This document shows positions 1 through 60,344 of a stretch of DNA of 60,344 nt, piece after piece. The notes under the pieces are model-generated. The model was not told the DNA's origin and searched no databases. It worked only from the letters and a program-made list of their open reading frames with translations. Origin of the DNA: Deltaproteobacteria bacterium (GTDB taxonomy: Bacteria; Desulfobacterota; B13-G15; RBG-16-54-18). The stretch's first letter is position 1. Every line of letters starts with the position of its first letter. Where the stretch lies: the NCBI GenBank assembly GCA_019308925.1, contig JAFDHG010000001.1:1-60344 (forward strand), in the 5' to 3' direction. The position numbers and the translations under genes are program-made.

Positions 1-201
1 AGAGATGCCATCTGCCACGGTGAGGATGGAAACTAGGGTGCCCACCAATGCGAGGCTTAAGCTAAAGCGATCCGCAAAGAGGGGGAGAAGCGGGGCGAGA
101 AAGGAGCCGTATAGATCCACGGTTCCATGACCCGCGGCCAGGGTCAAGACAGGAAAGAGATTGAAACCTGTCCGTGTGTATTTACTGCGTGTCTTGTTCA
201 T
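1..201 (-). CDS. MFS transporter, N-terminal part (cut by window edge)
   Basis: Reading the minus strand from an ATG at 201 gives 67 uninterrupted codons that run off the window. After a short basic N-terminus the protein has a hydrophobic first membrane segment, then GHGTVDLYGSFLAPLLPLFA, then the start of a second segment (LALVGTLVSILTVADG). A GH..xDLY..FL.PLLPL..... pattern in this position is typical of the fosmidomycin-resistance (Fsr)-like branch of the major facilitator superfamily. This suggests an inner-membrane drug or metabolite exporter, but with only two helices visible the substrate cannot be assigned. The start lacks a strong Shine-Dalgarno sequence. The small gene ending at 220 lies 18 bases upstream and is probably cotranscribed. 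Confidence 0.65.
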   Translation of the reverse strand, partial: MNKTRSKYTRTGFNLFPVLTLAAGHGTVDLYGSFLAPLLPLFADRFSLSLALVGTLVSILTVADGIS

Positions 202-219
202 CCCTAAGGTTCCCGGTAC

Positions 220-411
220 CTACTTTACTTGCTTCATTTTGATCTTGTCTAGAAATTTGTCCATCGAAACGATAAATCGCTCATGTTCACCCTCTGTTAT
301 CTTTTCAACCTCGCCGCACGCCACAACGCCAAAAAAACGGTCCTCTATTGCATCACGAGCTGCTTGTTCCATTTCCTTCTCGCTTTTTAATCCTTTTTGG
401 ATCGTTGCCAT
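220..411 (-). CDS. Small hypothetical protein (63 aa)
   Basis: This is a short charged protein with no recognised family. It has an N-terminal stretch rich in Lys/Glu, a central GVVACGEVEKITEGEHERF segment and a basic tail (MDKFLDKIKMKQVK). An ATG at 426 is also in frame, but the ATG at 411 is preceded by AAGGA at a good distance (CAAGGATTT), so I chose it. It probably forms a two-gene operon with the MFS gene 18 bases downstream. A longer plus-strand open frame over the same DNA has low-complexity, Ser/Cys-rich translation and looks like a shadow. Confidence is moderate because the protein is small and unrecognised. Confidence 0.45.
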   Translation of the reverse strand: MATIQKGLKSEKEMEQAARDAIEDRFFGVVACGEVEKITEGEHERFIVSMDKFLDKIKMKQVK

Positions 412-496
412 AAATCCTTGCTGCATGGGTAATCATGATTTCATAGCATTAAACGGGTTGGAGGTCAAAGGGCGAGGCCAATTTCAGTGCTTTCTG

Positions 497-505
497 TGCT
501 ACAAT
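497..505 (+). promoter_or_regulatory. Extended -10 promoter for dinB
   Basis: TGCTACAAT (extended TG plus -10 hexamer TACAAT) lies so that transcription would start around 511-513. That is essentially at the dinB ATG at 514, which has no Shine-Dalgarno sequence, so a leaderless transcript is plausible. No good -35 is visible, as expected for an extended -10. No LexA-type CTGT-N8-ACAG dyad was found here. Confidence 0.4.
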
Positions 506-513
506 GATCAGCG

Positions 514-1554
514 ATGAAGTGGATTTTTCATGTAGACATGGACGCATTTTTTGCCGCTGTTGAGCTGATGCGGCATCCCGAACTTAAGGGCAAAGCAGTG
601 GTCGTCGGCGGTACCGGCGATCCCATGAAAAGGGGTGTGGTTTCTACTGCCTCCTATGAGGCCCGTAAATTCGGCATACACTCAGGTATGCCTTTGCGTA
701 CAGCTTACAAGATCTGTCCAGAGGCAATATTTCTCCCTGTGGATTATCCGACGTACGCCAATATATCGAAAAAAATAAAGACAATTCTAAGGGGGTTTTC
801 ACCCATGGTCCAGGACGCGGGCCTGGATGAGGCCTTTCTCGATATGTCTCACATAGGTCAACCACCCGACAAAATCGCAAAGGCCATTAAACAGCATATC
901 AAGTCTGAAACAGGTCTGACCTGTTCCATCGGCATCGCCCCGAATAAGCTTCTCGCAAAGATCGCTTCTGACTTGGACAAGCCCGATGGTCTTACAATAA
1001 TTACCGAACGTGGCATTGAAGGTCGTATTTGGCCATTGCCTGTCAAAAAAATCTGGGGCGTAGGGCCAAAAACCGAAGAGTATCTCGCCCGCCTGGGCGT
1101 TAAAACAATTGGTGATCTTGCGTCGCTTTCTCTCGATACGCTCATTACCCAATTTGGCCAAGCACACGGAAATTACCTCTATCTGGCGTCAAGAGGTATT
1201 GATGAAAGCCCGGTAGTTAGCCACCGGGAGCCTAAATCCATAAGCCGGGAAACGACCTTTCAAAAGGATGTCGGTGACTGGCAAATCCTCGCCAGGGTGC
1301 TTGCAAGACTCACACAGGATGTTGTTACGCGGATGAAGGCACTGGGCTATCGGTGCAGGACCATTACCGTAAAGTTGCGCTTCGCGGACTTCAAGACTCA
1401 CACCCGGACAATGACCCTTGCCGAGCCAACGGACGCCTTGGGAACAGTCCGGCAAGCTGGCTTTAAATGCCTTAACAGAATCGCCCTGGTGAAAAGGGTG
1501 CGATTGATAGGGATGCGAGTCAGCGGGCTGGAGAAGAAAAAGAGGCTGACTTAA
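514..1554 (+). CDS. dinB: DNA polymerase IV (Y-family translesion polymerase)
   Basis: DinB is a template-dependent polymerase that copies past damaged bases with low fidelity. At 346 residues it has the usual length. The first catalytic motif HVDMDAFFAAVE is at residues 6-17 (metal-binding Asp8). The second catalytic motif is DEAFLD at 105-110, carrying the Asp/Glu pair. The palm motif CSIGIAPNKLLAKIASDLDKP follows, then the thumb with an HhH segment (WGVGPKTEEYLARLGVKTIGDLA) and a C-terminal little-finger domain. No C-terminal beta-clamp-binding peptide is obvious in the last residues, which end in a basic tail. The gene stands alone and is convergent with a degraded gene downstream. Start at 514 gives the canonical N-terminus. 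Confidence 0.95.
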   Translation: MKWIFHVDMDAFFAAVELMRHPELKGKAVVVGGTGDPMKRGVVSTASYEARKFGIHSGMPLRTAYKICPEAIFLPVDYPTYANISKKIKTILRGFSPMVQDAGLDEAFLDMSHIGQPPDKIAKAIKQHIKSETGLTCSIGIAPNKLLAKIASDLDKPDGLTIITERGIEGRIWPLPVKKIWGVGPKTEEYLARLGVKTIGDLASLSLDTLITQFGQAHGNYLYLASRGIDESPVVSHREPKSISRETTFQKDVGDWQILARVLARLTQDVVTRMKALGYRCRTITVKLRFADFKTHTRTMTLAEPTDALGTVRQAGFKCLNRIALVKRVRLIGMRVSGLEKKKRLT

Positions 1555-1599
1555 AAGGCGCGCTTTCTTTAGAGGGTATCCGGGGCTGAGTATTGCGGA

Positions 1600-1740
1600 G
1601 ATGGGGGAAGACTTGGTTATTTCGTTTAAGTATGCATGTTTTTTCATTTCCTTTTCCCGGACAGTCCTTTGGGCATCCACAATATGTCTGGGATCGACAT
1701 TGTAACTGGCGAACGCGATCAGCATCCTGTCGGGCCCTTT
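1600..1740 (-). pseudogene. Remnant of an MltF-like lytic transglycosylase
   Basis: On the minus strand the reading frame through this stretch encodes DRMLIAFASYNVDPRHIVDA, followed by QRTVREKEMKK. This strongly resembles the C-terminal part of the MltF-type soluble lytic transglycosylase catalytic domain (family pattern DR..FALAAYNVGPGH..DA.RLA). Family knowledge supplies the name; the sequence shows only this fragment. The family's usual glycines after YNV are changed (YNVDPRH). Upstream the frame loses similarity and the large glycosyltransferase gene begins to overlap; downstream it runs into dinB antisense. No catalytic-Glu motif or start is present, so I treat it as a decayed gene fragment. 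Confidence 0.45.
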
Positions 1741-1810
1741 TTCTTTATCGCTGTGTAGCGAAGGCCAAACTCCGTGTCTTGAAGACCCTGGAGGGATTTG
1801 ATTTCTCCTT

Positions 1811-4800
1811 TCAGCCCAATCCCTTTGAGCCTCTTATAGAATTGGGGGGGTTCATAATATCATGAAAAAGTCTAAGGTAATCTAAAAGATGGCGGATTGC
1901 TGAATAATTAACCCCTGCATTCCTTTGTGCCCTCTCTGACATCTCCAAAGCCTCTTGAGGTGCCTCGAAACATTTTAAAATCTTACCCGCTGTCTCTTCC
2001 GAAGTGTAGACTACATTCCCTTTTTCATCTTTATCTCCTACACCATACCCATAAAGGCCATCTTCCTTAATTAAATGGGCTGGTCCTCCTATATTCCCTA
2101 CAATAAGAGGTTTTCTCTTGCACATTGCTTCCAAGATAGTGAGACCTAAACCTTCTTTTAGAGATTTCTGTAGGATAATAGTAGCTCCTCTTTGCAAGGC
2201 GTTTACCACTAAGGCATTCTCTATTACGGGAGTCGCCTCTAAATTTATTATGAAAATAGAAGGAGCTTCTCCCACTGTCCATACCACGGAGTTAGGGATA
2301 AATTTTCTCTTATGTAGAGTCTTCTTTTTAGCGCCTAGATTATTTATAAGTTCTGACAAAATCTTTAATCCTTCAGGGTCGTCTACTGCCATATTCCCTG
2401 CATAAACAAGCTGCATGTCCAAGCCTTCCTTTAACAATTCACTTCGTGCACTCTCAAAGGCCTCTACCACTCCTTTAGGGTCCTTAAAGCGGTCAAAACG
2501 AGATATCTGTAAGATAATAGGCTTATTCTTATTTATGCCGAAGCTTTTGAGAACATAAGAACAAAATTCAGGAGGCAACTCAATATTTTTAGGTGTCAAG
2601 AAGTTAATACCTGCGGGAATTAAATAGGTGGGCATTTTGCCTTTCAGCTCCTCTAAGATGAAATCTTCAAAATGGAATATAGATGCGTCGCATTGTGCAA
2701 TAAATGGTAAGAGAAAATCTACAAACGCTCTTTGTGGAAATGATAAATCAGTATGAGCCCTCCATACTTTTTTCTTGTCAGCATAAGTAATGGCAGCGAG
2801 AGGTTGTGGGTCATGGCAAACCAAAATATCTCCCTTTACTTTTCCCTCTCTTGACAGCTTCTCAAACATATACGCAGATTCCCTTAAATAAATATCTTTC
2901 ATCTCCTTTGTAAGCGTAGCTTCCATTCCCTGTAAGGCGTTATGGAAAGTCTTTGTAACCCGGAAAAACTCGCTGGAATTTTTAGGCCTTATGACCACCC
3001 AATTTGCTTTGATACCCACACTATTCATCACAGGCACAAGCCAATCTAATATTTCTGCTACTCCTCCACCATATCTTGCAGAATTAACATGGGTAATCTC
3101 TAGTCCTTTAAGTTCATGTGCAAGACGATAGACTTCTTCTATTTGCTCTTCTGTAGGTTTTAATTCTTTGGGAACTTTTCTTGTTAAATCATCTAATGTA
3201 GGCTTCCTGGAAAAAGATTTTATCAATGGATTCATTTTTTTCATCAAAGTATTTCTGTCTGCTGATTCTTGCAGCGCTTTAAAAATCAGAGGTAAATTCT
3301 CCTTGTCAAATCTTAAAGGAGGAAGTAACCCCAATTCCACAGCTATATTTTTATCTTCTATCCCATTACCTCTCATTTCTCTAAGCTTTCTGTCTACATA
3401 GTTCTTATCGCCTAATCCTTCAATCTCTGCTAACTTTAGGATAAGTTCTCTTACAAACCAACGTTGTTCAACCTTAGTTTTTTCACCTAAAAATCCTTTA
3501 GAAGGAAGTCCTTTTCTTCCCCAGGTGCGATATATTGCCCAAGAAGGAAATCCCAGGGACAAAAAGTCACCATCTAACCTGTAAATGACATGGTAGACCT
3601 CTAGGAGCCCATCTAAGATTCCACTCAAGGCCTTTGATTTCCGTATCCTTTCCATCGAAACTTCATCAACATTAGCTTCAAAAATTTCATGAGCAGAGAG
3701 AGCATCTCTTGACCGATGTCTTCTTAGAGAATTCATCACCTTTTCAGAGAAATCTCTGTCCTTAGAATAGAATTGCCAGTCTTCAGAAGACATCTCCATC
3801 TCTATATTCAACTTTACAATGAGAGAAAGATAAAGAACATAAGGATACTCCAAACCTGCAGCTTTTGGGTACTGCGTAACTAGGATCTTCCCGCAAAGAG
3901 TTTCAATATCCGATGGTTCTCCTCGCGAGTGCACCCACTGGGCGAAGTTCTTGTTATCCTGGACAATAAATCCTTTTTCTTGGAAACCGAACCAATCAGG
4001 TTGGGCATCTTTAAACCAATCCCAAAATCTCTCATTAAATTCTTTCCCTTCGAGAGAGGAAGCTAAGATAAGGATATCTCTGGGCTCATACTTCTTGAGC
4101 GCAGAGTCTAAGTCCTTATAGCCAAATACCCCAAATAGGTTATAGGGAATATTCTCTTCCAAAAATTCAATTATTTTCGTTTGATTTAAGAAGAAACATT
4201 TTCCCCTAGAGGAAGGAAGATATTTAAATATATATTCAACTAACTTTCTTACTCCATTTACAGAGTATATAGTCCCTTGTAATACCTCTCTCAGTTTTTC
4301 ATCGATCTCATCCATACATCTTTGCATAAATTCAATTTTTTCTTCTTGTGGGAGAAATTTAATACCTTTTCTTTGAAGTTCTTGCATCACGTCTTCATAA
4401 ACCTCAAAGACTCTAATAACTCTTCCTTTACTATCTTTAACTTCTTTAGGCAGATTTAAAGGGACACCTGGTAAAAACTCCAATAAGACCCTCTCTACTG
4501 GTGCCACATATATTAACTTTTTTTCTCTCCAGTGTTCCTCAAATGATTCTCTTAACCTTGTGAAATCCTTTATCTGGGCTTCTCTTAATCTGTCAGATTC
4601 TAACCTCTTTGCATCCCCTTCTAAGTTTTGGACTTCCTTAAAAAATGTTGCCAGTCTAGCTCTATCAAGGATAACTAATGTATCTAATATGTCCACCTTG
4701 GGTATCTCTCTCTGAAAAAAATAGGCCAAAATTAAAATATAGACGCACTCTGCCCAAACAGAAGAAGAAAAATAAAATGTTTCCTCATCTTTGTTTGATA

Positions 4801-5806
4801 AGCCGAGCAATTTCTGGTAAAGGGAAGGATGACAGAGCTTTTTGTATAAATAGTCTTTGTATCTTTGAAAATCTATTTTAAATCTTTCAATTTCATAAGA
4901 AACGTTTAATTTCATTTTGGGAGGTTCTAGGGAAGGCAAGTCTCCATAAAAGGGTGGCTCAGTCTTTAACACTTTACCTTCCTTTAACCACCAACTCGAG
5001 CTGTATTCAATCTGATCAAACATGATGTTTAATACCTGTCTCAATCTTATTGGGAATTCCCCTGGAGAGGGTGGCTTAAGTCTTGTCCCCAAATTTGCCT
5101 GGCAAATCTTCAAATCATTTACTATTGCTGTGATGGTCAAGAAAATATCTATTCCATAATTTCCTACATCTGTTTGGGCAAACAGTTTCTTATCTTTTAA
5201 GAATTTGTCAAAGACCTTCCTGCTTATTCCATAAACTCCTCCTATAGGTTCCTTTAATCTGTAACCGTAAAGAGACACTAAGAGTGGGACAACTAAATGG
5301 TCAGTTACTCGTTTCCCCTCTGGAGGCCTATTGAACACAGGGAGAACAAAGTCATTGCCTAATTCAATTGGTCTGTAAATTGAGTATATCCAGGTGGGTT
5401 GTATGCCCTGTTTTCCTTTTCTCAAAAAATCCGACTCTAATAAAATCAAATCTGAATCTAAAAATTCACTAACCTCCATCAAAACCCTGAATGCCCAACC
5501 TTTTCCATCTGCCTCTTTATCTAAGGTAAAACAGAAGCCTTTTATGTTTTGCTCCTTGAGGATTCCCTTTATTTTTTTTACAATTCTTTTTCCTTCGTAA
5601 GAACCTGCCAAGACAAAGGCTATTTTCTTCCCAGGGTAAAATTCCTTTATGCCCTCGTTAGCAACCTCTATTACCTTTGGCAAAGTCTCCATCTGATCAG
5701 AGGTTCCAACGAAGGGAATGCCTATGACAATCTCATTTCCCTTTAGGGGGGTAACTTTTCCTTGAACATGTTCTAAGATCTCTTGATAAATCCCTTCCTT
5801 GGTCAT
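1811..5806 (-). CDS. Very large bifunctional glycosyltransferase (GT-A domain plus TreT-like GT4 domain)
   Basis: The protein has 1331 residues. Residues ~20-290 look like a nucleotide-sugar GT-A transferase related to the mannosylglycerate/glucosyl-phosphoglycerate synthases, with an ESD variant of the DxD motif (DLILLESDFL) and a conserved VGNYGIDIFLTITAIV helix. Residues ~300-890 are a helical region I cannot assign. Residues ~905-1320 are a GT4 domain of the trehalose synthase (TreT) type: HVNSARYGGGVAEIL, then CHDPQPLA, ISRFDRFKDP and the donor-site LQKSLKEGLGLTILEAM. TreT joins NDP-glucose and glucose to trehalose, so a compatible-solute role is a reasonable inference. The start at 5806 was chosen because AGAGGGG abuts the earlier ATG at 5818 but is correctly spaced from 5806. 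The gene is visibly AT-richer than its neighbours, suggesting transfer. Confidence 0.8.
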   Translation of the reverse strand: MTKEGIYQEILEHVQGKVTPLKGNEIVIGIPFVGTSDQMETLPKVIEVANEGIKEFYPGKKIAFVLAGSYEGKRIVKKIKGILKEQNIKGFCFTLDKEADGKGWAFRVLMEVSEFLDSDLILLESDFLRKGKQGIQPTWIYSIYRPIELGNDFVLPVFNRPPEGKRVTDHLVVPLLVSLYGYRLKEPIGGVYGISRKVFDKFLKDKKLFAQTDVGNYGIDIFLTITAIVNDLKICQANLGTRLKPPSPGEFPIRLRQVLNIMFDQIEYSSSWWLKEGKVLKTEPPFYGDLPSLEPPKMKLNVSYEIERFKIDFQRYKDYLYKKLCHPSLYQKLLGLSNKDEETFYFSSSVWAECVYILILAYFFQREIPKVDILDTLVILDRARLATFFKEVQNLEGDAKRLESDRLREAQIKDFTRLRESFEEHWREKKLIYVAPVERVLLEFLPGVPLNLPKEVKDSKGRVIRVFEVYEDVMQELQRKGIKFLPQEEKIEFMQRCMDEIDEKLREVLQGTIYSVNGVRKLVEYIFKYLPSSRGKCFFLNQTKIIEFLEENIPYNLFGVFGYKDLDSALKKYEPRDILILASSLEGKEFNERFWDWFKDAQPDWFGFQEKGFIVQDNKNFAQWVHSRGEPSDIETLCGKILVTQYPKAAGLEYPYVLYLSLIVKLNIEMEMSSEDWQFYSKDRDFSEKVMNSLRRHRSRDALSAHEIFEANVDEVSMERIRKSKALSGILDGLLEVYHVIYRLDGDFLSLGFPSWAIYRTWGRKGLPSKGFLGEKTKVEQRWFVRELILKLAEIEGLGDKNYVDRKLREMRGNGIEDKNIAVELGLLPPLRFDKENLPLIFKALQESADRNTLMKKMNPLIKSFSRKPTLDDLTRKVPKELKPTEEQIEEVYRLAHELKGLEITHVNSARYGGGVAEILDWLVPVMNSVGIKANWVVIRPKNSSEFFRVTKTFHNALQGMEATLTKEMKDIYLRESAYMFEKLSREGKVKGDILVCHDPQPLAAITYADKKKVWRAHTDLSFPQRAFVDFLLPFIAQCDASIFHFEDFILEELKGKMPTYLIPAGINFLTPKNIELPPEFCSYVLKSFGINKNKPIILQISRFDRFKDPKGVVEAFESARSELLKEGLDMQLVYAGNMAVDDPEGLKILSELINNLGAKKKTLHKRKFIPNSVVWTVGEAPSIFIINLEATPVIENALVVNALQRGATIILQKSLKEGLGLTILEAMCKRKPLIVGNIGGPAHLIKEDGLYGYGVGDKDEKGNVVYTSEETAGKILKCFEAPQEALEMSERAQRNAGVNYSAIRHLLDYLRLFHDIMNPPNSIRGSKGLG

Positions 5807-5845
5807 AGGTGAACCCATCCCCTCTTACATTGTTTCTGAAAGCAG

Positions 5846-5866
5846 CCTTCTCATCGATTGAGAAGG
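5846..5866. other. Perfect 8-bp hairpin in the leader of the large glycosyltransferase gene
   Basis: CCTTCTCA-TCGAT-TGAGAAGG forms a perfect 8-bp stem with a five-base loop. It lies between the predicted promoter and the start codon of the minus-strand glycosyltransferase gene. On the plus strand it is followed by AAGTTTTT, so it could also act as a weak terminator for rightward transcription. Its function is not known. Confidence 0.35.
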
Positions 5867-5880
5867 AAGTTTTTACTCAT

Positions 5881-5910
5881 ATAATAGCAAACAAAAAAGG
5901 CTTTAAGCAA
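5881..5910 (-). promoter_or_regulatory. Sigma70-type promoter for the large glycosyltransferase gene
   Basis: On the minus strand, TTGCTT (5905-5910) and TATTAT (5881-5886) are separated by 18 bases. The -10 matches consensus at five of six positions. The predicted transcript would have a leader of about 70 bases containing the hairpin at 5846-5866. Confidence 0.45.
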
Positions 5911-6047
5911 TTAACTTGATTGATAAAGATGACTTGGAGAGGATACTAACTTTTCCTTTACTCAAAATATCCCCCATGGTGTGTACTCTGTCTGGTACGT
6001 TTCTTTTCTACTTTTATATTTCCTGAGATAGCAACATCTATTTTCAG

Positions 6048-6950
6048 TTATGCAACCAGTAATCCTACCCCAAGAAGCAAGGGAGTAGCGAGGGTATAGA
6101 TCACGTTCTTAGCCAAAAGTGGAATAAGGGCAGGTGTATCTTCGGCGCTGCGTATTACGCCTCGAACAGTCATTAGTGCCAGAGGGAGGGGCAACAGGGC
6201 GACAAGTGCTCCCGGTGGTAAGATACCAATGAGTGTCGTTACTACGACCCAGCAGAAGGCTGAAAGGGAGAGGGCAGCATAGACATACGCGCTTGATTTT
6301 TTGCCGATAACAATGGGGAGGTGACGTCTTCCTATGGAACTGTCGGCCTCGGCATCGGGAAATTGGTTTATCAGCAGCAGGTTGCTCACCAGGAGTAAGG
6401 GCACGAGTGAAGCCCAGAAGGCGAGCCAGTCATATCGTCCCGTAAGCACATAGTGACTGCCCATCACCATGAGGGGACCAAAACCGAGCCCGGGTGCGAG
6501 GAGGCAGAGCGCAGGGGTTTTCGTCACAAGGGGGGTGTAGAGGATAATGACCAGTACGCCGAGGAGCCCTATGGGCAGGAGACCCCACCCTCTCACCGTA
6601 AGAAAGTAGATGCCTATGGCTGCAACGATAAAAAGGGAGACGATTCCCATGGAAAGGACACCCCGTGGACTCATGAGGCCTTGGGGGAGTATACCGCTGC
6701 CACCGCTGAAGGGAGTGGGTCGAGTCCTCAGGTCGAGGCCGCTTTGGTAATCAAAGTAGTCGTTGAGGACGTTTACAGCTACATGTGAAAAGAAAGCTCC
6801 TATGAAGGCAATAATCGCATAGCCAACAGAGACCCTTCCAAAGCCGCCAAGTGCATGAGAGGCGGTCCCAAACCCCACGAGGTAACAGACCGGGGTGAGG
6901 ATCAGGAATTGCGGCCTCGTCTCTTTAAAGAGAATCGAAAGTGATGTCAT
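6048..6950 (-). CDS. UbiA-family prenyltransferase (MenA-like)
   Basis: This is an integral membrane aromatic prenyltransferase, 300 residues and about nine hydrophobic segments. The first Asp-rich, Mg-diphosphate-binding motif is NDYFDYQSGLD (residues ~62-72). The second is the shorter NQFPDAEAD (~195-203). In menaquinone synthesis, 1,4-dihydroxy-2-naphthoate prenyltransferase transfers the polyprenyl tail to the ring. The NQFPD form of the second motif is common in MenA-like members, but related UbiA enzymes acting on other acceptors cannot be excluded. No other quinone genes lie nearby. A GAGGTG Shine-Dalgarno sequence sits nine bases before the ATG at 6950. Confidence 0.85.
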   Translation of the reverse strand: MTSLSILFKETRPQFLILTPVCYLVGFGTASHALGGFGRVSVGYAIIAFIGAFFSHVAVNVLNDYFDYQSGLDLRTRPTPFSGGSGILPQGLMSPRGVLSMGIVSLFIVAAIGIYFLTVRGWGLLPIGLLGVLVIILYTPLVTKTPALCLLAPGLGFGPLMVMGSHYVLTGRYDWLAFWASLVPLLLVSNLLLINQFPDAEADSSIGRRHLPIVIGKKSSAYVYAALSLSAFCWVVVTTLIGILPPGALVALLPLPLALMTVRGVIRSAEDTPALIPLLAKNVIYTLATPLLLGVGLLVA

Positions 6951-7208
6951 TATCTGGGCACCTCAACCAACCATGGTCCCTAAGGGCTTCAGCACAAAAA
7001 CTACCACATCCCGGGGGCAGATTGCAACCTCTTCCAAAAACAGGGCGTTATCAGTTCACCGATTGGCGTGGGATTGTCTATCCCGTTAAAGAGTTGGGGT
7101 CGCGCATTGAGGCTAGAATCCCCTAGGGAATCTCCCCTTACCCCCTCTCCTGAATACCTCAAGGGGGGAATCCTCCCTTTTTCATTGACAATGTGTTGTT
7201 TAAAAGGG
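6951..7208. other. Gene-free gap between divergent genes
   Basis: This 258-base stretch separates the prenyltransferase from the TRAP operon promoter. On the minus strand a 30-codon open stretch (LFLEEVAICPRDVVVFVLKP and flanks) ends just before the prenyltransferase start. It is closed by stops at both ends and has no start, so it could be the decayed end of an upstream gene. Two short imperfect dyads near 7110-7170 (AGAATCCCCTAGGGAATCT and a nearby GGGGGGAATCCTCCC) are the only other structure seen. Confidence 0.35.
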
Positions 7209-7239
7209 TTGACATACTCTCGGTTTAGTGAAATATAAA
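7209..7239 (+). promoter_or_regulatory. Sigma70-type promoter for the TRAP operon
   Basis: A perfect -35 TTGACA (7209-7214) is followed after 19 bases by TATAAA (7234-7239), or after 18 by ATATAA. It lies about 50 bases upstream of the tatT start at 7288. An in-frame GTG at 7228 lies inside this promoter, which argues against that earlier start. Confidence 0.55.
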
Positions 7240-7287
7240 GCTTGGTTAAAGTACTACAAGCTCATTTATGGTGTCATAGGAGGGAAA

Positions 7288-8169
7288 ATGAGGTCCTCCC
7301 TGAATTGGATGTGGATTGTCCTTTTTTCACTTCTCATTCCCCTTCAATCTGCCTGTCTTCCAAGCAAAAAGGTGACGGTCTGCTCTGTGGGGTTGTTGTT
7401 AGAAGAGGTAGCAAGATCTTCCTATAAACAATCTGACCTGAGAATTATCCGGGAAGGAATGCCTGCCTATCTGATGTTGATAGATGGCATGATTGAAGCA
7501 TGGCCGGATAATGAGCAGTTATTAATTAGCGCTGCCCAGAGCTATTCCTCCTTTGCCTCGGCCTTTGTAGAGAATCAGGATAAGGAATATGCAAAGCTAC
7601 TCTATGGAAGGGCAAAGGAGTATGCCTTAAGGTCCTTAGAAAAAAGGGGGTTCAAAGAGCCTATACAGAGATCTTTTGATGATTTCAAGGAGGCCCTGAA
7701 GGATCTCGGGAAAGAAGATGTCCCCTATATCTTCTGGGCTGCTGCCTGCTGGGGAAATTGGATCAGCCTGAATTTGGACTCAATGGAGGCCTTGGCTGAA
7801 CTCCCCAGGGTTGAGCTGATGATGCGGAGGGTTTTGGAGCTAGACGAGGGATACTACTACGGCGGCGCTCACCTCTTCATGGGGATATGGTTCACCTCCA
7901 GGCCTAAAATGGCCGGCGGAGATCTAAAGAAGGCCCAACACCATTTTTTGAAGGCCCTGAACCTGGGCCAAGGAAAGTTTTTGATGGCCTACATTTACTA
8001 TGCAAACCATTACGCCCGGCGGGTTTTTGACAAGGATCTCTTCATATCCAACCTTGAAAAGGTTTTAGAAACACCTGCCGATATCTCACCTGAATTGACC
8101 CTGCTCAATACCGTGGCCAAAAACAAGGCAAAAGAGCTGTTGAACCGCATGGATGAGTATTTTGAATAG
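7288..8169 (+). CDS. tatT: TRAP-transporter-associated lipoprotein, TatT family
   Basis: TatT proteins are periplasmic helical-repeat (TPR-like) lipoproteins that assemble with the DctP-type binding protein of some TRAP transporters. The N-terminus has a signal peptide ending in a lipobox (LIPLQSAC, Cys at about residue 23), so the mature protein should be lipid-anchored. The body has alpha-helical repeats (for example AQSYSSFASAFVENQDKEYA and DLKKAQHHFLKALNLGQG). The ATG at 7288 follows an excellent AGGAGG with a four-base spacer; an earlier GTG would add 20 residues with no ribosome site. It is the first gene of a tight tatT-dctP-dctQ-dctM operon, nine bases before dctP. Confidence 0.85.
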   Translation: MRSSLNWMWIVLFSLLIPLQSACLPSKKVTVCSVGLLLEEVARSSYKQSDLRIIREGMPAYLMLIDGMIEAWPDNEQLLISAAQSYSSFASAFVENQDKEYAKLLYGRAKEYALRSLEKRGFKEPIQRSFDDFKEALKDLGKEDVPYIFWAAACWGNWISLNLDSMEALAELPRVELMMRRVLELDEGYYYGGAHLFMGIWFTSRPKMAGGDLKKAQHHFLKALNLGQGKFLMAYIYYANHYARRVFDKDLFISNLEKVLETPADISPELTLLNTVAKNKAKELLNRMDEYFE

Positions 8170-8178
8170 GAGAAAAGG

Positions 8179-9201
8179 ATGAACAGACGTGACGCCCTCA
8201 AGATTATAGGGTTCAGCATATTGGTTACCATCTTCTTCATCCAACCAGTCAATGGTGCGGAGAAGAGTTTTATGATCAAAATTGCCACCTTGGCCCCAGA
8301 GGGGAGCTCTTGGATGAAGACATTAAATAAATTGAATACCGAGGTGATGAGAAAGACCGAAAATAAAGTCCGGTTTAAAATCTATCCTGGCGGTGTCTTA
8401 GGGGATGAGAAGGACATGTTGCGAAAGATGCAGATTGGTCAAATTCAAGGTGCAGGCCTCACTACAGGAGGACTCTCCGTGCTATTTAAGGAGATTGACG
8501 TATTTCAAATCCCCTTCCTCTTCCAAAACTATGGAGAGGTCGATTACGTTTTGACAAAAATGGATTCTTTCTTCAAGAAGGGCTTTGAGGATAATGGATA
8601 TATCCTCTTGGGGTGGTCAGAAGCAGGTTTTATCTACCTGATGTCTAACACCCCTATTTCCAGTGTAAGCGACCTTAAAAAGGTGAAGGTTTGGATCTGG
8701 CAGGAATCGCCGATGGCCAAAGCCATCTTCGATGAGGCTGGAGTTGCAGCCATCCCTCTCTCTGTCCCCGATGTCCTGGTGGGCCTTCAAACCGGGCTGG
8801 TGGACGTAGTCTATGTACCACCGACAGGAGCCATCTCCCTGCAGTGGTTCACCAAAGTAAAATATATAACCGATGTCCCTTTGGCGTATATAGCAGGTGG
8901 GATCGTTGTAAGAAAGGATGTTTTTAAACGGTTGCCCCAACCCTTTCAGAATATCCTCATCGAGACCTTTCAACGCTATCTGGGCCAGTTGAAGGCCGTA
9001 ACCAGAAACGAAAATCGAGAGGCCATAAAGGTGATGATGAAACACGGGGTGAAGATCGTTACACCCCCACAGGACCAAGTCGATGAATTCAGGAGGCTGT
9101 CGGATAAAGCGATGGACCATCTGGGGAGTCAAACCTTCTCCAAAAAGGTCTTGGATGAGGTATCCTTTCACCTAGAAAACTATCAAAGGGGAGTAAAATA
9201 A
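8179..9201 (+). CDS. dctP: TRAP transporter substrate-binding protein (DctP type)
   Basis: This is the periplasmic extracytoplasmic receptor that captures the substrate for the DctQM membrane pair, usually a carboxylate. At 340 residues it has the family's usual length. The N-terminal NRRDALKIIGFSIL looks like a twin-arginine-type signal. The mature domain starts near KIATLAPEGSSWM. The family core is visible: a KVKVWIWQESPMAKAIF strand-helix, then GLQTGLVDVVYVPPTGA. The carboxylate-pairing Arg usual in this family is replaced by Trp or lies elsewhere (KVKVWIWQ rather than K.R), so the substrate may not be a simple C4-dicarboxylate. It is cotranscribed with tatT and overlaps dctQ by one base. 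Confidence 0.9.
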   Translation: MNRRDALKIIGFSILVTIFFIQPVNGAEKSFMIKIATLAPEGSSWMKTLNKLNTEVMRKTENKVRFKIYPGGVLGDEKDMLRKMQIGQIQGAGLTTGGLSVLFKEIDVFQIPFLFQNYGEVDYVLTKMDSFFKKGFEDNGYILLGWSEAGFIYLMSNTPISSVSDLKKVKVWIWQESPMAKAIFDEAGVAAIPLSVPDVLVGLQTGLVDVVYVPPTGAISLQWFTKVKYITDVPLAYIAGGIVVRKDVFKRLPQPFQNILIETFQRYLGQLKAVTRNENREAIKVMMKHGVKIVTPPQDQVDEFRRLSDKAMDHLGSQTFSKKVLDEVSFHLENYQRGVK

Positions 9202-9710
9202 TGGATCGATGGAAGCGAGCGGATGAAATCATCGACCGAGTGGAACAGACCCTCATCGCCATCCTGTTAAGCCTTATGATCTTCATCGCCTTTTTGCAGA
9301 TCGTCCTCCGGAATGTTTTTGCCACCGGTCTCTCCTGGGGAGACCCACTGGTAAGGAACCTTGTCCTCTGGGTTGGTTTTATCGGTGCTGCAATTGCCGC
9401 GAGAGAGGGGAAACACATCAACATATATGTGGTTTCTCAATGGATGCCGTTGGGGGGGAAGGGCTTCATCGAGGTTATAAATCAATTGTTTTCCTTTTTT
9501 ATCTGTGGGCTATTGACCTTTGCCGCTCTGAAATTCATCAAAAACGAGGCCCAAATGGGCAGCGTCACCTTTTTAGGGATTCCCGCCTGGATCCCTCAAA
9601 TCATCCTTCCCATAACCTTTGGACTCATGGCCTTCCGATTTGGCCTCCATTCCTTTAAGAACCTTTCTGCGATCGTAAAGATTGGCACAGATCTTGAGGG
9701 AGATACATGA
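9201..9710 (+). CDS. dctQ: TRAP transporter small membrane subunit (DctQ)
   Basis: This is the four-helix small permease subunit that pairs with DctM in the inner membrane and drives solute uptake with a sodium or proton gradient. It has 169 residues with the family motif FARNVFATGLSWGDPL-like segment (here LRNVFATGLSWGDPLVRNLV), then WVGFIGAAIAAREGKHINI. Four hydrophobic segments are visible. The ATG overlaps the dctP stop (TAATG) and the end overlaps dctM by four bases, which implies translational coupling. Confidence 0.92.
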   Translation: MDRWKRADEIIDRVEQTLIAILLSLMIFIAFLQIVLRNVFATGLSWGDPLVRNLVLWVGFIGAAIAAREGKHINIYVVSQWMPLGGKGFIEVINQLFSFFICGLLTFAALKFIKNEAQMGSVTFLGIPAWIPQIILPITFGLMAFRFGLHSFKNLSAIVKIGTDLEGDT

Positions 9711-10963
9711 TCGTTCTTTTGATCATCATCTTTCTCTTGATGCTCTTCGGAGCACCCATCTTCGCCGTTATCTCTGCTCTAGCCCTCCTTTTATTATTCT
9801 CCAGTCAGATCGATTCCTCAGCCATGATCATCGAGATGTATAGGATGGCCACTACTCCCATTCTTGTCGCCATCCCCCTTTTTACCTTTGCCGGATATCT
9901 CCTTTCAGAGAGCGGGGCGTCCAAAAGGTTGATCAGGCTTTCCGATGCGATCCTGGGTTGGTTGCCGGGTGGGCTCTCGGTCATCGCCCTGGTCACCTGT
10001 GCCATCTTTACTGCCCTAACCGGCGCCACAGGTCTCACGATCATCGCCTTGGGAGGTATACTCCTCCCTGCGATGTTACGAGGGAGATATCCAGAAAAGT
10101 TCTCTCTTGGGTTATTGACCACTTCAGGGACATTGGGCCTTCTCTTTCCACCGAGCCTTCCCCTCATCATCTACGCCATTGTGGCAAAGGTGAGAGTTGA
10201 TCAACTCTTTCTGGCAGGTGTCCTGCCTGGCGTCCTTCTGGTGCTTGTGCTCTCCGGGTTCAGTGTTCAGAAAGCCATCCTTGCCGAAGTCCCCAGAACT
10301 AGGTTTAATCTGTTAGAGGTTTTCAAGGCACTGAAGGAATCGATTTGGGAGATCCCCCTCCCCTTCATTGTATTGGGTGGTATCTACAGTGGCTACTTTG
10401 CTATCAGTGAGGCTGCTGCCATCACGGTGGCCTATGTCCTCCTGATCGAAGTGGTCATTTACCGAGATATAAAATGGAGGGAACTGCCACAAATCATGCG
10501 AAAAAGTATGGTTTTGGTGGGTGCGATCTTGATCATTCTTGGCGCTGCCCTCGGTCTGACTAATTATCTAATCGATGCGGAAGTCCCGACAAGGATGTTG
10601 GGTTTTTTCAAGGCGCATATCACCAGCCCCTTCTTTTTCTTGGTAGTGCTGAACTTATTTCTCTTGGCCGTGGGCTGTATCATGGACATATTCTCTGCGC
10701 TGACCGTCGTCGTACCCCTCATCGGTCCGATTGCCCTTGCCTATGGGGTCCACCCCGTTCACCTCGGAATCATCTTCCTTACCAATCTGCAGATCGGCGC
10801 ATCGACTCCCCCATTAGGGATCAACCTTTTCATCTCCAGCATACGTTTTGAAAAACCGGTGTTGAGAATCATACTAGCCTCACTCCCTTTTATTGCCATC
10901 CTCTTGTTTGGCTTAGCGATCATCACCTATTTCCCCTGGTTGAGCCTCGTCCTTTTAAAGTAA
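9707..10963 (+). CDS. dctM: TRAP transporter large permease (DctM)
   Basis: This is the large integral membrane subunit forming the transport path, 418 residues and about 12 hydrophobic segments. Conserved DctM features include LFTFAGYLLSESGASKRL, GATGLTIIALGGILLPAML, GLLFPPSLPLIIYAIVAKV and the C-terminal NLQIGASTPPLGINLF. It starts with an ATGA overlap with dctQ and closes the operon. No clear intrinsic terminator follows before the convergent tRNA-Phe unit. Confidence 0.94.
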   Translation: MIVLLIIIFLLMLFGAPIFAVISALALLLLFSSQIDSSAMIIEMYRMATTPILVAIPLFTFAGYLLSESGASKRLIRLSDAILGWLPGGLSVIALVTCAIFTALTGATGLTIIALGGILLPAMLRGRYPEKFSLGLLTTSGTLGLLFPPSLPLIIYAIVAKVRVDQLFLAGVLPGVLLVLVLSGFSVQKAILAEVPRTRFNLLEVFKALKESIWEIPLPFIVLGGIYSGYFAISEAAAITVAYVLLIEVVIYRDIKWRELPQIMRKSMVLVGAILIILGAALGLTNYLIDAEVPTRMLGFFKAHITSPFFFLVVLNLFLLAVGCIMDIFSALTVVVPLIGPIALAYGVHPVHLGIIFLTNLQIGASTPPLGINLFISSIRFEKPVLRIILASLPFIAILLFGLAIITYFPWLSLVLLK

Positions 10964-11158
10964 GTCTACACCTCCTGTGAACCAAACATAAAGCAGCCAA
11001 AGAAGGATTTTTAGGGTATATCTTCTAATTTCTCTCAGTAGGTATTGGCCTTCAGGGAACCTTCTAGAAGGAGAAGGGAATGCCTTTTTCTTTAAGCAGG
11101 TCAGATGGCCTTTTCTTCTTGGCGGGTTTTGTCGGAAATATTTGGTTGAAACCAAGCG

Positions 11159-11186
11159 AAAAATAAGGCCTTCTTTCGAGGGCCTC
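11159..11186 (-). terminator. Probable terminator of tRNA-Phe
   Basis: On the minus strand, about 25 bases past the tRNA 3' end, AGGCC-CTCGAAAGAA-GGCCT is followed by TATTTTT. The short GC stem plus T-run suits an intrinsic terminator for the tRNA transcript. The stem is only five or six base pairs long, so confidence is moderate. Confidence 0.4.
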
Positions 11187-11212
11187 ACTATGTTGTTGGT
11201 TTCCCATAAAAG

Positions 11213-11288
11213 TGGTGCCGAGGGACGGAATTGAACCGCCGACACGGGGATTTTCAGTCCCCTGCTCTACCGACTGAGCTACCTCGGC
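11213..11288 (-). tRNA. tRNA-Phe (GAA)
   Basis: The 76-base minus-strand sequence folds as a complete cloverleaf. The acceptor stem is GCCGAGG / CCTCGGC with discriminator A and a genome-encoded CCA. The D arm is GCTC...GAGC. The anticodon stem GGGGA/TCCCC encloses CTGAAAA, giving anticodon GAA (phenylalanine). The T arm contains GGTTCAATTCC. No intron or mismatch is seen. A promoter lies just upstream and a probable terminator downstream. Confidence 0.96.
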
Positions 11289-11297
11289 CTCAAGTAA

Positions 11298-11326
11298 TAC
11301 ATAGCCCAACTAAATGGACATGTCAA
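11298..11326 (-). promoter_or_regulatory. Promoter of tRNA-Phe
   Basis: On the minus strand a perfect TTGACA (11321-11326) and TATGTA (11298-11303) are separated by 17 bases. The predicted start falls a few bases before the mature tRNA 5' end at 11288. The position and perfect -35 support it; the -10 is only partly consensus. Confidence 0.55.
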
Positions 11327-11493
11327 GCTCTTCTTCTTTCCCACACCCTGCAAAAGGTCACCTTCACCGTGGGTTTAGAAAACCTAAAGAGACAACTGGC
11401 AAAGGTCCTGAAAAAAGAGTAGTATTGATCTTCCTTTGGAGATTCCCTTGCTCATCCCTTTTAACCTTAATCCTTTTCCCCACTCCCTCTATC

Positions 11494-11502
11494 TGATATA
11501 AT
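11494..11502 (+). promoter_or_regulatory. Extended -10 promoter for the alkyltransferase gene
   Basis: TGATATAAT contains a perfect consensus -10 (TATAAT, 11497-11502) with the TG extension. A strong -35 is not visible at the expected place. It lies about 30 bases upstream of the alkyltransferase start at 11532. Confidence 0.55.
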
Positions 11503-11531
11503 TTCTTAATCCTATTGAAGAGGCATACAGG

Positions 11532-12056
11532 GTGCAGGAGGTCTATTACTCCATGTTTCCCTCCCCGATAGGGAGGATTTGGGTGGCCTCTGACAGGGTA
11601 GGGGTCTGCCTGGTGAAGTTCGGTCTGAGACAAGAGGAGTTTCTGGAGGAGGCAAGCAGGTTGTGTTTAGGACATCCCCTTCCGGACCAGAGGTTCAACG
11701 CAGGGGTTTTCGAGGAGATTGTAGCCTACTTTGAGGGTAGGTTAACCCGCTTCTCCTCTCCCCTGCACCCCCAGGGGACACCTTTTGACATGAAGGTCTG
11801 GGAGGCGGTAAAGAGGATACCTTTTGGCGAGACCCGCTCCTATCAGGAGATCGCCCGACAGGTGGGGAATCCCAGGGGGTGTAGGGCGGTGGGGGGTGCC
11901 AACAGGAGAAATCCTGTTCCTCTGATCATCCCCTGTCACCGTGTGATACAAAAGGACGGGGGGCTGGGGGGATTTTCCAGCGGGATAGAGATCAAGAAAT
12001 GGCTCCTGCGGTTTGAGAGGGAGATCTCCCTGGGGCATAAGGGAAGTACAGTGTGA
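11532..12056 (+). CDS. ogt: Methylated-DNA--protein-cysteine methyltransferase
   Basis: This is a suicide DNA-repair protein that moves an alkyl group from O6-alkylguanine to its own cysteine. At 174 residues it is the usual length. The active site PCHRV (around residue 134) is intact in its conserved context NPVPLIIPCHRVIQKDGGLG. The helix-turn-helix and arginine finger region (SYQEIARQVGNPRGCRAVGG) is also present. The GTG start keeps the conserved YYS..PSPIGRIW strand. An ATG at 11553 with AGGAGG upstream is an alternative, but would cut that strand. The stop overlaps the next gene's GTG, so the two are coupled. Confidence 0.93.
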   Translation: MQEVYYSMFPSPIGRIWVASDRVGVCLVKFGLRQEEFLEEASRLCLGHPLPDQRFNAGVFEEIVAYFEGRLTRFSSPLHPQGTPFDMKVWEAVKRIPFGETRSYQEIARQVGNPRGCRAVGGANRRNPVPLIIPCHRVIQKDGGLGGFSSGIEIKKWLLRFEREISLGHKGSTV

Positions 12057-12301
12057 GACGCAAGATCAAGAGATGGACTATCATCCTTTTGGGATGGGTC
12101 TTTATCCTCATCGGAGTAGCGGGATTTTTCCTCCCTATCCTGCCGGGGTTCCCCTTCTTTATCATCGGCCTCGGCATAGTTTCTTCAAAAAGCCGCTGGG
12201 CCAAGAGGATGCTGGAGAGGTGGAAGAAAAAACACCCAGAAGAATACACTATCCTCTCTTCCTGGAAGGAGAGGCTGAAGGAGGCCCTAAAGAGGGGCTA
12301 A
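12053..12301 (+). CDS. Small PGPGW/DUF454-like membrane protein
   Basis: This 82-residue protein has a basic N-terminus, then two hydrophobic segments separated by the loop FFLPILPGFPFF, and a basic amphipathic C-terminal helix (AKRMLERWKKKHPEEY). The glycine/proline-rich turn between two membrane helices resembles the PGPGW / DUF454 (YbaN-like) family of unknown function. It starts with a GTG that overlaps the alkyltransferase stop by four bases. The family assignment rests on this short pattern. Confidence 0.75.
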   Translation: MRRKIKRWTIILLGWVFILIGVAGFFLPILPGFPFFIIGLGIVSSKSRWAKRMLERWKKKHPEEYTILSSWKERLKEALKRG

Positions 12302-12416
12302 TCCCCCTCATAATATTCCTTGGAATACGTTGGGTTATGTTGACTAATTTTTGGTTTTGACGGTTACAATTTGGTTATAGTCCAAGACTGCAATAACCCA
12401 GTGGGAGGAGAAGACG

Positions 12417-14309
12417 TTAGAGAGTTGTGTAGATACCATTGAGGGGCATTAAAGGATCATTTCCATGGGGTTCTTGCTCTTTTGTAGCGTAGTAATTAAT
12501 ATCATTAGATAGTAGTTCAATCTCATATTCAGAGAAAAAGTTTTTATATCTGTTCATTAGTTGTTGTATTCTTTTTAGTGCTTCTAAAAAGTAACTATCT
12601 GCAACTTTGATCTTTGCAAATCCTCTTTCAGACGCACCGCTGTAGTCCTTTTTCAAACGGTGATAGCGCAGATTATGTATTTTTATGCCATATGCACGGA
12701 GTAGTACTGCCTTATTCAACTTATGAATTACTTCTTGTATGTTGGAGTCATCTGCCTTGACTTTTTTGATGTCCTTTGCAAGCGCTTCTAATGTGCCCTC
12801 TGCCACAAATACATCAGGGCTTGCTTTATATTCATAATGTTCATATTTAGTCTCTTTAATACCCTTGGTAAATTGATCACTTCCCTTGTTATAATCAAAA
12901 CGCATCAACAATAACGAGGCCAGCGCCCCGATGTTTCCTTCCTGCTTCCTCAGCTCCTTTAATTTTAGCTGGAATTCCTTTACCTTTGTTAGTGCAATAT
13001 ATTTCTTGAAGTGGAGGAGCGACTTTTCAACATCAGTTTCACTACCGAGTTTCATATATGCAAGGCCAAGATTGTAATGAACATGATAGGTTCCCGGCTC
13101 TAGTTCTAGTACTTTTTCGTATTCTTTTATCGCCTCCCTCGTCTGCCCATCTTTAAAGTAAGCATCTGCCAAACCAAAATGAAAAACCGAATCCTTTGGG
13201 TTTTCTTTAACCATTTTCTCATAGATCGCAATTGCCTCAGGGTACTTTTCTTGATTTAAATAAATCCTTGCAATCTTGTTTTCGATAGAAGGGAGACCGA
13301 GCCTCTGATATGCCTTGTTATATCTTACGAGTGCCTCGTCATACCTTCTCAGTTCTTCATAAACTTTCCCTATACTATACTGTACACAACCAATACTCTG
13401 ATCATATGCACCTTGTTTAGAATAAAGCCCTACAGCCTTCTCAAAACTCTTTAGGGCATCCTCAAATTTCCTTTCACCTTTGTAAATATCACCTAATGTT
13501 CTAAAGGCTTCTGCACATTCCTTGTTTAATGAAATTGCCTTCATGGCATAATTTTTTGCCTTTTTATAATCCTTTTTATAACAAAATGCTTCACCTATTT
13601 TATTATATAGTTCTGCGTTATCAGGTTTTATTTGTATTGCCTTCTGATATGTTAATATGGCCTTGTTATAATTAGGATATTTAGGATTAAAAAACGTATA
13701 TAAGTCTGCCAACATCATTAAGACATCATAATTATCGGGCTCTTCTTTTGTTGCCTTTTCCAAATACTCAGTAGCCTTGCCGAATTCGCCAGTATAAAAA
13801 AAAGACATGCCAAGTGCATAGTTGCATCTAAATTCTGATTTATCAATTTTGAGAGAATTTAAGAAGTATTTTATTGTATTTTTATAATCACGCCTTAAAT
13901 AATAGAGGTAAGCATAGCCTTGGAGAAAGCTAGGGTCCTTTTTGTTCGGCTCATATATTCTCTTGTATATTGTGAGACCCTCATCAGGTCCTTCATAATT
14001 AATGGATAGTTTGTCTATTCTTTTAAATAAATTTAATGCATTCCCAAATTCTTGCATCTCAGAGTAGATCATAGCCATTTCAAAAAGAGCAGATGGATGA
14101 CCAGATCCAGTCAAATCATTTGCACGCTTTAAACATTTTAATGCACCTTTATATTCCTTTTTGTCTCTGTATACCTTAGCTAGCAGCAGAAGGGTGTACG
14201 TATCTTCTGGTTTCAATTTCAATGCATTTTTGTATTCATTTATAGCTTGTGATAATTTGCCTAACTTATGATAAACCCTTCCCAATTCTCTATGAAAATC
14301 AGAGGACAT
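12417..14309 (-). CDS. Tetratricopeptide-repeat protein (630 aa)
   Basis: Residues 1-430 are a nearly continuous array of 34-residue TPR units, for example LGRVYHKLGKLSQAINEYKN, LGDIYKGERKFEDALKSFEK and FGLADAYFKDGQTREAIKEY. Such solenoids are protein-interaction scaffolds. The last ~200 residues are helical and unrecognised. There is no signal peptide, so a cytoplasmic location is expected, unless the true start lies further upstream. Codon use is AT-rich, like the next two genes upstream on this strand and unlike the DNA-repair pair before it. It faces the alkyltransferase operon tail to tail. Confidence 0.85.
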   Translation of the reverse strand: MSSDFHRELGRVYHKLGKLSQAINEYKNALKLKPEDTYTLLLLAKVYRDKKEYKGALKCLKRANDLTGSGHPSALFEMAMIYSEMQEFGNALNLFKRIDKLSINYEGPDEGLTIYKRIYEPNKKDPSFLQGYAYLYYLRRDYKNTIKYFLNSLKIDKSEFRCNYALGMSFFYTGEFGKATEYLEKATKEEPDNYDVLMMLADLYTFFNPKYPNYNKAILTYQKAIQIKPDNAELYNKIGEAFCYKKDYKKAKNYAMKAISLNKECAEAFRTLGDIYKGERKFEDALKSFEKAVGLYSKQGAYDQSIGCVQYSIGKVYEELRRYDEALVRYNKAYQRLGLPSIENKIARIYLNQEKYPEAIAIYEKMVKENPKDSVFHFGLADAYFKDGQTREAIKEYEKVLELEPGTYHVHYNLGLAYMKLGSETDVEKSLLHFKKYIALTKVKEFQLKLKELRKQEGNIGALASLLLMRFDYNKGSDQFTKGIKETKYEHYEYKASPDVFVAEGTLEALAKDIKKVKADDSNIQEVIHKLNKAVLLRAYGIKIHNLRYHRLKKDYSGASERGFAKIKVADSYFLEALKRIQQLMNRYKNFFSEYEIELLSNDINYYATKEQEPHGNDPLMPLNGIYTTL

Positions 14310-14479
14310 TGGTTTTTAAAATCAAGCTATTAGCAGTTCCTTCTCTGCAAGATCTAACTGATTCACCTACCTATAAGATAAGCATAACACATCTTCTTTT
14401 TATACGTCTCCATTCCCAGGGCGGAACAGGACAACAGTCACTGCACAGCCTGATCTTTTTCCCCTCCCTCCTCCTCGTA

Positions 14480-15229
14480 CTACTCAACCCTCAATTTTTT
14501 GGATAGTTCCTCCCAGTCCTTCACAACAATTGCATCCTCAGTATCATCAAAGCTGTACCGCTTCCTGATATGTTCAGAAGCTTCAGCCATGAGAGGGGCA
14601 GAGCCAATAATTGCAATGACTTTTATACCCAGTCTGCTTAATTCATCAAGAAGTTCAGCTCCTGTCCATTGTAAGATAACTGGTAAAGGCAAATTCCCTT
14701 CTTCAAGCCACTTCCTCGATCGACTTAACCCAAACTTTGTGGTTAGATAAATAATTCTATATTTGACCATAATCTTTTTTATGCCCTCCCTGCTACCTTT
14801 CTTCGGCTCACGTGAAGAGAGGGACTCCATGATACCTCCCTCAATCTCCAGGAGGATAACCTTTTCATTCTTCCTCGTCACAAGTATCAAACCTTCAGCA
14901 CTTTCACCCCCTGATTTTACCATCACGGTCTTTAAGCCAGAACGTTTCGGGATATATTTAAAAAAGGCATATCCATCCCAACCACTTAATGTCTTTCCTA
15001 TATGTTTGCCGTCTATAAAAAAATCGACAAGTTTGCCACCTGCAGGGAAAAATCTCCCTTTGACAAGTGCCTTCAACATTATTGGTCTCTTTAAGGCTGT
15101 GATACTGTCAAAGACGACAATTTCTGCATGAATCACCGCTGGGAAGAGAAGAAGGAAAAGCGAAAGACATATTATGCTTAAGCCTCTTCCCATGGCTGTT
15201 TTTTTTCGTAATGGATTGATGCTTTTCAC
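14480..15229 (-). CDS. Secreted protein with Ig-like domain and degenerate HAD-like domain
   Basis: A basic N-terminus and hydrophobic stretch ending FPAVIHA form a cleavable signal peptide (residues ~14-36). Residues ~40-125 look like a beta-sandwich (FFPAGGKLVDFFIDGKHIGK). The C-terminal ~110 residues resemble the HAD/LNS2 (App1-like) phosphatase fold: a YLTTKFGLSRSRKWLEEGNL segment is typical of that group. However, the expected DxDGT nucleophile motif appears as LEIEGGI, with Glu at both Asp positions, so catalysis is doubtful. It sits between the TPR gene and a mini-spike gene on the same strand. An internal ATG (residue 13) is an alternative start that still retains the signal. Confidence 0.6.
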   Translation of the reverse strand: MKSINPLRKKTAMGRGLSIICLSLFLLLFPAVIHAEIVVFDSITALKRPIMLKALVKGRFFPAGGKLVDFFIDGKHIGKTLSGWDGYAFFKYIPKRSGLKTVMVKSGGESAEGLILVTRKNEKVILLEIEGGIMESLSSREPKKGSREGIKKIMVKYRIIYLTTKFGLSRSRKWLEEGNLPLPVILQWTGAELLDELSRLGIKVIAIIGSAPLMAEASEHIRKRYSFDDTEDAIVVKDWEELSKKLRVE

Positions 15230-15280
15230 TCGTTTGATGCGGATTTCATCTAAGTGAGAGGTGTAATCAGAACCGTCTCA

Positions 15281-15733
15281 TTAGGGAACAAGGACCGTAG
15301 ATGAACCAACTCCTATTATTCTGGTATTTACAGAGAACCCACCGGTGCTTGCTCCTGATGTTATATCACCCAACCGAGCAACTGGCGTTCCGCCACCATT
15401 TAATTTAAGCAGGGATGATCTAATATCCATCGTTGCGCCAGATCTAATCTCTGTTCGTCCAGACGCACGAATATTCAGATTCGTAGCTGTAATAGTAATA
15501 TTGCCACCAGATCCAATGGCGATGTGCTGTTCTAGTTTCCTTATTCTTTCCTCAAGATTTGCCACCTTTTTACGAAGGTCGTTCATCTGTTTTTGTGAAA
15601 GATCTATAACTCGTTCAAGTCTCTGCACCTCCTTGGCCTGTGGCGTATAGACCTTTTTGTATTGCTGTTGCGCAAAACCCACACTCACACAACACATCAC
15701 GGCAATTAAAATTACATATGTCACTTTGCTCAT
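15281..15733 (-). CDS. Secreted coiled-coil protein with VgrG/PAAR-like tail
   Basis: This 150-residue protein has a signal peptide (start to ~22, ending SVGFAQ), then a coiled coil (RLERVIDLSQKQMNDLRKKV). Next are short beta repeats resembling the needle of VgrG/gp5 spike proteins (GNITITATNLNIRASG, EIRSGATMDI). The last ~35 residues recall PAAR-repeat tips (VARLGDITSG, GVGSSTVLVP). The whole architecture is a miniature trimeric spike with an export signal. A cell-surface adhesin-like or tail-fibre role is an inference. The ATG at 15733 was chosen because GGGAGG lies eight bases upstream; the earlier ATG overlaps that ribosome site. Confidence 0.6.
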   Translation of the reverse strand: MSKVTYVILIAVMCCVSVGFAQQQYKKVYTPQAKEVQRLERVIDLSQKQMNDLRKKVANLEERIRKLEQHIAIGSGGNITITATNLNIRASGRTEIRSGATMDIRSSLLKLNGGGTPVARLGDITSGASTGGFSVNTRIIGVGSSTVLVP

Positions 15734-15802
15734 CTCAATACCTCCCATTTAAAAATAAATTATCCTATAAGGTTCCTCGCTCCATAACTTTCAAGAGGTA
15801 AT

Positions 15803-15827
15803 ATTGGGGTCAACACTTTACTTTATA
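15803..15827. repeat. Left 25-bp inverted repeat of the RAYT unit
   Basis: This is identical, as reverse complement, to 16790-16814. It spans the 3' end of the transposase gene, including its TAA stop (15818-15820 on the minus strand). Confidence 0.85.
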
Positions 15828-16765
15828 TATTTTTCCAACTTTTCGGCCCATTGAAAAGCATGTCCCAAGCCACCTGAATCTTCAATACGCTGTTGGATTT
15901 GTGAAATGCGCGGAACTGATACCTTACCCAATGCAGCTACCTCTTTGATCGGTAAATTGCATGCCCGCCGAAGAAGATAAACCATCACCTGAAACACATC
16001 CCTTCGATCCTGCCTGTCAAGTACCGTCTCTTGTGGTACACCTGCAGCATCGGCAACCGCAGTGCAGATCTGTTCCATACGAGGACGATCAGGCCGCATA
16101 ACCTCCTCAGAGACCTGCTCCCTCGGAATACCTTTTATGCGCTGCGACATCTCTTTTAAAAATTTCTCTTTTCCAAGATATATCTGCCCCCTTAACTTTT
16201 CCCATGGAGATGGCTCACCGGAACCTTCAGCAACAAATTTACGATAGGTACGCTGAGCTTGGACTTTATTTGTCCCAAATTGGCTGAGTATCCAGCCTGT
16301 AGATAACCAGGATGGAGGGTTACCTCCATAAGCTGTGGCCAGATAGCTACTCCACTTCCACTGATCCACATGCTCTACCAAGCCAGCCCGCACAGGGTTA
16401 AGTACCACATAGCGGCATAATTCCAGAAGATAGGATTCTTTCTCTACCAGTATTGCCTTGTATCTTCCCTGAAACAGGTGCCCCACCCGTAAGTGGCGGC
16501 GATTAAACCACTGCGCATACACCGCATTAAGTCGGGCCATTCCACAGCTCAGATTAGCATCCGGTGTCTCGATAACTAAATGGTAGTGATTGTCCATTAA
16601 ACAATAGGCATAGCAAACCCATCGTTGTTGGTGGATCTCATGGCCCAACAACTCCAAAAACCGATGGCGGTCTGAATCATCTTCATAGATAATCTGCCGC
16701 GCATTCCCCCGTGAGGTCACGTGATAGACAGCACATTCAAATTCAATTCGAAGTGGACGTGACAT
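15818..16765 (-). CDS. REP-associated tyrosine transposase (RAYT, Y1_Tnp family)
   Basis: This is a 315-residue HUH single-strand transposase. The N-terminus MSRPLRIEFECAVYHVTSRG is typical of the group. The HUH motif is HYH at residues 60-62 (CLMDNHYHLVIET), and the catalytic tyrosine lies in the SYLLELCRYVVLNPVRAGL segment (~111-129). The C-terminal ~100 residues look like a DnaA-type helix-turn-helix (ACNLPIKEVAALGKVSVPRI), found in the longer RAYT subgroup and probably used for site recognition. RAYTs move or maintain REP-like hairpins in single-stranded DNA. The frame is intact, so the protein may be active. Confidence 0.9.
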   Translation of the reverse strand: MSRPLRIEFECAVYHVTSRGNARQIIYEDDSDRHRFLELLGHEIHQQRWVCYAYCLMDNHYHLVIETPDANLSCGMARLNAVYAQWFNRRHLRVGHLFQGRYKAILVEKESYLLELCRYVVLNPVRAGLVEHVDQWKWSSYLATAYGGNPPSWLSTGWILSQFGTNKVQAQRTYRKFVAEGSGEPSPWEKLRGQIYLGKEKFLKEMSQRIKGIPREQVSEEVMRPDRPRMEQICTAVADAAGVPQETVLDRQDRRDVFQVMVYLLRRACNLPIKEVAALGKVSVPRISQIQQRIEDSGGLGHAFQWAEKLEKYIK

Positions 16766-16789
16766 ATAGTAACTCTAGCATGCTAAAAG

Positions 16790-16814
16790 TATAAAGTAAA
16801 GTGTTGACCCCAAT
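16790..16814. repeat. Right 25-bp inverted repeat of the RAYT unit
   Basis: This is an exact inverted copy of 15803-15827. It lies just upstream of the transposase start, so it may also carry the promoter or operator of the gene. Confidence 0.85.
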
Positions 16815-16880
16815 TCTCCCAATTCTCCTGCCTATGGCTTTTTGGGTCACCTTCTGGGGATCTTTTAAATATGGCCGTGG

Positions 16881-17576
16881 CTATCGCTCAGCACCCCGAT
16901 CTTCATGACCACCTCCTCGTCTGCCATCCAAGACCTCCTGTAGAATTCTGAGGTCTTTGATGACCCCAGGACCTCCCCTCTCACCATTTCGGTCGAGATA
17001 AAAGGCGACTATCCCCATCCCCCTGGGGATCTGATAGTCGAACTCCCAATGGTCCCCTACATGGATCAACTCTTGGGGGCAAACCCCTAAGGCACCGCAT
17101 ATCTGGCGGTAAAACTCATGGCTCTTCTTCACCAGGCCGAAGTCGGAGGTGGCGGAGATGATCCTATCGAAGTAACCTGCCAGAGCACCCTCCCTCATCT
17201 CCACCTCGATGAACTCACGGGCGGCATTGGAGAGGACGATCAGGGAGTACTTCTCCTGCAGCCGGGTTAACACCTCATGGACCTCTGGATATACCTGCAC
17301 CTGAGGCGAGTATCTCTTCAGCAGGTCCTCCCATCCCCCTGGTAGATCCAGATGTTTGAACCAGTATCCGATATCGTACCACTCCAGGGCCCCATCCCCC
17401 ACCTTACGGTACTCCTGCAGGACCAGCTCTTGGGCCTGGGACAGATCCAGCCCTTTTCTCCGGGCGTAGAGCTCTGGGATTCCCTGGTGCCAGACCAGAT
17501 CGGTGAACTCGGGATCGACCAAGGTTCCATCCATGTCAAAGGAGATATGCCCTATCCGCCTCTTTTTTTTACCCAC
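16881..17576 (-). CDS. HAD-superfamily hydrolase (phosphatase-like)
   Basis: This 231-residue protein has the HAD motifs in order: FDMDGTLVD (nucleophile Asp14, acid Asp16), VLSNAA (motif II), a lysine in the GLVKKSHEF segment (motif III) and VGDHWEFDYQIPRGMG (motif IV). The helical cap between motifs I and II places it in the subfamily I phosphoglycolate-phosphatase/haloacid-dehalogenase group. The substrate is unknown. The GTG start at 17576 follows AAGGGG. It is the last gene of the minus-strand run that begins with the radical SAM gene, 46 bases after the permease. Confidence 0.85.
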   Translation of the reverse strand: MGKKKRRIGHISFDMDGTLVDPEFTDLVWHQGIPELYARRKGLDLSQAQELVLQEYRKVGDGALEWYDIGYWFKHLDLPGGWEDLLKRYSPQVQVYPEVHEVLTRLQEKYSLIVLSNAAREFIEVEMREGALAGYFDRIISATSDFGLVKKSHEFYRQICGALGVCPQELIHVGDHWEFDYQIPRGMGIVAFYLDRNGERGGPGVIKDLRILQEVLDGRRGGGHEDRGAER

Positions 17577-17622
17577 AGCAACCCCTTGTCATATCTTAAT
17601 CTATCCCTTACCAAGGCCCTTT

Positions 17623-18546
17623 TCAACCCCCAAGTCTGATCCTGGGGTCCACCCATCCATAGATGAGGTCGGTCAGGAGGTTGACCAGCACATAGCTGAA
17701 GGAGATAAACAGGACACAGCCCTGGACCAGGGGGTAGTCCCTTGCCTCAATGGCGTTGATCAGCAGCGTCCCTATCCCGGGCCAGGAGAAGACGTTCTCG
17801 GTGATGATGGCCCCTGAAAGGAGGGCCCCGAACTGCAACCCCATCACCGTGATGATGGGGATCAGGGCATTGCGCAGGGCATGCTTCAGGATCACCTTCC
17901 ACTCGGGCAACCCCTTGGCCCTGGCCACGGTGAGATAATCCTCTCCCAATCGTTCCAAGAGGCTGGAGCGGGTCATGCGGGAGAGGATGGCCGCCAGGGC
18001 GGTCCCCAGGGTAATGGCAGGCAACACTAGGCTCCCCACCCCCCCTCTGCCCGAGACCGGGAACCAACCGAGCTCGAGGGAAAACAGAATAATGAGCAAT
18101 GGCCCCAGCCAGAAATTGGGCATAGAGACCCCCAACAAGGAAAAGAAAACGGCGGCGTTATCCAAAGCGGTGCCTTCCCGCAAGGCGGAGACGATCCCCA
18201 GGGGGATGGCGATCAGGCCCGCTACTAGGAAGGCGGCTAGGGCCAGTTCGAAGGTGGCTGGGACCCTCTCGGCAATCACCTGTGTCACCGGCCGACGATA
18301 AAAATAGGAGTCCCCCAGATCGCCCTGCAAGACCCCCTTGATGAACCGGCCATATTGGATGTGCAAGGGGAGGTTTAGCCCCAACTCCTCCCGGAGGGTT
18401 TCCTTATCCGCCTGCTGGGCCGTCTCACCCAACATCACCTCCACTGGGTCTCCCGGAATCATGTGGAGGAAGAAAAAGACGAGGGTAATGGCCCCCATGA
18501 CGGTGGGGACTAAGACGGACAACCTCCTCAGGCAAAACCCCCTCAA
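17623..18546 (-). CDS. ABC transporter permease, peptide/nickel type (DppB-like)
   Basis: This is an inner-membrane permease of the DppB/OppB family, 307 residues and six hydrophobic segments. It has the N-terminal signature LRRLSVLVPTVMGAITLVFF, the HMIPGDPVE loop and the EAA-type cytoplasmic loop (DYLTVARAKGLPEWKVILKH). I chose the TTG at 18546: it overlaps the upstream stop (TTGA), follows GGAGGGAGAGG, and gives the usual N-terminus. A start at 18606 would add 20 unrelated residues. No DppC partner or ATPase gene is adjacent, so the rest of the transporter must be encoded elsewhere. Confidence 0.9.
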   Translation of the reverse strand: MRGFCLRRLSVLVPTVMGAITLVFFFLHMIPGDPVEVMLGETAQQADKETLREELGLNLPLHIQYGRFIKGVLQGDLGDSYFYRRPVTQVIAERVPATFELALAAFLVAGLIAIPLGIVSALREGTALDNAAVFFSLLGVSMPNFWLGPLLIILFSLELGWFPVSGRGGVGSLVLPAITLGTALAAILSRMTRSSLLERLGEDYLTVARAKGLPEWKVILKHALRNALIPIITVMGLQFGALLSGAIITENVFSWPGIGTLLINAIEARDYPLVQGCVLFISFSYVLVNLLTDLIYGWVDPRIRLGG

Positions 18547-20408
18547 TCCTCTCCCTCCAACATCTGGGCGAGCCTCTCCTGAAAGACCACCCTCTTGAGA
18601 CACCAAGGGAGTTCACCATAAACCCTTCTTTCCGGAGGGTGAAATCCCAAGACCTTATAGATGAGATAGCCATGGGGTACCTCTATCACCGGGGTGATCT
18701 CCCCCTCCTGGAAGGAAGAGATGATCTCGGCAAGATCCCAACCATCCTGGAGATAGACCCTATCCTGGACCCCCCCCAATCCCGCTGTGATCCCTTGTGA
18801 ACATTCCCTGGCCACCTGGGAGAATTCCTCCCCTTCCATAACCCTTCGGTAGGCCTCCTGGATGACCATATAGGCCTCTTCCCGCGTCTTGGGTCCATCC
18901 TTGGGATGGACATAGCGAAAGATCACCTGGAGGTCAACGCTGGGTGGCAAGAGGACCTCTTCGTCCGGGCAGGGTTGGGCCTTATGATAGAGCTCTTGCG
19001 TCATGACCTCATAGAGGGCCACCTCTTCCCTCAGCCTCTCACAAAAGCCATCCTCCTCCATCCCCAATCGTCTCAGCAGGGCCTGATAGTCCTCAAAAGA
19101 GAAGAACTGCTTTTTTAGGGAACGCCAAAAGATCTCGGCACCATCAGCATCAAAAAGTGGAGGGGGCGGGTTGGCGTCCTTGGATCCCCTCCCCTTTACA
19201 CGGGGGAGGGAGGCGTGGCGATGGTGCAGGGAGGTCCTTACTTGGCAGATATACCCCTCATCCTGTTCCCTCATCCCTTGATAGGAGAAATAGGAAAAAC
19301 CGTTGATCCCTATCCCTTTGAGCCCCTCCACCTCCTGCTGGATCTGGGCAGGGGTCTTGATCCAGGCCCCCAGCCCGGCGAATACCATCCCCGCCTTCTC
19401 CCTCCTCTTGGCCTCGGCCATCTGGGCCACCACCCGCGTTTGATCCCCGTGGTAGGCCATGGGAACGACCAAATCCATATATCCCTGGGCGAGCCAGGTG
19501 GGCCAGTCCTGCCCTTTGAGATAATAGGCCACCTGGGGGTCAGGGAGCACCGCCGCAGAGAGGATGACCTGAGGCCTGATGGCCTTCACCTCCCTGTGGA
19601 TATCCCTCACGAGCTCGGTAATATAGTGGCTTCTTGTCTCCGCCCAAAGGGAGTAATAATAGTAGTGCCAGCGCAGGTGCAGGGGGAGCCTTCCTTGAAT
19701 AAACCTCTCGGGCAAGGGGTTTTTCACCCAGGAGGAAAGCAGCCGGGGGTCCACCCCCCAGCGCCGGACAAACGCCTCCACAGCCTCCTTGTTAAAACCC
19801 CAGTGGGGTCCTGGATAGCGGATGAAGTCGAGGTGTACCCCATCCACATCATATCCCTTGACCACCTCTTTGCATACCTGCAGGAAATAATCCCGGACCT
19901 GGGTGTTAGCGGGATCAAGGTATATACCCTCGCTGGGCTCCTTGGCCCTTTCATATGGATCGTATTGGGCGAGGTTGCGCCCCTCCTCGTCCACGATCAA
20001 CCACTCTGGATGGCGGTTAACCACGTGCTCTAGGGAAAGGGGGTAAGGGGGAGGATAAGGCCATACATAAAAGCAGTTGAGCCAGGCGTGTATCTGCAAC
20101 CCTGCGGCATGCCCCCGCTGCAGGATATAGCTCAGGGGATCGTATTTGCAGGGTGTATCTGCCAGGACCTCGGCCCATGGATCAATCTGGGAGCGATAGT
20201 AGGCATCCCCTCGGCCGTGGACCTGCACAAAAAGGAGATTGAACCTCCCCCGTCTGGCGTCCTCCACGATCTCATTTAGCACTGTGGGGGAGGTCAGCCG
20301 ATACCTCACCACCCATATGCCTCTGCCCTCGTGCGGGAAGCAGCCGCTGATGGCAAGGGAAAGGAGGACTATCACCTGAAAGACAAAGAAACGACGCAAC
20401 TTCATCAC
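18543..20408 (-). CDS. Lipoprotein fusion: GHL10 glycosidase-like domain plus parvulin PPIase domain
   Basis: This 621-residue protein has a lipoprotein signal (LSLAISGC, Cys23). Residues ~28-385 are a TIM-barrel of the GHL10/DUF187 (YngK-like) family, with a conserved strand VDGVHLDFIRYPG (188-200), YLDPAN and VVPMAYHGDQ. Residues ~491-595 are a SurA/PpiC-type rotamase domain (DLQVIFRYV, EGEEFSQVARECSQG, GEITPVIEVPHGYLIYKVL). GHL10 proteins are thought to cleave cell-wall-related glycans; parvulins isomerise prolyl bonds in exported proteins. I do not know of this domain combination as an established family. Its start overlaps the upstream binding-protein stop by four bases and its end overlaps the permease, so it is coupled to a peptide-uptake system. 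Confidence 0.85.
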   Translation of the reverse strand: MMKLRRFFVFQVIVLLSLAISGCFPHEGRGIWVVRYRLTSPTVLNEIVEDARRGRFNLLFVQVHGRGDAYYRSQIDPWAEVLADTPCKYDPLSYILQRGHAAGLQIHAWLNCFYVWPYPPPYPLSLEHVVNRHPEWLIVDEEGRNLAQYDPYERAKEPSEGIYLDPANTQVRDYFLQVCKEVVKGYDVDGVHLDFIRYPGPHWGFNKEAVEAFVRRWGVDPRLLSSWVKNPLPERFIQGRLPLHLRWHYYYYSLWAETRSHYITELVRDIHREVKAIRPQVILSAAVLPDPQVAYYLKGQDWPTWLAQGYMDLVVPMAYHGDQTRVVAQMAEAKRREKAGMVFAGLGAWIKTPAQIQQEVEGLKGIGINGFSYFSYQGMREQDEGYICQVRTSLHHRHASLPRVKGRGSKDANPPPPLFDADGAEIFWRSLKKQFFSFEDYQALLRRLGMEEDGFCERLREEVALYEVMTQELYHKAQPCPDEEVLLPPSVDLQVIFRYVHPKDGPKTREEAYMVIQEAYRRVMEGEEFSQVARECSQGITAGLGGVQDRVYLQDGWDLAEIISSFQEGEITPVIEVPHGYLIYKVLGFHPPERRVYGELPWCLKRVVFQERLAQMLEGED

Positions 20409-21922
20409 CTCTCTATACAGAGGTCTTTTAAGGAGGTATATTCCCCACCAGCATAGACCTGGAACCCCCTAAACCCCTTCCTGATGACCACCAGGTTGTC
20501 CCTGTACCAGAGGCTGGTATATACTGTATCCTCTGCCAGGATCTTCTGGATGCGGCTGTACAGCCTTTTGCGCCGCCCTTTATCGACGGTGCGCCTCGAG
20601 ACTTCCAGCAGCCTATCCACCTCTGGATTGCAGTATTGGCCACGATTGGCACCATTGGGGGGGAGGCTACTGGAGTGAAAGAGGTAATAGAATATATCCG
20701 GGTCCACCACCCCTATCCAGCGCAGGGAGTATACCTGGAAGTTGCCCTTTTTGATATCATCGAAGAAGGTCCCCCATTCAAAGCTGCGCACATCCAGACC
20801 GACTCCCACCCTCTTCAGATACCCCTTTATGATCTGGGCGATCTCCTTGGACTCCATATCGGTGGATGTCTTAAAGGAAAGGGAAAACCGCATCCGGGGG
20901 CCGTCCCCGTCGGGATCAAGAAAGCCAGCCGCATCCAAGAGCTTCTTTGCCTGCTGAGGGTCGTAGTTATACCTCCTTACATCCCCCTCGTAGGCCCAAT
21001 GTAAGGGGGACAGTACTACCCCATCGGCCTTCATTGCCAGGCCCTTGAGGGTATGGGTGATGATGGCGTCTCTGTCGATGGCATGGGAGATGGCCTGACG
21101 TACCTCCTTGTGCCTCAAGATGGGGTCAATCAAGTTGTAGCCCAGATATTGATAGGTAATCCCCCCCTCCTTGATGACCCGTACGCCCGGGATCCTTCGC
21201 ATAAATTTTACCGCATAGGCGGGCACACAATTTTGCAACAGATCCACCCCTCCCTTTTTCATCTCCATCAAACGAGTGGTGGTGTTGGCCAGGATCCGGA
21301 ACTGAACCCAGTCGATCCTCGGTCTCCCCCTGAAGTAGTTGGGTTTTGCAACCAGCACGATCTCCTCCCCTGGTCTCCAGACCTGAAGGGAAAAGGGACC
21401 CGATCCAACGGGTGGGGATTTGCACCGAAAGGGGCTCCCCTGGGGGACGATCCCCACCGTCAGGGCATAGGGGAAGGAGACGTAGGTATCCTTTAAGATG
21501 AATTTCAAGGTATATCTTCCGATGACCTCGATATGCCTCACAGATCCATAGGAACCCCTTTTGGGGGAGCCGTTTTGTGGATCCATGATGAAAGAAAAGG
21601 TGGATCGCACATCCTCGGCCGTGACCTCCCTGCCATCATGAAATTGCACCCCCTTGTGCAGCCGGAGGAGATAGGTGACCTCATCCAGTTGGGACCACGA
21701 ACAGGCCAGGTCGGGGACCAATCGCCCCTTATCATCCAACTGCAGCAGCGAACTGTAGAGGAGGGGAGCTATACGCGAGGCCCTCGCCCCTACCGCAAAA
21801 CGGGGGTCTAACGTGGATATGCTCCCATCGAGCCCTACCCTTATCCCCTTTCCAGGCAGAGCCCCCCTCGATCCACAAGCCAGCAACAGGAAGAGGGGGA
21901 GGATGAGAATGAATCTGCTCAT
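20405..21922 (-). CDS. ABC transporter substrate-binding lipoprotein, family 5 (DppA/OppA type)
   Basis: This is a periplasmic oligopeptide/dipeptide/nickel-type binding protein, 505 residues. It has a short lipoprotein signal (LPLFLLLACGSRG, Cys at ~16). Family landmarks are STLDPRFA, then DEVTYLLRLHKGVQFHDGRE followed by TAEDV, PVGSGPF, and RQAISHAIDRDAI. It overlaps the GHL10-PPIase gene by four bases, and the permease follows. A peptide or muropeptide substrate is an inference from the fused glycosidase neighbour. Confidence 0.92.
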   Translation of the reverse strand: MSRFILILPLFLLLACGSRGALPGKGIRVGLDGSISTLDPRFAVGARASRIAPLLYSSLLQLDDKGRLVPDLACSWSQLDEVTYLLRLHKGVQFHDGREVTAEDVRSTFSFIMDPQNGSPKRGSYGSVRHIEVIGRYTLKFILKDTYVSFPYALTVGIVPQGSPFRCKSPPVGSGPFSLQVWRPGEEIVLVAKPNYFRGRPRIDWVQFRILANTTTRLMEMKKGGVDLLQNCVPAYAVKFMRRIPGVRVIKEGGITYQYLGYNLIDPILRHKEVRQAISHAIDRDAIITHTLKGLAMKADGVVLSPLHWAYEGDVRRYNYDPQQAKKLLDAAGFLDPDGDGPRMRFSLSFKTSTDMESKEIAQIIKGYLKRVGVGLDVRSFEWGTFFDDIKKGNFQVYSLRWIGVVDPDIFYYLFHSSSLPPNGANRGQYCNPEVDRLLEVSRRTVDKGRRKRLYSRIQKILAEDTVYTSLWYRDNLVVIRKGFRGFQVYAGGEYTSLKDLCIER

Positions 21923-21929
21923 ATGGGTT

Positions 21930-22352
21930 TTAAGGTGGAAGGTCTTGAGAGAGATAGGTGAAGTAGGGCTCGGGGATGGTTCTAGACCTCCCTTCGGTAT
22001 CTACGCAGAGGTGTTTGGTCTCCCCCTCCACCAAGGTCTGCCATGTCTTCTTTCTCAACACCAGATATCTGAAGACTACCGAGCGCCTCTGAAGGACACC
22101 TAAAGAGGTCCTCACCGTGATCAACTCATCGTACCTAGCGGGCTGCCGATACTTGCAGTGGGCCTCGGCCACCACTAGGCGGTAGCCTAGCTCCTCCAGT
22201 TCAAGGTAATTGAAACCCCTCTGGCGGCAATACTCGGATCTGCCCATCTCGAACCAGACCAGGTAATTGGCGTAGTAGACCACCCCCATGCGATCGGTCT
22301 CTGCATAGCGGACCCTCAGCTCGAACTCTACGTAACCGTCTCGCCAGCTCAA
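21930..22352 (-). CDS. ybgC: Acyl-CoA thioesterase, YbgC/4HBT family
   Basis: This is a hot-dog-fold thioesterase, 140 residues. The active-site motif YAETDRMGVVYYANYLVWFE includes the catalytic Asp and the tyrosines typical of YbgC. Members hydrolyse acyl-CoA or acyl-ACP and associate with Tol-Pal or phospholipid metabolism in proteobacteria. The start codon is TTG at 22352 after GGAGATGGG. It lies 14 bases after the radical SAM gene and seven before the binding protein, so it is probably in the same transcript, although the functional link is unclear. Confidence 0.9.
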   Translation of the reverse strand: MSWRDGYVEFELRVRYAETDRMGVVYYANYLVWFEMGRSEYCRQRGFNYLELEELGYRLVVAEAHCKYRQPARYDELITVRTSLGVLQRRSVVFRYLVLRKKTWQTLVEGETKHLCVDTEGRSRTIPEPYFTYLSQDLPP

Positions 22353-22366
22353 CCCATCTCCTCTCG

Positions 22367-23239
22367 CTAAAGGGCCCGGAAGTAATCAGGACGCAGGAGG
22401 TTGGGGTCCCTTTTGGCCAACACCTCATGGATGAGTTTGAGGGTGGCATCCTTGTCCTTGGGCATCCTGGCCTTGATGGGAAGGTAATTGGAGGCATGGT
22501 TGGAGAAGAAGAGCCCATGCATCTCGGTATAGGCGATCATTATCCCTAACTCTTCGATCAATTCGAAGGGGGTCGGGAGGACGAACTCCCCCCTCTCTAT
22601 CTCTTCATAGATGGGGGTCCCGGGGACGATGATCAAGGATAAGGCCCCCACATAGTCAGGGTCCATCTCCGTAAGGATCCGGCCGGTGGCGATGGCATGC
22701 TCCTTACTCCTCTCCCTCCCCCCAATCCCCAACAAGACCGTCACAGAGAGCTTTATCCCCGCATCCTTCACCATCCTTCCCGCCTGCACCAACTTTTCAT
22801 AGGTGGTTCCCTTCCTCATCCTATCCAGGACCACCTGATCCCCTGATTCTACCCCCATGTAGATGATCTCGAGCCCCGCTTCCCTCAATTCCCGGAGGTT
22901 CTCCTCTGTTTTCTTCAGGACCCCCTTGGCATTGGCATAGACCCCCACCCTCCTCAGGTGTGGTAGTTTCCGATTGAGGTAGTCCATAACCTCCATCAAC
23001 CTCGGTTGGGGGACGATAAGGGCGTCACCGTCGGCCAGGAAGACCTTTTCTATGGCCCAGCCGAACTGGGCGGCCTCGTCAATGTCTTCCTTGATCTCCT
23101 GAGATGTCTTTATCCTAAACTTTTTGTCCTTATAAGAAGGACAAAAGGCGCATTTATTGTGTGAGCAACCCACCGTAATCTGGAGGATTAGGCTGTCTGC
23201 CTCGCTAGGAGGACGATATATGGTCCCTTCGTACTTCAT
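22367..23239 (-). CDS. Radical SAM protein (B12-independent, Elp3/HemN-like core)
   Basis: This 290-residue protein has the iron-sulfur/SAM motif CSHNKCAFC (CxxxxCxxC-like, spaced as C-x4-C-x2-C, with a further Ser/Asn pattern) following LILQITVG. The core barrel continues with VFLADGDALI, IYMGVESGDQVVLDRMRKGT (SAM-binding) and VLLGIGGRE. It has no extra C-terminal cluster or B12 domain. Related proteins are widespread, short and mostly uncharacterised. The start at 23239 (MKYEGTIYRPPSEAD) gives the common family N-terminus; an ATG five codons earlier lacks a ribosome site. It is the first gene of the minus-strand run. Confidence 0.88.
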   Translation of the reverse strand: MKYEGTIYRPPSEADSLILQITVGCSHNKCAFCPSYKDKKFRIKTSQEIKEDIDEAAQFGWAIEKVFLADGDALIVPQPRLMEVMDYLNRKLPHLRRVGVYANAKGVLKKTEENLRELREAGLEIIYMGVESGDQVVLDRMRKGTTYEKLVQAGRMVKDAGIKLSVTVLLGIGGRERSKEHAIATGRILTEMDPDYVGALSLIIVPGTPIYEEIERGEFVLPTPFELIEELGIMIAYTEMHGLFFSNHASNYLPIKARMPKDKDATLKLIHEVLAKRDPNLLRPDYFRAL

Positions 23240-23257
23240 ACTCGCTCGTCTCATAGG

Positions 23258-23370
23258 GTTCCAGGGGCCTAGGGGCCAATAGATACAGGGTTCCAGGGGG
23301 CCAGTGGTCGAGTGAAATACACTAGAACCCTAGGATCCTGGAATCCTTGAACCCTGTTTGAAGGTTGACC
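23258..23370. repeat. Dispersed intergenic repeat, copy 1
   Basis: Short palindromic phrases of the GGTTCCAGGGGCCTAGGGG and GGATCCTGGAATCCTTGAA type fill the gap between ftsB and the radical SAM gene. The right-hand phrase GAATCCTTGAACCCTGT recurs, with changes, near 40100 and 45455. It looks like a member of a family of imperfect intergenic hairpins. Confidence 0.5.
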
Positions 23371-23421
23371 CCTTGAATACTCTCAATTCCACCAATTGAA
23401 TGGGAGAAGATCCCAAAAAAA

Positions 23422-23745
23422 TTAATCCCCCGCCCTCTCCTTTTCAACCCCTTCGTCCTCGAAGATGAAGAGGATCTCGTTCTCCTTGATCAGACCCAGA
23501 TCCCTCCTGGCTACCGACTCCAGGTATCGGGGGTCCTCCCGCAGGCGTCTGATCTCCTCTTTAAACCTTTTATTCTCCTCTCGCATCTGGCTCACATCGC
23601 TGAGGATCCTGTCTCGTTCCTGCCGTAACTGGATAATCTTGACCACCCCCTTTTCCCCGAAGAGGGCAAAATACCACACCATCAAGATGAGTCCTATTAA
23701 AAAGATAAGGAGCCCCTTCTTTTGCGTCCTGAAGGCACGGTTCAT
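23422..23745 (-). CDS. ftsB: FtsB/DivIC-type septum formation initiator
   Basis: This is a single-pass membrane cell-division protein, 107 residues. It has a short cytoplasmic basic N-terminus (FRTQKKG), one membrane helix (LLIFLIGLILMVWYFALFG) and a periplasmic coiled coil (LRQERDRILSDVSQMREENK) ending in the DivIC-family REDPRYLESVARRDLGLIKENE motif. FtsB bridges FtsL and FtsQ in the divisome. The ATG at 23745 overlaps the tonB-like stop (ATGA); an earlier in-frame start would intrude into that gene. Its place at the end of an ExbB-ExbD-TonB operon is unusual. Confidence 0.88.
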   Translation of the reverse strand: MNRAFRTQKKGLLIFLIGLILMVWYFALFGEKGVVKIIQLRQERDRILSDVSQMREENKRFKEEIRRLREDPRYLESVARRDLGLIKENEILFIFEDEGVEKERAGD

Positions 23746-24569
23746 CTCAACACTGACCTCACAGAGATCACCCCCCACATCTCCACCTGGGGGACATCCT
23801 TAGGTAGCGGGTTGAACCTATACCTCTTGATGTATTTTATGGCTGCTAGGTCTACTGTGGCACCCCCCTTGACAAGGGGGATGACCTTACCCACCGTGCC
23901 ATTAGGGATGACCCAAAACTTAAGCAATACATCGGCCGCCACCGAGACCTTCACCTTAGGAGGAGGAGGGATATAGATGACCTTTCGGCTGGCCGCTGGC
24001 CCCTTTATCCCCAACTTGACGGTCTCCGGCAGCGGGAGGGGCCTCTTTGCCCTCTTGCTTCCTACTTCCTTCAGGCTGGCGATGATCCGCTTGGCCTCGA
24101 CATCCTCTGGCAGGGGGAGAGCCCCCCCCTTGACGTTTTTGGCCATGGGCCTGGGCGCATTGTAGATCTCACCCCGCCGCTCCTCCTTTTGCATTATCTC
24201 CTCCAATTCGTGATAAAAGCGGGAGGTCTTCAATATCCTCATCTTCTCTTGCTCATCCAATTTTTCGGCGGGAAAGAGGCTGACTCTAGGAATGGGTGGT
24301 TTACGCTCTTCGCTTAAACCCATCTCCGACAATCTCCTGAGCACCAGCTCATCCCTGATCCTCTGCACCGGGGTATCCTCCCATAGACCCATCTCCTCTC
24401 CTCCTCTTACCACATTCTTTTGCACGGGTTCCAGGTAGAGGTCTGCGGCCTTGATCATGGTCACCGGGATGAGGGACACCTTGGTTGGCTTCAAGAGATT
24501 GGGCACCGCCAACAGCACCACCAGATGGAGGAAAAAGGAAAAGAGGATGAAGGGGGAGATCCTCCTCAT
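23742..24569 (-). CDS. TonB-like energy transducer
   Basis: This 275-residue protein has an N-terminal membrane helix (ILFSFFLHLVVLLAVPNLL), a Pro/Lys-rich periplasmic middle and a C-terminal TonB-type domain (SVAADVLLKFWVIPNGTVGK ... AAIKYIKRYRFNPLP). TonB proteins carry proton-motive energy from ExbBD to outer-membrane partners. The start at 24569 is supported by GGGGAGTG directly upstream and gives the membrane helix at the N-terminus; a start at 24629 would add 20 residues overlapping exbD. It is downstream of exbD by 13 bases and overlaps ftsB by four. Confidence 0.85.
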   Translation of the reverse strand: MRRISPFILFSFFLHLVVLLAVPNLLKPTKVSLIPVTMIKAADLYLEPVQKNVVRGGEEMGLWEDTPVQRIRDELVLRRLSEMGLSEERKPPIPRVSLFPAEKLDEQEKMRILKTSRFYHELEEIMQKEERRGEIYNAPRPMAKNVKGGALPLPEDVEAKRIIASLKEVGSKRAKRPLPLPETVKLGIKGPAASRKVIYIPPPPKVKVSVAADVLLKFWVIPNGTVGKVIPLVKGGATVDLAAIKYIKRYRFNPLPKDVPQVEMWGVISVRSVLR

Positions 24570-24582
24570 CACTCCCCAAGTC

Positions 24583-25005
24583 CTATCTTCTTCCACCCTT
24601 TTTCTCCTTCGGCTGGGTGGCGATGGCAAGCCGATTCAACCCCGAGGTCTTGGCGGCACCCATTACTTCCACTACTTTCCCATGGAGGGCCTTGGCATCG
24701 GCCTGGATGATAATCAGGGTCTGGGGGTTCTTCTGAGCTACCCCTTTCAACCTCTGCTCCAACTCCTGTAAGGTGACCAGCCTCCTCTCCAAGAAGACCC
24801 TGTTGTCCTTGGTGATGACCACCCTCACTTCCTTCTTCTCACGGGTCACCTTCTCCGCTTCGGCCTTGGGAAGGTTGACCTTGATCCCAGGGGTCACTAT
24901 GAAGGTGCTGGCTAGCATAAAAAAGATCAAAAGCAGAAAGACCACATCCACCAAGGGGGTGATCTCAATCCGAGCATCATCTTTCCTAGGCTGTCTAAAC
25001 TGCAT
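24583..25005 (-). CDS. exbD: Biopolymer transport protein ExbD/TolR
   Basis: This 140-residue protein has one N-terminal membrane helix with the family signature RIEITPLVDVVFLLLIFFML; the Asp in PLVDVVF is the proton-pathway residue. The periplasmic domain (VVITKDNRVFLERR, LIIIQADAKALHGKVVEVM) follows. Together with ExbB it forms the proton channel that energises the TonB-like protein. The gene lies five bases after exbB. Confidence 0.93.
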   Translation of the reverse strand: MQFRQPRKDDARIEITPLVDVVFLLLIFFMLASTFIVTPGIKVNLPKAEAEKVTREKKEVRVVITKDNRVFLERRLVTLQELEQRLKGVAQKNPQTLIIIQADAKALHGKVVEVMGAAKTSGLNRLAIATQPKEKKGGRR

Positions 25006-25010
25006 TTTTT

Positions 25011-25616
25011 CTAATCCTCCTTCTTCAGGAGGTCCACCATCCTGATTGAATTTTCTTCCATCTCCAATATCAGGGAATCCGCTTTGTTCATTAGGTATCG
25101 ATATATGACGAAGGCGGGGATGGCCACCACCAACCCTGCCGCGGTGGTGACGAGGGCCTCAGATATCCCCCCTGCCAGCGAGGCGGGGTTGGCAACCCCC
25201 TGTAGTGAGATGACGTTAAAGGACTTGATCATGCCTGAGACGGTCCCCAGCAGCCCCAGAAGGGGGGCAATTCCCGCTATGGTGCCGATCACATTTATGT
25301 ACCTCTCCAGGGATGCCACTTCCCTCCTGCCCACTTCTTCTATCCTCTCCTTGATGACCTCCCGCCTCTTGCCGTAATTTTCTATCCCCACCCTGATCAC
25401 ATGGGCAATAGAGGAGTTATCCCGCTTGCATAGGGTGACGGCCTCAGGGAGTTTTCTCCTCATCACCAAGTCCTCCACTTCTATCAAGAAATCTCGTGGG
25501 ATGACCCTGCTTATGCGCAGAACCCATATCCGCTCCAAAAATATCCCCACGGCAACGATGGAGCAAAGGGCAATAGGATACATCAAGATTCCACCTTTCA
25601 GGAATAGATCGTACAT
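25011..25616 (-). CDS. exbB: MotA/TolQ/ExbB proton channel protein
   Basis: This 201-residue protein has three membrane segments. The conserved ExbB core is visible: RYINVIGTIAGIAPLLGLLG, TVSGMIKSF and the third helix GISEALVTTAAGLVVAIPAF. It forms the pentameric channel around ExbD helices. It is adjacent to exbD downstream and the large TPR gene upstream by nine bases. Confidence 0.93.
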   Translation of the reverse strand: MYDLFLKGGILMYPIALCSIVAVGIFLERIWVLRISRVIPRDFLIEVEDLVMRRKLPEAVTLCKRDNSSIAHVIRVGIENYGKRREVIKERIEEVGRREVASLERYINVIGTIAGIAPLLGLLGTVSGMIKSFNVISLQGVANPASLAGGISEALVTTAAGLVVAIPAFVIYRYLMNKADSLILEMEENSIRMVDLLKKED

Positions 25617-25625
25617 ATCATCCTC

Positions 25626-28571
25626 CTAGTCCTTTTCCTCTCTCTTTTTTCTTCTCCCCTTTTCATCTATCCTTTTCAACATCTCGCGCGCCTTCTTCCC
25701 TTCTTCCCCCTGGGGGGAGAAGGTCAGTACCTTCCGGTATACCTGGGCTGCCTCATCCCACTCTTCCCGCTCTACATAGATCTCTCCAGCCTGTAAGAGG
25801 GCCCTCACCGCTGTCCCCTTCTGCTCCGGATAGAGATAATGCACCCTCATCAATTCGGTGAGGGCAGTCCCCTTGTCCTTTAATTTTAGATAGGACTCTC
25901 CGATCCCAAGCTGGGCCAATGCCTTGACCTGCCTCTTCTCACACCCCAAGGCCTTCTTGTATGCAACCAGGGCATCTTGATATTTACCATCCCCCAAATA
26001 TATCTCCCCCATCTTGAGCCATGCATCCCCTGCCAGATCCCCCCCGGGATAGCTGGTGACAAACTCTCTCAACACCTGCAGGGCCTTCTCAGGGCGCCCC
26101 GTGGCCTGGTAGGCCATAACTGCCCTGAGCCAGCCCCTCTCTGCCACACCCACACCCCCCATCCTCATCAGCTCCTCATAGTAGGCGATGGCCTCTCTAT
26201 ACTCTCCCTTTTGGAAGTGGATCTCACCGAGCTGGAAGATGGCCTGGGGGTAATAGGGGTTGTCCCCCCTGCTTGAGACCCCCTTCAGTACCTTTGCTGC
26301 TTCCATCGATCTACCCATTTGTAGAAGCAATTCAGCCCATCTCAGTCTGGCTTCGTCAGCCAGAGGGAGGGTAGGATAGTTGGTGATGATCCTCCTGTAC
26401 GTCTTAGCGGCCTGAGCCCGATCTGCCCGATGTCGATAAAAATCACCCAAGAGAAGAAGGACATTGACCCCCACTGGGTGGACAGGGTGCCTCTGGAGAA
26501 AGGCCTCTGACCACTCCTTAAAGTTATCATACTTCCCCCCCCGATAAAAGGACAAAATGACCCCCCACTCGGCCTCCGGGACCTCTGGGGCCTTGGGGTG
26601 ATCCTTTATCACTTTTAGATAGGAGACCACCGCCTTCAAGGGTTTTTCGAGGTTATAGTAGCTATCACCTATCTTCATCAGGGCCTTGGGGGCGAGGTGA
26701 TGTCTTGGTCCTTCTTTCACCAAGCGAGAGAAGACCTCTATGGCCCTGGTAAACTCCTTCTGCCGGAAATAGGACCAGCCCAGCCAGAAGAGGGCCTCAG
26801 GGCAGAGGGGGTGATGGGGAAATTGATTCAGCAGGTAAAGAAAGCGATCGACGGCCAAAGGGAACTCCCCCTTCTTATAGTGGGTCAACCCTTGGTAGAA
26901 GACCACCCTCCCCCGTAGGGGTCGAGGGACCCCCTCTTGAGTCGATAATTTCTTGAACACCTGGGTGGCCTTGCCGTACTTCTTCTGGTTGAAGAGGGTT
27001 TCTCCCATCAAGAGCATCGCCCGCTGGGCAACAGGACCAGAAGGGGTCATCTTCAAGAGGTCTTGAAAGATCTTCAAGGCCTCATCCCACTTACCCTTAT
27101 CGAAATTATACCAGCCCAACGCCAAGAGTGCCTGGGGGAATATATGGGGATCACCGTGGGTCCTCAGCAGGTACTCTTGCCCCTTGGGGTACTCGTCTAA
27201 CATCAGATAGGTCTCTCCCAGCCAATAGGAGACCTCACTCCTGCGGGGGTGGGAGGGGGATTCCTGTAACAACCTCTCCCATACTTGGGCCGCCTTTGTG
27301 TACTGCTGGCACCTATAAAAGGATTCTCCCAACCTGAGATAGACCACATCCTTGATCTCGCTCTCAGGATACTCCTGTAAGAGATCCTGATACGCCTTTG
27401 TTGCCTTGGCGTACTCGCCGTGACGGAAATGATAGAGGGCAATCTCATTCAGGGCATTGTCTCCCCAGAGGGAACAGGGATCTCGGGCAGTAAGACCCTG
27501 GTATACTGTCAAGGCCTGGTCCAATTCCCCCAACCCCAGCCAGGCCTTCACCTTTCCCCAGATGACCGGGTCTTGCCACTCCCCCCCCTTGAAGTGTTGA
27601 AGATAGGCATCAAAAGATTGAAGGGCCTCCGTATACTGCTGCAGGTAGACCGAGCACCACCCCTTTATATACATCCCCCCTCCCAGCAGGGGATGGGAGG
27701 GGTATCCATCAATGAAATTGGTGGTGGCTGAGAGGGCCTCCCCGTATCTCTGGAGGACGAAGAGGCAAACCCCTTTCAGATAAAGGGCCTCCCCCATCAA
27801 AGAGGAAGGAGCCTTGGAGCTGATGATTTGGTTAAAGAGGGATACCGATTCCTCCCATCGTCCTATCTTCATGAGTGCATACCCATCCCAGAAGACCCCC
27901 AGGAGGGCAACAGGACTGCGGGGATGCCTTTGCCTCAAACGCGAGAAAAGGTCATGGGCACTTGTCGGATCAGCCAACTTGAGGGAGATCCAGCCTGCCG
28001 AGTAGAGGGCATAGTCGGTAAACTCACCCTCCGGAAACTCCTGGATCACCCTTTGATAAAGGGTCAAGGCCTCTCTTTTTCTCCCTTGATGCCACCTTAT
28101 CTCCCCCATCCAGTATAGGGTCGAAGGTACATAGGGACTTTGGGGATACTTCTCCAGGAGTTCTTCAAAAGTCCCCCAGGCCTTAGTGTACTCCCCCTTA
28201 TGATAGTGATACTTGGCCCTCTTGTATAAGGCCTCAACCCCTTTGAAAAGCTTGGCGAAAGAGGCGGTTACGTCGGTGGAATAGGCACAGCCAGGGGATT
28301 TGGCAACTGGGGAGGTCTTCTCTATTTCCCTCACCACCTCTTCGCTTAGCCCCCTGGGATCGACCATGGGCTCCTCCTTGGCCTCCAGCGTGATAACTGT
28401 AGGCAAGGGGGGGACGCGGGCGTCTATGATCTTCATCCTCTCCTCCCCAATGATCACCGCAGGAGGGAGCTTGATCTTGAGCTCCTCCTCTCTCTGACCA
28501 AAGGTGAGGGGAAGGGTGAAGAAGAGGAGAGAAAAAGCGGTGAGGGATATCCTTATCAGTTTTGATTTCAT
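25626..28571 (-). CDS. Large exported tetratricopeptide-repeat protein (981 aa)
   Basis: A signal peptide (ISLTAFSLLFFTLPLTFG) is followed by a ~100-residue linker and about 20 TPR units, for example YHYHKGEYTKAWGTFEELLE, WLGWSYFRQKEFTRAIEVFS and FQLGEIHFQKGEYREAIAYY. The repeats resemble the periplasmic YbgF/CpoB and BamD class. Its position as the first gene of an ExbB-ExbD-TonB operon suggests a periplasmic adaptor or scaffold for a Tol/Ton-type machine; the precise partner is unknown. The gene ends nine bases before exbB. A TTGACA promoter lies upstream. Confidence 0.88.
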   Translation of the reverse strand: MKSKLIRISLTAFSLLFFTLPLTFGQREEELKIKLPPAVIIGEERMKIIDARVPPLPTVITLEAKEEPMVDPRGLSEEVVREIEKTSPVAKSPGCAYSTDVTASFAKLFKGVEALYKRAKYHYHKGEYTKAWGTFEELLEKYPQSPYVPSTLYWMGEIRWHQGRKREALTLYQRVIQEFPEGEFTDYALYSAGWISLKLADPTSAHDLFSRLRQRHPRSPVALLGVFWDGYALMKIGRWEESVSLFNQIISSKAPSSLMGEALYLKGVCLFVLQRYGEALSATTNFIDGYPSHPLLGGGMYIKGWCSVYLQQYTEALQSFDAYLQHFKGGEWQDPVIWGKVKAWLGLGELDQALTVYQGLTARDPCSLWGDNALNEIALYHFRHGEYAKATKAYQDLLQEYPESEIKDVVYLRLGESFYRCQQYTKAAQVWERLLQESPSHPRRSEVSYWLGETYLMLDEYPKGQEYLLRTHGDPHIFPQALLALGWYNFDKGKWDEALKIFQDLLKMTPSGPVAQRAMLLMGETLFNQKKYGKATQVFKKLSTQEGVPRPLRGRVVFYQGLTHYKKGEFPLAVDRFLYLLNQFPHHPLCPEALFWLGWSYFRQKEFTRAIEVFSRLVKEGPRHHLAPKALMKIGDSYYNLEKPLKAVVSYLKVIKDHPKAPEVPEAEWGVILSFYRGGKYDNFKEWSEAFLQRHPVHPVGVNVLLLLGDFYRHRADRAQAAKTYRRIITNYPTLPLADEARLRWAELLLQMGRSMEAAKVLKGVSSRGDNPYYPQAIFQLGEIHFQKGEYREAIAYYEELMRMGGVGVAERGWLRAVMAYQATGRPEKALQVLREFVTSYPGGDLAGDAWLKMGEIYLGDGKYQDALVAYKKALGCEKRQVKALAQLGIGESYLKLKDKGTALTELMRVHYLYPEQKGTAVRALLQAGEIYVEREEWDEAAQVYRKVLTFSPQGEEGKKAREMLKRIDEKGRRKKREEKD

Positions 28572-28598
28572 TATTAGGATAACCGAGCGATTTTTAAA

Positions 28599-28627
28599 AG
28601 GGTATCAAAACTCATCCTGAGTGTCAA
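28599..28627 (-). promoter_or_regulatory. Promoter of the TPR-exbB-exbD-tonB-ftsB operon
   Basis: On the minus strand a perfect TTGACA (28622-28627), a 17-base spacer and TACCCT (28599-28604) with an upstream TG (TGATACCCT) make an extended -10 promoter. It is about 28 bases before the start of the first operon gene at 28571. The -10 is weak on its own, so confidence is moderate. Confidence 0.45.
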
Positions 28628-28666
28628 CAGCCGCACCCATGTGAGACAAAGAAATCTTTCTCTGAT

Positions 28667-28745
28667 AAACCCTTATGAGGGTTTGCCCTCACCCCGCCTA
28701 TGAAAAATATAGGATTCGAGGGTTCAAGTGTTCAAGTGTTTGTGT
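28667..28745. repeat. Dispersed intergenic repeat, copy 2 (reverse orientation)
   Basis: It starts with a perfect hairpin AAACCCT-TATG-AGGGTTT (28667-28684) followed by GCCCTCAC and CATAGG/GGATTC phrases. Read as reverse complement, it aligns with the copy at 40080-40156 through GAATCCT, TATATTTTTCATAGG, GTGAGGGCAAACCC and AGGGTTT. This alignment in opposite orientation shows a true dispersed repeat. The rest of 28572-28935 holds the operon promoter and no other gene I can support. Confidence 0.6.
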
Positions 28746-28935
28746 TGTACCTTCTGCCAGGTTTTCGACCTGTCCTGCGGGGGACGCAGCCCCCTGAAGC
28801 AAGACCAAGAACATGTTAGAGGACGAAATGGTTTAGAAGCTTACTTAGATAGAATTTTTTAAAAGGATGTAGTTGAAAAGTGAGATTGCCTGGGTTAAAA
28901 TTAGAAAAACTTAAAAATGAGATGAAAAGAGATAA

Positions 28936-29027
28936 AGGTTGGTTAGCTTGGGATTCGTCCAGAGGGATATATATCCGAACTTCGGATATAGTGCTGGCGG
29001 GTAACTGAAATCAGGTTAACGAAGGGG
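28936..29027 (+). other. First attC-like or attI-like site of the cassette array
   Basis: A 21-base perfect palindrome TATATCCGAA-C-TTCGGATATA (28970-28990) is flanked by GGTTAGC on the left (about 28940) and GTTAACGAAGGGG on the right (29015-29027). The right end resembles the GTT-core plus GAAATGG tag of the later sites. It precedes the first cassette gene by 19 bases. Confidence 0.4.
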
Positions 29028-29046
29028 AAAGGGAGAGATTTATAAA

Positions 29047-29607
29047 ATGCCAAGTGCGTGGGTACATGCAACAATAGATTTGATTGCCTACGGAAGACCT
29101 TATTTCGATCTTCATAAAGAAAAAGACGAACCCTACAAAAAACTTGGGCGGAACCACAGGAAGATAAGACATGAATGGTATCAAGCCTTTGGGAAAAAGT
29201 GGACTTTGGATGAACCTTTTTCAGCTTGCTTGAAAGATCAAATCTCAAAAATAAGAAGCATAAACGGCCCTAATAAAGCAGAAAAGCAAATGGCGTATAT
29301 AGATCATGATTACATTGATAGAATATGGGATACTCTTTCACCGCCAGAGAGAAAATATAGAGAAGGATTTTTTGCCTGGATACTATTCAATCCAAGAATC
29401 CTCAAAGAATGGGCAGGAGTGGGTGTTTTGGATAGTAGAATACAGAGGATGATTGATAGTTGTGAAGTGTGGGAATATTGTCCTGAGTTGAAAGATGAAT
29501 ATGAAAGGCTATGCAGTTATGTAAAGGTCGTGATAGAGAACGACGGGATTTTGCAAAATATGTTAGAACGCTATGGGCAGAAAGAATATATACCTGACTT
29601 CGGCTAA
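29047..29607 (+). CDS. Cassette gene 1: hypothetical protein (186 aa)
   Basis: This is a soluble protein with no membrane segment and no family that I recognise. It is rich in aromatic and charged residues, with several His/Asp clusters (MPSAWVHATIDLIAYGRPYF, KLGRNHRKIRHEWYQAFG, YIDHDYIDRIW). These could bind a metal, but I do not assign a function. AAGGGAGAG lies nine bases before the ATG. The stop codon is inside the left arm of the following palindrome, as in many integron cassettes. Confidence 0.75.
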   Translation: MPSAWVHATIDLIAYGRPYFDLHKEKDEPYKKLGRNHRKIRHEWYQAFGKKWTLDEPFSACLKDQISKIRSINGPNKAEKQMAYIDHDYIDRIWDTLSPPERKYREGFFAWILFNPRILKEWAGVGVLDSRIQRMIDSCEVWEYCPELKDEYERLCSYVKVVIENDGILQNMLERYGQKEYIPDFG

Positions 29608-29693
29608 TAGCGTGTTTGCGATTCGCCCATCGGGCTCACCCAAACCGCCTATGTCGGCTTTGCAAATACGGAAAGCGTTAGCCGAAACTGGCC
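29599..29693 (+). repeat. attC-like site 1
   Basis: Outer arms TTCGGCTAA (29599-29607) and TTAGCCGAA (29678-29686) pair perfectly. Inner arms CGTGTTTGC (29611-29619) and GCAAATACG (29662-29670) pair with one G-T. The right core is GTTAGCC (29677-29683), followed by the tag GAAACTGGCC. The two nested stems separated by short unpaired spacers match the R''-L''...L'-R' layout of attC sites. Confidence 0.6.
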
Positions 29694-29711
29694 ATTTGAA
29701 AGGAGGACGAA

Positions 29712-30731
29712 ATGAAAAAGCATATTGAATTTATACCAGTTCTGTGCACCTTAACGATTCTATTAGTGGTGGGGTGCGGCAAAATTGGGTCAAGTCCCAA
29801 AGCCGTTTTATCCAAGTATCTTGATGCTTCTCTTCATGGCAGACATGAGGAAGCCTATCAATACATTTCTGCTAAAGATAAGGCTATAAAGAGCCTACAT
29901 GAATATTTATCAGATCAGCAAAAGGAGGAAAGTCCTTTCGCACAAGTCCTTGCCAGCAAGGTCTCGTACGAGATCAAAGAGGTTACAATAGATGGGAATC
30001 AAGCCAAAGCAAATGTCGATGTTACTATTCCAGATTTTGGAGTGATATTCAAAGATATTTTAGGGGCAGCTTTTATGTCAGCTTTTGGAGAAAAGAAGGA
30101 TAAAAAAGAGATTGAGAAAATGTTAACAGAAGAGTACAAAGGGAAAGATATCCCTATGACAACTACAACTCAATTTTTTGAATTGGTTAAGGAAGTAGAC
30201 GGTTGGAAAGTCTTTTTTGATTGGAAGACAAAGAAGAAAGTTGATGCAGCAATGAGTCAGGCAAAGCAACTTGAAAAAGAGAAAAAACTCTATGCTGCAA
30301 AAGAGAAGTATCAGGAAGTTTTGGAACTTGATAGTGAAGTTGTAGAGGCTTCAGAAAAAATAAAGGAGCTTGATGAGAAGATAAAAAGTTTCAAGGAAAA
30401 ACAAGCCTATGTGGATAACGTTAAAATCAGAAATTTGGAAGTCGCAAAAGCACTGTTAGGAGGACTTGGAGTATTTGGAGAAGTAAAGAATCTTGGAGAT
30501 CGTACGTTAACAGAGGTAGAAATTACGATCTATTTTCTTGATAAGAATGGAAATCCCATCTTTGAGAAAACCTATTACCCTGTCCTAGTGTCGAAATGGT
30601 CCTTTGGCGATCGTGCTCAACCCTTGAAACCAGGCTACATTAGGAAATTTGGTGTGAAGGCCGATAACGCTCCTTCTGAATGGGCGAAAAAAGTTAGGGT
30701 GAAAGTTACTGATATTAAGTTTGAAAAGTAA
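29712..30731 (+). CDS. Cassette gene 2: lipoprotein (339 aa)
   Basis: A lipoprotein signal peptide (LCTLTILLVVGCG, lipobox VVGC) leads to three regions. Residues ~30-160 resemble the NTF2-like/DUF4878-type fold of small exported proteins (AVLSKYLDASLHGRHEEAYQ, then VDGWKVFFDW). A lysine-rich coiled coil follows (AMSQAKQLEKEKKLYAAKEK). Residues ~235-339 form a beta domain like the FxLYD family (GVFGEVKNLGDRTLTEVEIT, PLKPGYIRKFG). AGGAGG is seven bases from the ATG. Role unknown; a surface-exposed or periplasmic binding function is possible. Confidence 0.8.
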   Translation: MKKHIEFIPVLCTLTILLVVGCGKIGSSPKAVLSKYLDASLHGRHEEAYQYISAKDKAIKSLHEYLSDQQKEESPFAQVLASKVSYEIKEVTIDGNQAKANVDVTIPDFGVIFKDILGAAFMSAFGEKKDKKEIEKMLTEEYKGKDIPMTTTTQFFELVKEVDGWKVFFDWKTKKKVDAAMSQAKQLEKEKKLYAAKEKYQEVLELDSEVVEASEKIKELDEKIKSFKEKQAYVDNVKIRNLEVAKALLGGLGVFGEVKNLGDRTLTEVEITIYFLDKNGNPIFEKTYYPVLVSKWSFGDRAQPLKPGYIRKFGVKADNAPSEWAKKVRVKVTDIKFEK

Positions 30732-30752
30732 CAGATTTATTTGACCAACTTC

Positions 30753-30833
30753 GGCAAACAAGGCACAAACGACTACTGTCAAAATTGCTTCGCAACTTTG
30801 TTTGTGCCGATACCGTTATACGCCACTTGGGCC
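30753..30833 (+). repeat. attC-like site 2
   Basis: Arms GGCACAAAC (30762-30770) and GTTTGTGCC (30800-30808) pair perfectly around an inner hairpin TTGC-TTC-GCAA (30785-30795). A GTTATAC core follows at 30815-30821, after a six-base spacer, then GCCACTTGGGCC. A GGCAAAC segment at 30753-30759 is the likely left core. A second perfect hairpin (AATTGAAAA ... TTTTCAATT, 30837-30859) lies in the leader of the next gene. Confidence 0.55.
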
Positions 30834-30888
30834 ATAAATTGAAAAACGCATTTTCAATTCGAAACTAATAAATAAAGGAGCGTCAATC

Positions 30889-31605
30889 ATGCAAGAAGTC
30901 ACTGTATCCTTAGATTTAGCTGATATCTTACGTGAAAAAATTGATGATTGTGCAAAATTCAATAGAAATGTTCAAGTATCAAAAGAGGTTCTTGATTCCT
31001 ATATACATAACAAAAGAATTCTATCTCAGGAGGAAACTGAACAAGCAGAGGGTTTCTTATTCTCCCGTTTTCTTGAGCTTTTTTTGGACGCCAAGGAAGC
31101 TTTAATAATTCCTGAAGATGCCGTACATAGGATAGCTGCTGAGTATCTCACCAATTTTGATGATATAGGAATCACATATGCTTATCAGGACTTTTATGCA
31201 TACCAATTTGTTGATAAACTAAACGATATAGTTCGCCGTGCTGCTAAAGTTAGAGAGCTATTTACCAAAAAACAGCCTCCACCAAGCGTAACCAAGATAT
31301 GCCGTGAGGCTTATCTTAGCTATTTATACGGATTTCACACATCTTCAGTAGCGTTATTGAGGACTATTATAGAGTCAATGTTGAAAGAACGTCTTGACAT
31401 AGATATTGGTGAACTATGGAAACTGAATGATCTGGCCTGCGATCGAGGTATCTATCCAAAGCGAATCTGGCATAAAGTTAACCAAATTAGGAAAGAGGTA
31501 AATAGTTTTGTCCACGAGGTTTCTATGGGGAAAGCACCTTCAGAGAGCAAGAATATTCAACTTATAGGAATTGCCCAAGAAGTACTGAAAGCAATACTTG
31601 AGTGA
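30889..31605 (+). CDS. Cassette gene 3: DUF4145-like protein (238 aa)
   Basis: This is a soluble helical protein. The C-terminal ~110 residues resemble the DUF4145 domain (SYLYGFHTSSVALLRTIIES, then a LWKLNDLACDRG helix and NQIRKEVNSFVHE), which often occurs in restriction and defence-associated proteins. The N-terminal ~120 residues are not recognised. AAAGGAG precedes the ATG by nine bases. A defence role is only a suggestion from the domain's usual company. Confidence 0.75.
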   Translation: MQEVTVSLDLADILREKIDDCAKFNRNVQVSKEVLDSYIHNKRILSQEETEQAEGFLFSRFLELFLDAKEALIIPEDAVHRIAAEYLTNFDDIGITYAYQDFYAYQFVDKLNDIVRRAAKVRELFTKKQPPPSVTKICREAYLSYLYGFHTSSVALLRTIIESMLKERLDIDIGELWKLNDLACDRGIYPKRIWHKVNQIRKEVNSFVHEVSMGKAPSESKNIQLIGIAQEVLKAILE

Positions 31606-31652
31606 TCTTAAGCAATTGGGATGTGGAATCAAAAATCAGATGGCCCAGCAGC

Positions 31653-31735
31653 GTGTAACACCAAACAAACAGCTTCATTTCGCCAAAATCACTTTGTGAC
31701 TTCGTTTGTTTGGAAGCCGATGTGCGAAATGGTCC
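31653..31735 (+). repeat. attC-like site 3
   Basis: Arms CCAAACAAAC (31661-31670) and GTTTGTTTGG (31704-31713) pair perfectly. A left core GTGTAAC (31653-31659) precedes them. The right core position holds GATGTGC (31719-31725), a poor GTT match, but is followed by the shared tag GAAATGGTCC. Confidence 0.5.
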
Positions 31736-32132
31736 GGCTTCACCTCCTTCCTTGGCGGTGGGCAAAAAAACCTATCTAACAGATATGCAGCCAATCTTCT
31801 CCAGAGAATCCATTTCCCTGTCAAGGAGACCCCCCTGCTATTTATCCTCAAAATTTTATGCTAAAATGGATAAAGATAATCAAGGGAAGCCGAAATGGTA
31901 AGAAATACCAAACAGGCCCTTTGGCCATTTTGCTCATCGGGGCACGGCTGTGCGAAGCTTGCAGGCCACCTCTTACCAGGATTGCCCCCACTGCTAAAGA
32001 CGGGCCGCTTCGCCCATCTTTCGGGCGTACGGCCTGCGACAAAAATTGCCTCAAAGGGCCAACTTCGCACATCCGAGCCCCGTTTCACGAAATTGACTGC
32101 CAGCTTTTTGGCATGCTAAAAAGGAGGATACT
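31736..32132 (+). other. Gene-less cassette-like segment with large hairpin (attC-like site 4)
   Basis: No credible gene lies here. A second tag AAGCCGAAATGG occurs at 31888-31898. A 145-base hairpin follows: CGGGGCACGGCTGTGCGAAG (31938-31957) pairs with 32063-32082 at 18 of 20 positions, and GCAGGCC (31961-31967) pairs perfectly with GGCCTGC (32031-32037). The right end is GTTTCAC (32082-32088) plus GAAATTG. Long open frames crossing the hairpin have repeat-driven, Cys/Arg/Pro-rich translations and are rejected. Confidence 0.5.
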
Positions 32133-32199
32133 ATGGTGGACATTCATCCAGCAGTTTGGGCAGCAATAATTAGGAGCGATAGGAGGGATAATATCAGCC
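32133..32199 (+). other. Frameshifted 5' end of cassette gene 4
   Basis: An ATG at 32133 with a perfect AAGGAGG five bases upstream opens MVDIHPAVWAAII. If one base near 32172 (in ATTAGGAGCG) is skipped, the frame continues as GAIGGIISAVITKRKVAP, a natural membrane helix, into the gene annotated from 32200. Without the shift it becomes a Ser/Arg-rich tail. This indicates either a real +1 frameshift, a mutation or a sequencing error. Confidence 0.6.
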
Positions 32200-32832
32200 G
32201 TGATTACGAAAAGAAAAGTTGCACCCATAGTAGTAGGGATAGTAGTAGGGATAATCATAGGAGCTGTCGGGAGTACAGTCATTACCAGAATTGTATCTGG
32301 AAAGGAGCCACTACGAACCCTCCATGCTCCTTTTGACATGCCTTCCTACTTTTATCCCTCAGGATGGATGGGAGATGGGGAATCAGGCACAAGGTACATC
32401 CAACTCAATACAACCTTTCGTGAAAGCCCTCGTCTTGGCGATACTGACAGTGCTTGCATCAAGATAAGGTGTCAGCCAGGCCCGAAGGGTTGGGCAGGTA
32501 TCTTTTGGCAGTACCCTGATAGTAATTGGGGTGACCAACCAGGATCGAAGATTGTAGGAGCTACAAGAATTGTCTTTTGGGCAAAGGGGGAAATAGGTGG
32601 CGAAATAGTTGAATTTAAGGCGGGAGGAATTAGAGCCCCCAACAAGCGTTATCGAGACAGTTTTGAAGTTTCGCGAGGGCGTATTAGCCTCCCAAGAGAT
32701 TGGGCAAGGTACGAGATTAGTCTATCGGGGCAAAACCTTTCCCATGTTATAGGGGCATTTGCCTGGGTAGCGACAAGGGATGCAAATCCTAATGGTTTGA
32801 CATTCTACATAGATGATATTCGATATGAATAA
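32200..32832 (+). CDS. Cassette gene 4: membrane-anchored beta-sandwich protein
   Basis: From the GTG at 32200 the protein has one membrane helix (VAPIVVGIVVGIIIGAVGST) then ~170 extracytoplasmic residues. These resemble a carbohydrate-binding-type beta sandwich: aromatic residues (FDMPSYFYPSGWMG), AGIFWQYPDSNWGDQPGSK, RIVFWAKGEIGGE, and a closing TFYIDDIRYE strand typical of CBM-like jelly rolls. The native protein probably begins at 32133 and has two helices (see the frameshift entry). The ligand is unknown. Confidence 0.7.
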   Translation: MITKRKVAPIVVGIVVGIIIGAVGSTVITRIVSGKEPLRTLHAPFDMPSYFYPSGWMGDGESGTRYIQLNTTFRESPRLGDTDSACIKIRCQPGPKGWAGIFWQYPDSNWGDQPGSKIVGATRIVFWAKGEIGGEIVEFKAGGIRAPNKRYRDSFEVSRGRISLPRDWARYEISLSGQNLSHVIGAFAWVATRDANPNGLTFYIDDIRYE

Positions 32833-32879
32833 GCTAGCAGTCAACTATGCGCTCCCTTCGGTCGCTTGCCCTTCGGGTC

Positions 32880-32966
32880 GGCTAACACGGTGTTGCCGAC
32901 TTCGCTATGCTTCGTGCAGATCACCTGCGGCGACTTCGGTAACCCCGAAACCGCTAGGCGAAATGG
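32880..32966 (+). repeat. attC-like site 5
   Basis: Left core GGCTAAC (32880-32886) is followed by CGGTGTTGCCGA, which pairs at 10 of 12 positions with TCGGTAACCCCG near 32936-32947. The right core is GCTAGGC (32953-32959), one base from GTTAGGC, then the tag GAAATGG (32960-32966). The inner part contains a GCAG...CTGC stem. Confidence 0.55.
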
Positions 32967-32988
32967 CGAATTGGTGAGGTAAACACAA

Positions 32989-33384
32989 ATGCATAGCTTC
33001 GATCTGAGACACCGTGGATTTAAACATTGGGTTGATTTTCGGCTTACAAACGAAGCCGAGTTAGGAAACACTTTACCTGATAAGAATGGTGCTTATGTAA
33101 TTCGAGACAGGTGTGACTTTGGCAGATACTTAAAAACCTCAGATATAGTTTGTATTGGGCATGCACCAAAACAATCTTTGAAAAATAGGATCTCCTTATA
33201 TTTCAAGGGGTATAAAAACCAAAGGACAAACAAAAAGATTCATGACTGGCTATTGCGATTTAACACTTTTCAAATTTCTTGGATTGAAGTCGATAATGCT
33301 GAGAAGTGTGAAGAAATAGAGCGAGAGTTACTAAATGCATATCAGGAGGACCATGGTGAACTGCCACCATTCAATGCTCAATAA
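32989..33384 (+). CDS. Cassette gene 5: GIY-YIG-like nuclease (131 aa)
   Basis: This small protein matches the GIY-YIG layout: NGAYVIRDR for the first strand, SDIVCIGHAP for the second, SLKNRISLYFKGYKN with the catalytic-type Arg, and CEEIERELLNAYQEDHGELP with the metal-binding Glu, ending in PPFN. Stand-alone members cut DNA in mobile elements or repair. The two signature triplets are altered (GAY, CIG), so activity is not certain. Confidence 0.65.
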   Translation: MHSFDLRHRGFKHWVDFRLTNEAELGNTLPDKNGAYVIRDRCDFGRYLKTSDIVCIGHAPKQSLKNRISLYFKGYKNQRTNKKIHDWLLRFNTFQISWIEVDNAEKCEEIERELLNAYQEDHGELPPFNAQ

Positions 33385-33401
33385 ATTGTATTTGCCACTT
33401 C

Positions 33402-33487
33402 GCCCAACGTATATTAAAGCCCATGGGTCAAGAGAAATGATTTCTCGCAGGCGAAAAGGTCATCTCTTTTCGTCCCCTGTAACGGCC
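33402..33487 (+). repeat. attC-like site 6
   Basis: Left core GCCCAAC (33402-33408) is a perfect match to the RYYYAAC consensus of attC left ends. Two hairpins follow, GAGAAAT-G-ATTTCTC (33432-33446) and CGAAAAG-N7-CTTTTCG (33452-33472). The right end is GTAACGGCC, a poor GTT core. The site precedes hicBA by about 30 bases. Confidence 0.45.
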
Positions 33488-33517
33488 AGTATGATTTATT
33501 AAACAGGAGGTGTAAAG

Positions 33518-33730
33518 ATGAGATACAGAGTTTTGATTGAACAGGACGAAAATGGGATGTTCGCTGTTGAATGCCCTTCTTTGCCAGGATGTATTTCTCA
33601 AGGTAAAAACCGAAAAGAAGCCCTTAAAAATATTCAAGATGCCATTAAAGGCTATTTAGAAAGTCTAAAAAAACACAATGAACCTGTGCCACCATCAATT
33701 GAAGAAGAGATTGTAGAAGTAGCAGTATGA
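33518..33730 (+). CDS. hicB: HicB antitoxin
   Basis: The 70-residue protein has the HicB ferredoxin-like core: YRVLIEQDENGMFAVECPSL, PGCISQGKNRKEALKNIQDA, then a short acidic C-terminus. This is the degenerate RNase H-like antitoxin fold that neutralises HicA. It has no C-terminal DNA-binding domain, so autoregulation would need another factor. AGGAGGTG lies six bases from the ATG. It overlaps hicA by four bases. Confidence 0.93.
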   Translation: MRYRVLIEQDENGMFAVECPSLPGCISQGKNRKEALKNIQDAIKGYLESLKKHNEPVPPSIEEEIVEVAV

Positions 33731-33951
33731 CTAAATTACCCGTAGTTTCTGGCAGGCAACTCTGTAAGATATTGGAAAACATAGGGTATCTTATTGATCA
33801 CCACACAGGGAGTCATATCATTCTTAGAAATATAAATCCTCCTTATAGGAGATTGACTGTGCCGGATCATAAGGAAATTGCTAAAGGTACTTTGAGAGCA
33901 ATTATGCGGCAAACTGGTTTGACTGTGAAGGAATTTAAGAAATTGGTATAA
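33727..33951 (+). CDS. hicA: HicA mRNA interferase toxin
   Basis: The 74-residue dsRBD-like toxin has SGRQLCKILENIGYLIDHHT, then the catalytic histidine in GSHIILRN (His30), and the closing DHKEIAKGTLRAIMRQTGLT. HicA cuts mRNA ribosome-independently when HicB is lost. The ATGA overlap with hicB ensures coupled translation. The antitoxin-first order and position at the end of a cassette array fit a stabilising module. Confidence 0.94.
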   Translation: MTKLPVVSGRQLCKILENIGYLIDHHTGSHIILRNINPPYRRLTVPDHKEIAKGTLRAIMRQTGLTVKEFKKLV

Positions 33952-34012
33952 AGGAAACCCCTGTCATCCAATTCAAGAGGTTTGGCTATCTGTGGGCTGC
34001 TAAGATAATTTC

Positions 34013-35731
34013 CTAGCGCAAAAACCTCTGTTCCCTCTTGGGGGCATACCAGCGGATGAAGTTGTAGGTGATCCCTGCAGGGGCGGGCTTTATCCCCCGG
34101 AACCGGGCATGGATCGCGGGCAGCGCATAAGGTACATAGAGGAAGGTGTAGGGCTGCTCCTCCGCCAAGATCTCCTGGAAGCGGAAATAGTACTTCCTCC
34201 TCTCCTCCCTATCGAAGACCTTTCTGGCCTTTAGCAAGAGGGCGTCCACCTCTTTGTTTTTGTAGGAGATGAAGTTCAGCTCCTTATAATCCGTCTTGCT
34301 GGAGTGCCAGATGTCGTATTGATCGGGGTCTACCCCCATGCTCCACCCCAGGATGACGGCCTCAAACCTCTTTTTGTCGATATATTCATTGATAAAGGAG
34401 GCCCACTCCATGACCCGTAACTTTACCCTTATCCCTATCTGCCGTAGGCGCCACTGGATGATCTCCGCCGCCTTAAGACGACTCTGATTCCCCCAATTGA
34501 GCAGGATGGTGAACTCAAAAGGCATCCCCCCCTTATCGAGAAAGCCATCGCCATCGGTGTCCTGCCAGCCCGCCTGCCGCAACAACTCCCTTGCCCGCTC
34601 TGGGTTATAGGGATACCTCTTTACATGGGGGTTGTAGTACCAGGTCCCCGGCTTATAGGGACCAGTAGCGGCCGTGCCCAAACCCAAGAGGACCACCTTG
34701 ATGATCTCCTCCTTGTCGATGGCATAACTGATTGCCTGGCGCACCCTCTTGTCCTGAAATTTGGGACACAATAGATTATATCCCAGGTAGGTGTAGGAGA
34801 AGGGGAGGTATTTGTACTTGTGAAACTCCCCTTCAAAGGCAGGATAATTGGTCTGGCGCCGATATTGGATGGGAGTGAGGCCTATCCAGTCTACCCCCCC
34901 TGCCTTTAGCTCGAGAAACATGGTGGCAGGATCGGGAATGATCCTGTAGATATAGCTATCGATATATGGCCTCCCCTCAAAGTAGTCATGATTGGATTCT
35001 AGGACGATCTTTTCTCCAGTGACCCATTCCCTAAACCGATAAGGTCCTGTCCCTATGGGATGACGGGTGAGCCTGCTGCTGGTGATATCTTGCCCCGCCA
35101 GTAGGTGCTTGGGGAGGACCACCAGATACCCCCAGCTCGCCAGCCCTGGGGCAAAGGGCTCCCGGTAGGTGACGCGAAAGGTGTACCTACCCAGGGCCTC
35201 GGCCTGCTTCACCTCTAGGTAGTCACCTGCATAGGCAGTAGGAGTCTTAGGGTCGGTGATGGTGCGAAACCCAAAGAGGACGTCCTCGGCCGTGAACTCT
35301 GCACCATCATGCCACCTCACCCCTTGTCGCAGGTGAAAGGTGATGGTCTGGCCATCGGGGGAGACCTCCCAGCCTTCGGCCAAGTCCCCCACAAGGTTCA
35401 AGTCCTTATCGTACTTCACCAATCCGTTATAGATCAGGTCACAGATGGTGTGAGAGGGGCTGTCCGAGGCCAGCATGGGGATGAGGTTGCTGGCATCCCC
35501 TATAGACCCAACAATGATGGTGTCGCCATAACTCGGGCCCACATCCTCCTGTGCCAAGGCCGCAGGGGCAAAAAGGAGGGAGATTGCCAAGATGAGGGCT
35601 ATACATTGACTTTTCCACCCCTTGGTGTTATACGATGATGATTCTTGAAAGGGAAAGAAAGGGATGCGTCGTTTACCCCCTCTGGAGGGGCTCACCACCA
35701 TTTTCCTAGGGATCGTCCTCCTATTAGTCAT
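34013..35731 (-). CDS. ABC transporter substrate-binding protein, family 5 (DppA type)
   Basis: This is a periplasmic peptide/nickel-type binding protein, with the mature part about 510 residues. The landmarks are DASNLIPMLASDSPSHTICD, TITFHLRQGVRWHDGAEFTA, RHPIGTGPYRF, VRQAISYAIDKEEII and ILGWSMGVDPDQYDIWHSS. A Sec signal (CIALILAISLLFAPAALAQ) begins only at residue ~43, so the true start is uncertain: the ATG at 35731 overlaps the divergent PAP2 gene, and no internal ATG or GTG sits close to the signal. Signal cleavage after ALA would leave a soluble protein. No permease or ATPase is next to it. Confidence 0.9.
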   Translation of the reverse strand: MTNRRTIPRKMVVSPSRGGKRRIPFFPFQESSSYNTKGWKSQCIALILAISLLFAPAALAQEDVGPSYGDTIIVGSIGDASNLIPMLASDSPSHTICDLIYNGLVKYDKDLNLVGDLAEGWEVSPDGQTITFHLRQGVRWHDGAEFTAEDVLFGFRTITDPKTPTAYAGDYLEVKQAEALGRYTFRVTYREPFAPGLASWGYLVVLPKHLLAGQDITSSRLTRHPIGTGPYRFREWVTGEKIVLESNHDYFEGRPYIDSYIYRIIPDPATMFLELKAGGVDWIGLTPIQYRRQTNYPAFEGEFHKYKYLPFSYTYLGYNLLCPKFQDKRVRQAISYAIDKEEIIKVVLLGLGTAATGPYKPGTWYYNPHVKRYPYNPERARELLRQAGWQDTDGDGFLDKGGMPFEFTILLNWGNQSRLKAAEIIQWRLRQIGIRVKLRVMEWASFINEYIDKKRFEAVILGWSMGVDPDQYDIWHSSKTDYKELNFISYKNKEVDALLLKARKVFDREERRKYYFRFQEILAEEQPYTFLYVPYALPAIHARFRGIKPAPAGITYNFIRWYAPKREQRFLR

Positions 35732-36584
35732 CTTCTTTTACCCCCGATTTCCCCAAGGGTGGAGGCTGCTGGCAAGATTCATTCCCCTTGTCCTGCTGGC
35801 ATTGGCCTTGTCAAAGGTCAGAAGGAGGTGGGAGGAAATGAGGACAGTCCGCTTTATATGCGACTTCTCCCCCATCTTTTTTGCCATCGCCATCTACCAG
35901 GGGCTGGGAGACCTCATCCCCTATCTGCGCCCTGATATAGATGACCTCCTCATCAAGATTGACCTGGCCCTCTTTGGGGTGCACCCTACTATCTGGCTGG
36001 AGGGGTTCTCTAGCTCCTGGCTGACCGATCTGCTCTCTCTGGTCTATGCCTCATATTACTTCATCCCGGTGATCTTGATCATCATCCTCTACTTCTGGGG
36101 AAAGGAGGAAGAATTTTCCGTGACCGTCTTCACCCTCTTGCTGGGATATTATATCTCCTTTTTGGGGTATATCTCCATGCCTGCCATAGGCCCTCGGTTC
36201 ACCTTGGCCTCCTTGCAGACAACCCCTTTAAATGGAGGCGCCATGACGGAATTCGTCATCCGTATCCTCGACATCCTGGAACATAACAAAAGGGATTGTT
36301 TCCCCAGCGGACATACCCAGATGGTCTTGATCTCCCTCTGGTTTGCCTTTAAATACAGACGTCCCCTATTCTGTATCTATCTCCCCATCGTCATCGCCCT
36401 CATCTTTTCCACCGTTTATTTGAGATATCACTATGTAATAGATATAGCGGCAGGATTTGTCTTCGCAGGGGGGACCCTGTTGGTCGGCCCCAGGCTCTGG
36501 AAGTGGTGGGTCAGAGGGGAGACTGATAGATCCGGTAGGTCTTGTACCTCCTCCCCCCCAAGGCCTCTATCCCCCTCTGCATGA
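35664..36584 (+). CDS. PAP2-superfamily membrane phosphatase, inositol-phosphorylceramide-synthase-like
   Basis: This 306-residue protein has about eight hydrophobic segments. The PAP2 active site is visible as CFPSGHTQM (~210-218) and RYHYVIDIAAGFVFAGG (~255-271). The N-terminal QGLGDLIPYLRPDIDD and LFGVHPTIWLE segments match the PAP2_3 group, which includes fungal and bacterial Aur1-like inositol-phosphorylceramide synthases. Its neighbours (convergent, overlapping by 74 bases at the 3' ends) are ceramide-synthesis genes, so transfer of a head group to ceramide is a reasonable inference. A simple lipid phosphatase is the alternative. Confidence 0.85.
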   Translation: MRRLPPLEGLTTIFLGIVLLLVIFFYPRFPQGWRLLARFIPLVLLALALSKVRRRWEEMRTVRFICDFSPIFFAIAIYQGLGDLIPYLRPDIDDLLIKIDLALFGVHPTIWLEGFSSSWLTDLLSLVYASYYFIPVILIIILYFWGKEEEFSVTVFTLLLGYYISFLGYISMPAIGPRFTLASLQTTPLNGGAMTEFVIRILDILEHNKRDCFPSGHTQMVLISLWFAFKYRRPLFCIYLPIVIALIFSTVYLRYHYVIDIAAGFVFAGGTLLVGPRLWKWWVRGETDRSGRSCTSSPPRPLSPSA

Positions 36585-37635
36585 GGTAATTGTCCTCCAA
36601 GACCCAAGACATCTCCCCCCTCTTATACCCTTTGGCCTGTCCCCGCCGGAAGATCTCCAGATAGAGGAGGGCCTCAATCCCCCGCTTCTGGTATTCGGGT
36701 TTGACCCCCAGGATCAACACCCTGATCTCATCAATTTTGCGGGCATAGTAGAGGAACTTCAAAAGGCCCAGGGGGCCCAACCTCCCGTTGAGCCTCTTGA
36801 GGATGAGGTTGTAGTTGGGCAGCGCCAGGGCAAAGCCCACTGTCTCTTCCCCTATCTCGGCAAAGAGGGCCAGGTCAGGAACCACCAAGGGTTTCAGTTT
36901 TCTGACCATCAGGTCCATCTCCTCATCGGTCAGCGGGACAAACCCCCAGTTGTCCCTCCAGGCCCCGTTGTAGACCTCTTTTACCCCCTCCACCTCGTTC
37001 TCAACCCTCTTTAGGTCGATAGGGCGAATATTAAGCCCTGTAGACCTCTTTTTGACCCGTTCGCTGATCCGCGGAAGGCGCGCGGGGATGCTCCCATCGT
37101 CGACAATGAGGTTGGCAAAGAGGTCTTTGGCCTTCTGCAGGCCGCAGCCCTCCAGTAGTTCCTGATAATAGGAGGGATTGTAAGGCATCATCAAAAAGGG
37201 GGGAGAATTAAATCCCTCTACGAGGAGACCGCATTCATGATTGGTAGAGGGGTTCACCGGCCCCATCACCGTCTCCAAGCCTTTTTCTCGCAAATAACCC
37301 CTTACCTGATCCAATAGGGTACGGGCAACCTCGAGGTCCTTTATGGACTCGAAAAACCCGAAGAACCCTGCCCTCTCTCGGTGGAAATCTATGTAGTTCT
37401 CATCGATGATGGCGGCGATGCGCCCTACTATGGCACCCCTCTTTACTGCCAAATACGGGATGATCTCGGCGTGTCGGAGAAATGGGTTCTTGGGGGACAA
37501 GAAAAAGGCCTGCTCTTTGAGCAATGGGGGGACCCACTGGGGGTCTCCCCCATATATCTGCCAAGGGAAACGGAAAAAGGCCGTGCGCTCCCCCTTGGTC
37601 TTGACCTGCCTTATCTCAACCCCCCCTGCGGACAT
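36511..37635 (-). CDS. GNAT-fold bacterial ceramide synthase (bCerS, YghO-like)
   Basis: This 374-residue protein matches the YghO/bCerS family of double-GNAT-like acyltransferases: IYGGDPQWVPPLLKEQAFFL, GRIAAIID, RAGFFGFFES, MGPVNPSTNHECGLLVEGFN, SPPFLMMPYNPSYYQELLEG, and the final LEDNYLMQRGIEALGG. In Caulobacter the related enzyme N-acylates 3-oxosphinganine during bacterial sphingolipid synthesis. The start at 37635 lies directly after the spt stop. It is the last gene of the cerR-spt-bcerS operon. Confidence 0.85.
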   Translation of the reverse strand: MSAGGVEIRQVKTKGERTAFFRFPWQIYGGDPQWVPPLLKEQAFFLSPKNPFLRHAEIIPYLAVKRGAIVGRIAAIIDENYIDFHRERAGFFGFFESIKDLEVARTLLDQVRGYLREKGLETVMGPVNPSTNHECGLLVEGFNSPPFLMMPYNPSYYQELLEGCGLQKAKDLFANLIVDDGSIPARLPRISERVKKRSTGLNIRPIDLKRVENEVEGVKEVYNGAWRDNWGFVPLTDEEMDLMVRKLKPLVVPDLALFAEIGEETVGFALALPNYNLILKRLNGRLGPLGLLKFLYYARKIDEIRVLILGVKPEYQKRGIEALLYLEIFRRGQAKGYKRGEMSWVLEDNYLMQRGIEALGGRRYKTYRIYQSPL

Positions 37636-37636
37636 C

Positions 37637-38818
37637 TCAGATAACGCCCAGTTGCCTCCCTGCCCGCTCAAAGGCATCCAGAATCCTGTCCAACTGCTCC
37701 TCGGTATGGGTGGCCATATAGCTGGTACGCAGCAGCTCCCTACCAGGAGGGACAGCAGGGGAGATGACTGGGTTCACAAATACCCCATACTCCTGCAGGA
37801 GTCTGCACATCTCAAAGGTCCGCATCTGGTCCCCGATAATGAGGGGGATGACGGGGGTCTCACTGGTCCCGGTGTCGAAGCCGAGTTCCTTAAACCCCTT
37901 GAGCATCTTGTGGGCATTATACCAGAGTCTCTCCCTTAACTCGGGCTCCTCTAAGATGACATCGAGGGCGGCGCTCACCGCCGCCACCAAGGCGGGTGCG
38001 AGGCTGGCGCTGAAGATGAGAGAACGACCAAGGTGTTTGACGTAGTTCACCACCTCTTTGGAGGCGACGATGAACCCTCCGATGGCGGCCAAGGTCTTGC
38101 TATAGGTCCCCATGACCATATCCACCTCATCCTCCATGTGGAAATGTTCCAGGGTCCCCCTGCCCTGCTCGCCCAGTACTCCAATGGCGTGGGCATCATC
38201 CACCATCACCCGGGCCCCATACTTCTTAGCCAGGGGTACAATCTCGGGCAGCGGGGCAATATCCCCTTCCATGCTGAAGAGCCCATCCACAATAATGAGT
38301 TTGCCCTCCTTGTCGGATGTGTTCCGCAACACCCTCTCCAGGTCCTCCATGTCGTTATGGCGAAACCTCTTTACCCCGCCTAAGGAAAGGCGACACCCAT
38401 CGATGATGCTGGCATGGTCGAATTTGTCCAGGATGGCCACGTCATTTCTCCCCACCAGGGCAGATATGGTGCCGAGATTGGTCTGATATCCGGTGGCGAA
38501 GACTACGGCGGCCTCCTTCCGGAAGAAGGCCACCAGTTTCTCCTCCAATTCCTCATGGATGTCCAGATTGCCGTTGAGGAACCGAGAACCCGCGCAGCCG
38601 CTCCCGTACTTCTGCACTGCCTTGATGGCCGCCTCCTTTACCTTGGGGTGGTTGCTGAGCCCCAGATAGTTGTTGGAACCCGCCATGATGAGCCTTCGGC
38701 CATCGACGATCACCTCAGTATCCTGGGCAGACTCTATCCGACGGAACATGAAGTAATAACCGGCGGCCTTGGCCTCCTCCACCTTGGTGAACTCGTAGCA
38801 CTTGGCAAATATGTCCAT
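37637..38818 (-). CDS. spt: Serine palmitoyltransferase (PLP-dependent alpha-oxoamine synthase)
   Basis: This enzyme condenses serine with a fatty acyl thioester to 3-oxosphinganine, the first step of sphingolipid synthesis. It has 393 residues. Landmarks are GSNNYLGLSNHPKVKEAA, GSGCAGSRFLNGNLDIHEEL, DKFDHASIIDG (stacking His135), VDDAHAIGVLG (206-216) and the PLP lysine in GTYSKTLAAIGGFI (Lys241). The TYSKTLAAIGG form fits serine palmitoyltransferases better than BioF or KBL. The neighbours, a bCerS and a CerR-like gene, strengthen the call. Confidence 0.88.
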   Translation of the reverse strand: MDIFAKCYEFTKVEEAKAAGYYFMFRRIESAQDTEVIVDGRRLIMAGSNNYLGLSNHPKVKEAAIKAVQKYGSGCAGSRFLNGNLDIHEELEEKLVAFFRKEAAVVFATGYQTNLGTISALVGRNDVAILDKFDHASIIDGCRLSLGGVKRFRHNDMEDLERVLRNTSDKEGKLIIVDGLFSMEGDIAPLPEIVPLAKKYGARVMVDDAHAIGVLGEQGRGTLEHFHMEDEVDMVMGTYSKTLAAIGGFIVASKEVVNYVKHLGRSLIFSASLAPALVAAVSAALDVILEEPELRERLWYNAHKMLKGFKELGFDTGTSETPVIPLIIGDQMRTFEMCRLLQEYGVFVNPVISPAVPPGRELLRTSYMATHTEEQLDRILDAFERAGRQLGVI

Positions 38819-38831
38819 TACAAGTACCCCC

Positions 38832-39812
38832 TCATAGCCACCCTTTCTCTTTATACCACTGGAGGGTAACCTTCACCCCTGCCTCCAGGCGAAAGCGAGG
38901 GCGATACCCCAGCTTTTTCCTCGCCTTGGTTATATCACAGACCCAATTTCGTTGGATGGCTTCAGCATATTTGCTCCGATTAAAGGGAGCTGCCCTGCCC
39001 CTAAAAAATCCCAAGCCCTCTGCTCCCAGGGCATAGAGCCAAGCGGCCCACACCGGAACGTAGATCTTTCTCGACCTGATGTTTAAGGCAAAAGATACCA
39101 CATCTGAGAAAAAATCCAAAGAATATTTTTCCCCATCTGAGATAAAAAAGACCTCTCCTGAGGGATGATCCCGTGTGATGGCCAAGATCAAGGCGGAGAT
39201 CAGGTCGTCTACATAACAGAGGCTCAAAAATACCGGTCCTCTCCCGATAAAGGGGATAAAACCCTTGGTGACCATCCTAAAGTATTCGTACATATATTCA
39301 TCCCTGGGGCCATAAATGGAACAAGGGCGCAGCACCGTTACCGGGATTTCATCTTGGCAACTCAGGACCACCTCCTCCCCCTTTAATTTGCTCTCCCCAT
39401 AAGGTGAAACAGGGGAAGGGAGGTCCTCTTCCCTGAGCGCCCTCTCCGGTGAGGAGGGGCCTGCAGCAGCCTGGCTGGAGAGATAGACAAAGCGTTTTAC
39501 CCCTCCAGCCCTCCTTGCCACAGCCATTAACTTCTCTGTACCCCCCTGGTTCATTCGGTAAAAATCTTCCCTGCGCAGGGCCTTGGTGATCCCGGCCAGG
39601 TGAAAGATATAGGAAAATCTCTCGAGAGGGGGGAGATCTCCCCCCTCAAGGATGTCTCCGTAAATGAATTCTACCTTTTTACCCCTCAACCAGCGCAGAT
39701 CACTGCTGGTGCGTATTAAGGCCGCTACCTCGTACCCCTTCCATAGGAGCTCCTCCACGAGATGACTCCCGATAAACCCCGTGGCCCCGGTGACCAGAAC
39801 CCTCTCCCCCAC
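38832..39812 (-). CDS. NAD-dependent epimerase/dehydratase-type reductase (ceramide reductase CerR-like)
   Basis: This is an extended short-chain dehydrogenase, 326 residues. The NAD-binding GATGFIGSHLVEELL is at residues 7-21, HLAGITKA at ~72, YLSSQAAAG with the catalytic Ser at ~110, and SPYGESKLKGEE with the Tyr-x3-Lys pair at ~140. A sugar epimerase role is possible from family membership alone. However, its position 13 bases upstream of spt and bCerS parallels the Caulobacter ceramide operon, where such an enzyme reduces 3-oxoceramide. Confidence 0.8.
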   Translation of the reverse strand: MGERVLVTGATGFIGSHLVEELLWKGYEVAALIRTSSDLRWLRGKKVEFIYGDILEGGDLPPLERFSYIFHLAGITKALRREDFYRMNQGGTEKLMAVARRAGGVKRFVYLSSQAAAGPSSPERALREEDLPSPVSPYGESKLKGEEVVLSCQDEIPVTVLRPCSIYGPRDEYMYEYFRMVTKGFIPFIGRGPVFLSLCYVDDLISALILAITRDHPSGEVFFISDGEKYSLDFFSDVVSFALNIRSRKIYVPVWAAWLYALGAEGLGFFRGRAAPFNRSKYAEAIQRNWVCDITKARKKLGYRPRFRLEAGVKVTLQWYKEKGWL

Positions 39813-39915
39813 AGCTTATCTCCCCTGATCCGAAGTGTAGGTCCTTATACCACGACCCAGGGGAAAAGACAATTACCTGAAATCCCTCTCAAATTGGGGC
39901 TCAAACAATACTAAG

Positions 39916-39943
39916 TTGACAAAATCCAGGGGTGGTATATCTT
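39916..39943 (+). promoter_or_regulatory. Candidate promoter upstream of the HD-hydrolase gene
   Basis: A perfect TTGACA (39916-39921) and TATCTT (39938-39943) are separated by 16 bases on the plus strand. The next plus-strand gene starts at 40172, so it would have a ~220-base leader crossing the repeat at 40045-40160. The -10 is weak. Confidence 0.3.
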
Positions 39944-40044
39944 AAAAGGGGAAATTCTTACTGCGAAACTCATTCACGGTAAAATTGATCCTGTAAGCCG
40001 TTTCGGCCTTGATATATTTTTATACTTACTTCAGTGGGCTAGGG

Positions 40045-40160
40045 GTCAAGGGTTCCGGGATTCAAAATATATTTTTACTAGACCCCTCGAATCCTAGAGT
40101 CCTTGAATCCTGTATCTTACATAGGCTGAAGTGAGGGCAAACCCACATGAGGGTTTGAGT
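40045..40160. repeat. Dispersed intergenic repeat, copy 3
   Basis: Left-arm phrases TCAAGGGTTCCGGGATTC are mirrored by GAATCCTAGAGTCCTTGAAT on the right, forming an imperfect hairpin around an AT-rich loop. The end has GTGAGGGC followed by the hairpin AAACCC-ACATGA-GGGTTT (40139-40156). It aligns with copy 2 in opposite orientation. This gap (39813-40171) holds no gene. Confidence 0.6.
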
Positions 40161-40171
40161 AAGGAGGGCAA

Positions 40172-40744
40172 GTGAAGAGGATAGCGGATCTCCTCTTTGA
40201 AGTGGGGATGCTGAAGAGGACCCCACGAACTGGTTACCACTTTTTGGGCACTGGAGAGGAGTCAGTAGCCGAACACTTATTTAGGACCGCCTTTATCGGA
40301 TATGTGCTGGCCCAGTTGGAGGAGGGAGTTGACACCTTTAAGGTGGTAAAGATGTGCCTCTTCCACGACCTCCCTGAGGCCAGGACAGGGGACCAGAACT
40401 ACGTCTATAAGAAGTATGTCCAGGTGGATGAAGAGAGGGCGGCCGAGGATCTGACCGTAGGACTTCCCTTTGCCGAGGAGATCAAAGGTCTGATCGCGGA
40501 GTTCAACGCCCAACAGACGCAGGAGGCCCTTCTATCCAACGACGCCGACCAACTGGAGCTGCTGCTGCAACTCAAAGAGCACAAGGACTTGGGCAGCCGA
40601 TATGCGGACGAATGGCTCCGTTATAACGCCAAGAGGTTAAAGACGGAGGTGGGCAGAAGGTTAGCTGAGGCCATCCTACAGACCGATTTCTCCGCTTGGT
40701 GGTTCAAGAAGGAGGATGAGGATTGGTGGGTGAAAGGGAGGTAA
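40172..40744 (+). CDS. HD-domain hydrolase (YfbR/HDDC2-like nucleotidase)
   Basis: This 190-residue metal-dependent phosphohydrolase has the HD residues in order: SVAEHLFRTAFIG (first His), CLFHDLPEARTGD (His-Asp) and LSNDADQLELLLQL (last Asp). This pattern fits 5'-deoxynucleotidase-like HD proteins. The GTG start at 40172 has AAGGAGGG four bases upstream. It overlaps the metallophosphatase gene, so the two are translated together. Confidence 0.88.
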   Translation: MKRIADLLFEVGMLKRTPRTGYHFLGTGEESVAEHLFRTAFIGYVLAQLEEGVDTFKVVKMCLFHDLPEARTGDQNYVYKKYVQVDEERAAEDLTVGLPFAEEIKGLIAEFNAQQTQEALLSNDADQLELLLQLKEHKDLGSRYADEWLRYNAKRLKTEVGRRLAEAILQTDFSAWWFKKEDEDWWVKGR

Positions 40745-41373
40745 AGAAGGTCTTCGCCATTGGGGACATCCACGGTTGTCTCTCCCACCTGGAGAGGTTG
40801 GTGGAGGAGATTAGGCCTTTGCTGAACCCGCGGGAGGATACCCTGGTCTTTATGGGGGATTACATCGACCGTGGACCCGACTCCAAGGGGGTAGTAGACT
40901 TCATTCTCCAGATAAAGAAAGAGGTCAGCGAGGTGGTATGTCTCAAGGGGAATCACGAGGACATGTTCCTCGATTGGGTCCTCAATGGGAAGAACTACGA
41001 CCTCTATCTCTATAATGGAGGTGGCTCTACCATCAGGAGTTATTCTCAAGGGGGAAACTTCCATATCCCCCCAGAGCATCTCGACTTCTTTACCTCGCTG
41101 CGCCTGTATTACGAGACGGATAGATACATCTTCGTCCACGCGGGGCTCAGGGCAGGGGTTCCGCTGGAAGAACAGGACCCCTATGAGTTGGTTTGGATCA
41201 GGGAGGAGTTCATCTACTCCCCCCACAACTTTGGTAAGTTGGTGATCTTCGGACACACCCCCCTGCAGAGGGTATTGGTGGCCCCCAATAAGATCGGCAT
41301 AGATACTGGGATTGTCTACGGGGGGAAACTCACCTGCCTGGAACTCCCCGCCCAGAGATTCTATAGCGTTTGA
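40723..41373 (+). CDS. PPP-family metallophosphatase (PrpA/ApaH-like)
   Basis: This 216-residue serine/threonine-phosphatase-like enzyme has all five metal-binding motifs: GDIHGCLSHL, GDYIDRGPDSKG, LKGNHEDMFL, FVHAGLRAG and FGHTPLQRV. It could dephosphorylate proteins or cleave diadenosine tetraphosphate; the sequence does not distinguish these. Start TTG at 40723 or GTG at 40726 are both possible, with AAGGAGG upstream inside the HD gene. The pair of small phosphohydrolases suggests nucleotide housekeeping. Confidence 0.88.
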   Translation: MVGEREVKKVFAIGDIHGCLSHLERLVEEIRPLLNPREDTLVFMGDYIDRGPDSKGVVDFILQIKKEVSEVVCLKGNHEDMFLDWVLNGKNYDLYLYNGGGSTIRSYSQGGNFHIPPEHLDFFTSLRLYYETDRYIFVHAGLRAGVPLEEQDPYELVWIREEFIYSPHNFGKLVIFGHTPLQRVLVAPNKIGIDTGIVYGGKLTCLELPAQRFYSV

Positions 41374-41388
41374 TCATGTGATTTTTCG

Positions 41389-42456
41389 TTAGGCTTCAGT
41401 TTTATCGGTGGCAGAGGTGTAGATATCTATTATGGCCAGACAGATGGTGATGACCAGGGGCCCCGCAACAAACCCCAAGAAGCCGAAGACCTTCAGCCCA
41501 CCTAAGATGCCGAAAAAGAGCAAAAGGGTGTGGACTTGGGTCCTTCCGCTGATGAGGAGGGGGCGGAGGAAGTTGTCCGATAGGCTCACCAGAATCGCAC
41601 CCCAACCGAAGAGGATCAATGCCTTGATGTAGGACCCCTGGACGAAGAGGATCACGGCGGCAGGGACCCAGACCAAGAAGGAACCCACAACGGGGAGAAA
41701 GGAGAGGAAGGTCATCACCGCCCCCCAAAAGAGAGGGGCAGGGAGTCCTAAGATCCAAAAACCCAACCCCCCTAACCCCCCCTGAACCAGGGCCACCACA
41801 ATCCCTCCATAAATAGTAGCCTGGATCATCTCGACCATCCTCCTCAGGATATTCTCCTTCTCTTTGGAGGAAAAGGGAATAAGGGCCTTTATCTTTTCCA
41901 TAACCTTCTCACCATCCCTGAAGAGAAAGAAGAGCGCTAGGGACATCAGGAAGAATTGAAAGATAACGGTGGAGAGCCTCTTGATGAACTTGGAGGTCTG
42001 GCCGGCTGCATAAAGGCTCAGCTTTTTCAGATTATCCAGCAGGAGCGTATTGAGGTTTACTTGGGAGAGATCAAAATTGCGATCCAGCACCTCCCAAATC
42101 CTTTGAAAGAGGCTCAATTTCTTCAAACCCTCTAGAAACGCTATATGCCTTCCTTCTTTGACGAGCTGTTCACAGTAATTGTATACGTCTATCAGTTCAT
42201 TGGCGATGAGGTTAAGCAGGAAACCCGAGGGGATAATGATGACGACGATGACTACGATGGTCATCGCTATGGCGGCCAATCCCCGCCGATGGTGGAAGGC
42301 GTTGTTAACCACCTTAAAGAGGGGGTAAAAGATGATAGTGAGGATAACGGCCCAAGCTAGGGTTGAGAGATAAGGGGACAGTATGCGGTAAAAGAGATAA
42401 AAGGCAAGGATGACAAGTGCTAGGAATAACAGGTTAAACAAGGATTCTTTCTTCAT
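41389..42456 (-). CDS. AI-2E family (PerM/TqsA) transporter-like membrane protein
   Basis: This 355-residue protein has about eight hydrophobic segments. The family pattern is visible: LSTLAWAVILTIIFYPLFKV near the N-terminus, then GGIVVALVQGGLGGLGFWIL, FLSFLPVVGSFLVWVPAAVI and DNFLRPLLISGR. Members export autoinducer-2 or act as Na+/H+ antiporters; the actual substrate is unknown here. The ATG at 42456 follows AAGGGG and gives the usual N-terminus; a start at 42633 would add 59 unlikely residues over the upstream gene. Confidence 0.9.
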   Translation of the reverse strand: MKKESLFNLLFLALVILAFYLFYRILSPYLSTLAWAVILTIIFYPLFKVVNNAFHHRRGLAAIAMTIVVIVVIIIPSGFLLNLIANELIDVYNYCEQLVKEGRHIAFLEGLKKLSLFQRIWEVLDRNFDLSQVNLNTLLLDNLKKLSLYAAGQTSKFIKRLSTVIFQFFLMSLALFFLFRDGEKVMEKIKALIPFSSKEKENILRRMVEMIQATIYGGIVVALVQGGLGGLGFWILGLPAPLFWGAVMTFLSFLPVVGSFLVWVPAAVILFVQGSYIKALILFGWGAILVSLSDNFLRPLLISGRTQVHTLLLFFGILGGLKVFGFLGFVAGPLVITICLAIIDIYTSATDKTEA

Positions 42457-42464
42457 GATACCCC

Positions 42465-43526
42465 TTATCCAAGGGACCCTATACGTATCCCCCTCACCTG
42501 GTGACGAATGCGCTGGCTCTTTTCCGTCCAGAGGGTCTGATTCTCGGGGGTAATCTCCCCTACTTCGGCACCCAATAAGTGGATCAACATTCTTTCCTCT
42601 ACCCCAGCAGAGCGCAATGTTTCCTCGCCCCACCGGGCTAGTATGGACAGTACCGAACCCGTTCCCCTTTCAGCGAAAAGTTGTGCCAAGATGGAGATAA
42701 TCCCCGTATCCTGCCCCAGGCAGGCCACCTGTGCCCCCTGGATGGCATAGGAGTTTCCATTAAAGGAAACGGCCAATCCCCCCTTTTCCCTTACCAACTT
42801 TAGGGCTTGGAGGTCGGTGATGCTATCCCCCACATACAAAACCTCAGATAGGTCACTCCCGGTCCTGTGCAAAACATCCTTCAAGGCAGCGGCCTTGCCC
42901 TCTCCACCTATCGGGTCCACCTCCTCCAAGACCCTCCCAATCCTCATACCGGCCATCTCATTCCAGAAGATCTGGTTGAGCCGCTGAACGGCATCCCTCC
43001 CCTGTGGAGGAAGCTCAGCAGGTCCCTTAGCCCCCTCCCACCATTCGATCATCGGCATTTGGACAATCTCCTCTGCCACATTTCGCAGATAACCCTCCTC
43101 CTCTGGAGGTAGAGGGTAGCGGTCGAGCTCTAGTTTGGTACAATATGCCTCCTGGAGAGGGAAATCGATGACCTCACAGAGGGCCCTGATATAAGGCGCG
43201 TAGCTGGTGCTGATGATAAAAACAGGCATCCTCCCCTTGATAAATTTTAGGGTTTCCTCAGCACCGGGCATCAGGAGGATGTGATCCCGGGAATATTCCT
43301 CTATCTTTTTGTCCGTTGCGCCGAAGGCCTTGAGAAAGGGGAGGATGAGACGCAGGGTGTCGCCGGCCTTGTATCCAGGCCTCTTCTCCACATAGGCCAA
43401 ATAGTCGTCGTACTTGCTCAACAATGAGAAGAATTCCTCTCCCTGGGGGATAAAATGGGCGGCGAGTTCCATGGCATTGTCATTCTTGGAGATCGGGCCT
43501 TCGCAGTCTGTGACAAAGATCCTCAT
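42465..43526 (-). CDS. HAD-like phosphatase, EhaR-like
   Basis: This 353-residue protein has HAD motif I in the altered form VTDCEGPISKND (nucleophile Asp present, second Asp replaced by Glu). It also has motif II IISTSYAPYIRAL and motif IV VLYVGDSITDLQAL. The long insert between motifs II and IV and the DxEGP start resemble proteins named EhaR in methanogens, which occur outside hydrogenase operons too. The substrate is not known. It lies between the formyltransferase and the AI-2E gene in one operon. Confidence 0.75.
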   Translation of the reverse strand: MRIFVTDCEGPISKNDNAMELAAHFIPQGEEFFSLLSKYDDYLAYVEKRPGYKAGDTLRLILPFLKAFGATDKKIEEYSRDHILLMPGAEETLKFIKGRMPVFIISTSYAPYIRALCEVIDFPLQEAYCTKLELDRYPLPPEEEGYLRNVAEEIVQMPMIEWWEGAKGPAELPPQGRDAVQRLNQIFWNEMAGMRIGRVLEEVDPIGGEGKAAALKDVLHRTGSDLSEVLYVGDSITDLQALKLVREKGGLAVSFNGNSYAIQGAQVACLGQDTGIISILAQLFAERGTGSVLSILARWGEETLRSAGVEERMLIHLLGAEVGEITPENQTLWTEKSQRIRHQVRGIRIGSLG

Positions 43527-43527
43527 C

Positions 43528-44295
43528 TCAAACCCTCAGGTACTCCTCCACCTCATGCGTCAGGGAGAGGCCATTCACCTTCTCCCCCCTGTTGTCCAGG
43601 ATCTTCCCCTCTTTTATCCTTATTTTTCCTTCGGCCAAGGCCTTCAGGGTGAGGACGATCAGCGGGATCTCCCGGCGCACTCCCTCCTGACGGATCCGCC
43701 AGAAGAGGTCCCCCCTTTCCGAAGGACCTCCCCCCCAGAGGGGGGCAAATGCACCCCCCTGGATGGGAAAGGTGCAATAAGTGACTACAGGTCCCCTGTC
43801 CAGTTCTTCGGTGACCAGATGCATCATCACCCCTGTAGACTGCGCCCCCTGCCGAATCAACTCCTCGATCACCTCCTCCCATGTTCCTGTGGGTCCGCCG
43901 GGCAGGGCGGGGTGGAGGTTAATCATGGAATGGCTGCGGCACATCTGAGGGCTCACGATCAGCATGTAGCCGGCCAGGACGATAAGGTCATGGGGATAGG
44001 GGGCTATCCTCTCCATCACTTCCTGATGGTATTCGGTACGCCATCCTTCCAAATTCCTCTGGCGAAGATCGGGCCGAAAGCGGTGTGATGAAAAGGTGAC
44101 CGCCTTCAAACCCAGTTCCTCGGTGAGATCTAAAAAGAGATCGCTCTGTTCTCCCTCCCCCCTTTCACGGTCGCAGAAGACATAGGATATCTCCCCCGGG
44201 ATGAGGCCTTCGCCGATCTTCTCCCAGACCACCTGTAGTAGTTGCCTCGCTGGCTCATCCCTTCCCGTGGAGAACCAAGCGAAACGAAATGGCAT
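43528..44295 (-). CDS. Formyltransferase-family protein (PurN-like)
   Basis: This 255-residue protein has the formyltransferase fold: LIVLAGYMLIVSPQM, then the catalytic-site INLHPALPGGPTGTWEEVIE and a TGVMMHLVTEELDRGPVV strand. HPALPG supplies the catalytic His and the TEELDRGP loop the catalytic Asp. It is not a standard PurN (N-terminus differs: AWFSTGRDEPARQLL) and may act on another amine. The ATG at 44295 follows GAGGTGATAAAG. It lies five bases after the sugar kinase gene. Confidence 0.82.
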   Translation of the reverse strand: MPFRFAWFSTGRDEPARQLLQVVWEKIGEGLIPGEISYVFCDRERGEGEQSDLFLDLTEELGLKAVTFSSHRFRPDLRQRNLEGWRTEYHQEVMERIAPYPHDLIVLAGYMLIVSPQMCRSHSMINLHPALPGGPTGTWEEVIEELIRQGAQSTGVMMHLVTEELDRGPVVTYCTFPIQGGAFAPLWGGGPSERGDLFWRIRQEGVRREIPLIVLTLKALAEGKIRIKEGKILDNRGEKVNGLSLTHEVEEYLRV

Positions 44296-44300
44296 CTTTA

Positions 44301-45272
44301 TCACCTCTGGATGGCCTTCAGATCCCCTGCATCCGGATACCGCTTCCTCCCATAATCGCCGAGGCTCTTGGCCGCCACCTGATGGGCAAAGGCCAAACAA
44401 TCATTCAGCGGTCTCCCCAGAAGCAGACCGGCCAGGAAACCGGCATTGTAGACATCCCCTGCCCCGGTGTTATCGACCACCTCTGCCTCCCCCTGGGGAT
44501 GGAATTCCATCCCCCTTTCTTTGGAGGACAGGTATGCCCCCTCCTCTCCCATCTTACAGACCACCACCTCAGGCCCCAGGGAGAGGATCTCTTTGCATCC
44601 AGCCCTATAATCATCCTTGCCGGTGAGGGTGAGGATCTCATGGGCAGTCGCGAAGAGGATGGATGACCTCTGAATGAGGGGTAGGACCTCCTTCAGGCCC
44701 CTTCGGGCATAAAACTCCCCTGGATCCATACTCACCCTTACACCAGTTGGGAGGGACTTCATGAGCTGTTTGCTGGCCTCCAGGGGACCCTCTCCCACAA
44801 AGGAGCTCAGATGAAGATAACGGGTGGAAGATAAGTAGGGGAGATCCATATCCTCATAACGTAACGAGTCGTTGACATGGGGTTGTACCAACAGGGCCCG
44901 ATCCCTCTGGCGATCCAATACCGCCAGGCAGATGCCGCTTTTACCTCCCCTTTTCACCTGCGACAGGTCCGCCCTCTCCATCTCTTGGAGGATGAACGCC
45001 CCCTCTTCATCGGCGCCCACCCTACCCACAAACCCTGTCTTAAATCCCATCCTGGCTAGGGCCACAACAGTATTGGCCGCTGACCCCCCTGCGCTCCTAA
45101 ATCTCAAGGTCCCCACCTGCGACACCCTCCCCAAGAACTTTGTGAACTCCATTGGGGGCAAAGAGGTCTCCCCCCCTGCACAGAAGGGACCCCCCTCTTG
45201 CAGGACCTTTAGGTCCTCGACCTCGTACAGGAGGTCCAGGTTCAGGGCACCAATCCCTACCACATCCTTCAT
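44301..45272 (-). CDS. PfkB-family carbohydrate kinase
   Basis: This 323-residue ribokinase-type sugar or nucleoside kinase has the N-terminal GIGALNLDLLYEV, signature 1 GGSAANTVVALARMGFKTGF and signature 2 DNTGAGDVYNAGFLAGLLLG with the catalytic Asp. The substrate is unknown. The ATG at 45272 is preferred because the shared promoter/operator lies just upstream (45274-45311). An upstream ATG (45311) would place 13 codons across that operator. First gene of a kinase-formyltransferase-HAD-AI-2E operon. Confidence 0.9.
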   Translation of the reverse strand: MKDVVGIGALNLDLLYEVEDLKVLQEGGPFCAGGETSLPPMEFTKFLGRVSQVGTLRFRSAGGSAANTVVALARMGFKTGFVGRVGADEEGAFILQEMERADLSQVKRGGKSGICLAVLDRQRDRALLVQPHVNDSLRYEDMDLPYLSSTRYLHLSSFVGEGPLEASKQLMKSLPTGVRVSMDPGEFYARRGLKEVLPLIQRSSILFATAHEILTLTGKDDYRAGCKEILSLGPEVVVCKMGEEGAYLSSKERGMEFHPQGEAEVVDNTGAGDVYNAGFLAGLLLGRPLNDCLAFAHQVAAKSLGDYGRKRYPDAGDLKAIQR

Positions 45273-45273
45273 C

Positions 45274-45311
45274 TTCACCGTGAAAGTACCACGGTATGAA
45301 GTTAAGCTCAA
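45274..45311 (-). promoter_or_regulatory. Promoter with dyad operator, upstream of the PfkB operon
   Basis: On the minus strand: -35 TTGAGC (45306-45311), 17-base spacer, -10 TACTTT (45283-45288). The dyad CCGTG-N7-CACGG (45278-45294), extended by TTCA/TGAA, lies over the -10. The predicted transcription start is within a few bases of the kinase ATG, suggesting a nearly leaderless mRNA. The same architecture occurs at 47006-47039. Confidence 0.5.
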
Positions 45312-45377
45312 GGGTATTCTTGCCTTAAATGATATTTTGGCCTTACTTCAGGGGGCAAGGCCCCCTGAAACCCCCTA

Positions 45378-45512
45378 ATAAGGCAGGATTCTAGGAACCT
45401 AGGGGTCTTGGGTTCTAGTGAATGACAATCCCTTGACCCCTTGAACCCTCGAATCCTTGAAACCTGTATTTTACAGGGGTAGGGATAAATACAAACCATC
45501 ATGGGGGCTTGG
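45378..45512. repeat. Dispersed intergenic repeat, copy 4
   Basis: Left phrases GGATTCTAGGAACCTAGGGG and TTGGGTTCTAG are mirrored by CCTTGAACCCTCGAATCCTT on the right. The end carries CTGTATTTTACAGGGG and the decayed hairpin AAACCATCATGGGGGCTT (45493-45510). It aligns with copies 2 and 3. The remaining gap up to 45636 holds nothing else I can support. Confidence 0.55.
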
Positions 45513-45636
45513 GATACAACAAATTGGAATAAATGACAAGAATTATTTTGCGGCCAAAGCCAAAAAAGGGACGAGGCACTCCGGAGGCGGTCTTGATATG
45601 CAACGATATTTGCTCTATCTCCCTTGACTGGCGGTC

Positions 45637-46941
45637 CTATTCAATAACTACTGTCCTGGCTGCCTCCTTTCCCCGGTCCACGTCTACTGTTATCAAGATC
45701 ATTAAGCCTACGAGGAAGAACACAATCAGGCCCAATATGGAATTCCGAATAGACCCCGTGATATTGGCCACCAATCCGAAGATGAGAGGGCCGAAGATGG
45801 AGGTAAACTTATTGGCTATAGCAAAGAAGCCAAAAAACTCAGCCGAATGACGGACGGGAAAGAGGCTGCTATAGAGGGAGCGGCTGATGGCCTGACTTCC
45901 TCCCTGAACCAACCCCACTAGAAACCCCAGTATCCAGAACTCCAAGGGTTTGGTCATGAAATACCCATAGATGACTACCACGCAGTAGACGATCAGACAG
46001 ATGTAAATAGTCCTCTTCTCCCCGACCCACTGGGCAAATTTCCCCATGAAAAGGGAGGAGGGGACCCCGATTATCTGAACCATCAGCAGACATCCGATCA
46101 AAGTCAAGGTGTCAAAGCCCAATTCCTCCCTGCCGAAGATGGCAGCCATGACAATCACCGTCTGAATGCCGTCGTTGTAGATGAGGAAACTGATGAGGAA
46201 TTTCAAGAGTTCTCTAAAATTCTTTATCTTCCGAAAGGTACCTGTCAGGGTCTTGAACCCTCGGCGGACATACCTAACATTCTCAACTACCCTGTTCTTC
46301 TTGTCCTTCACATAAAGGAAGGTGGGGATGGCAAAGATCCCCCACCAGATACCCACGGCGAGGAAGCTGAGCCGGGAACCCCAGGCCATATCAGGGATAC
46401 CGAACCAATCGTGCTTTTGGATCATCAGGAGGTTCAGGGCCAGGAGGAGTCCTCCCCCCAAATACCCATAGGCAAACCCCTTCCCAGAGACATATTCCCG
46501 CTCCCCTTCAGCGGCAATCTCCGGTAAAAAACTATTGTAGAAGACATTCCCACCGGCAAAGCCGATATTGGCCATAATGAAGAAGATGGAGGCCCGTAGG
46601 TAATTCCCGTAACCCACCGTGACCAGAAGTGCAGTGAATAGGGCCCCCAGATAACAGTAGAAGATGAGAAATTTCCTCTTGGTCTGGGAGTAGTCGGCGA
46701 TGGCCCCCAGGATCGGAGAGCTCACCGCCACGAGGGCCGTGGCAATGGTAACACTATAGCTCCACAAGGGGGTGGCGAAGGTATGGAACTTGAACCCTAG
46801 GATGTTGATATCCACTCCCCCCTCAGGGACAATAGAGACAAAGTAGATGGGAAGTACCGCTGCCAGGATGGTCGTGGCAAAGGCAGAGTTTGCCCAGTCA
46901 TATATACACCAGCCGAATATGGTCTTCTCTTTAGGTTCCAT
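45637..46941 (-). CDS. UMF1-family MFS transporter
   Basis: This 434-residue membrane protein has about 12 hydrophobic segments. The N-terminal GWCIYDWANSAFATTILAAV is the hallmark of the UMF1/Atg22-like MFS family. The loop motif GAIADYSQTKRKFL between helices 2 and 3 and GLVQGGSQAISRSLYSSLFP in the second half also match. Atg22-like proteins export amino acids from vacuoles; bacterial substrates are unknown. It lies downstream of a promoter shared with the PfkB operon. Confidence 0.9.
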   Translation of the reverse strand: MEPKEKTIFGWCIYDWANSAFATTILAAVLPIYFVSIVPEGGVDINILGFKFHTFATPLWSYSVTIATALVAVSSPILGAIADYSQTKRKFLIFYCYLGALFTALLVTVGYGNYLRASIFFIMANIGFAGGNVFYNSFLPEIAAEGEREYVSGKGFAYGYLGGGLLLALNLLMIQKHDWFGIPDMAWGSRLSFLAVGIWWGIFAIPTFLYVKDKKNRVVENVRYVRRGFKTLTGTFRKIKNFRELLKFLISFLIYNDGIQTVIVMAAIFGREELGFDTLTLIGCLLMVQIIGVPSSLFMGKFAQWVGEKRTIYICLIVYCVVVIYGYFMTKPLEFWILGFLVGLVQGGSQAISRSLYSSLFPVRHSAEFFGFFAIANKFTSIFGPLIFGLVANITGSIRNSILGLIVFFLVGLMILITVDVDRGKEAARTVVIE

Positions 46942-47005
46942 AGCTTGCCTACCAAAAGGCCAACTGGGACATATTTTTTAACCTTCTCCTTTTGCACAAC
47001 TTTTA

Positions 47006-47039
47006 CCGTGAAAATATCACGGCAAGAGGAGACGTTCAA
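47006..47039 (-). promoter_or_regulatory. Promoter with dyad operator, upstream of the UMF1 gene
   Basis: On the minus strand: -35 TTGAAC (47034-47039), 17-base spacer, -10 TATTTT (47011-47016). A perfect dyad CCGTGA-N5-TCACGG (47006-47022) covers the -10. The transcript would have a ~60-base leader before the ATG at 46941. The layout is the same as at 45274-45311. Confidence 0.5.
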
Positions 47040-47173
47040 GGATGTTTCAGCTCCCACGCTGTCTTCGGCCTCACTTCAGGGTACAGGGCCCCCAGAGGGA
47101 CAGATCGAATATCTGTCGGGGGTGGTTGATATAACTGACTAAATATGTTAAAGAAGTAAATAGGAGACAGGAG

Positions 47174-47548
47174 ATGCTAGAGCTTAATTTCGGGAAGTTG
47201 GGTGGTTTGGTCCCGGTGGTAGTACAGGACTACACCTCAGGGGAGGTCTTGATGGTGGCCTTCATGAACAGCCAGGCCTGGGACCAGACCCTGAGGACCC
47301 GCCAGGCCACCTATTGGAGTAGGTCGAGGAACCAACTATGGGTCAAGGGGGAAACCTCGGGGAACTTTCAGGAGGTGAAGGAGATCTATGTGGACTGTGA
47401 TGAGGATACCGTCCTTCTAAAGGTAATCCAGAGGGGAGGAGCCGCCTGCCATACGGGCCACCGGAGCTGTTTCTATCGGAAGCTGGAGGGAGGCAAGCTG
47501 AAAGAGGTGGGTGAGAAGGTGTTCGATCCGGAGGAGGTATACCGGTGA
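47174..47548 (+). CDS. hisI: Phosphoribosyl-AMP cyclohydrolase
   Basis: This is the third enzyme of histidine synthesis, opening the adenine ring of PR-AMP. At 124 residues it is the usual stand-alone HisI length, not fused to HisE. The conserved segments are [39 protein letters not shown], the metal-binding [12 protein letters not shown] and [16 protein letters not shown] with its Cys pair. GGAGACAGGAG precedes the ATG. It overlaps hisG by four bases. Confidence 0.96.
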
Positions 47549-48417
47549 AGCTATTGAAGCTAGGGATACCCACGGGGAGTCTGGAGAAGGCTACTATCGA
47601 GCTCTTTCGCCGTTCAGGTTGGAAGATCACACTGAGTTCCAGGAGTTACTTTCCCACTATTGACGACCCTGAGATTCGGTGCACCTTGGTGCGGGCCCAG
47701 GAGATGTCCCGTTTTGTGGAGATTGGAACCCTGGATGTGGGCCTCACCGGCAAGGATTGGATCTTGGAGAACGAATCAGATGTGGTGGTGGTGCAGGATC
47801 TGGTCTATTCCAAGGCCACCCAGCGGCCCGCGCGATGGGTGTTGGTGGTAGCGGAGACCTCCCCTGTCAAGCGGATTGAGGACCTCAAAGGGAAAAAGGT
47901 TTTCACCGAGGTGGTGAACTTTACCCGAAGGTACTTCGCCGAAAAGGGTATCAAGGCAGATGTGGAGTTCTCCTGGGGGGCAACAGAGGCCAAGGTGGTG
48001 GAAGGGCTGGCCGACGCCATCGTGGAGGTGACGGAGACCGGAAGCACCATCAGGGCCAATGGCCTCAGGATTGTAGAGGAATTAATGACTACTTATCCCC
48101 AACTCATCGCCAATAGAGAGGCCTGGGGGGACCCCTGGAAAAGGGAGAAGATAGAACAGATTGCCAGGCTTCTGAAGGGGGCTTTGGACGCCGAGGGGAT
48201 GGTTGGCCTGAAGATGAACGTCCCCAAGGAGAAACTTGGAGAAGTAATGGCGGTCCTGCCCAGTATCACCGCCCCCACTGTGGCAAATCTATATCATCAG
48301 GATTGGGTCTCGGTGGAGACGGTTATGTCTGAAAAAGAGGCTCGGGATCTCATTCCACAACTGCTCAAAAAGGGGGCGGTGGGGATTATAGAGTACCCCC
48401 TGAATAAGGTCATCTAG
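47545..48417 (+). CDS. hisG: ATP phosphoribosyltransferase (long form)
   Basis: This enzyme carries out the committed, histidine-inhibited first step of histidine synthesis. At 290 residues it is the long HisG form with a C-terminal regulatory domain ([40 protein letters not shown]), so no HisZ is needed. The catalytic part has [33 protein letters not shown] and the PRPP-binding [18 protein letters not shown] start overlaps the hisI stop. It is convergent with the htrA gene, overlapping it by four bases. No other his genes are adjacent. Confidence 0.95.
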
Positions 48418-49823
48418 CCCTTTTTCTTCAAGACCACAAAGAAGGTATGATAGTTATGCGCCTTCATCCTCACGGTGAGCAAGAGGGTCCTCTTCTTTTT
48501 GTAACGCCCTATATACTTTCGGTACTCACCCAGATCCCTGATCCTGTGGTGTTCCACCTCGATGATCACATCCCCACCTCTTAACCCGGCCTCCTGGGTA
48601 GGTGAACCTGGCTCCACCTCAGTGATCACCACCCCTTCATCGTCGGGAAGCCCCAAATGGGCGGCCAGTTCAGGGGTGACATCTTGGACCTTCAGACCCC
48701 ACCGATCTATCTCCTCAGGCTTGGTGGCGGCGACCTGCTTTTCTTTTAGCTCACCGATGGTGAGCGACAAGGTCTTGTGCTTTCCTTTTCGCAAGACAAC
48801 GATCTTTACCTTCTTGCCTATAGGGGTCCTGCCCACCATCTTGGTGAACTGATATCTATCTTTCACCTCTTTTCCGTCATACTCCAGGACGACATCAGCC
48901 TTCTTGAGCCCCCCCTTCTCGGCAGGGGTGTCCGGGATCACCTCGGAGATCAACGCCCCTCTGGGTTCCTTTAAACCGAAGGAGTGCGCCAGTTCAGGGG
49001 TCAGGTCCTGTATATAGACCCCGAGATAACCATAGACCACCCGTCCCTTTTTGAGCTGGGGCAGCAGCCTCGTGGCCATATTGATGGGTATGGCAAACCC
49101 TATCCCTTGCCCCCCAGCTACAATGGCGGTATTTATCCCCACCACCTCCCCCTTGAGATTAAAGAGAGGCCCGCCACTGTTGCCAGGGTTGATGGAGGCG
49201 TCGGTCTGGAGAAAGTCGTCATAAGGGCCGGCCCCGATCACCCTCCCCTTGGCGCTGATGATCCCGGCAGTGACGGTCTGCTCCAGACCGAAGGGGTTCC
49301 CGATGGCGATGACCCACTCCCCCACCTCCAGCCTGTCCGAATCACCCAAGCGGGCCACAGGGAGGTCTCCATCGGCCTCGATCTTGATCAGGGCCAGGTC
49401 CGTCTTGGGGTCTTTCCCTATTACCTGGGCGTCATATATCTTTTTGTCCGAGAGTTTGACCTTAATCTCCTCCGCCTTCTCTACCACGTGATGGTTGGTG
49501 AGGATATATCCCTCCTTATCGATGATGAAGCCCGAGCCCAGGCTCTTCTGTCTGAACTCCCTCGGATATCTATCTCCGAAGAACCTCTTAAAGAACTCAT
49601 CCCCGAAGAAATCGTGGAAGTCCCTAAAACCTCTAAAGAAATCATCTAAAGGACTTTTCACCAACTTGGTGGTGCTGATGTTGACCACGGTGGGCTTCAG
49701 CTCCTTGGCCAAGTTGGCCAAAGAGGGCAGTTGGGTGATTTCCTTACCAGGGGAAAGAGAGGGGAAGATGATTAGAGAAACAATCAAAGATACAATGAGC
49801 GTTATCCTGGGAGAATACCTCAT
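48414..49823 (-). CDS. degP: Periplasmic serine protease, DegP/HtrA (Do) family
   Basis: This 469-residue protein has a signal peptide ([20 protein letters not shown]), a trypsin-like domain with the triad His in [13 protein letters not shown], Asp in [11 protein letters not shown] and Ser in [12 protein letters not shown], and two PDZ domains (~285-370 and ~385-469). It degrades or refolds damaged envelope proteins. The gene follows a small conserved gene behind a promoter with response-regulator-type repeats, next to a two-component system. Confidence 0.94.
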
Positions 49824-49889
49824 AACCTTGCTCCTTTTATATTAATTTTATTTGATAGATTAATGAAGGAAGTAAGGGGTGAAAAGAGG

Positions 49890-50126
49890 TTAATGACGGT
49901 TTAGGTAGGGGTCCCTTTCCTCTCTCCTCTTGCCTTTGATATATTCCTTCCAGGAGACCTCCTTGATAAGCTTGATACCTCCGGCGAACTCCCTCTTCTT
50001 CAAGCGAGGGATACGGAGTACATTGGCAAGGACGCTGAAGATGTCATCCCCCTCAAAATACCTCACCATCTCGTAACTCTTTCCTGCCCCAACATGACCT
50101 CCTTCCATCACAAACTTGAAAAACAT
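49890..50126 (-). CDS. Small conserved protein of unknown function (78 aa)
   Basis: This is a soluble, basic protein with no recognised domain. It begins MFFKFVMEGGHVGAGKSYEM and has a central GDDIFSVLANVLRIPRLKKR and a basic tail. GHVGAGKS superficially recalls a P-loop but lacks the rest of an NTPase. GAGGAAGAAG precedes the ATG. It is 66 bases upstream of htrA and directly downstream of the TTTAATC-repeat promoter, so it is probably part of the same stress response. Confidence 0.65.
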   Translation of the reverse strand: MFFKFVMEGGHVGAGKSYEMVRYFEGDDIFSVLANVLRIPRLKKREFAGGIKLIKEVSWKEYIKGKRREERDPYLNRH

Positions 50127-50155
50127 CTTCTTCCTCGGTCTATCTTTTTGCCTCT

Positions 50156-50214
50156 ATTGTAACCAAGGAAGATTAAAAATCGATTAAAGAAAGATTAAAT
50201 CTTTTTAATCTTTC
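50156..50214 (-). promoter_or_regulatory. Response-regulator-type promoter for the small gene and degP
   Basis: On the minus strand three copies of TTTAATC occupy 50193-50199, 50182-50188 and 50171-50177, exactly 11 bases apart (seven-base repeats with four-base spacers, the PhoB/OmpR-type arrangement). Nine bases after the last copy comes the -10 TACAAT (50156-50161). No normal -35 exists, so activation is expected. An inverted copy at 50204-50210, in the same 11-base phase, makes an 11-bp hairpin (GAAAGATTAAA/TTTAATCTTTC, 50189-50214) at the end of the kinase gene. Confidence 0.6.
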
Positions 50215-51620
50215 AAGGGGATGGTTACCGTGAAGGTGCTCCCCTTTCCCAGCTCGCTCTCCGCCGCAATCTGGCCCTGATGGGATTGGGCAATCCACTT
50301 GCAAATGCTCAACCCCAACCCTGTCCCACCAGTGTCCCGTGACCTCGCCTTATCCACCCGGAAGAAGCGATCAAAGACCCGTTCTAGATCCTGTTGGTCG
50401 ATCCCTACCCCTGTGTCGGTGACCTGGATCTTGACCACCCCCTTTTCCCGGTCCCCCTTCACCCTCAACTCTACCTCGCCCCCGGAAGGGGTATATTTTA
50501 CCCCGTTCTCCACCAAATTCAAGATGAGTTGGCGCAGAAGCAGGGGGTCCCCCTCTACCTGTGTGAAGCCATCGTCCATGCATTGCAGCAAGACACCCCT
50601 CTCCTGGGCCAGGAGCTGGAGGTCTTCCCATACCTCCCGGGCCAGGTAAGACAGATCCACCTCCTCCCGCTCCAATTTGAATTCCCCCATGTCCGCCCGG
50701 GAGAGGGTGAGCAGGTCCCCTACAATACGGGACATGCGGTCTATCTCCTCCAGGTTGCTGGCCAATATCCGCCGATATTCCCCCAGGTCCCTCTTCTTTT
50801 TTAGCCCTACTTCCACCTCCCCCCTGAGGATGGTCAAAGGGGTCTTGAGCTCATGAGAGGCATCGGCGGTGAAGCGCTTTACCTGGCGAAAAGATTCCTC
50901 CAACTTGGCGATCATCTCGTTGAAGGTCGAGGCCAGCCTCCCTATTTCATCATTTACCCTCTTTATCCTTATCCTTTGGCTGAGGTCACCGGAGCCGATC
51001 CGGCGGGCGATCTGGGTGATCTCGTCCACTGGTCTTAGGGCCTTATTGGCCAGAAAAAGCCCCCCGACACTGGTGACCAGCAAGGCGGCCGGGAAGGCGA
51101 TCAGCAGGATGAGGAGGAGTTGATGAAGGGCCTCCTCCACCCCCTCCAGGGAACTACCCACCTGTACAATCCCTACCATCCTCCCGTTCTCTATGATGGG
51201 TAAGGTCACTACCCGCAAGGGATACTTTCCCATGACCTTGATGGTCTCAAAGGTCACCCTCCCCCGGGCCGCCTCCTTCAGGGTCTGAACGCTGATGGGG
51301 ATCTTCACATTCCTCAGGTTGGTCGATCTGTCCCCGACCCTCCCTGATTCGTCCAATACCTGGACAAACCTCCCCAAAGGCCTTATCCCGAAGTGCTCTG
51401 TCATGATCCGGTCGATATCGGCGATGTTAGGACCTCCTCCCAGGGGGCTGCGTACAGAGGAGGCAATGACCTCCGCCATGGTCTTTATCTTGTTGTCCAA
51501 TCCCCTGTGGAGGCTATCGGCCAGGGTAAAATACAAGAATAGACCAAAAGAGGAGAGGATGATCCCCAGGATCACCACATACCAAAGGGTGAGTTTGAAT
51601 TTTATGGTCTTGAAAAACAT
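50205..51620 (-). CDS. Two-component sensor histidine kinase (CusS/heavy-metal-type)
   Basis: This 471-residue membrane kinase has two transmembrane helices (about 10-32 and 170-192) enclosing a ~135-residue periplasmic sensor, then a HAMP domain (ALRPVDEITQIARRIGSGDL). The phosphorylated His is in DASHELKTPLTILRGEVEV. N and G boxes follow (NLVENGVKYTP; VTDTGVGIDQQDLERVF; DTGGTGLGLSICKWI). The layout is that of the heavy-metal/envelope sensor class. Its regulator is six bases upstream. Confidence 0.94.
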   Translation of the reverse strand: MFFKTIKFKLTLWYVVILGIILSSFGLFLYFTLADSLHRGLDNKIKTMAEVIASSVRSPLGGGPNIADIDRIMTEHFGIRPLGRFVQVLDESGRVGDRSTNLRNVKIPISVQTLKEAARGRVTFETIKVMGKYPLRVVTLPIIENGRMVGIVQVGSSLEGVEEALHQLLLILLIAFPAALLVTSVGGLFLANKALRPVDEITQIARRIGSGDLSQRIRIKRVNDEIGRLASTFNEMIAKLEESFRQVKRFTADASHELKTPLTILRGEVEVGLKKKRDLGEYRRILASNLEEIDRMSRIVGDLLTLSRADMGEFKLEREEVDLSYLAREVWEDLQLLAQERGVLLQCMDDGFTQVEGDPLLLRQLILNLVENGVKYTPSGGEVELRVKGDREKGVVKIQVTDTGVGIDQQDLERVFDRFFRVDKARSRDTGGTGLGLSICKWIAQSHQGQIAAESELGKGSTFTVTIPLKD

Positions 51621-51626
51621 ACTCCT

Positions 51627-52295
51627 CTATCCCTTCAATATATAACCCACCCCCCTGATGGTGTGGATCAGTTTGTGTGGGAAGTTCAGATCTATCTTTT
51701 TACGCAGGTGATTTACATAGACATCAATGACGTTGGTCATGGGGTCAAAATGATAGTCCCAGACGTGTTCCGAGATCATAGTCCTGGTCACTACCCGGTT
51801 GGCATGGCGCATCAGGTATTCTAGGAGGGCATACTCCTTGGCCGTGAACTCGATCTCCTTCCCACCCCTGCTAACCTTGTGGGTCAAGGGATCTAGCGTC
51901 AGGTCGGCCACCCTCAGCTCACCCAGGGGCTCCCGTTCCTTCCTCCTGAGCAGGGCCCTCACCCTGGCCAGCAATTCGGCGAAGGCAAAGGGCTTGGTCA
52001 GGTAGTCGTCACCGCCAGTATCAAGCCCCCTTACGATATCCTCCACGGAGTCCTTGGCAGTCAACATCAGGATGGGAAGGCTTAACCCATTATCCCTCAC
52101 CCTCTTCAAGACCTCCAGACCATCTATTTTGGGGAGCATAATGTCCAGGATCACTAGGTCATAATCGTTGACCTCCACCATGTAGAGGGCCTCCTCCCCA
52201 TCGTAGGCGCAGTCTACGGCATAATACTCCTCCTCCAACCCCTTTTTGATAAAGCTGGCCACCTTCTTCTCGTCCTCTACCACCAAGATGCGCAT
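51627..52295 (-). CDS. OmpR/PhoB-family response regulator
   Basis: This 222-residue protein has a receiver domain (phospho-acceptor Asp in DYDLVILDIMLPKIDGLEVL, conserved Thr/Lys in MLTAKDS and YLTKPFAFAELLARV) followed by a winged-helix DNA-binding domain (EFTAKEYALLEYLMRHANRV, then TNVIDVYVNHLRKKID). Such regulators bind direct repeats with 11-bp spacing, matching the promoter at 50156-50214. It pairs with the kinase downstream. Confidence 0.95.
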   Translation of the reverse strand: MRILVVEDEKKVASFIKKGLEEEYYAVDCAYDGEEALYMVEVNDYDLVILDIMLPKIDGLEVLKRVRDNGLSLPILMLTAKDSVEDIVRGLDTGGDDYLTKPFAFAELLARVRALLRRKEREPLGELRVADLTLDPLTHKVSRGGKEIEFTAKEYALLEYLMRHANRVVTRTMISEHVWDYHFDPMTNVIDVYVNHLRKKIDLNFPHKLIHTIRGVGYILKG

Positions 52296-52445
52296 AAGTA
52301 GCTCGTAGCTGAGAGCTTATTGAATTCTTTCAATTCTACCAACTAAGTAGAAAGAGAACCAAATTTTATTATTATGATCATTTACCAAAAATGCAAGGGG
52401 TTTTTGCTGGCGGAAAATTTCCTTGCTAACGGGCCCCTTTTTGTG

Positions 52446-52466
52446 TTATAGACTTTATTTCTATAA
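52446..52466. promoter_or_regulatory. Dyad upstream of the acyl-CoA dehydrogenase gene
   Basis: TTATAG-ACTTTATTT-CTATAA is a six-base dyad with nine-base spacing, overlapping the likely promoter region of the acyl-CoA dehydrogenase operon. It could be an operator for a TetR/FadR-type repressor. No strong promoter hexamers accompany it, so confidence is low. Confidence 0.25.
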
Positions 52467-52494
52467 GATACAAAACAACGAGGGAAATTGGGCC

Positions 52495-53694
52495 ATGGAC
52501 GTGGTGAGCTTAGAGATGAAGGAGGAGCGCAATCGCCTGCTCAGGGAATCGGTGAGGAAGATCGCCTCCACTAAGGTGGCCAGGAGGGCGGCAGAGATAG
52601 ATGCGGCGGGGGTCTTTCCGTGGGATATGGCGGAACTGTTCGCCCAGCAGGGGTTTCTCTCGGTGATGCTTCCGGAGAGCTACGGGGGTATGGACGGGGA
52701 TATCACCGCCTTCTGCATCATTGCAGAGGAGATTGCCTATGCCTGTGGCTCCAGCTCCTTAATGATCCTGGCCCACTCCGTCGGCCTGATGCCTTTGATG
52801 GTGGCCGGCAATGAAGAGCAGAAGAAGAGGTTCTACGAGCGGGTGACGAATGACCATGCCCTGGCCGCTTTTGCCTTAACAGAGCCCGAGGCGGGCTCTG
52901 ATGCCTCTGCCATCAAGACAACCGCAGTATTGGAAGGGGATTATTACATCTTGAACGGGAGGAAGTGCTTTGTGACCAACGGGGGAGCAGCCGATCTATA
53001 CGCCGTCTTTGTCACCACCAGACCAGGGGAAAGGACCCGGGGGATTTCAGTCTTCATGGTGGAAAAAGATACCTTTGGTCTCACCATCGGCAAGAGAGAA
53101 GACAAATTGGGTATGAGGGGTTCCGATACCACCGACCTCATCTTTGAGAACGCCGTGGTCCCCAAAGAGAACCTCCTGGGAGAGGAGGGAGGTGGATGGG
53201 AGATCACCATGATGACCCTCAACCTCTCCCGACCCGCCATCGGTGCCCAGGCAGTGGGAATCGCCCAAGGGGCCTTGGATTTCGCCATTGACTATACCAA
53301 CAATAGGGTACAATTCGGACAAAAGTTGGCCGACTTCCAAGGGGTACAGTTTATGCTGGCCGACATGGCCATGCAAATCGAGGCCGCCAGGGCCTTGGTT
53401 TACAAGGCTTCGGCCTTGCTGAACCAAAAGGTCTACGAGAGGGATCGGATGTCCGCCATCGGGGTGGACAAACTCTCGGCCATGGCCAAGTGTTTTGCCT
53501 CCGATGTGGCCATGCGGGCGACCACCGATGCCGTCCAGATCCTGGGCGGCTATGGATATCTCAAGGATTACCCCGTGGAGAGGATGATGCGGGATGCCAA
53601 GGTCACCCAGATCTTTGAGGGGAGCAATCAGATCCAAAGGGTGATCATCGCCAGGGACCTCCTGAGAAAATTCTGGGACAGGGACCTTGCCTAA
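52495..53694 (+). CDS. Acyl-CoA dehydrogenase
   Basis: This flavoprotein oxidises acyl-CoA to 2-enoyl-CoA, passing electrons to ETF. It has 399 residues. Landmarks are AFALTEPEAGSDASAIKTTA (substrate/FAD loop), KCFVTNGGAADLYAVFVTTR, RVQFGQKLADFQGVQFMLAD and, near the C-terminus, IFEGSNQIQRVIIARDL with the catalytic Glu. The ATG at 52495 removes an unlikely 24-residue extension. The chain-length specificity is not evident. The ferredoxin gene overlaps its end. Confidence 0.94.
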   Translation: MDVVSLEMKEERNRLLRESVRKIASTKVARRAAEIDAAGVFPWDMAELFAQQGFLSVMLPESYGGMDGDITAFCIIAEEIAYACGSSSLMILAHSVGLMPLMVAGNEEQKKRFYERVTNDHALAAFALTEPEAGSDASAIKTTAVLEGDYYILNGRKCFVTNGGAADLYAVFVTTRPGERTRGISVFMVEKDTFGLTIGKREDKLGMRGSDTTDLIFENAVVPKENLLGEEGGGWEITMMTLNLSRPAIGAQAVGIAQGALDFAIDYTNNRVQFGQKLADFQGVQFMLADMAMQIEAARALVYKASALLNQKVYERDRMSAIGVDKLSAMAKCFASDVAMRATTDAVQILGGYGYLKDYPVERMMRDAKVTQIFEGSNQIQRVIIARDLLRKFWDRDLA

Positions 53695-53938
53695 AGAAAT
53701 CCAGGTCTATCCCGAACTGTGCTGTGGCTGCATGCTCTGCAGCCTGATCTGTTCCGCCCTCCACTATAAATCCTTCTGGCCTGCCAAGGCATATATCACC
53801 GTAAAGGAAGACCTACACGAGGCCCATTTCTCCATCAGCATAGATCAGGGGTGCGAGAAGTGTCTGGCCTGTGTTAAGATGTGTCCCACCGGGTCTCTGC
53901 AGGAAGAGGGAGAGGATGGCCAGGCTACTCAACATTGA
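53687..53938 (+). CDS. Ferredoxin-like protein with two 4Fe-4S sites
   Basis: This 83-residue electron carrier has CCGCMLCSLIC (N-terminal cluster, with spacing slightly expanded after the third Cys) and CEKCLACVKMCPTGSL (second cluster, classical). It starts with TTG overlapping the acyl-CoA dehydrogenase stop by eight bases and overlaps the AOR gene start. It likely serves as the direct electron partner of the downstream aldehyde oxidoreductase. Confidence 0.88.
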   Translation: MPKEIQVYPELCCGCMLCSLICSALHYKSFWPAKAYITVKEDLHEAHFSISIDQGCEKCLACVKMCPTGSLQEEGEDGQATQH

Positions 53939-55829
53939 CCTCACCTCTAAAAAGGTCTGGTGGGAGGACATCGAGGCCCTGCGTCGAGGCTATATCGGTG
54001 GGGTGGGGATCAACGCTCGACTTGCTTACGATCTCATACCCCGAGGGGCCGATTCATTTGGGGCGGAAAACGTCCTCATCTTCGGGGTAGGTCCCTTTGT
54101 GGGTACAAACATCCCCACTGCCTGCCGGACAGAGGTCACCGCCAAGTCACCCCTTACCAACCTGCTGGGGACCAGTAGCTCCGGTCTCTATTGGGGGGCG
54201 CAGATGAGGTACGCTGGTTTTGACCACATCGCTATCTTCGGCAGATCCCCCTCCCCTGTCTACCTCCTCATAAGGGATGGGGAGGTTCAGATAAAGGATG
54301 CATCCCACCTCTGGAGGAAGAGCACATGGGGGACGTTGGAGGCCCTCCGCCAAAGGGAAGGGGAAGGCGTCCAGGTGGCCTCTGTTGGGGAAGGGGGAGA
54401 GAAGATGGTGCGTTTTGCCTCCATCCAGAACAACCTCCACCACGCCTGGGGAAGGACAGGGCTGGGTGGGGTCATGGGGAGCAAAATGCTGAAGGCGGTA
54501 GTGGTCTGCGGAGAGCACCCCCTGGAGGTCTTTGACCTCCAGGAGACCCTCAGAATGGCCCAAGAGGCGACCAGGAGGATCACCAAGGACGATTCCTTTG
54601 GCTACACCAGAAGGTATGGCACAATGGTGGCCGCCGATCCCTATAATAAATTGGGGGCGCTGCCCGGTTACAACTTCACCCAAGGCTCTATAGAGGGTTG
54701 GGAGGATACTAGGGGGAGGCGGGCATTCGGCCAGAGGTATAAGGAAAAAGACCTTGCCTGTTTCGCCTGCCCCATCGCCTGCACCCACTGGTCCCGGGTG
54801 AAGGAGGGGGAGCACCTCGGCTATCAGTTCCACGGCTTGGAGATCACCTATGACATGGAGTTCGGGGCGAAGTTGGGGATCAAGTCCATCCCCGAGATCG
54901 TCCTCTGTGTTGACCTCTGTAGCCAGTACGGTGTGGATGTGGTATCAACTGCCGGAGTCATCTCTTTCTTGATCGAGTGCTACCAAAATGGGTTGGTGGG
55001 GAAAGAGGAGATAGGGGGGGAGGTAGGCTGGGGTGATGTCCGAGGAATCCGTCGGCTCATCAAGATGATCGCTCACCGGGAGGGTATTGGGGACTTGCTG
55101 GCCGAGGGAGTACGCCGGGCGTCGGCCAAGATAAGGGGGAGTGAAGGATATGCCCTGCACATCAAGGGGGGAGAGATACCGGTGCGTGACCCCAGGGCGA
55201 AATGGGATGTATGGTCCCTGGGTTACCTCACCAACGTCAGGGGAGGGGATCACCTCCGTGCCAGGTCCCCTGCCGAATATCTCCCAGGGGGAATCAGAAA
55301 CCACCTGGAGGAGGAGTTGGGGGTCTCTGAGGAGTTCATTGAGGGAATGGATATCCCCTCAGGGCTCAAGGAGGAGATATTCGGTCAGCCACCACACAAG
55401 GTCGATATCCCCAAGATGGCCAAATACGCCGAGGAGCTCATCACCCTGATCAATGCCGCCGGGGTCTGCATCAGGCCACCGGTGCTCAGGACCTTTGGCC
55501 CTGAGCTGTTCAGTCAGGGACTGCGCGCAACCCTGGGTCTCGAGTTAAGCCCCGAGGAGGTCTTGCGCGCAGGGGAGAGGATCTGGAACTTGCAGCATCT
55601 GTTCAACCTGAGGGAAGGGGAAAAGATAGAAGGATGGACCTTTCCCGACCGTTTCTACCAGCAAGATACAGGAAGGGGGGTCTTGGATCAAGAGAAGGTA
55701 AAGGAAACCCTGATGAAGTATTTTATCACCAGGGGATGGGACCCGGAGACGGGTTTCCCCAATGCCGAGAAACTGGAGGAACTGGGGCTCCTGCAGGAAG
55801 GAGGACAATTAAGGGATGCAGCTCTATGA
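53916..55829 (+). CDS. aor: Aldehyde:ferredoxin oxidoreductase (tungsten/molybdenum bis-pterin)
   Basis: This enzyme oxidises aldehydes to acids, or reduces acids in reverse, using ferredoxin. It has 637 residues, the usual AOR length. The cluster-binding cysteines are Cys282, Cys285 and Cys289 (CFACPIACTHW) plus a C-terminal Cys in NAAGVCIRPP. Pterin-binding segments are visible (VGPFVGTNIPTACRTEVTAK). The ATG at 53916 follows GGGAGAGG. The frame opens further upstream, but those codons overlap the ferredoxin and are not conserved. The real substrate is unknown. Confidence 0.94.
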   Translation: MARLLNIDLTSKKVWWEDIEALRRGYIGGVGINARLAYDLIPRGADSFGAENVLIFGVGPFVGTNIPTACRTEVTAKSPLTNLLGTSSSGLYWGAQMRYAGFDHIAIFGRSPSPVYLLIRDGEVQIKDASHLWRKSTWGTLEALRQREGEGVQVASVGEGGEKMVRFASIQNNLHHAWGRTGLGGVMGSKMLKAVVVCGEHPLEVFDLQETLRMAQEATRRITKDDSFGYTRRYGTMVAADPYNKLGALPGYNFTQGSIEGWEDTRGRRAFGQRYKEKDLACFACPIACTHWSRVKEGEHLGYQFHGLEITYDMEFGAKLGIKSIPEIVLCVDLCSQYGVDVVSTAGVISFLIECYQNGLVGKEEIGGEVGWGDVRGIRRLIKMIAHREGIGDLLAEGVRRASAKIRGSEGYALHIKGGEIPVRDPRAKWDVWSLGYLTNVRGGDHLRARSPAEYLPGGIRNHLEEELGVSEEFIEGMDIPSGLKEEIFGQPPHKVDIPKMAKYAEELITLINAAGVCIRPPVLRTFGPELFSQGLRATLGLELSPEEVLRAGERIWNLQHLFNLREGEKIEGWTFPDRFYQQDTGRGVLDQEKVKETLMKYFITRGWDPETGFPNAEKLEELGLLQEGGQLRDAAL

Positions 55830-56301
55830 GGTGAACTTTCAATCGGTGGTATCCCCCTATCGGGGCGAGCTGATCATCCCCTTTCGTGAGGTCACCGTGC
55901 GCAAGCTCCAAAAGGTACCGGGAGAGATCAAGGTAGAGGGGGAGATCAGGTGTTACAGGTTGCGGGAGTTTGTCGCCTCGGCCTTGGGGGAGGCGATATT
56001 CTTTACCCGCTTGGGACCCATGGACAGGGAAAGAGGGACCCTTCCTGTAGATGCCCTCATCACCTTCACCTTTATCCTCTTTGAGATAAAGGAGGATGAT
56101 TTCTTTCAAAAGACCTCCATGGAAGAGTTCGTCATCGATCAGAGCTTCTTGGATCTGGCCACTACCAGTGGGATAAGGCTCGCCCAGTTTGAGGAATTCG
56201 ACCATTTCCTGGTTCAGCGGGTAGACGAGGAGGCGGTCCCCAGGGTGATCGAGGATCATTATCATCACCTTAAAGAACCTCTCTACTTCCGCGTCTGGTG
56301 A
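55816..56301 (+). CDS. Conserved protein of unknown function (161 aa)
   Basis: This is an acidic, mixed alpha/beta protein without membrane helices or recognised domains. It begins MQLYEVNFQSVVSPYRGELI and ends in a His-rich EDHYHHLKEPLYFRVW. Its start overlaps the AOR end by 14 bases and its stop overlaps the comEC start, so it is translationally coupled to both. A maturation or accessory role for AOR is possible but only an inference. Confidence 0.75.
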   Translation: MQLYEVNFQSVVSPYRGELIIPFREVTVRKLQKVPGEIKVEGEIRCYRLREFVASALGEAIFFTRLGPMDRERGTLPVDALITFTFILFEIKEDDFFQKTSMEEFVIDQSFLDLATTSGIRLAQFEEFDHFLVQRVDEEAVPRVIEDHYHHLKEPLYFRVW

Positions 56302-58751
56302 TGATCCCATCGGGGTGGAAAGGTTTCAACTCCCCCTTCCTCCCCATTAGCCTTGCCCTCATCGCTGGCATCTGGGTGGGCGAATGGGTCCCCACGTCCA
56401 TCTCCCTTATATCTTTGGGGGTAACCCTCCCCCTGCTCCTTTTCCTCTGCCGCCAGAACAAAAAGATAGCTAAGTTGCTGGCCCTGGCCTCATTGCTCGC
56501 CCTGGGGGCCCTCCTAATTCATCTCAGGATGTACCCCACCCTTGTGCCCCATCACATCTTGAAGATCCCCGAAGGGAAGAAAGTGGTGTTGACGGGGACC
56601 ATCTACAGGCCCCCGCAGAGGAAGGGGGAAAAGATCGTCATCTATCTACTGGTCGAGAGGATCTACGAAGGGAATAAATGTACCCCATCCACAGGAAAGG
56701 TGAGGATCACCATCAGAGACCCTGCCTTAAAATTGAGGTATGGTTATCTGGTACGCTTAAAGGCCAAACTCTATCACCCCCGCAACTTCCGTAACCCCGG
56801 GTCCTTTGACTATGAGGGGTATCTGCGGCGCCGGGGGGTATTGGTCACAGGATATGTACGGGGTGGAGACCAAGTTCAGATCTTAAGCAAGAAGGGAGGA
56901 AACCCTCTTTTGCGCCGGTTCGACCGCTGGCGGGAGGAGATAGAGGCCTTCTTGGACGAAAACACCCTCCCTCCGGGCAGGGGATTGCTTAAGGCGTTGC
57001 TCATCGGGGAGCGGGGGGAGATCCCTAAGGAGGTCAGGGAGGCATTCATTGATGCCGGGGCAGTCCACATCCTCGCCATCTCGGGGTTGCACCTGGGCAT
57101 CATCGTTACCCTGATCTTTTTATCCGCCCAGGGGCTCCTCAAATTATCGGAGCGTGTCCTCCTTCGGTATGACACCAGAAAGGTCGCCGCCCTGGCCACC
57201 TTCCCCCCTCTGCTCTGCTATATCCTCATCACAGGTTTCCCCATCTCCACCATCAGGGCGGGGATCGTGGCCTGCTGCTTTCTGGTGGCCATCCTCCTGG
57301 ACAGATATAGGAATCCCCTCAACACCCTGGCCTTCGCCGCCTTCCTCATCCTCCTCATCTCCCCCACCTCCCTCTGGGATCCATCTTTTCAACTCTCCTT
57401 CTCCTCTGTGCTGGGCATCATCCTGCTTATCTCTCCCCTATACCGCCGCCTCTTCCCTCAAGACCCCCTGACCCTTTTGACCCGCGCAAAAGAGGGAAGG
57501 CTAAAGAGAGGGATAGCCTTATCTCTGATCGCCTCCTTTGCTGCCATAGTGGTCACCTCCCCCGTGGTGGCCTTCCACTTCCACCGTCTCTCCACCATGG
57601 GTCTGGTATCCAATTCAATCATCATCCCCTTGGTGGGGTTGGGGCTTCTCCCCTTGGGGCTCCTCTGCCTCCCCTTTATACCCATATTCCCTTCATTAGG
57701 GGCCCTCTTGGCAAAGCTGGCCGCTGAACTATCCCATGGAGGGATAAGGGCGATGGAGTTGATCTCCTCTTTGCCCTTTGCCTCTTTCTACCTGCCGAGC
57801 CCCACGGCATGGGAGATGGTTATCTTTTACTCCTTTATCGCCTCCCTCCTTTGGCTCAAGAGGTCTTCCTTCAGGAGGATGGCCGTGGCCCTCATCCTCT
57901 TTCTCGTGTTATTTGACCTCTCCTATTGGGGGCTAAAGGGTTATGGGCAAAAGGGGCTTCAGGTAACCTTTCTTGATGTAGGGCAGGGGGACTGCGCCTT
58001 GGTAGAATTTCCCCGGGGCAAGAGGATGTTGATCGATGGGGGAGGCCTTTACGGGGATTTCGACGTGGGAGAGAAGGTAGTAGCCCCCTTCCTCTGGGAG
58101 AAGCGCATCTTGGGGGTGGATTATCTGGTCCTGACCCATCCCCAACCCGACCACTATAAGGGCCTTATCTTCGTTGCCCAGCACTTCCGGGTACAAGAGT
58201 TTTGGCACAACGGGCTGCTGAGCCCTGCCCCTGCCTATCGACAGCTCCTGCAGGTCATAAAGGAAAAAAGGATCAGGATGGTGAGGGCGGAGGACGGATT
58301 CTCCAGATCTATAGGGGGGGTCTGGGTGGAAGTTCTCCATCCCCCCATGGGATGGATGCCCGGGGGACCGAGGAAAAGAGGTTGGGTCAACAATAACTCC
58401 GTGGTATTGAAAATCTCCTTTGGGGATCATAGCCTGCTGTTCACCGGAGATATAGAAAAAGAGGCGGAGGCAAGGCTGCTGAAGGCCAGCAAGGGGTTAC
58501 GTGCCCAGTTGATCAAGGTACCCCATCACGGAAGCAAGACATCCAGTACTTACTACTTCGTAAAGGAAGTTTTCCCCCTCTATGCCGTCATCTCCCTGGG
58601 TTTCAGAAACCCCTTTCACTTCCCGAGTAGGAGGGTCGTGAGGAGATACAAGGGGTTTGGCTGTCGGGTATTACGGACCGATTTGGACGGGGCGATTATG
58701 GCAACGAGCGATGGCAAGAGGTTAGAGGTGAGGAGCTTCAGGGATCTATGA
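56301..58751 (+). CDS. comEC: ComEC/Rec2 DNA-uptake channel protein
   Basis: This 816-residue inner-membrane competence protein moves single-stranded DNA into the cell. It has an N-terminal OB-fold (DUF4131) segment (~60-170), the multi-helix competence domain (LKALLIGERGEIPKEVREAF; GAVHILAISGLHLGIIVTLI, ~230-510) and a C-terminal metallo-beta-lactamase domain. That domain has DVGQGDCALVEFPRG and an altered metal motif THPQPDHYKG, where the usual HxHxDH has Gln at the second His. Later strands (FTGDIEKEAEARLL, VPHHGSKTSS) are normal. The ATG start forms a TGATG overlap with the upstream stop. Confidence 0.9.
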   Translation: MIPSGWKGFNSPFLPISLALIAGIWVGEWVPTSISLISLGVTLPLLLFLCRQNKKIAKLLALASLLALGALLIHLRMYPTLVPHHILKIPEGKKVVLTGTIYRPPQRKGEKIVIYLLVERIYEGNKCTPSTGKVRITIRDPALKLRYGYLVRLKAKLYHPRNFRNPGSFDYEGYLRRRGVLVTGYVRGGDQVQILSKKGGNPLLRRFDRWREEIEAFLDENTLPPGRGLLKALLIGERGEIPKEVREAFIDAGAVHILAISGLHLGIIVTLIFLSAQGLLKLSERVLLRYDTRKVAALATFPPLLCYILITGFPISTIRAGIVACCFLVAILLDRYRNPLNTLAFAAFLILLISPTSLWDPSFQLSFSSVLGIILLISPLYRRLFPQDPLTLLTRAKEGRLKRGIALSLIASFAAIVVTSPVVAFHFHRLSTMGLVSNSIIIPLVGLGLLPLGLLCLPFIPIFPSLGALLAKLAAELSHGGIRAMELISSLPFASFYLPSPTAWEMVIFYSFIASLLWLKRSSFRRMAVALILFLVLFDLSYWGLKGYGQKGLQVTFLDVGQGDCALVEFPRGKRMLIDGGGLYGDFDVGEKVVAPFLWEKRILGVDYLVLTHPQPDHYKGLIFVAQHFRVQEFWHNGLLSPAPAYRQLLQVIKEKRIRMVRAEDGFSRSIGGVWVEVLHPPMGWMPGGPRKRGWVNNNSVVLKISFGDHSLLFTGDIEKEAEARLLKASKGLRAQLIKVPHHGSKTSSTYYFVKEVFPLYAVISLGFRNPFHFPSRRVVRRYKGFGCRVLRTDLDGAIMATSDGKRLEVRSFRDL

Positions 58752-59228
58752 GCCCCTCTTCAGGGGGAACCTCTCCCCATTGAGTAGGAGGAAGTATTCG
58801 TCAGCCTCCTCATCGTACTCGGCGTGTTGGGCCACCTGGTAAAAAGGGAGGCGTAAAAATCTGGCAGGGAACCTCCCCTCCTTTACCCGACAATAGGGGA
58901 CATTTGCCTCGGCGATCCGAAAGGTGTTCAAATCCAGTCTCTCCTGGGTACCATCGTTGAGGCGGATCAAAAAGGCCTCTTCAGCATCCCTGACAAGCTC
59001 GGCCCCCTGTACCAGGAATATGGTATCCTCCACCTCCAGGTATTCCCTCTCTCCTTTTATCTTCACGTAATACCCATTTTTGTCGAAGTGGAGGTGTTCA
59101 TAGAAGAGGGAGAGGATATCCTTCCGGATGATCTCCCTCCCCTGGAAGTACCATTTCCCATCCTTGTCCACCTTGATGGATGAACGCCTAATCCCTTCTT
59201 TTTCTTTTAAACCAAAATCTTTCAGCAA
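58746..59228 (-). CDS. DUF1285-like protein
   Basis: This 160-residue protein matches the DUF1285 pattern: DKDGKWYFQGREIIRKDILS, LFYEHLHFDKNGYYVKIKGE, then VEDTIFLVQGAELVRDAEEA. The function is unknown; members have a beta-sandwich fold. The apparent start is TTG at 59228. It is convergent with comEC with a six-base overlap. Confidence 0.78.
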   Translation of the reverse strand: MLKDFGLKEKEGIRRSSIKVDKDGKWYFQGREIIRKDILSLFYEHLHFDKNGYYVKIKGEREYLEVEDTIFLVQGAELVRDAEEAFLIRLNDGTQERLDLNTFRIAEANVPYCRVKEGRFPARFLRLPFYQVAQHAEYDEEADEYFLLLNGERFPLKRGS

Positions 59229-59389
59229 CGTTACCTTCTCAGTTCAAAACAACTCTTTACTTACCCTCTTCAAAATTATTTCGTCAAGTTATTTTAGAAC
59301 TAATGTCCCCCTTTTTTTCATGCAAATTCGCGCATCTGCAAGGGGAAGGTTTTCAACAGCGTACCCTTGGGTAGTATAGCTTGACTCAA

Positions 59390-59782
59390 TCACTTTTTTT
59401 GTTCTATTTTTTTACCACCGATGGGCAACTGACGAACTCTTATGCGCCTTTGATCAAATACGACGACACATCCTTTCTTGAGAAACTTCTGAATAGACGG
59501 TAGGTTTGTTAAAAGAACCTCCACTTGCCCTTGAGGTCTGCGGGGGGTTCCACGACGCAATAAGATCAACGAAGGACTTTCTTTCTAACGCAACGCCAAC
59601 ATCGTGCCAAAATCTGTATCTGCGGAGATAATGATGCGTTTTTCTTTTACAGCCCATGCGAAAACCTCTTCATCGGTGGACTTGTGAAGGTTAACGTCAC
59701 GCACATGCACCGCATCCAATCCAGCACGATGCAGCTCCTCGGCTACCATGGGAGACAAGGCGTTATCGATCAGAAATTTCAT
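59390..59782 (-). pseudogene. DUF5615 PIN-like toxin with in-frame amber codon
   Basis: From the ATG at 59782 the first 65 codons encode a typical DUF5615 (Mut7-C-like PIN) N-terminus: KFLIDNALSPMVAEELHRAG, STDEEVFAWAVKEKR and SADTDFGTML. A TAG at 59585-59587 interrupts. The same frame continues for 64 more family-like codons (ESPSLILLRRGTPRRPQGQV, then NLPSIQKFLKKGCVVVFD and RRIRVRQLPI) to TGA at 59390. The whole 130-codon frame has the family's usual length. It could be a fresh pseudogene, amber readthrough, or a sequencing error. It overlaps the antitoxin gene by four bases. Confidence 0.75.
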
Positions 59783-60009
59783 CCATGGACCACCAGAGGA
59801 AGCTCGCGCTCGCGCACAGCTTCAGCGGCGTAACGTAAGGCTTCTCGAATATCCTCGGGTTCCAGATCTGGATATAGCTTAATAATCTCTTTTGCACCTA
59901 TCCCCTCAGCAACTGTATCCACAATCGTAGCCACAGGAATTCGTAAACCACGGATACACGGTACACCTCCCATCTGTAGAGGATCCACAGTAATACGAGT
60001 AAACTTCAT
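59779..60009 (-). CDS. DUF433 antitoxin
   Basis: This 76-residue protein matches the DUF433 winged-helix antitoxins: GGVPCIRGLRIPVATIVDTV, AEGIGAKEIIKLYPDLEPED, then IREALRYAAEAV. DUF433 and DUF5615 genes form a common type II toxin-antitoxin pair. GGGGGAGGTG precedes the ATG. It overlaps the toxin start (ATGA). Confidence 0.9.
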   Translation of the reverse strand: MKFTRITVDPLQMGGVPCIRGLRIPVATIVDTVAEGIGAKEIIKLYPDLEPEDIREALRYAAEAVRERELPLVVHG

Positions 60010-60344
60010 TATAGTGCACCTCCCCCTAAAATTTTAGCTTTTCGTTACGCTATGAAACTGAAGATGCTTCTATCTAATCAATTTTACATTTTATAGTATC
60101 GTAACACCTAACGACTTGCAATAGGATTTATCACACTGGGATGAAAAGCGGGTGGCACTTTTAGAAACTTGTATTGTTGCCTGAAATTCAGGTATCAAGG
60201 GGCCTTGCCGATCGTCAAAAGGGGCACGAAGGGGACATCCTATATTGCCTCCTGTCAAGAGAAAAGTGGGAGATAAATAAAACTCATTAATATCAACATG
60301 ATAGATAACGGCATCAAATTTTTAGCGCACCTCACCTCTCAGTT
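60010..60344. other. Gene-free right end
   Basis: These 335 bases upstream of the DUF433 gene contain no credible gene on either strand. A weak minus-strand promoter (TTGCAA, 17 bases, TACTAT, about 60090-60120) may serve the toxin-antitoxin pair. A short frame after CAGGAGG near 60255 stops after a few codons. Nothing else is recognised. Confidence 0.4.

Follow-up and report, generated by a model that had tools for sequence, protein, structure and literature searches.

An array of apparently mobile gene cassettes with non-canonical folded sites in a deltaproteobacterial genome, and a likely partner recombinase lacking the I2 insertion

The inserted block and its genes

The window analysed here (60,344 nucleotides of contig JAFDHG010000001.1, assembly GCA_019308925.1, from a Deltaproteobacteria bacterium) contains a 5.4 kb block between two old minus-strand operons (Table 1). 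The block is entirely plus-strand and AT-rich, with a GC content mostly of 36-45% vs about 53-55% in the flanks. Its seven open reading frames (ORFs), spanning 29047 to 33951, encode unrelated products, namely a lipoprotein, a GIY-YIG-like protein, a HicB/HicA pair and proteins without any hit, and the genes are separated by palindromes. This agrees with the first-pass annotation, which had been made from the nucleotide sequence alone and described an AT-rich block of mostly unrelated genes with palindromes between them; the unit at 31719-31938, however, has no convincing ORF.

In four relatives, the genes flanking the block are only about 60 bp apart, and the block is missing. The array placed at 28936-33951 is real, but the inserted DNA extends beyond these limits on both sides. 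Inside its left edge lies a dispersed repeat with copies 76-92% identical on three other contigs of the genome (C26, C44 and C8); relatives carry shorter matches to it. Neither the left boundary of cassette 1 nor the point where the HicBA unit ends could be resolved.

The array DNA had no match in phage records, PADLOC left the cassette proteins unmatched, and the sole match in an Rfam search of the window was a tRNA. It should be noted that all genome-wide statements on this genome rest on search tools.

Table 1. Features of the inserted block. R'' and R' are the left and right ends of a site; R3 is the model of right arms described in the text; own-end match is the score of a unit's start against its own end.
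Feature	Position	Strand	Description
Inserted block	28628-34012 (edges approximate)	+	From synteny and empty site in relatives
Dispersed repeat	28665-28794	+	Inside left edge of block; not belonging to any cassette
Cassette 1 gene	29047-29607	+	186 aa, no family match; start boundary unresolved
Type-B site s1	29602-29683	+	R'' GGCTAAT 29602-29608, R' GTTAGCC 29677-29683; R3 52.5 bits, training site
Cassette 2	29677-30759	+	R' to own R''; own-end match 10, row maximum
Cassette 2 gene	29712-30731	+	339-aa lipoprotein, weak DUF2393 match
Type-B site s2	30753-30821	+	R'' GGCAAAC, R' GTTATAC at 30815; R3 46.2 bits, training site
Cassette 3	30815-31659	+	Own-end match 12, row maximum
Cassette 3 gene	30889-31605	+	238 aa, no family above cut-off
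Type-B site s3	31653-31725	+	R'' GTGTAAC, L stem 9/9, R' GATGTGC at 31719; R3 49.1 bits, training site
Unit 4	31719-31938	+	No convincing ORF
Type-B site s4	31932-32088	+	Long loop; R' GTTTCAC at 32082; R3 55.9 bits, training site
Cassette 5	32082-32855	+	Own-end match 8, tied for row maximum; fails automatic test; R'' placement uncertain
Cassette 5 gene	32200-32832	+	GTG start, 210 aa, no family match
Type-B site s5	32880-32959	+	R'' GGCTAAC 32880, R' GCTAGGC 32953; R3 48 bits, training site
Cassette 6	32953-33408	+	Own R'' GCCCAAC 33402-33408; own-end match 11, row maximum
Cassette 6 gene	32989-33384	+	131 aa, weak GIY-YIG match
HicBA unit (last)	33518-33951	+	HicB-like antitoxin 33518-33730, HicA toxin 33727-33951 (Pfam)

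The sites and the units they bound

The palindromes of the array, together with their relatives elsewhere, were named type-B sites. They are folded palindromes of about 70-160 nt, with the layout R''-1 nt-9-bp L stem-structured loop-5 nt-GTT. The right ends first reported at 29677 (GTTAGCCGAAACTGG), 30815 (GTTATACGCCACTTGG), 31719 (GATGTGCGAAATGG), 32082 (GTTTCACGAAATTG) and 32953 (GCTAGGCGAAATGG) are all present, although two of them have no literal GTT, and so are the left ends GCCCAAC at 33402 and GGCTAAC at 32880. The GAAATGG-like tag proposed as a further marker had to be abandoned, because its pattern (GTTNNNCGAAATGG) occurs at chance level genome-wide. For s5, an alternative R'' ends at 32855. 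After the HicBA unit no site is recognisable and R3 gives no match, while a left-type end precedes the unit at 33402.

The extrahelical base of the L stem is mostly missing in type-B sites: 16 of 30 pair 9/9 without a bulge, including s2 (GGCACAAAC/GTTTGTGCC) and s3. An inner hairpin is conserved, in which an A.C mismatch on the top strand is a T.G pair on the bottom strand; the covariation of this hairpin alone is modest. When folded with DNA parameters, the bottom strand was the better folder in 27 of the 30 sites and in all five of the window. The 30 sites are related, and therefore do not represent 30 independent cases.

Two attC covariance models made in this analysis (R1 and R2) gave no credible match in the array, and detected 13-16 canonical attCs scattered elsewhere in the genome. 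For integrons and CALINs we follow the IntI- and attC-based definitions of IntegronFinder 2.0 (PMC9024848); the criterion for a canonical CALIN, at least two attC sites found by an attC covariance model, is not met with R1 and R2. The layout is thus not 'exactly' that of attC, as had been stated, considering also the unequal spacers and the mostly missing extrahelical base. The window array is not an ordinary CALIN, and its sites are a separate family.

A third model (R3), built from the right arms, scored 46-56 bits at the five window sites and no more than 9.8 bits anywhere in the 60-kb window outside the array. The window sites served to train R3, whose E-values are only approximate; the model also recovers unseen arrays, both in this genome and in other genomes belonging to other families. 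Other searches were discarded: a hand-made R''/R' motif finder matched the background as often as the array, its power being too low, a regular-expression scan for the type-B core performed poorly, and the pattern CTTCGCACANTCCGAGCC failed to detect the window array on account of a single-base indel.

The start of each internal unit matches the reverse complement of its own end, and in the window this assignment is the best of 120 pairings. For 19 type-B cassettes, the own-end score was reached by none of 200,000 permutations, the mean pairing score being 7.9 for own ends vs 3.8 within the same site. An IntI-adjacent control array behaves likewise. This is as expected of units that were formerly circles joined at G|TT. 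The integron-cassette criterion of a unit interconverting with a circle, so that its start pairs with its own end, is met, with the caveat that units 4 and 5 pass only if R'' is chosen knowing the start; the criterion of absence from the equivalent place in relatives is met by the empty site. Because the insertion is absent in relatives and the units match their own ends, the block is a mobile cassette array. Together with the folding bias, this bears out the earlier suggestion of a mobile array with possibly divergent attC sites between old operons. An initial own-end test, in which the segments were wide and not anchored, was weak (240 of 5040 permutations scored as high) because they ran into neighbouring hairpins, and was superseded by the anchored tests.

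Unit 4 reached an own-end match of 10 with R'' = GCTCATC ending at 31938, which is lost under automatic placement. A 76% copy of this unit on contig C14 begins exactly at the predicted cassette edge, 31719.

Strong hairpins are common between same-direction genes, and one could regard the block as foreign neighbouring genes split by transcription terminators, whose palindromes have no role in movement. Such hairpins predict pairing within a site and not between the ends of a unit, and the site family is sequence-conserved across genomes; the own-end permutation test refutes this explanation, which retains practically no weight. Slightly less implausible, though still improbable, are MITE-like or transposon units with terminal inverted repeats, set side by side by chance. 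In formal terms, a match between the two ends of a unit is a terminal inverted repeat, and dispersed repeats do exist in the genome. However, the units are head-to-tail, with one hairpin per junction and every gene in the same direction, four arms compared are alike (constant) up to GTT and different (variable) beyond it, the bottom-strand bias holds in 27 of 30 sites, and the same arrangement is found again next to a site-specific recombinase. The transposon criterion of a transposase plus a target-site duplication is not met either: no transposase family was found among the array proteins, and visual inspection of both block edges showed no duplicated target bases.

The recombinase beside type-B arrays

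In other genomes, type-B arrays sit just 3' of a tyrosine recombinase, here called IntB. At all eight IntB loci with a nearby type-B match, the sites share the strand of IntB and lie on its 3' side; among 11 close IntB homologues, no more than 5 had a site within the first flanks searched, several of which were cut by contig ends. Alignments with IntIs showed that IntB has no IntI-specific insertion (the additional domain, I2), and its IntI score is under the cut-off. The IntB of genome G047 scores 245.9, vs a curated cut-off of 220, with NCBIfam NF040815 ('site-specific tyrosine recombinase/integron integrase'), and an N-terminal extension gives a weak HARP match. The first cassette after IntB in G047 is HicBA, which is also the last unit of the window array. 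In the cultured bacterium Rufibacter tibetensis, the gene of a related I2-less recombinase (108490-109944 of plasmid NZ_CP012644.1) precedes an array that shows the same signature.

The absence of an integrase, noted at first, is true of the window, so that the criterion for a complete integron, an IntI with the additional domain beside the array, is not met. Elsewhere, the genome has a full-length IntI on contig C25, with its array side cut by the contig end, an internally deleted IntI on C11 and a C-terminal IntB remnant on C9; no intact IntB was found in this genome. Canonical attCs adjoin IntI and not type-B/IntB loci, with one exception (G189, where an IntB homologue lies beside canonical sites), and type-B sites were not found at the IntI loci examined. 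The full-length IntI of the host appears to serve the other, canonical set of attCs, and the I2-less recombinase, here a remnant only, is the likely partner of the window sites.

We consider it probable (about 0.75) that the block is an array of mobile cassettes with non-canonical type-B sites, whose cognate enzyme is IntB and which is orphaned in this genome. IntB, a tyrosine recombinase related to XerA and IntI, would recognise a bottom-strand hairpin made of the 9-bp L stem and the conserved inner hairpin, excise cassettes as circles and reinsert them, so that the array would have been built from circular units cut and joined at G|TT inside folded attC-like sites; only the C-terminal IntB fragment would have remained, with IntI serving different attCs. 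Recombination by IntB and its action on folded single strands are inferred, and no recombination has been observed. The IntI of the genome could in principle act on the window sites.

That IntI, its deleted counterpart and the scattered canonical attCs also leave some room for an ordinary CALIN, in which canonical cassettes were taken up by the host's own IntI and then decayed, or in which another kind of attC is still served by it; some core bases in the window are indeed eroded (GAT, GCT). Random decay would not leave a right arm conserved with many unseen sites of other arrays and genomes, and the separation between IntI and IntB loci described above also argues against this possibility, which we regard as unlikely.

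pdif modules are gene modules moved by XerC/XerD, with short dif-like sites. Movement of the cassettes in trans by the chromosomal XerC/XerD, in the manner of such modules, might be suggested by a unit 4 copy and an s4-like site that adjoin xerD-like genes in this genome and in G003 (the right arm of s4 recurs on C16, C44 and in G003). However, other type-B arrays adjoin IntB and not xer genes, and long folded palindromes are unlike short dif sites. Very little speaks for this mechanism. Type-B cassettes would resemble pdif modules in that genes are moved as modules by Xer-type recombination, and differ from them in that pdif sites are short, double-stranded and not folded like attC, and have no dedicated recombinase.

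Relation to integrons and significance

As in integrons and CALINs, promoter-poor accessory genes lie in one direction, each followed by a palindromic site with AAC...GTT ends, a G|TT crossover, complementarity within its own cassette and a bottom-strand folding bias. Unlike in those systems, the window sites have no credible attC-model match, the left spacer is 1 nt vs about 5 nt on the right, the L stem is mostly without an extrahelical base, the recombinase associated with such sites is without the IntI insertion and, in other genomes, the array lies 3' of its gene on the same strand. The G047 enzyme exceeds the cut-off for XerA-like recombinases (NF040815). Archaeal XerA, according to the available part of PMC8138268, works at dif in chromosome dimer resolution; the IntB gene, instead, accompanies cassette arrays and carries the N-terminal extension. 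The same part of that paper describes an integron-like subgroup of simple tyrosine recombinases in which the integron-specific insertion is not fully conserved, a feature that IntB shares, and in that part neither cassette arrays nor sites are described for the insertion-less members.

Acquisition of the I2 helix, which reads extrahelical bases, is believed to have enabled integron integrases to recombine single strands; the authors of that work point out that the causal link has not been proven directly (PMC7790495). Here, I2-less recombinases accompany sites mostly without L-stem extrahelical bases, and the cassettes still behave like former circles, and the bottom strands of the sites fold better. 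Cassette capture may predate the I2 helix, because IntI branches among I2-less relatives; if the I2-less system is indeed older, cassette recombination would be uncoupled from the event to which it is usually attributed. Should IntB be the enzyme, this question could be tested in cultured bacteria such as R. tibetensis.

The evidence leans, by no wide measure, towards a second, widespread cassette-capture system, based on I2-less XerA-like IntB enzymes, some with a HARP-like N-terminus, and on their own folded sites, mostly without L-stem extrahelical bases. By inference, and without running the published tools, surveys relying on attC models and the IntI domain may miss type-B arrays, so that the pool of cassette genes in Desulfobacterota-like and Bacteroidota lineages would be underestimated.

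An inserted array of cassettes

The window is one contig (C1) of a genome of 2.40 Mb (G000, 99% complete). It contains a 5.4-kb block of plus-strand ORFs whose GC content is mostly 36-45%, against 53-55% around it. In four relatives, the gap between the solute-binding gene and the return of the TPR-operon side is just about 60 bp long, and in the window the block starts directly behind ...GTGTCAAC (GTTGACAC on the minus strand). Because of this near-empty site and this exact start, the block is an insertion, which bears out the first-pass annotation of an array inserted between two minus-strand operons. The named relatives, 83-87% identical to the window across the adjacent gene for the solute-binding protein, are uncultured Deltaproteobacteria (B11_G15, CSMAG_1136, RBG_13_52_11). 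A DNA search of 59 genomes returned no cassette-level copy of the array beyond parts of unit 4, parts of site s4 and repeats.

Features of the window, of other contigs of its genome and of loci elsewhere
Feature	Contig or locus	Position	Remark
Block of plus-strand ORFs	window	28628-34012	between minus-strand ExbB/TPR operon and minus-strand solute-binding protein gene
Dispersed repeat (AGGATTCGAGGGTTCAAGTGTTCAAGTGTTTGTGTT...)	window	28665-28794	common to C26, C44, C8 and several relatives
HicB/HicA pair	window	33518-33951	last unit of array
HicB/HicA pair	G047, L420	5979-6430	first cassette after IntB
Two further AT-rich stretches	window	2001-6000; 13001-16000	about 35-42% GC
Full-length IntI	G000, C25 (L028)	18558-19796	start about 70 bp from contig end
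IntI with deleted middle, two divergent genes and canonical attC	G000, C11 (L029)	7850-10430	IntI of 247 aa
Canonical attC sites	G000: C18, C39, C38, C41, C86, C7, C17, C11, C82, C3, C46, C30		
Unseen R3 sites	G000: C15 (three), C67 (two), C26, C65, C82, C14, C45		
Distant I2-less recombinase with weak R3-like sites	L351	4437-7358	IMG/VR contig filed as viral
Distant I2-less recombinases	L369, L362, L364, L359		IMG/VR contigs filed as viral
IntB-like recombinase and gene row	L425	8987-16655	Chryseobacterium sp. SNU WT5 plasmid

In the linear array of an integron, the last bases of the right arm R' belong to the next cassette, and therefore a cassette start should pair with its own end, not with the adjoining one. 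For window units 2-6, the own-end match was the row maximum in each case (tied for unit 5), with scores of 10, 12, 10, 8 and 11 compared with same-site scores of 8, 5, 1, 2 and 1, and the identity assignment of starts to ends was the best of 120. Random GTT/AAC pairs in the window reached 10, 11 and 12 at frequencies of 0.0015, 0.00035 and 0.00005. It should be noted that R'' was chosen with the start already known for units 4 and 5, and without such a choice for units 2, 3 and 6. An automatic test, in which nothing but the L stem and AAC determines where R'' is placed, was applied to 19 cassettes with sites of the window's family (type B) from five genomes (G000, G013, G045, G046, G168). Mean scores were 7.9 (own), 4.1 (other) and 3.8 (same-site), and 0 of 200,000 permutations reached the observed own-end score; window units 4 and 5 fail this test. 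As a control, the array adjoining a real integron integrase (IntI) in the relative G004 behaves in the same way. In addition, contig C14 of the same genome carries a 76% copy of unit 4, which has no convincing ORF, and this copy starts exactly at 31719, the predicted cassette edge. We conclude that the window array is an inserted array of once-circular cassettes.

The type-B sites

Two covariance models of canonical attC sites were used. R1 (five class-1 and three same-family attCs) recovers held-out attCs, and in the G000 genome it matches 13 sites, none of them in the window array; R2 (24 canonical sites) has 16 matches in G000 and up to 22 in genomes of the same family, and found nothing credible in the array. 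Canonical attCs are dispersed among numerous contigs, both in G000 and in G001, G003, G004 and G006, with as many as 22 in a genome of this family; often they stand alone, at a distance from any IntI.

A common right arm (AAAT-hairpin-ACTTC, L', a spacer of 5-6 nt such as CGAAACC, GTT) is present in the five window sites and in ectopic copies from contigs C16 and C44 and from G003. Four arms show high identity as far as GTT and a drop beyond, as expected for crossover there. R3, a model built from eight arms of this kind, window sites included, detected ten unseen sites in G000 (E <= 0.01) and others in G013, G045, G046 and G047. The full layout is R''(..AAC)-A-9-bp L''-structured loop-TCRCCCAAAT-hairpin-ACTTC-L'-about 5 nt-GTT. 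In 16 of 30 sites, the L stem is fully paired (9/9, no bulge), so that classical extrahelical bases are mostly absent. The A.C mismatch that the inner hairpin retains on its top strand corresponds to a T.G pair in the bottom strand; taken by itself, this hairpin shows modest covariation. With DNA parameters, the bottom strand folds more stably in 27/30 sites. Type-B sites form a distinct, conserved and strand-asymmetric family, associated elsewhere with a recombinase lacking I2, the IntI-specific additional domain.

The sites do not have exactly the attC layout originally ascribed to them. The units pass the circle and bottom-strand tests, but not the attC-model (R1, R2), extrahelical-base and IntI tests. 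For this reason, the array is described as working like an integron cassette array, and is not filed as a canonical CALIN.

Genes of the type-B array on C15 include RDD-family, nitroreductase and lgt-like ones, besides proteins without hits. C15 has a cassette start (GTTATCGGAAATGACCGCAAAC) in common with G047, a genome of another family, and this points to lateral movement of cassettes.

Recombinases

A tyrosine recombinase without I2, IntB, adjoins type-B sites in G045, G046, G047 and others. It scores 231.5 bits, in two pieces, against the IntI model (below the cut-off of 265) and 245.9 bits against XerA-like NF040815 (cut-off 220). In alignments it lacks about 36 residues present in IntIs, a stretch that we interpret as the additional-domain region; its N-terminal extension weakly matches HARP. 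Among the loci of close IntB homologues or of IntB remnants, eight have an R3 match nearby, and in all eight it lies downstream on the same strand, although one or two of the matches are weak (13.9-17 bits); distant homologues have no convincing R3 match nearby. Next to the IntI of G046, R2 has nine matches in the classic divergent arrangement; R3 has none there, nor any of weight at other IntI loci. The exception is an IntB homologue in G189, with canonical sites instead of type-B ones. In a tree of 34 proteins, XerC/D and IntI each occupy one side of a branch (support 100/100), close IntBs form a group (95/89) with the G189 homologue outside, and IntI is placed among I2-less relatives (root by midpoint only). 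We infer that IntB would make type-B arrays, acting on folded bottom strands.

According to published work, the acquisition of I2, which reads extrahelical bases, enabled IntI to recombine single strands; the same work notes that this has no direct proof (PMC7790495). Literature searches, limited to open-access papers without preprints, showed in titles and abstracts no description of cassette arrays for I2-less enzymes. Because coverage was limited in this way, the novelty of such arrays is probable, not proven.

The array had been reported to lack an integrase; the genome does encode IntI elsewhere, full-length on C25 and with its middle deleted on C11, and an IntB remnant near the end of contig C9 (a C-terminal piece, 58% identical to IntB residues 297-349). 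No intact IntB was found in G000 at E <= 1e-45. Since the C25 gene starts so close to the contig end, its own array, if any, is unassembled there. The C11 gene adjoins two divergent genes resembling a restriction-modification pair, then a canonical attC.

In a cultured bacterium, Rufibacter tibetensis 1351, plasmid 1 carries a related recombinase that is 40% identical and lacks the insertion; behind it, on the same strand, come small genes separated by palindromic AAC...GTT sites. Six of these sites, read by eye without a covariance model, give own-end matches of 9, 8, 11, 10 and 11 and within-site matches of 3-6 (best of 120). At the IMG/VR loci, weak R3-like sites lie upstream of the recombinase on the opposite strand; in L351, genes run opposite to site orientation. 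IS110-family elements and group II introns both target attC sites, and one of each interrupts the same-strand row of small genes behind the Chryseobacterium recombinase.
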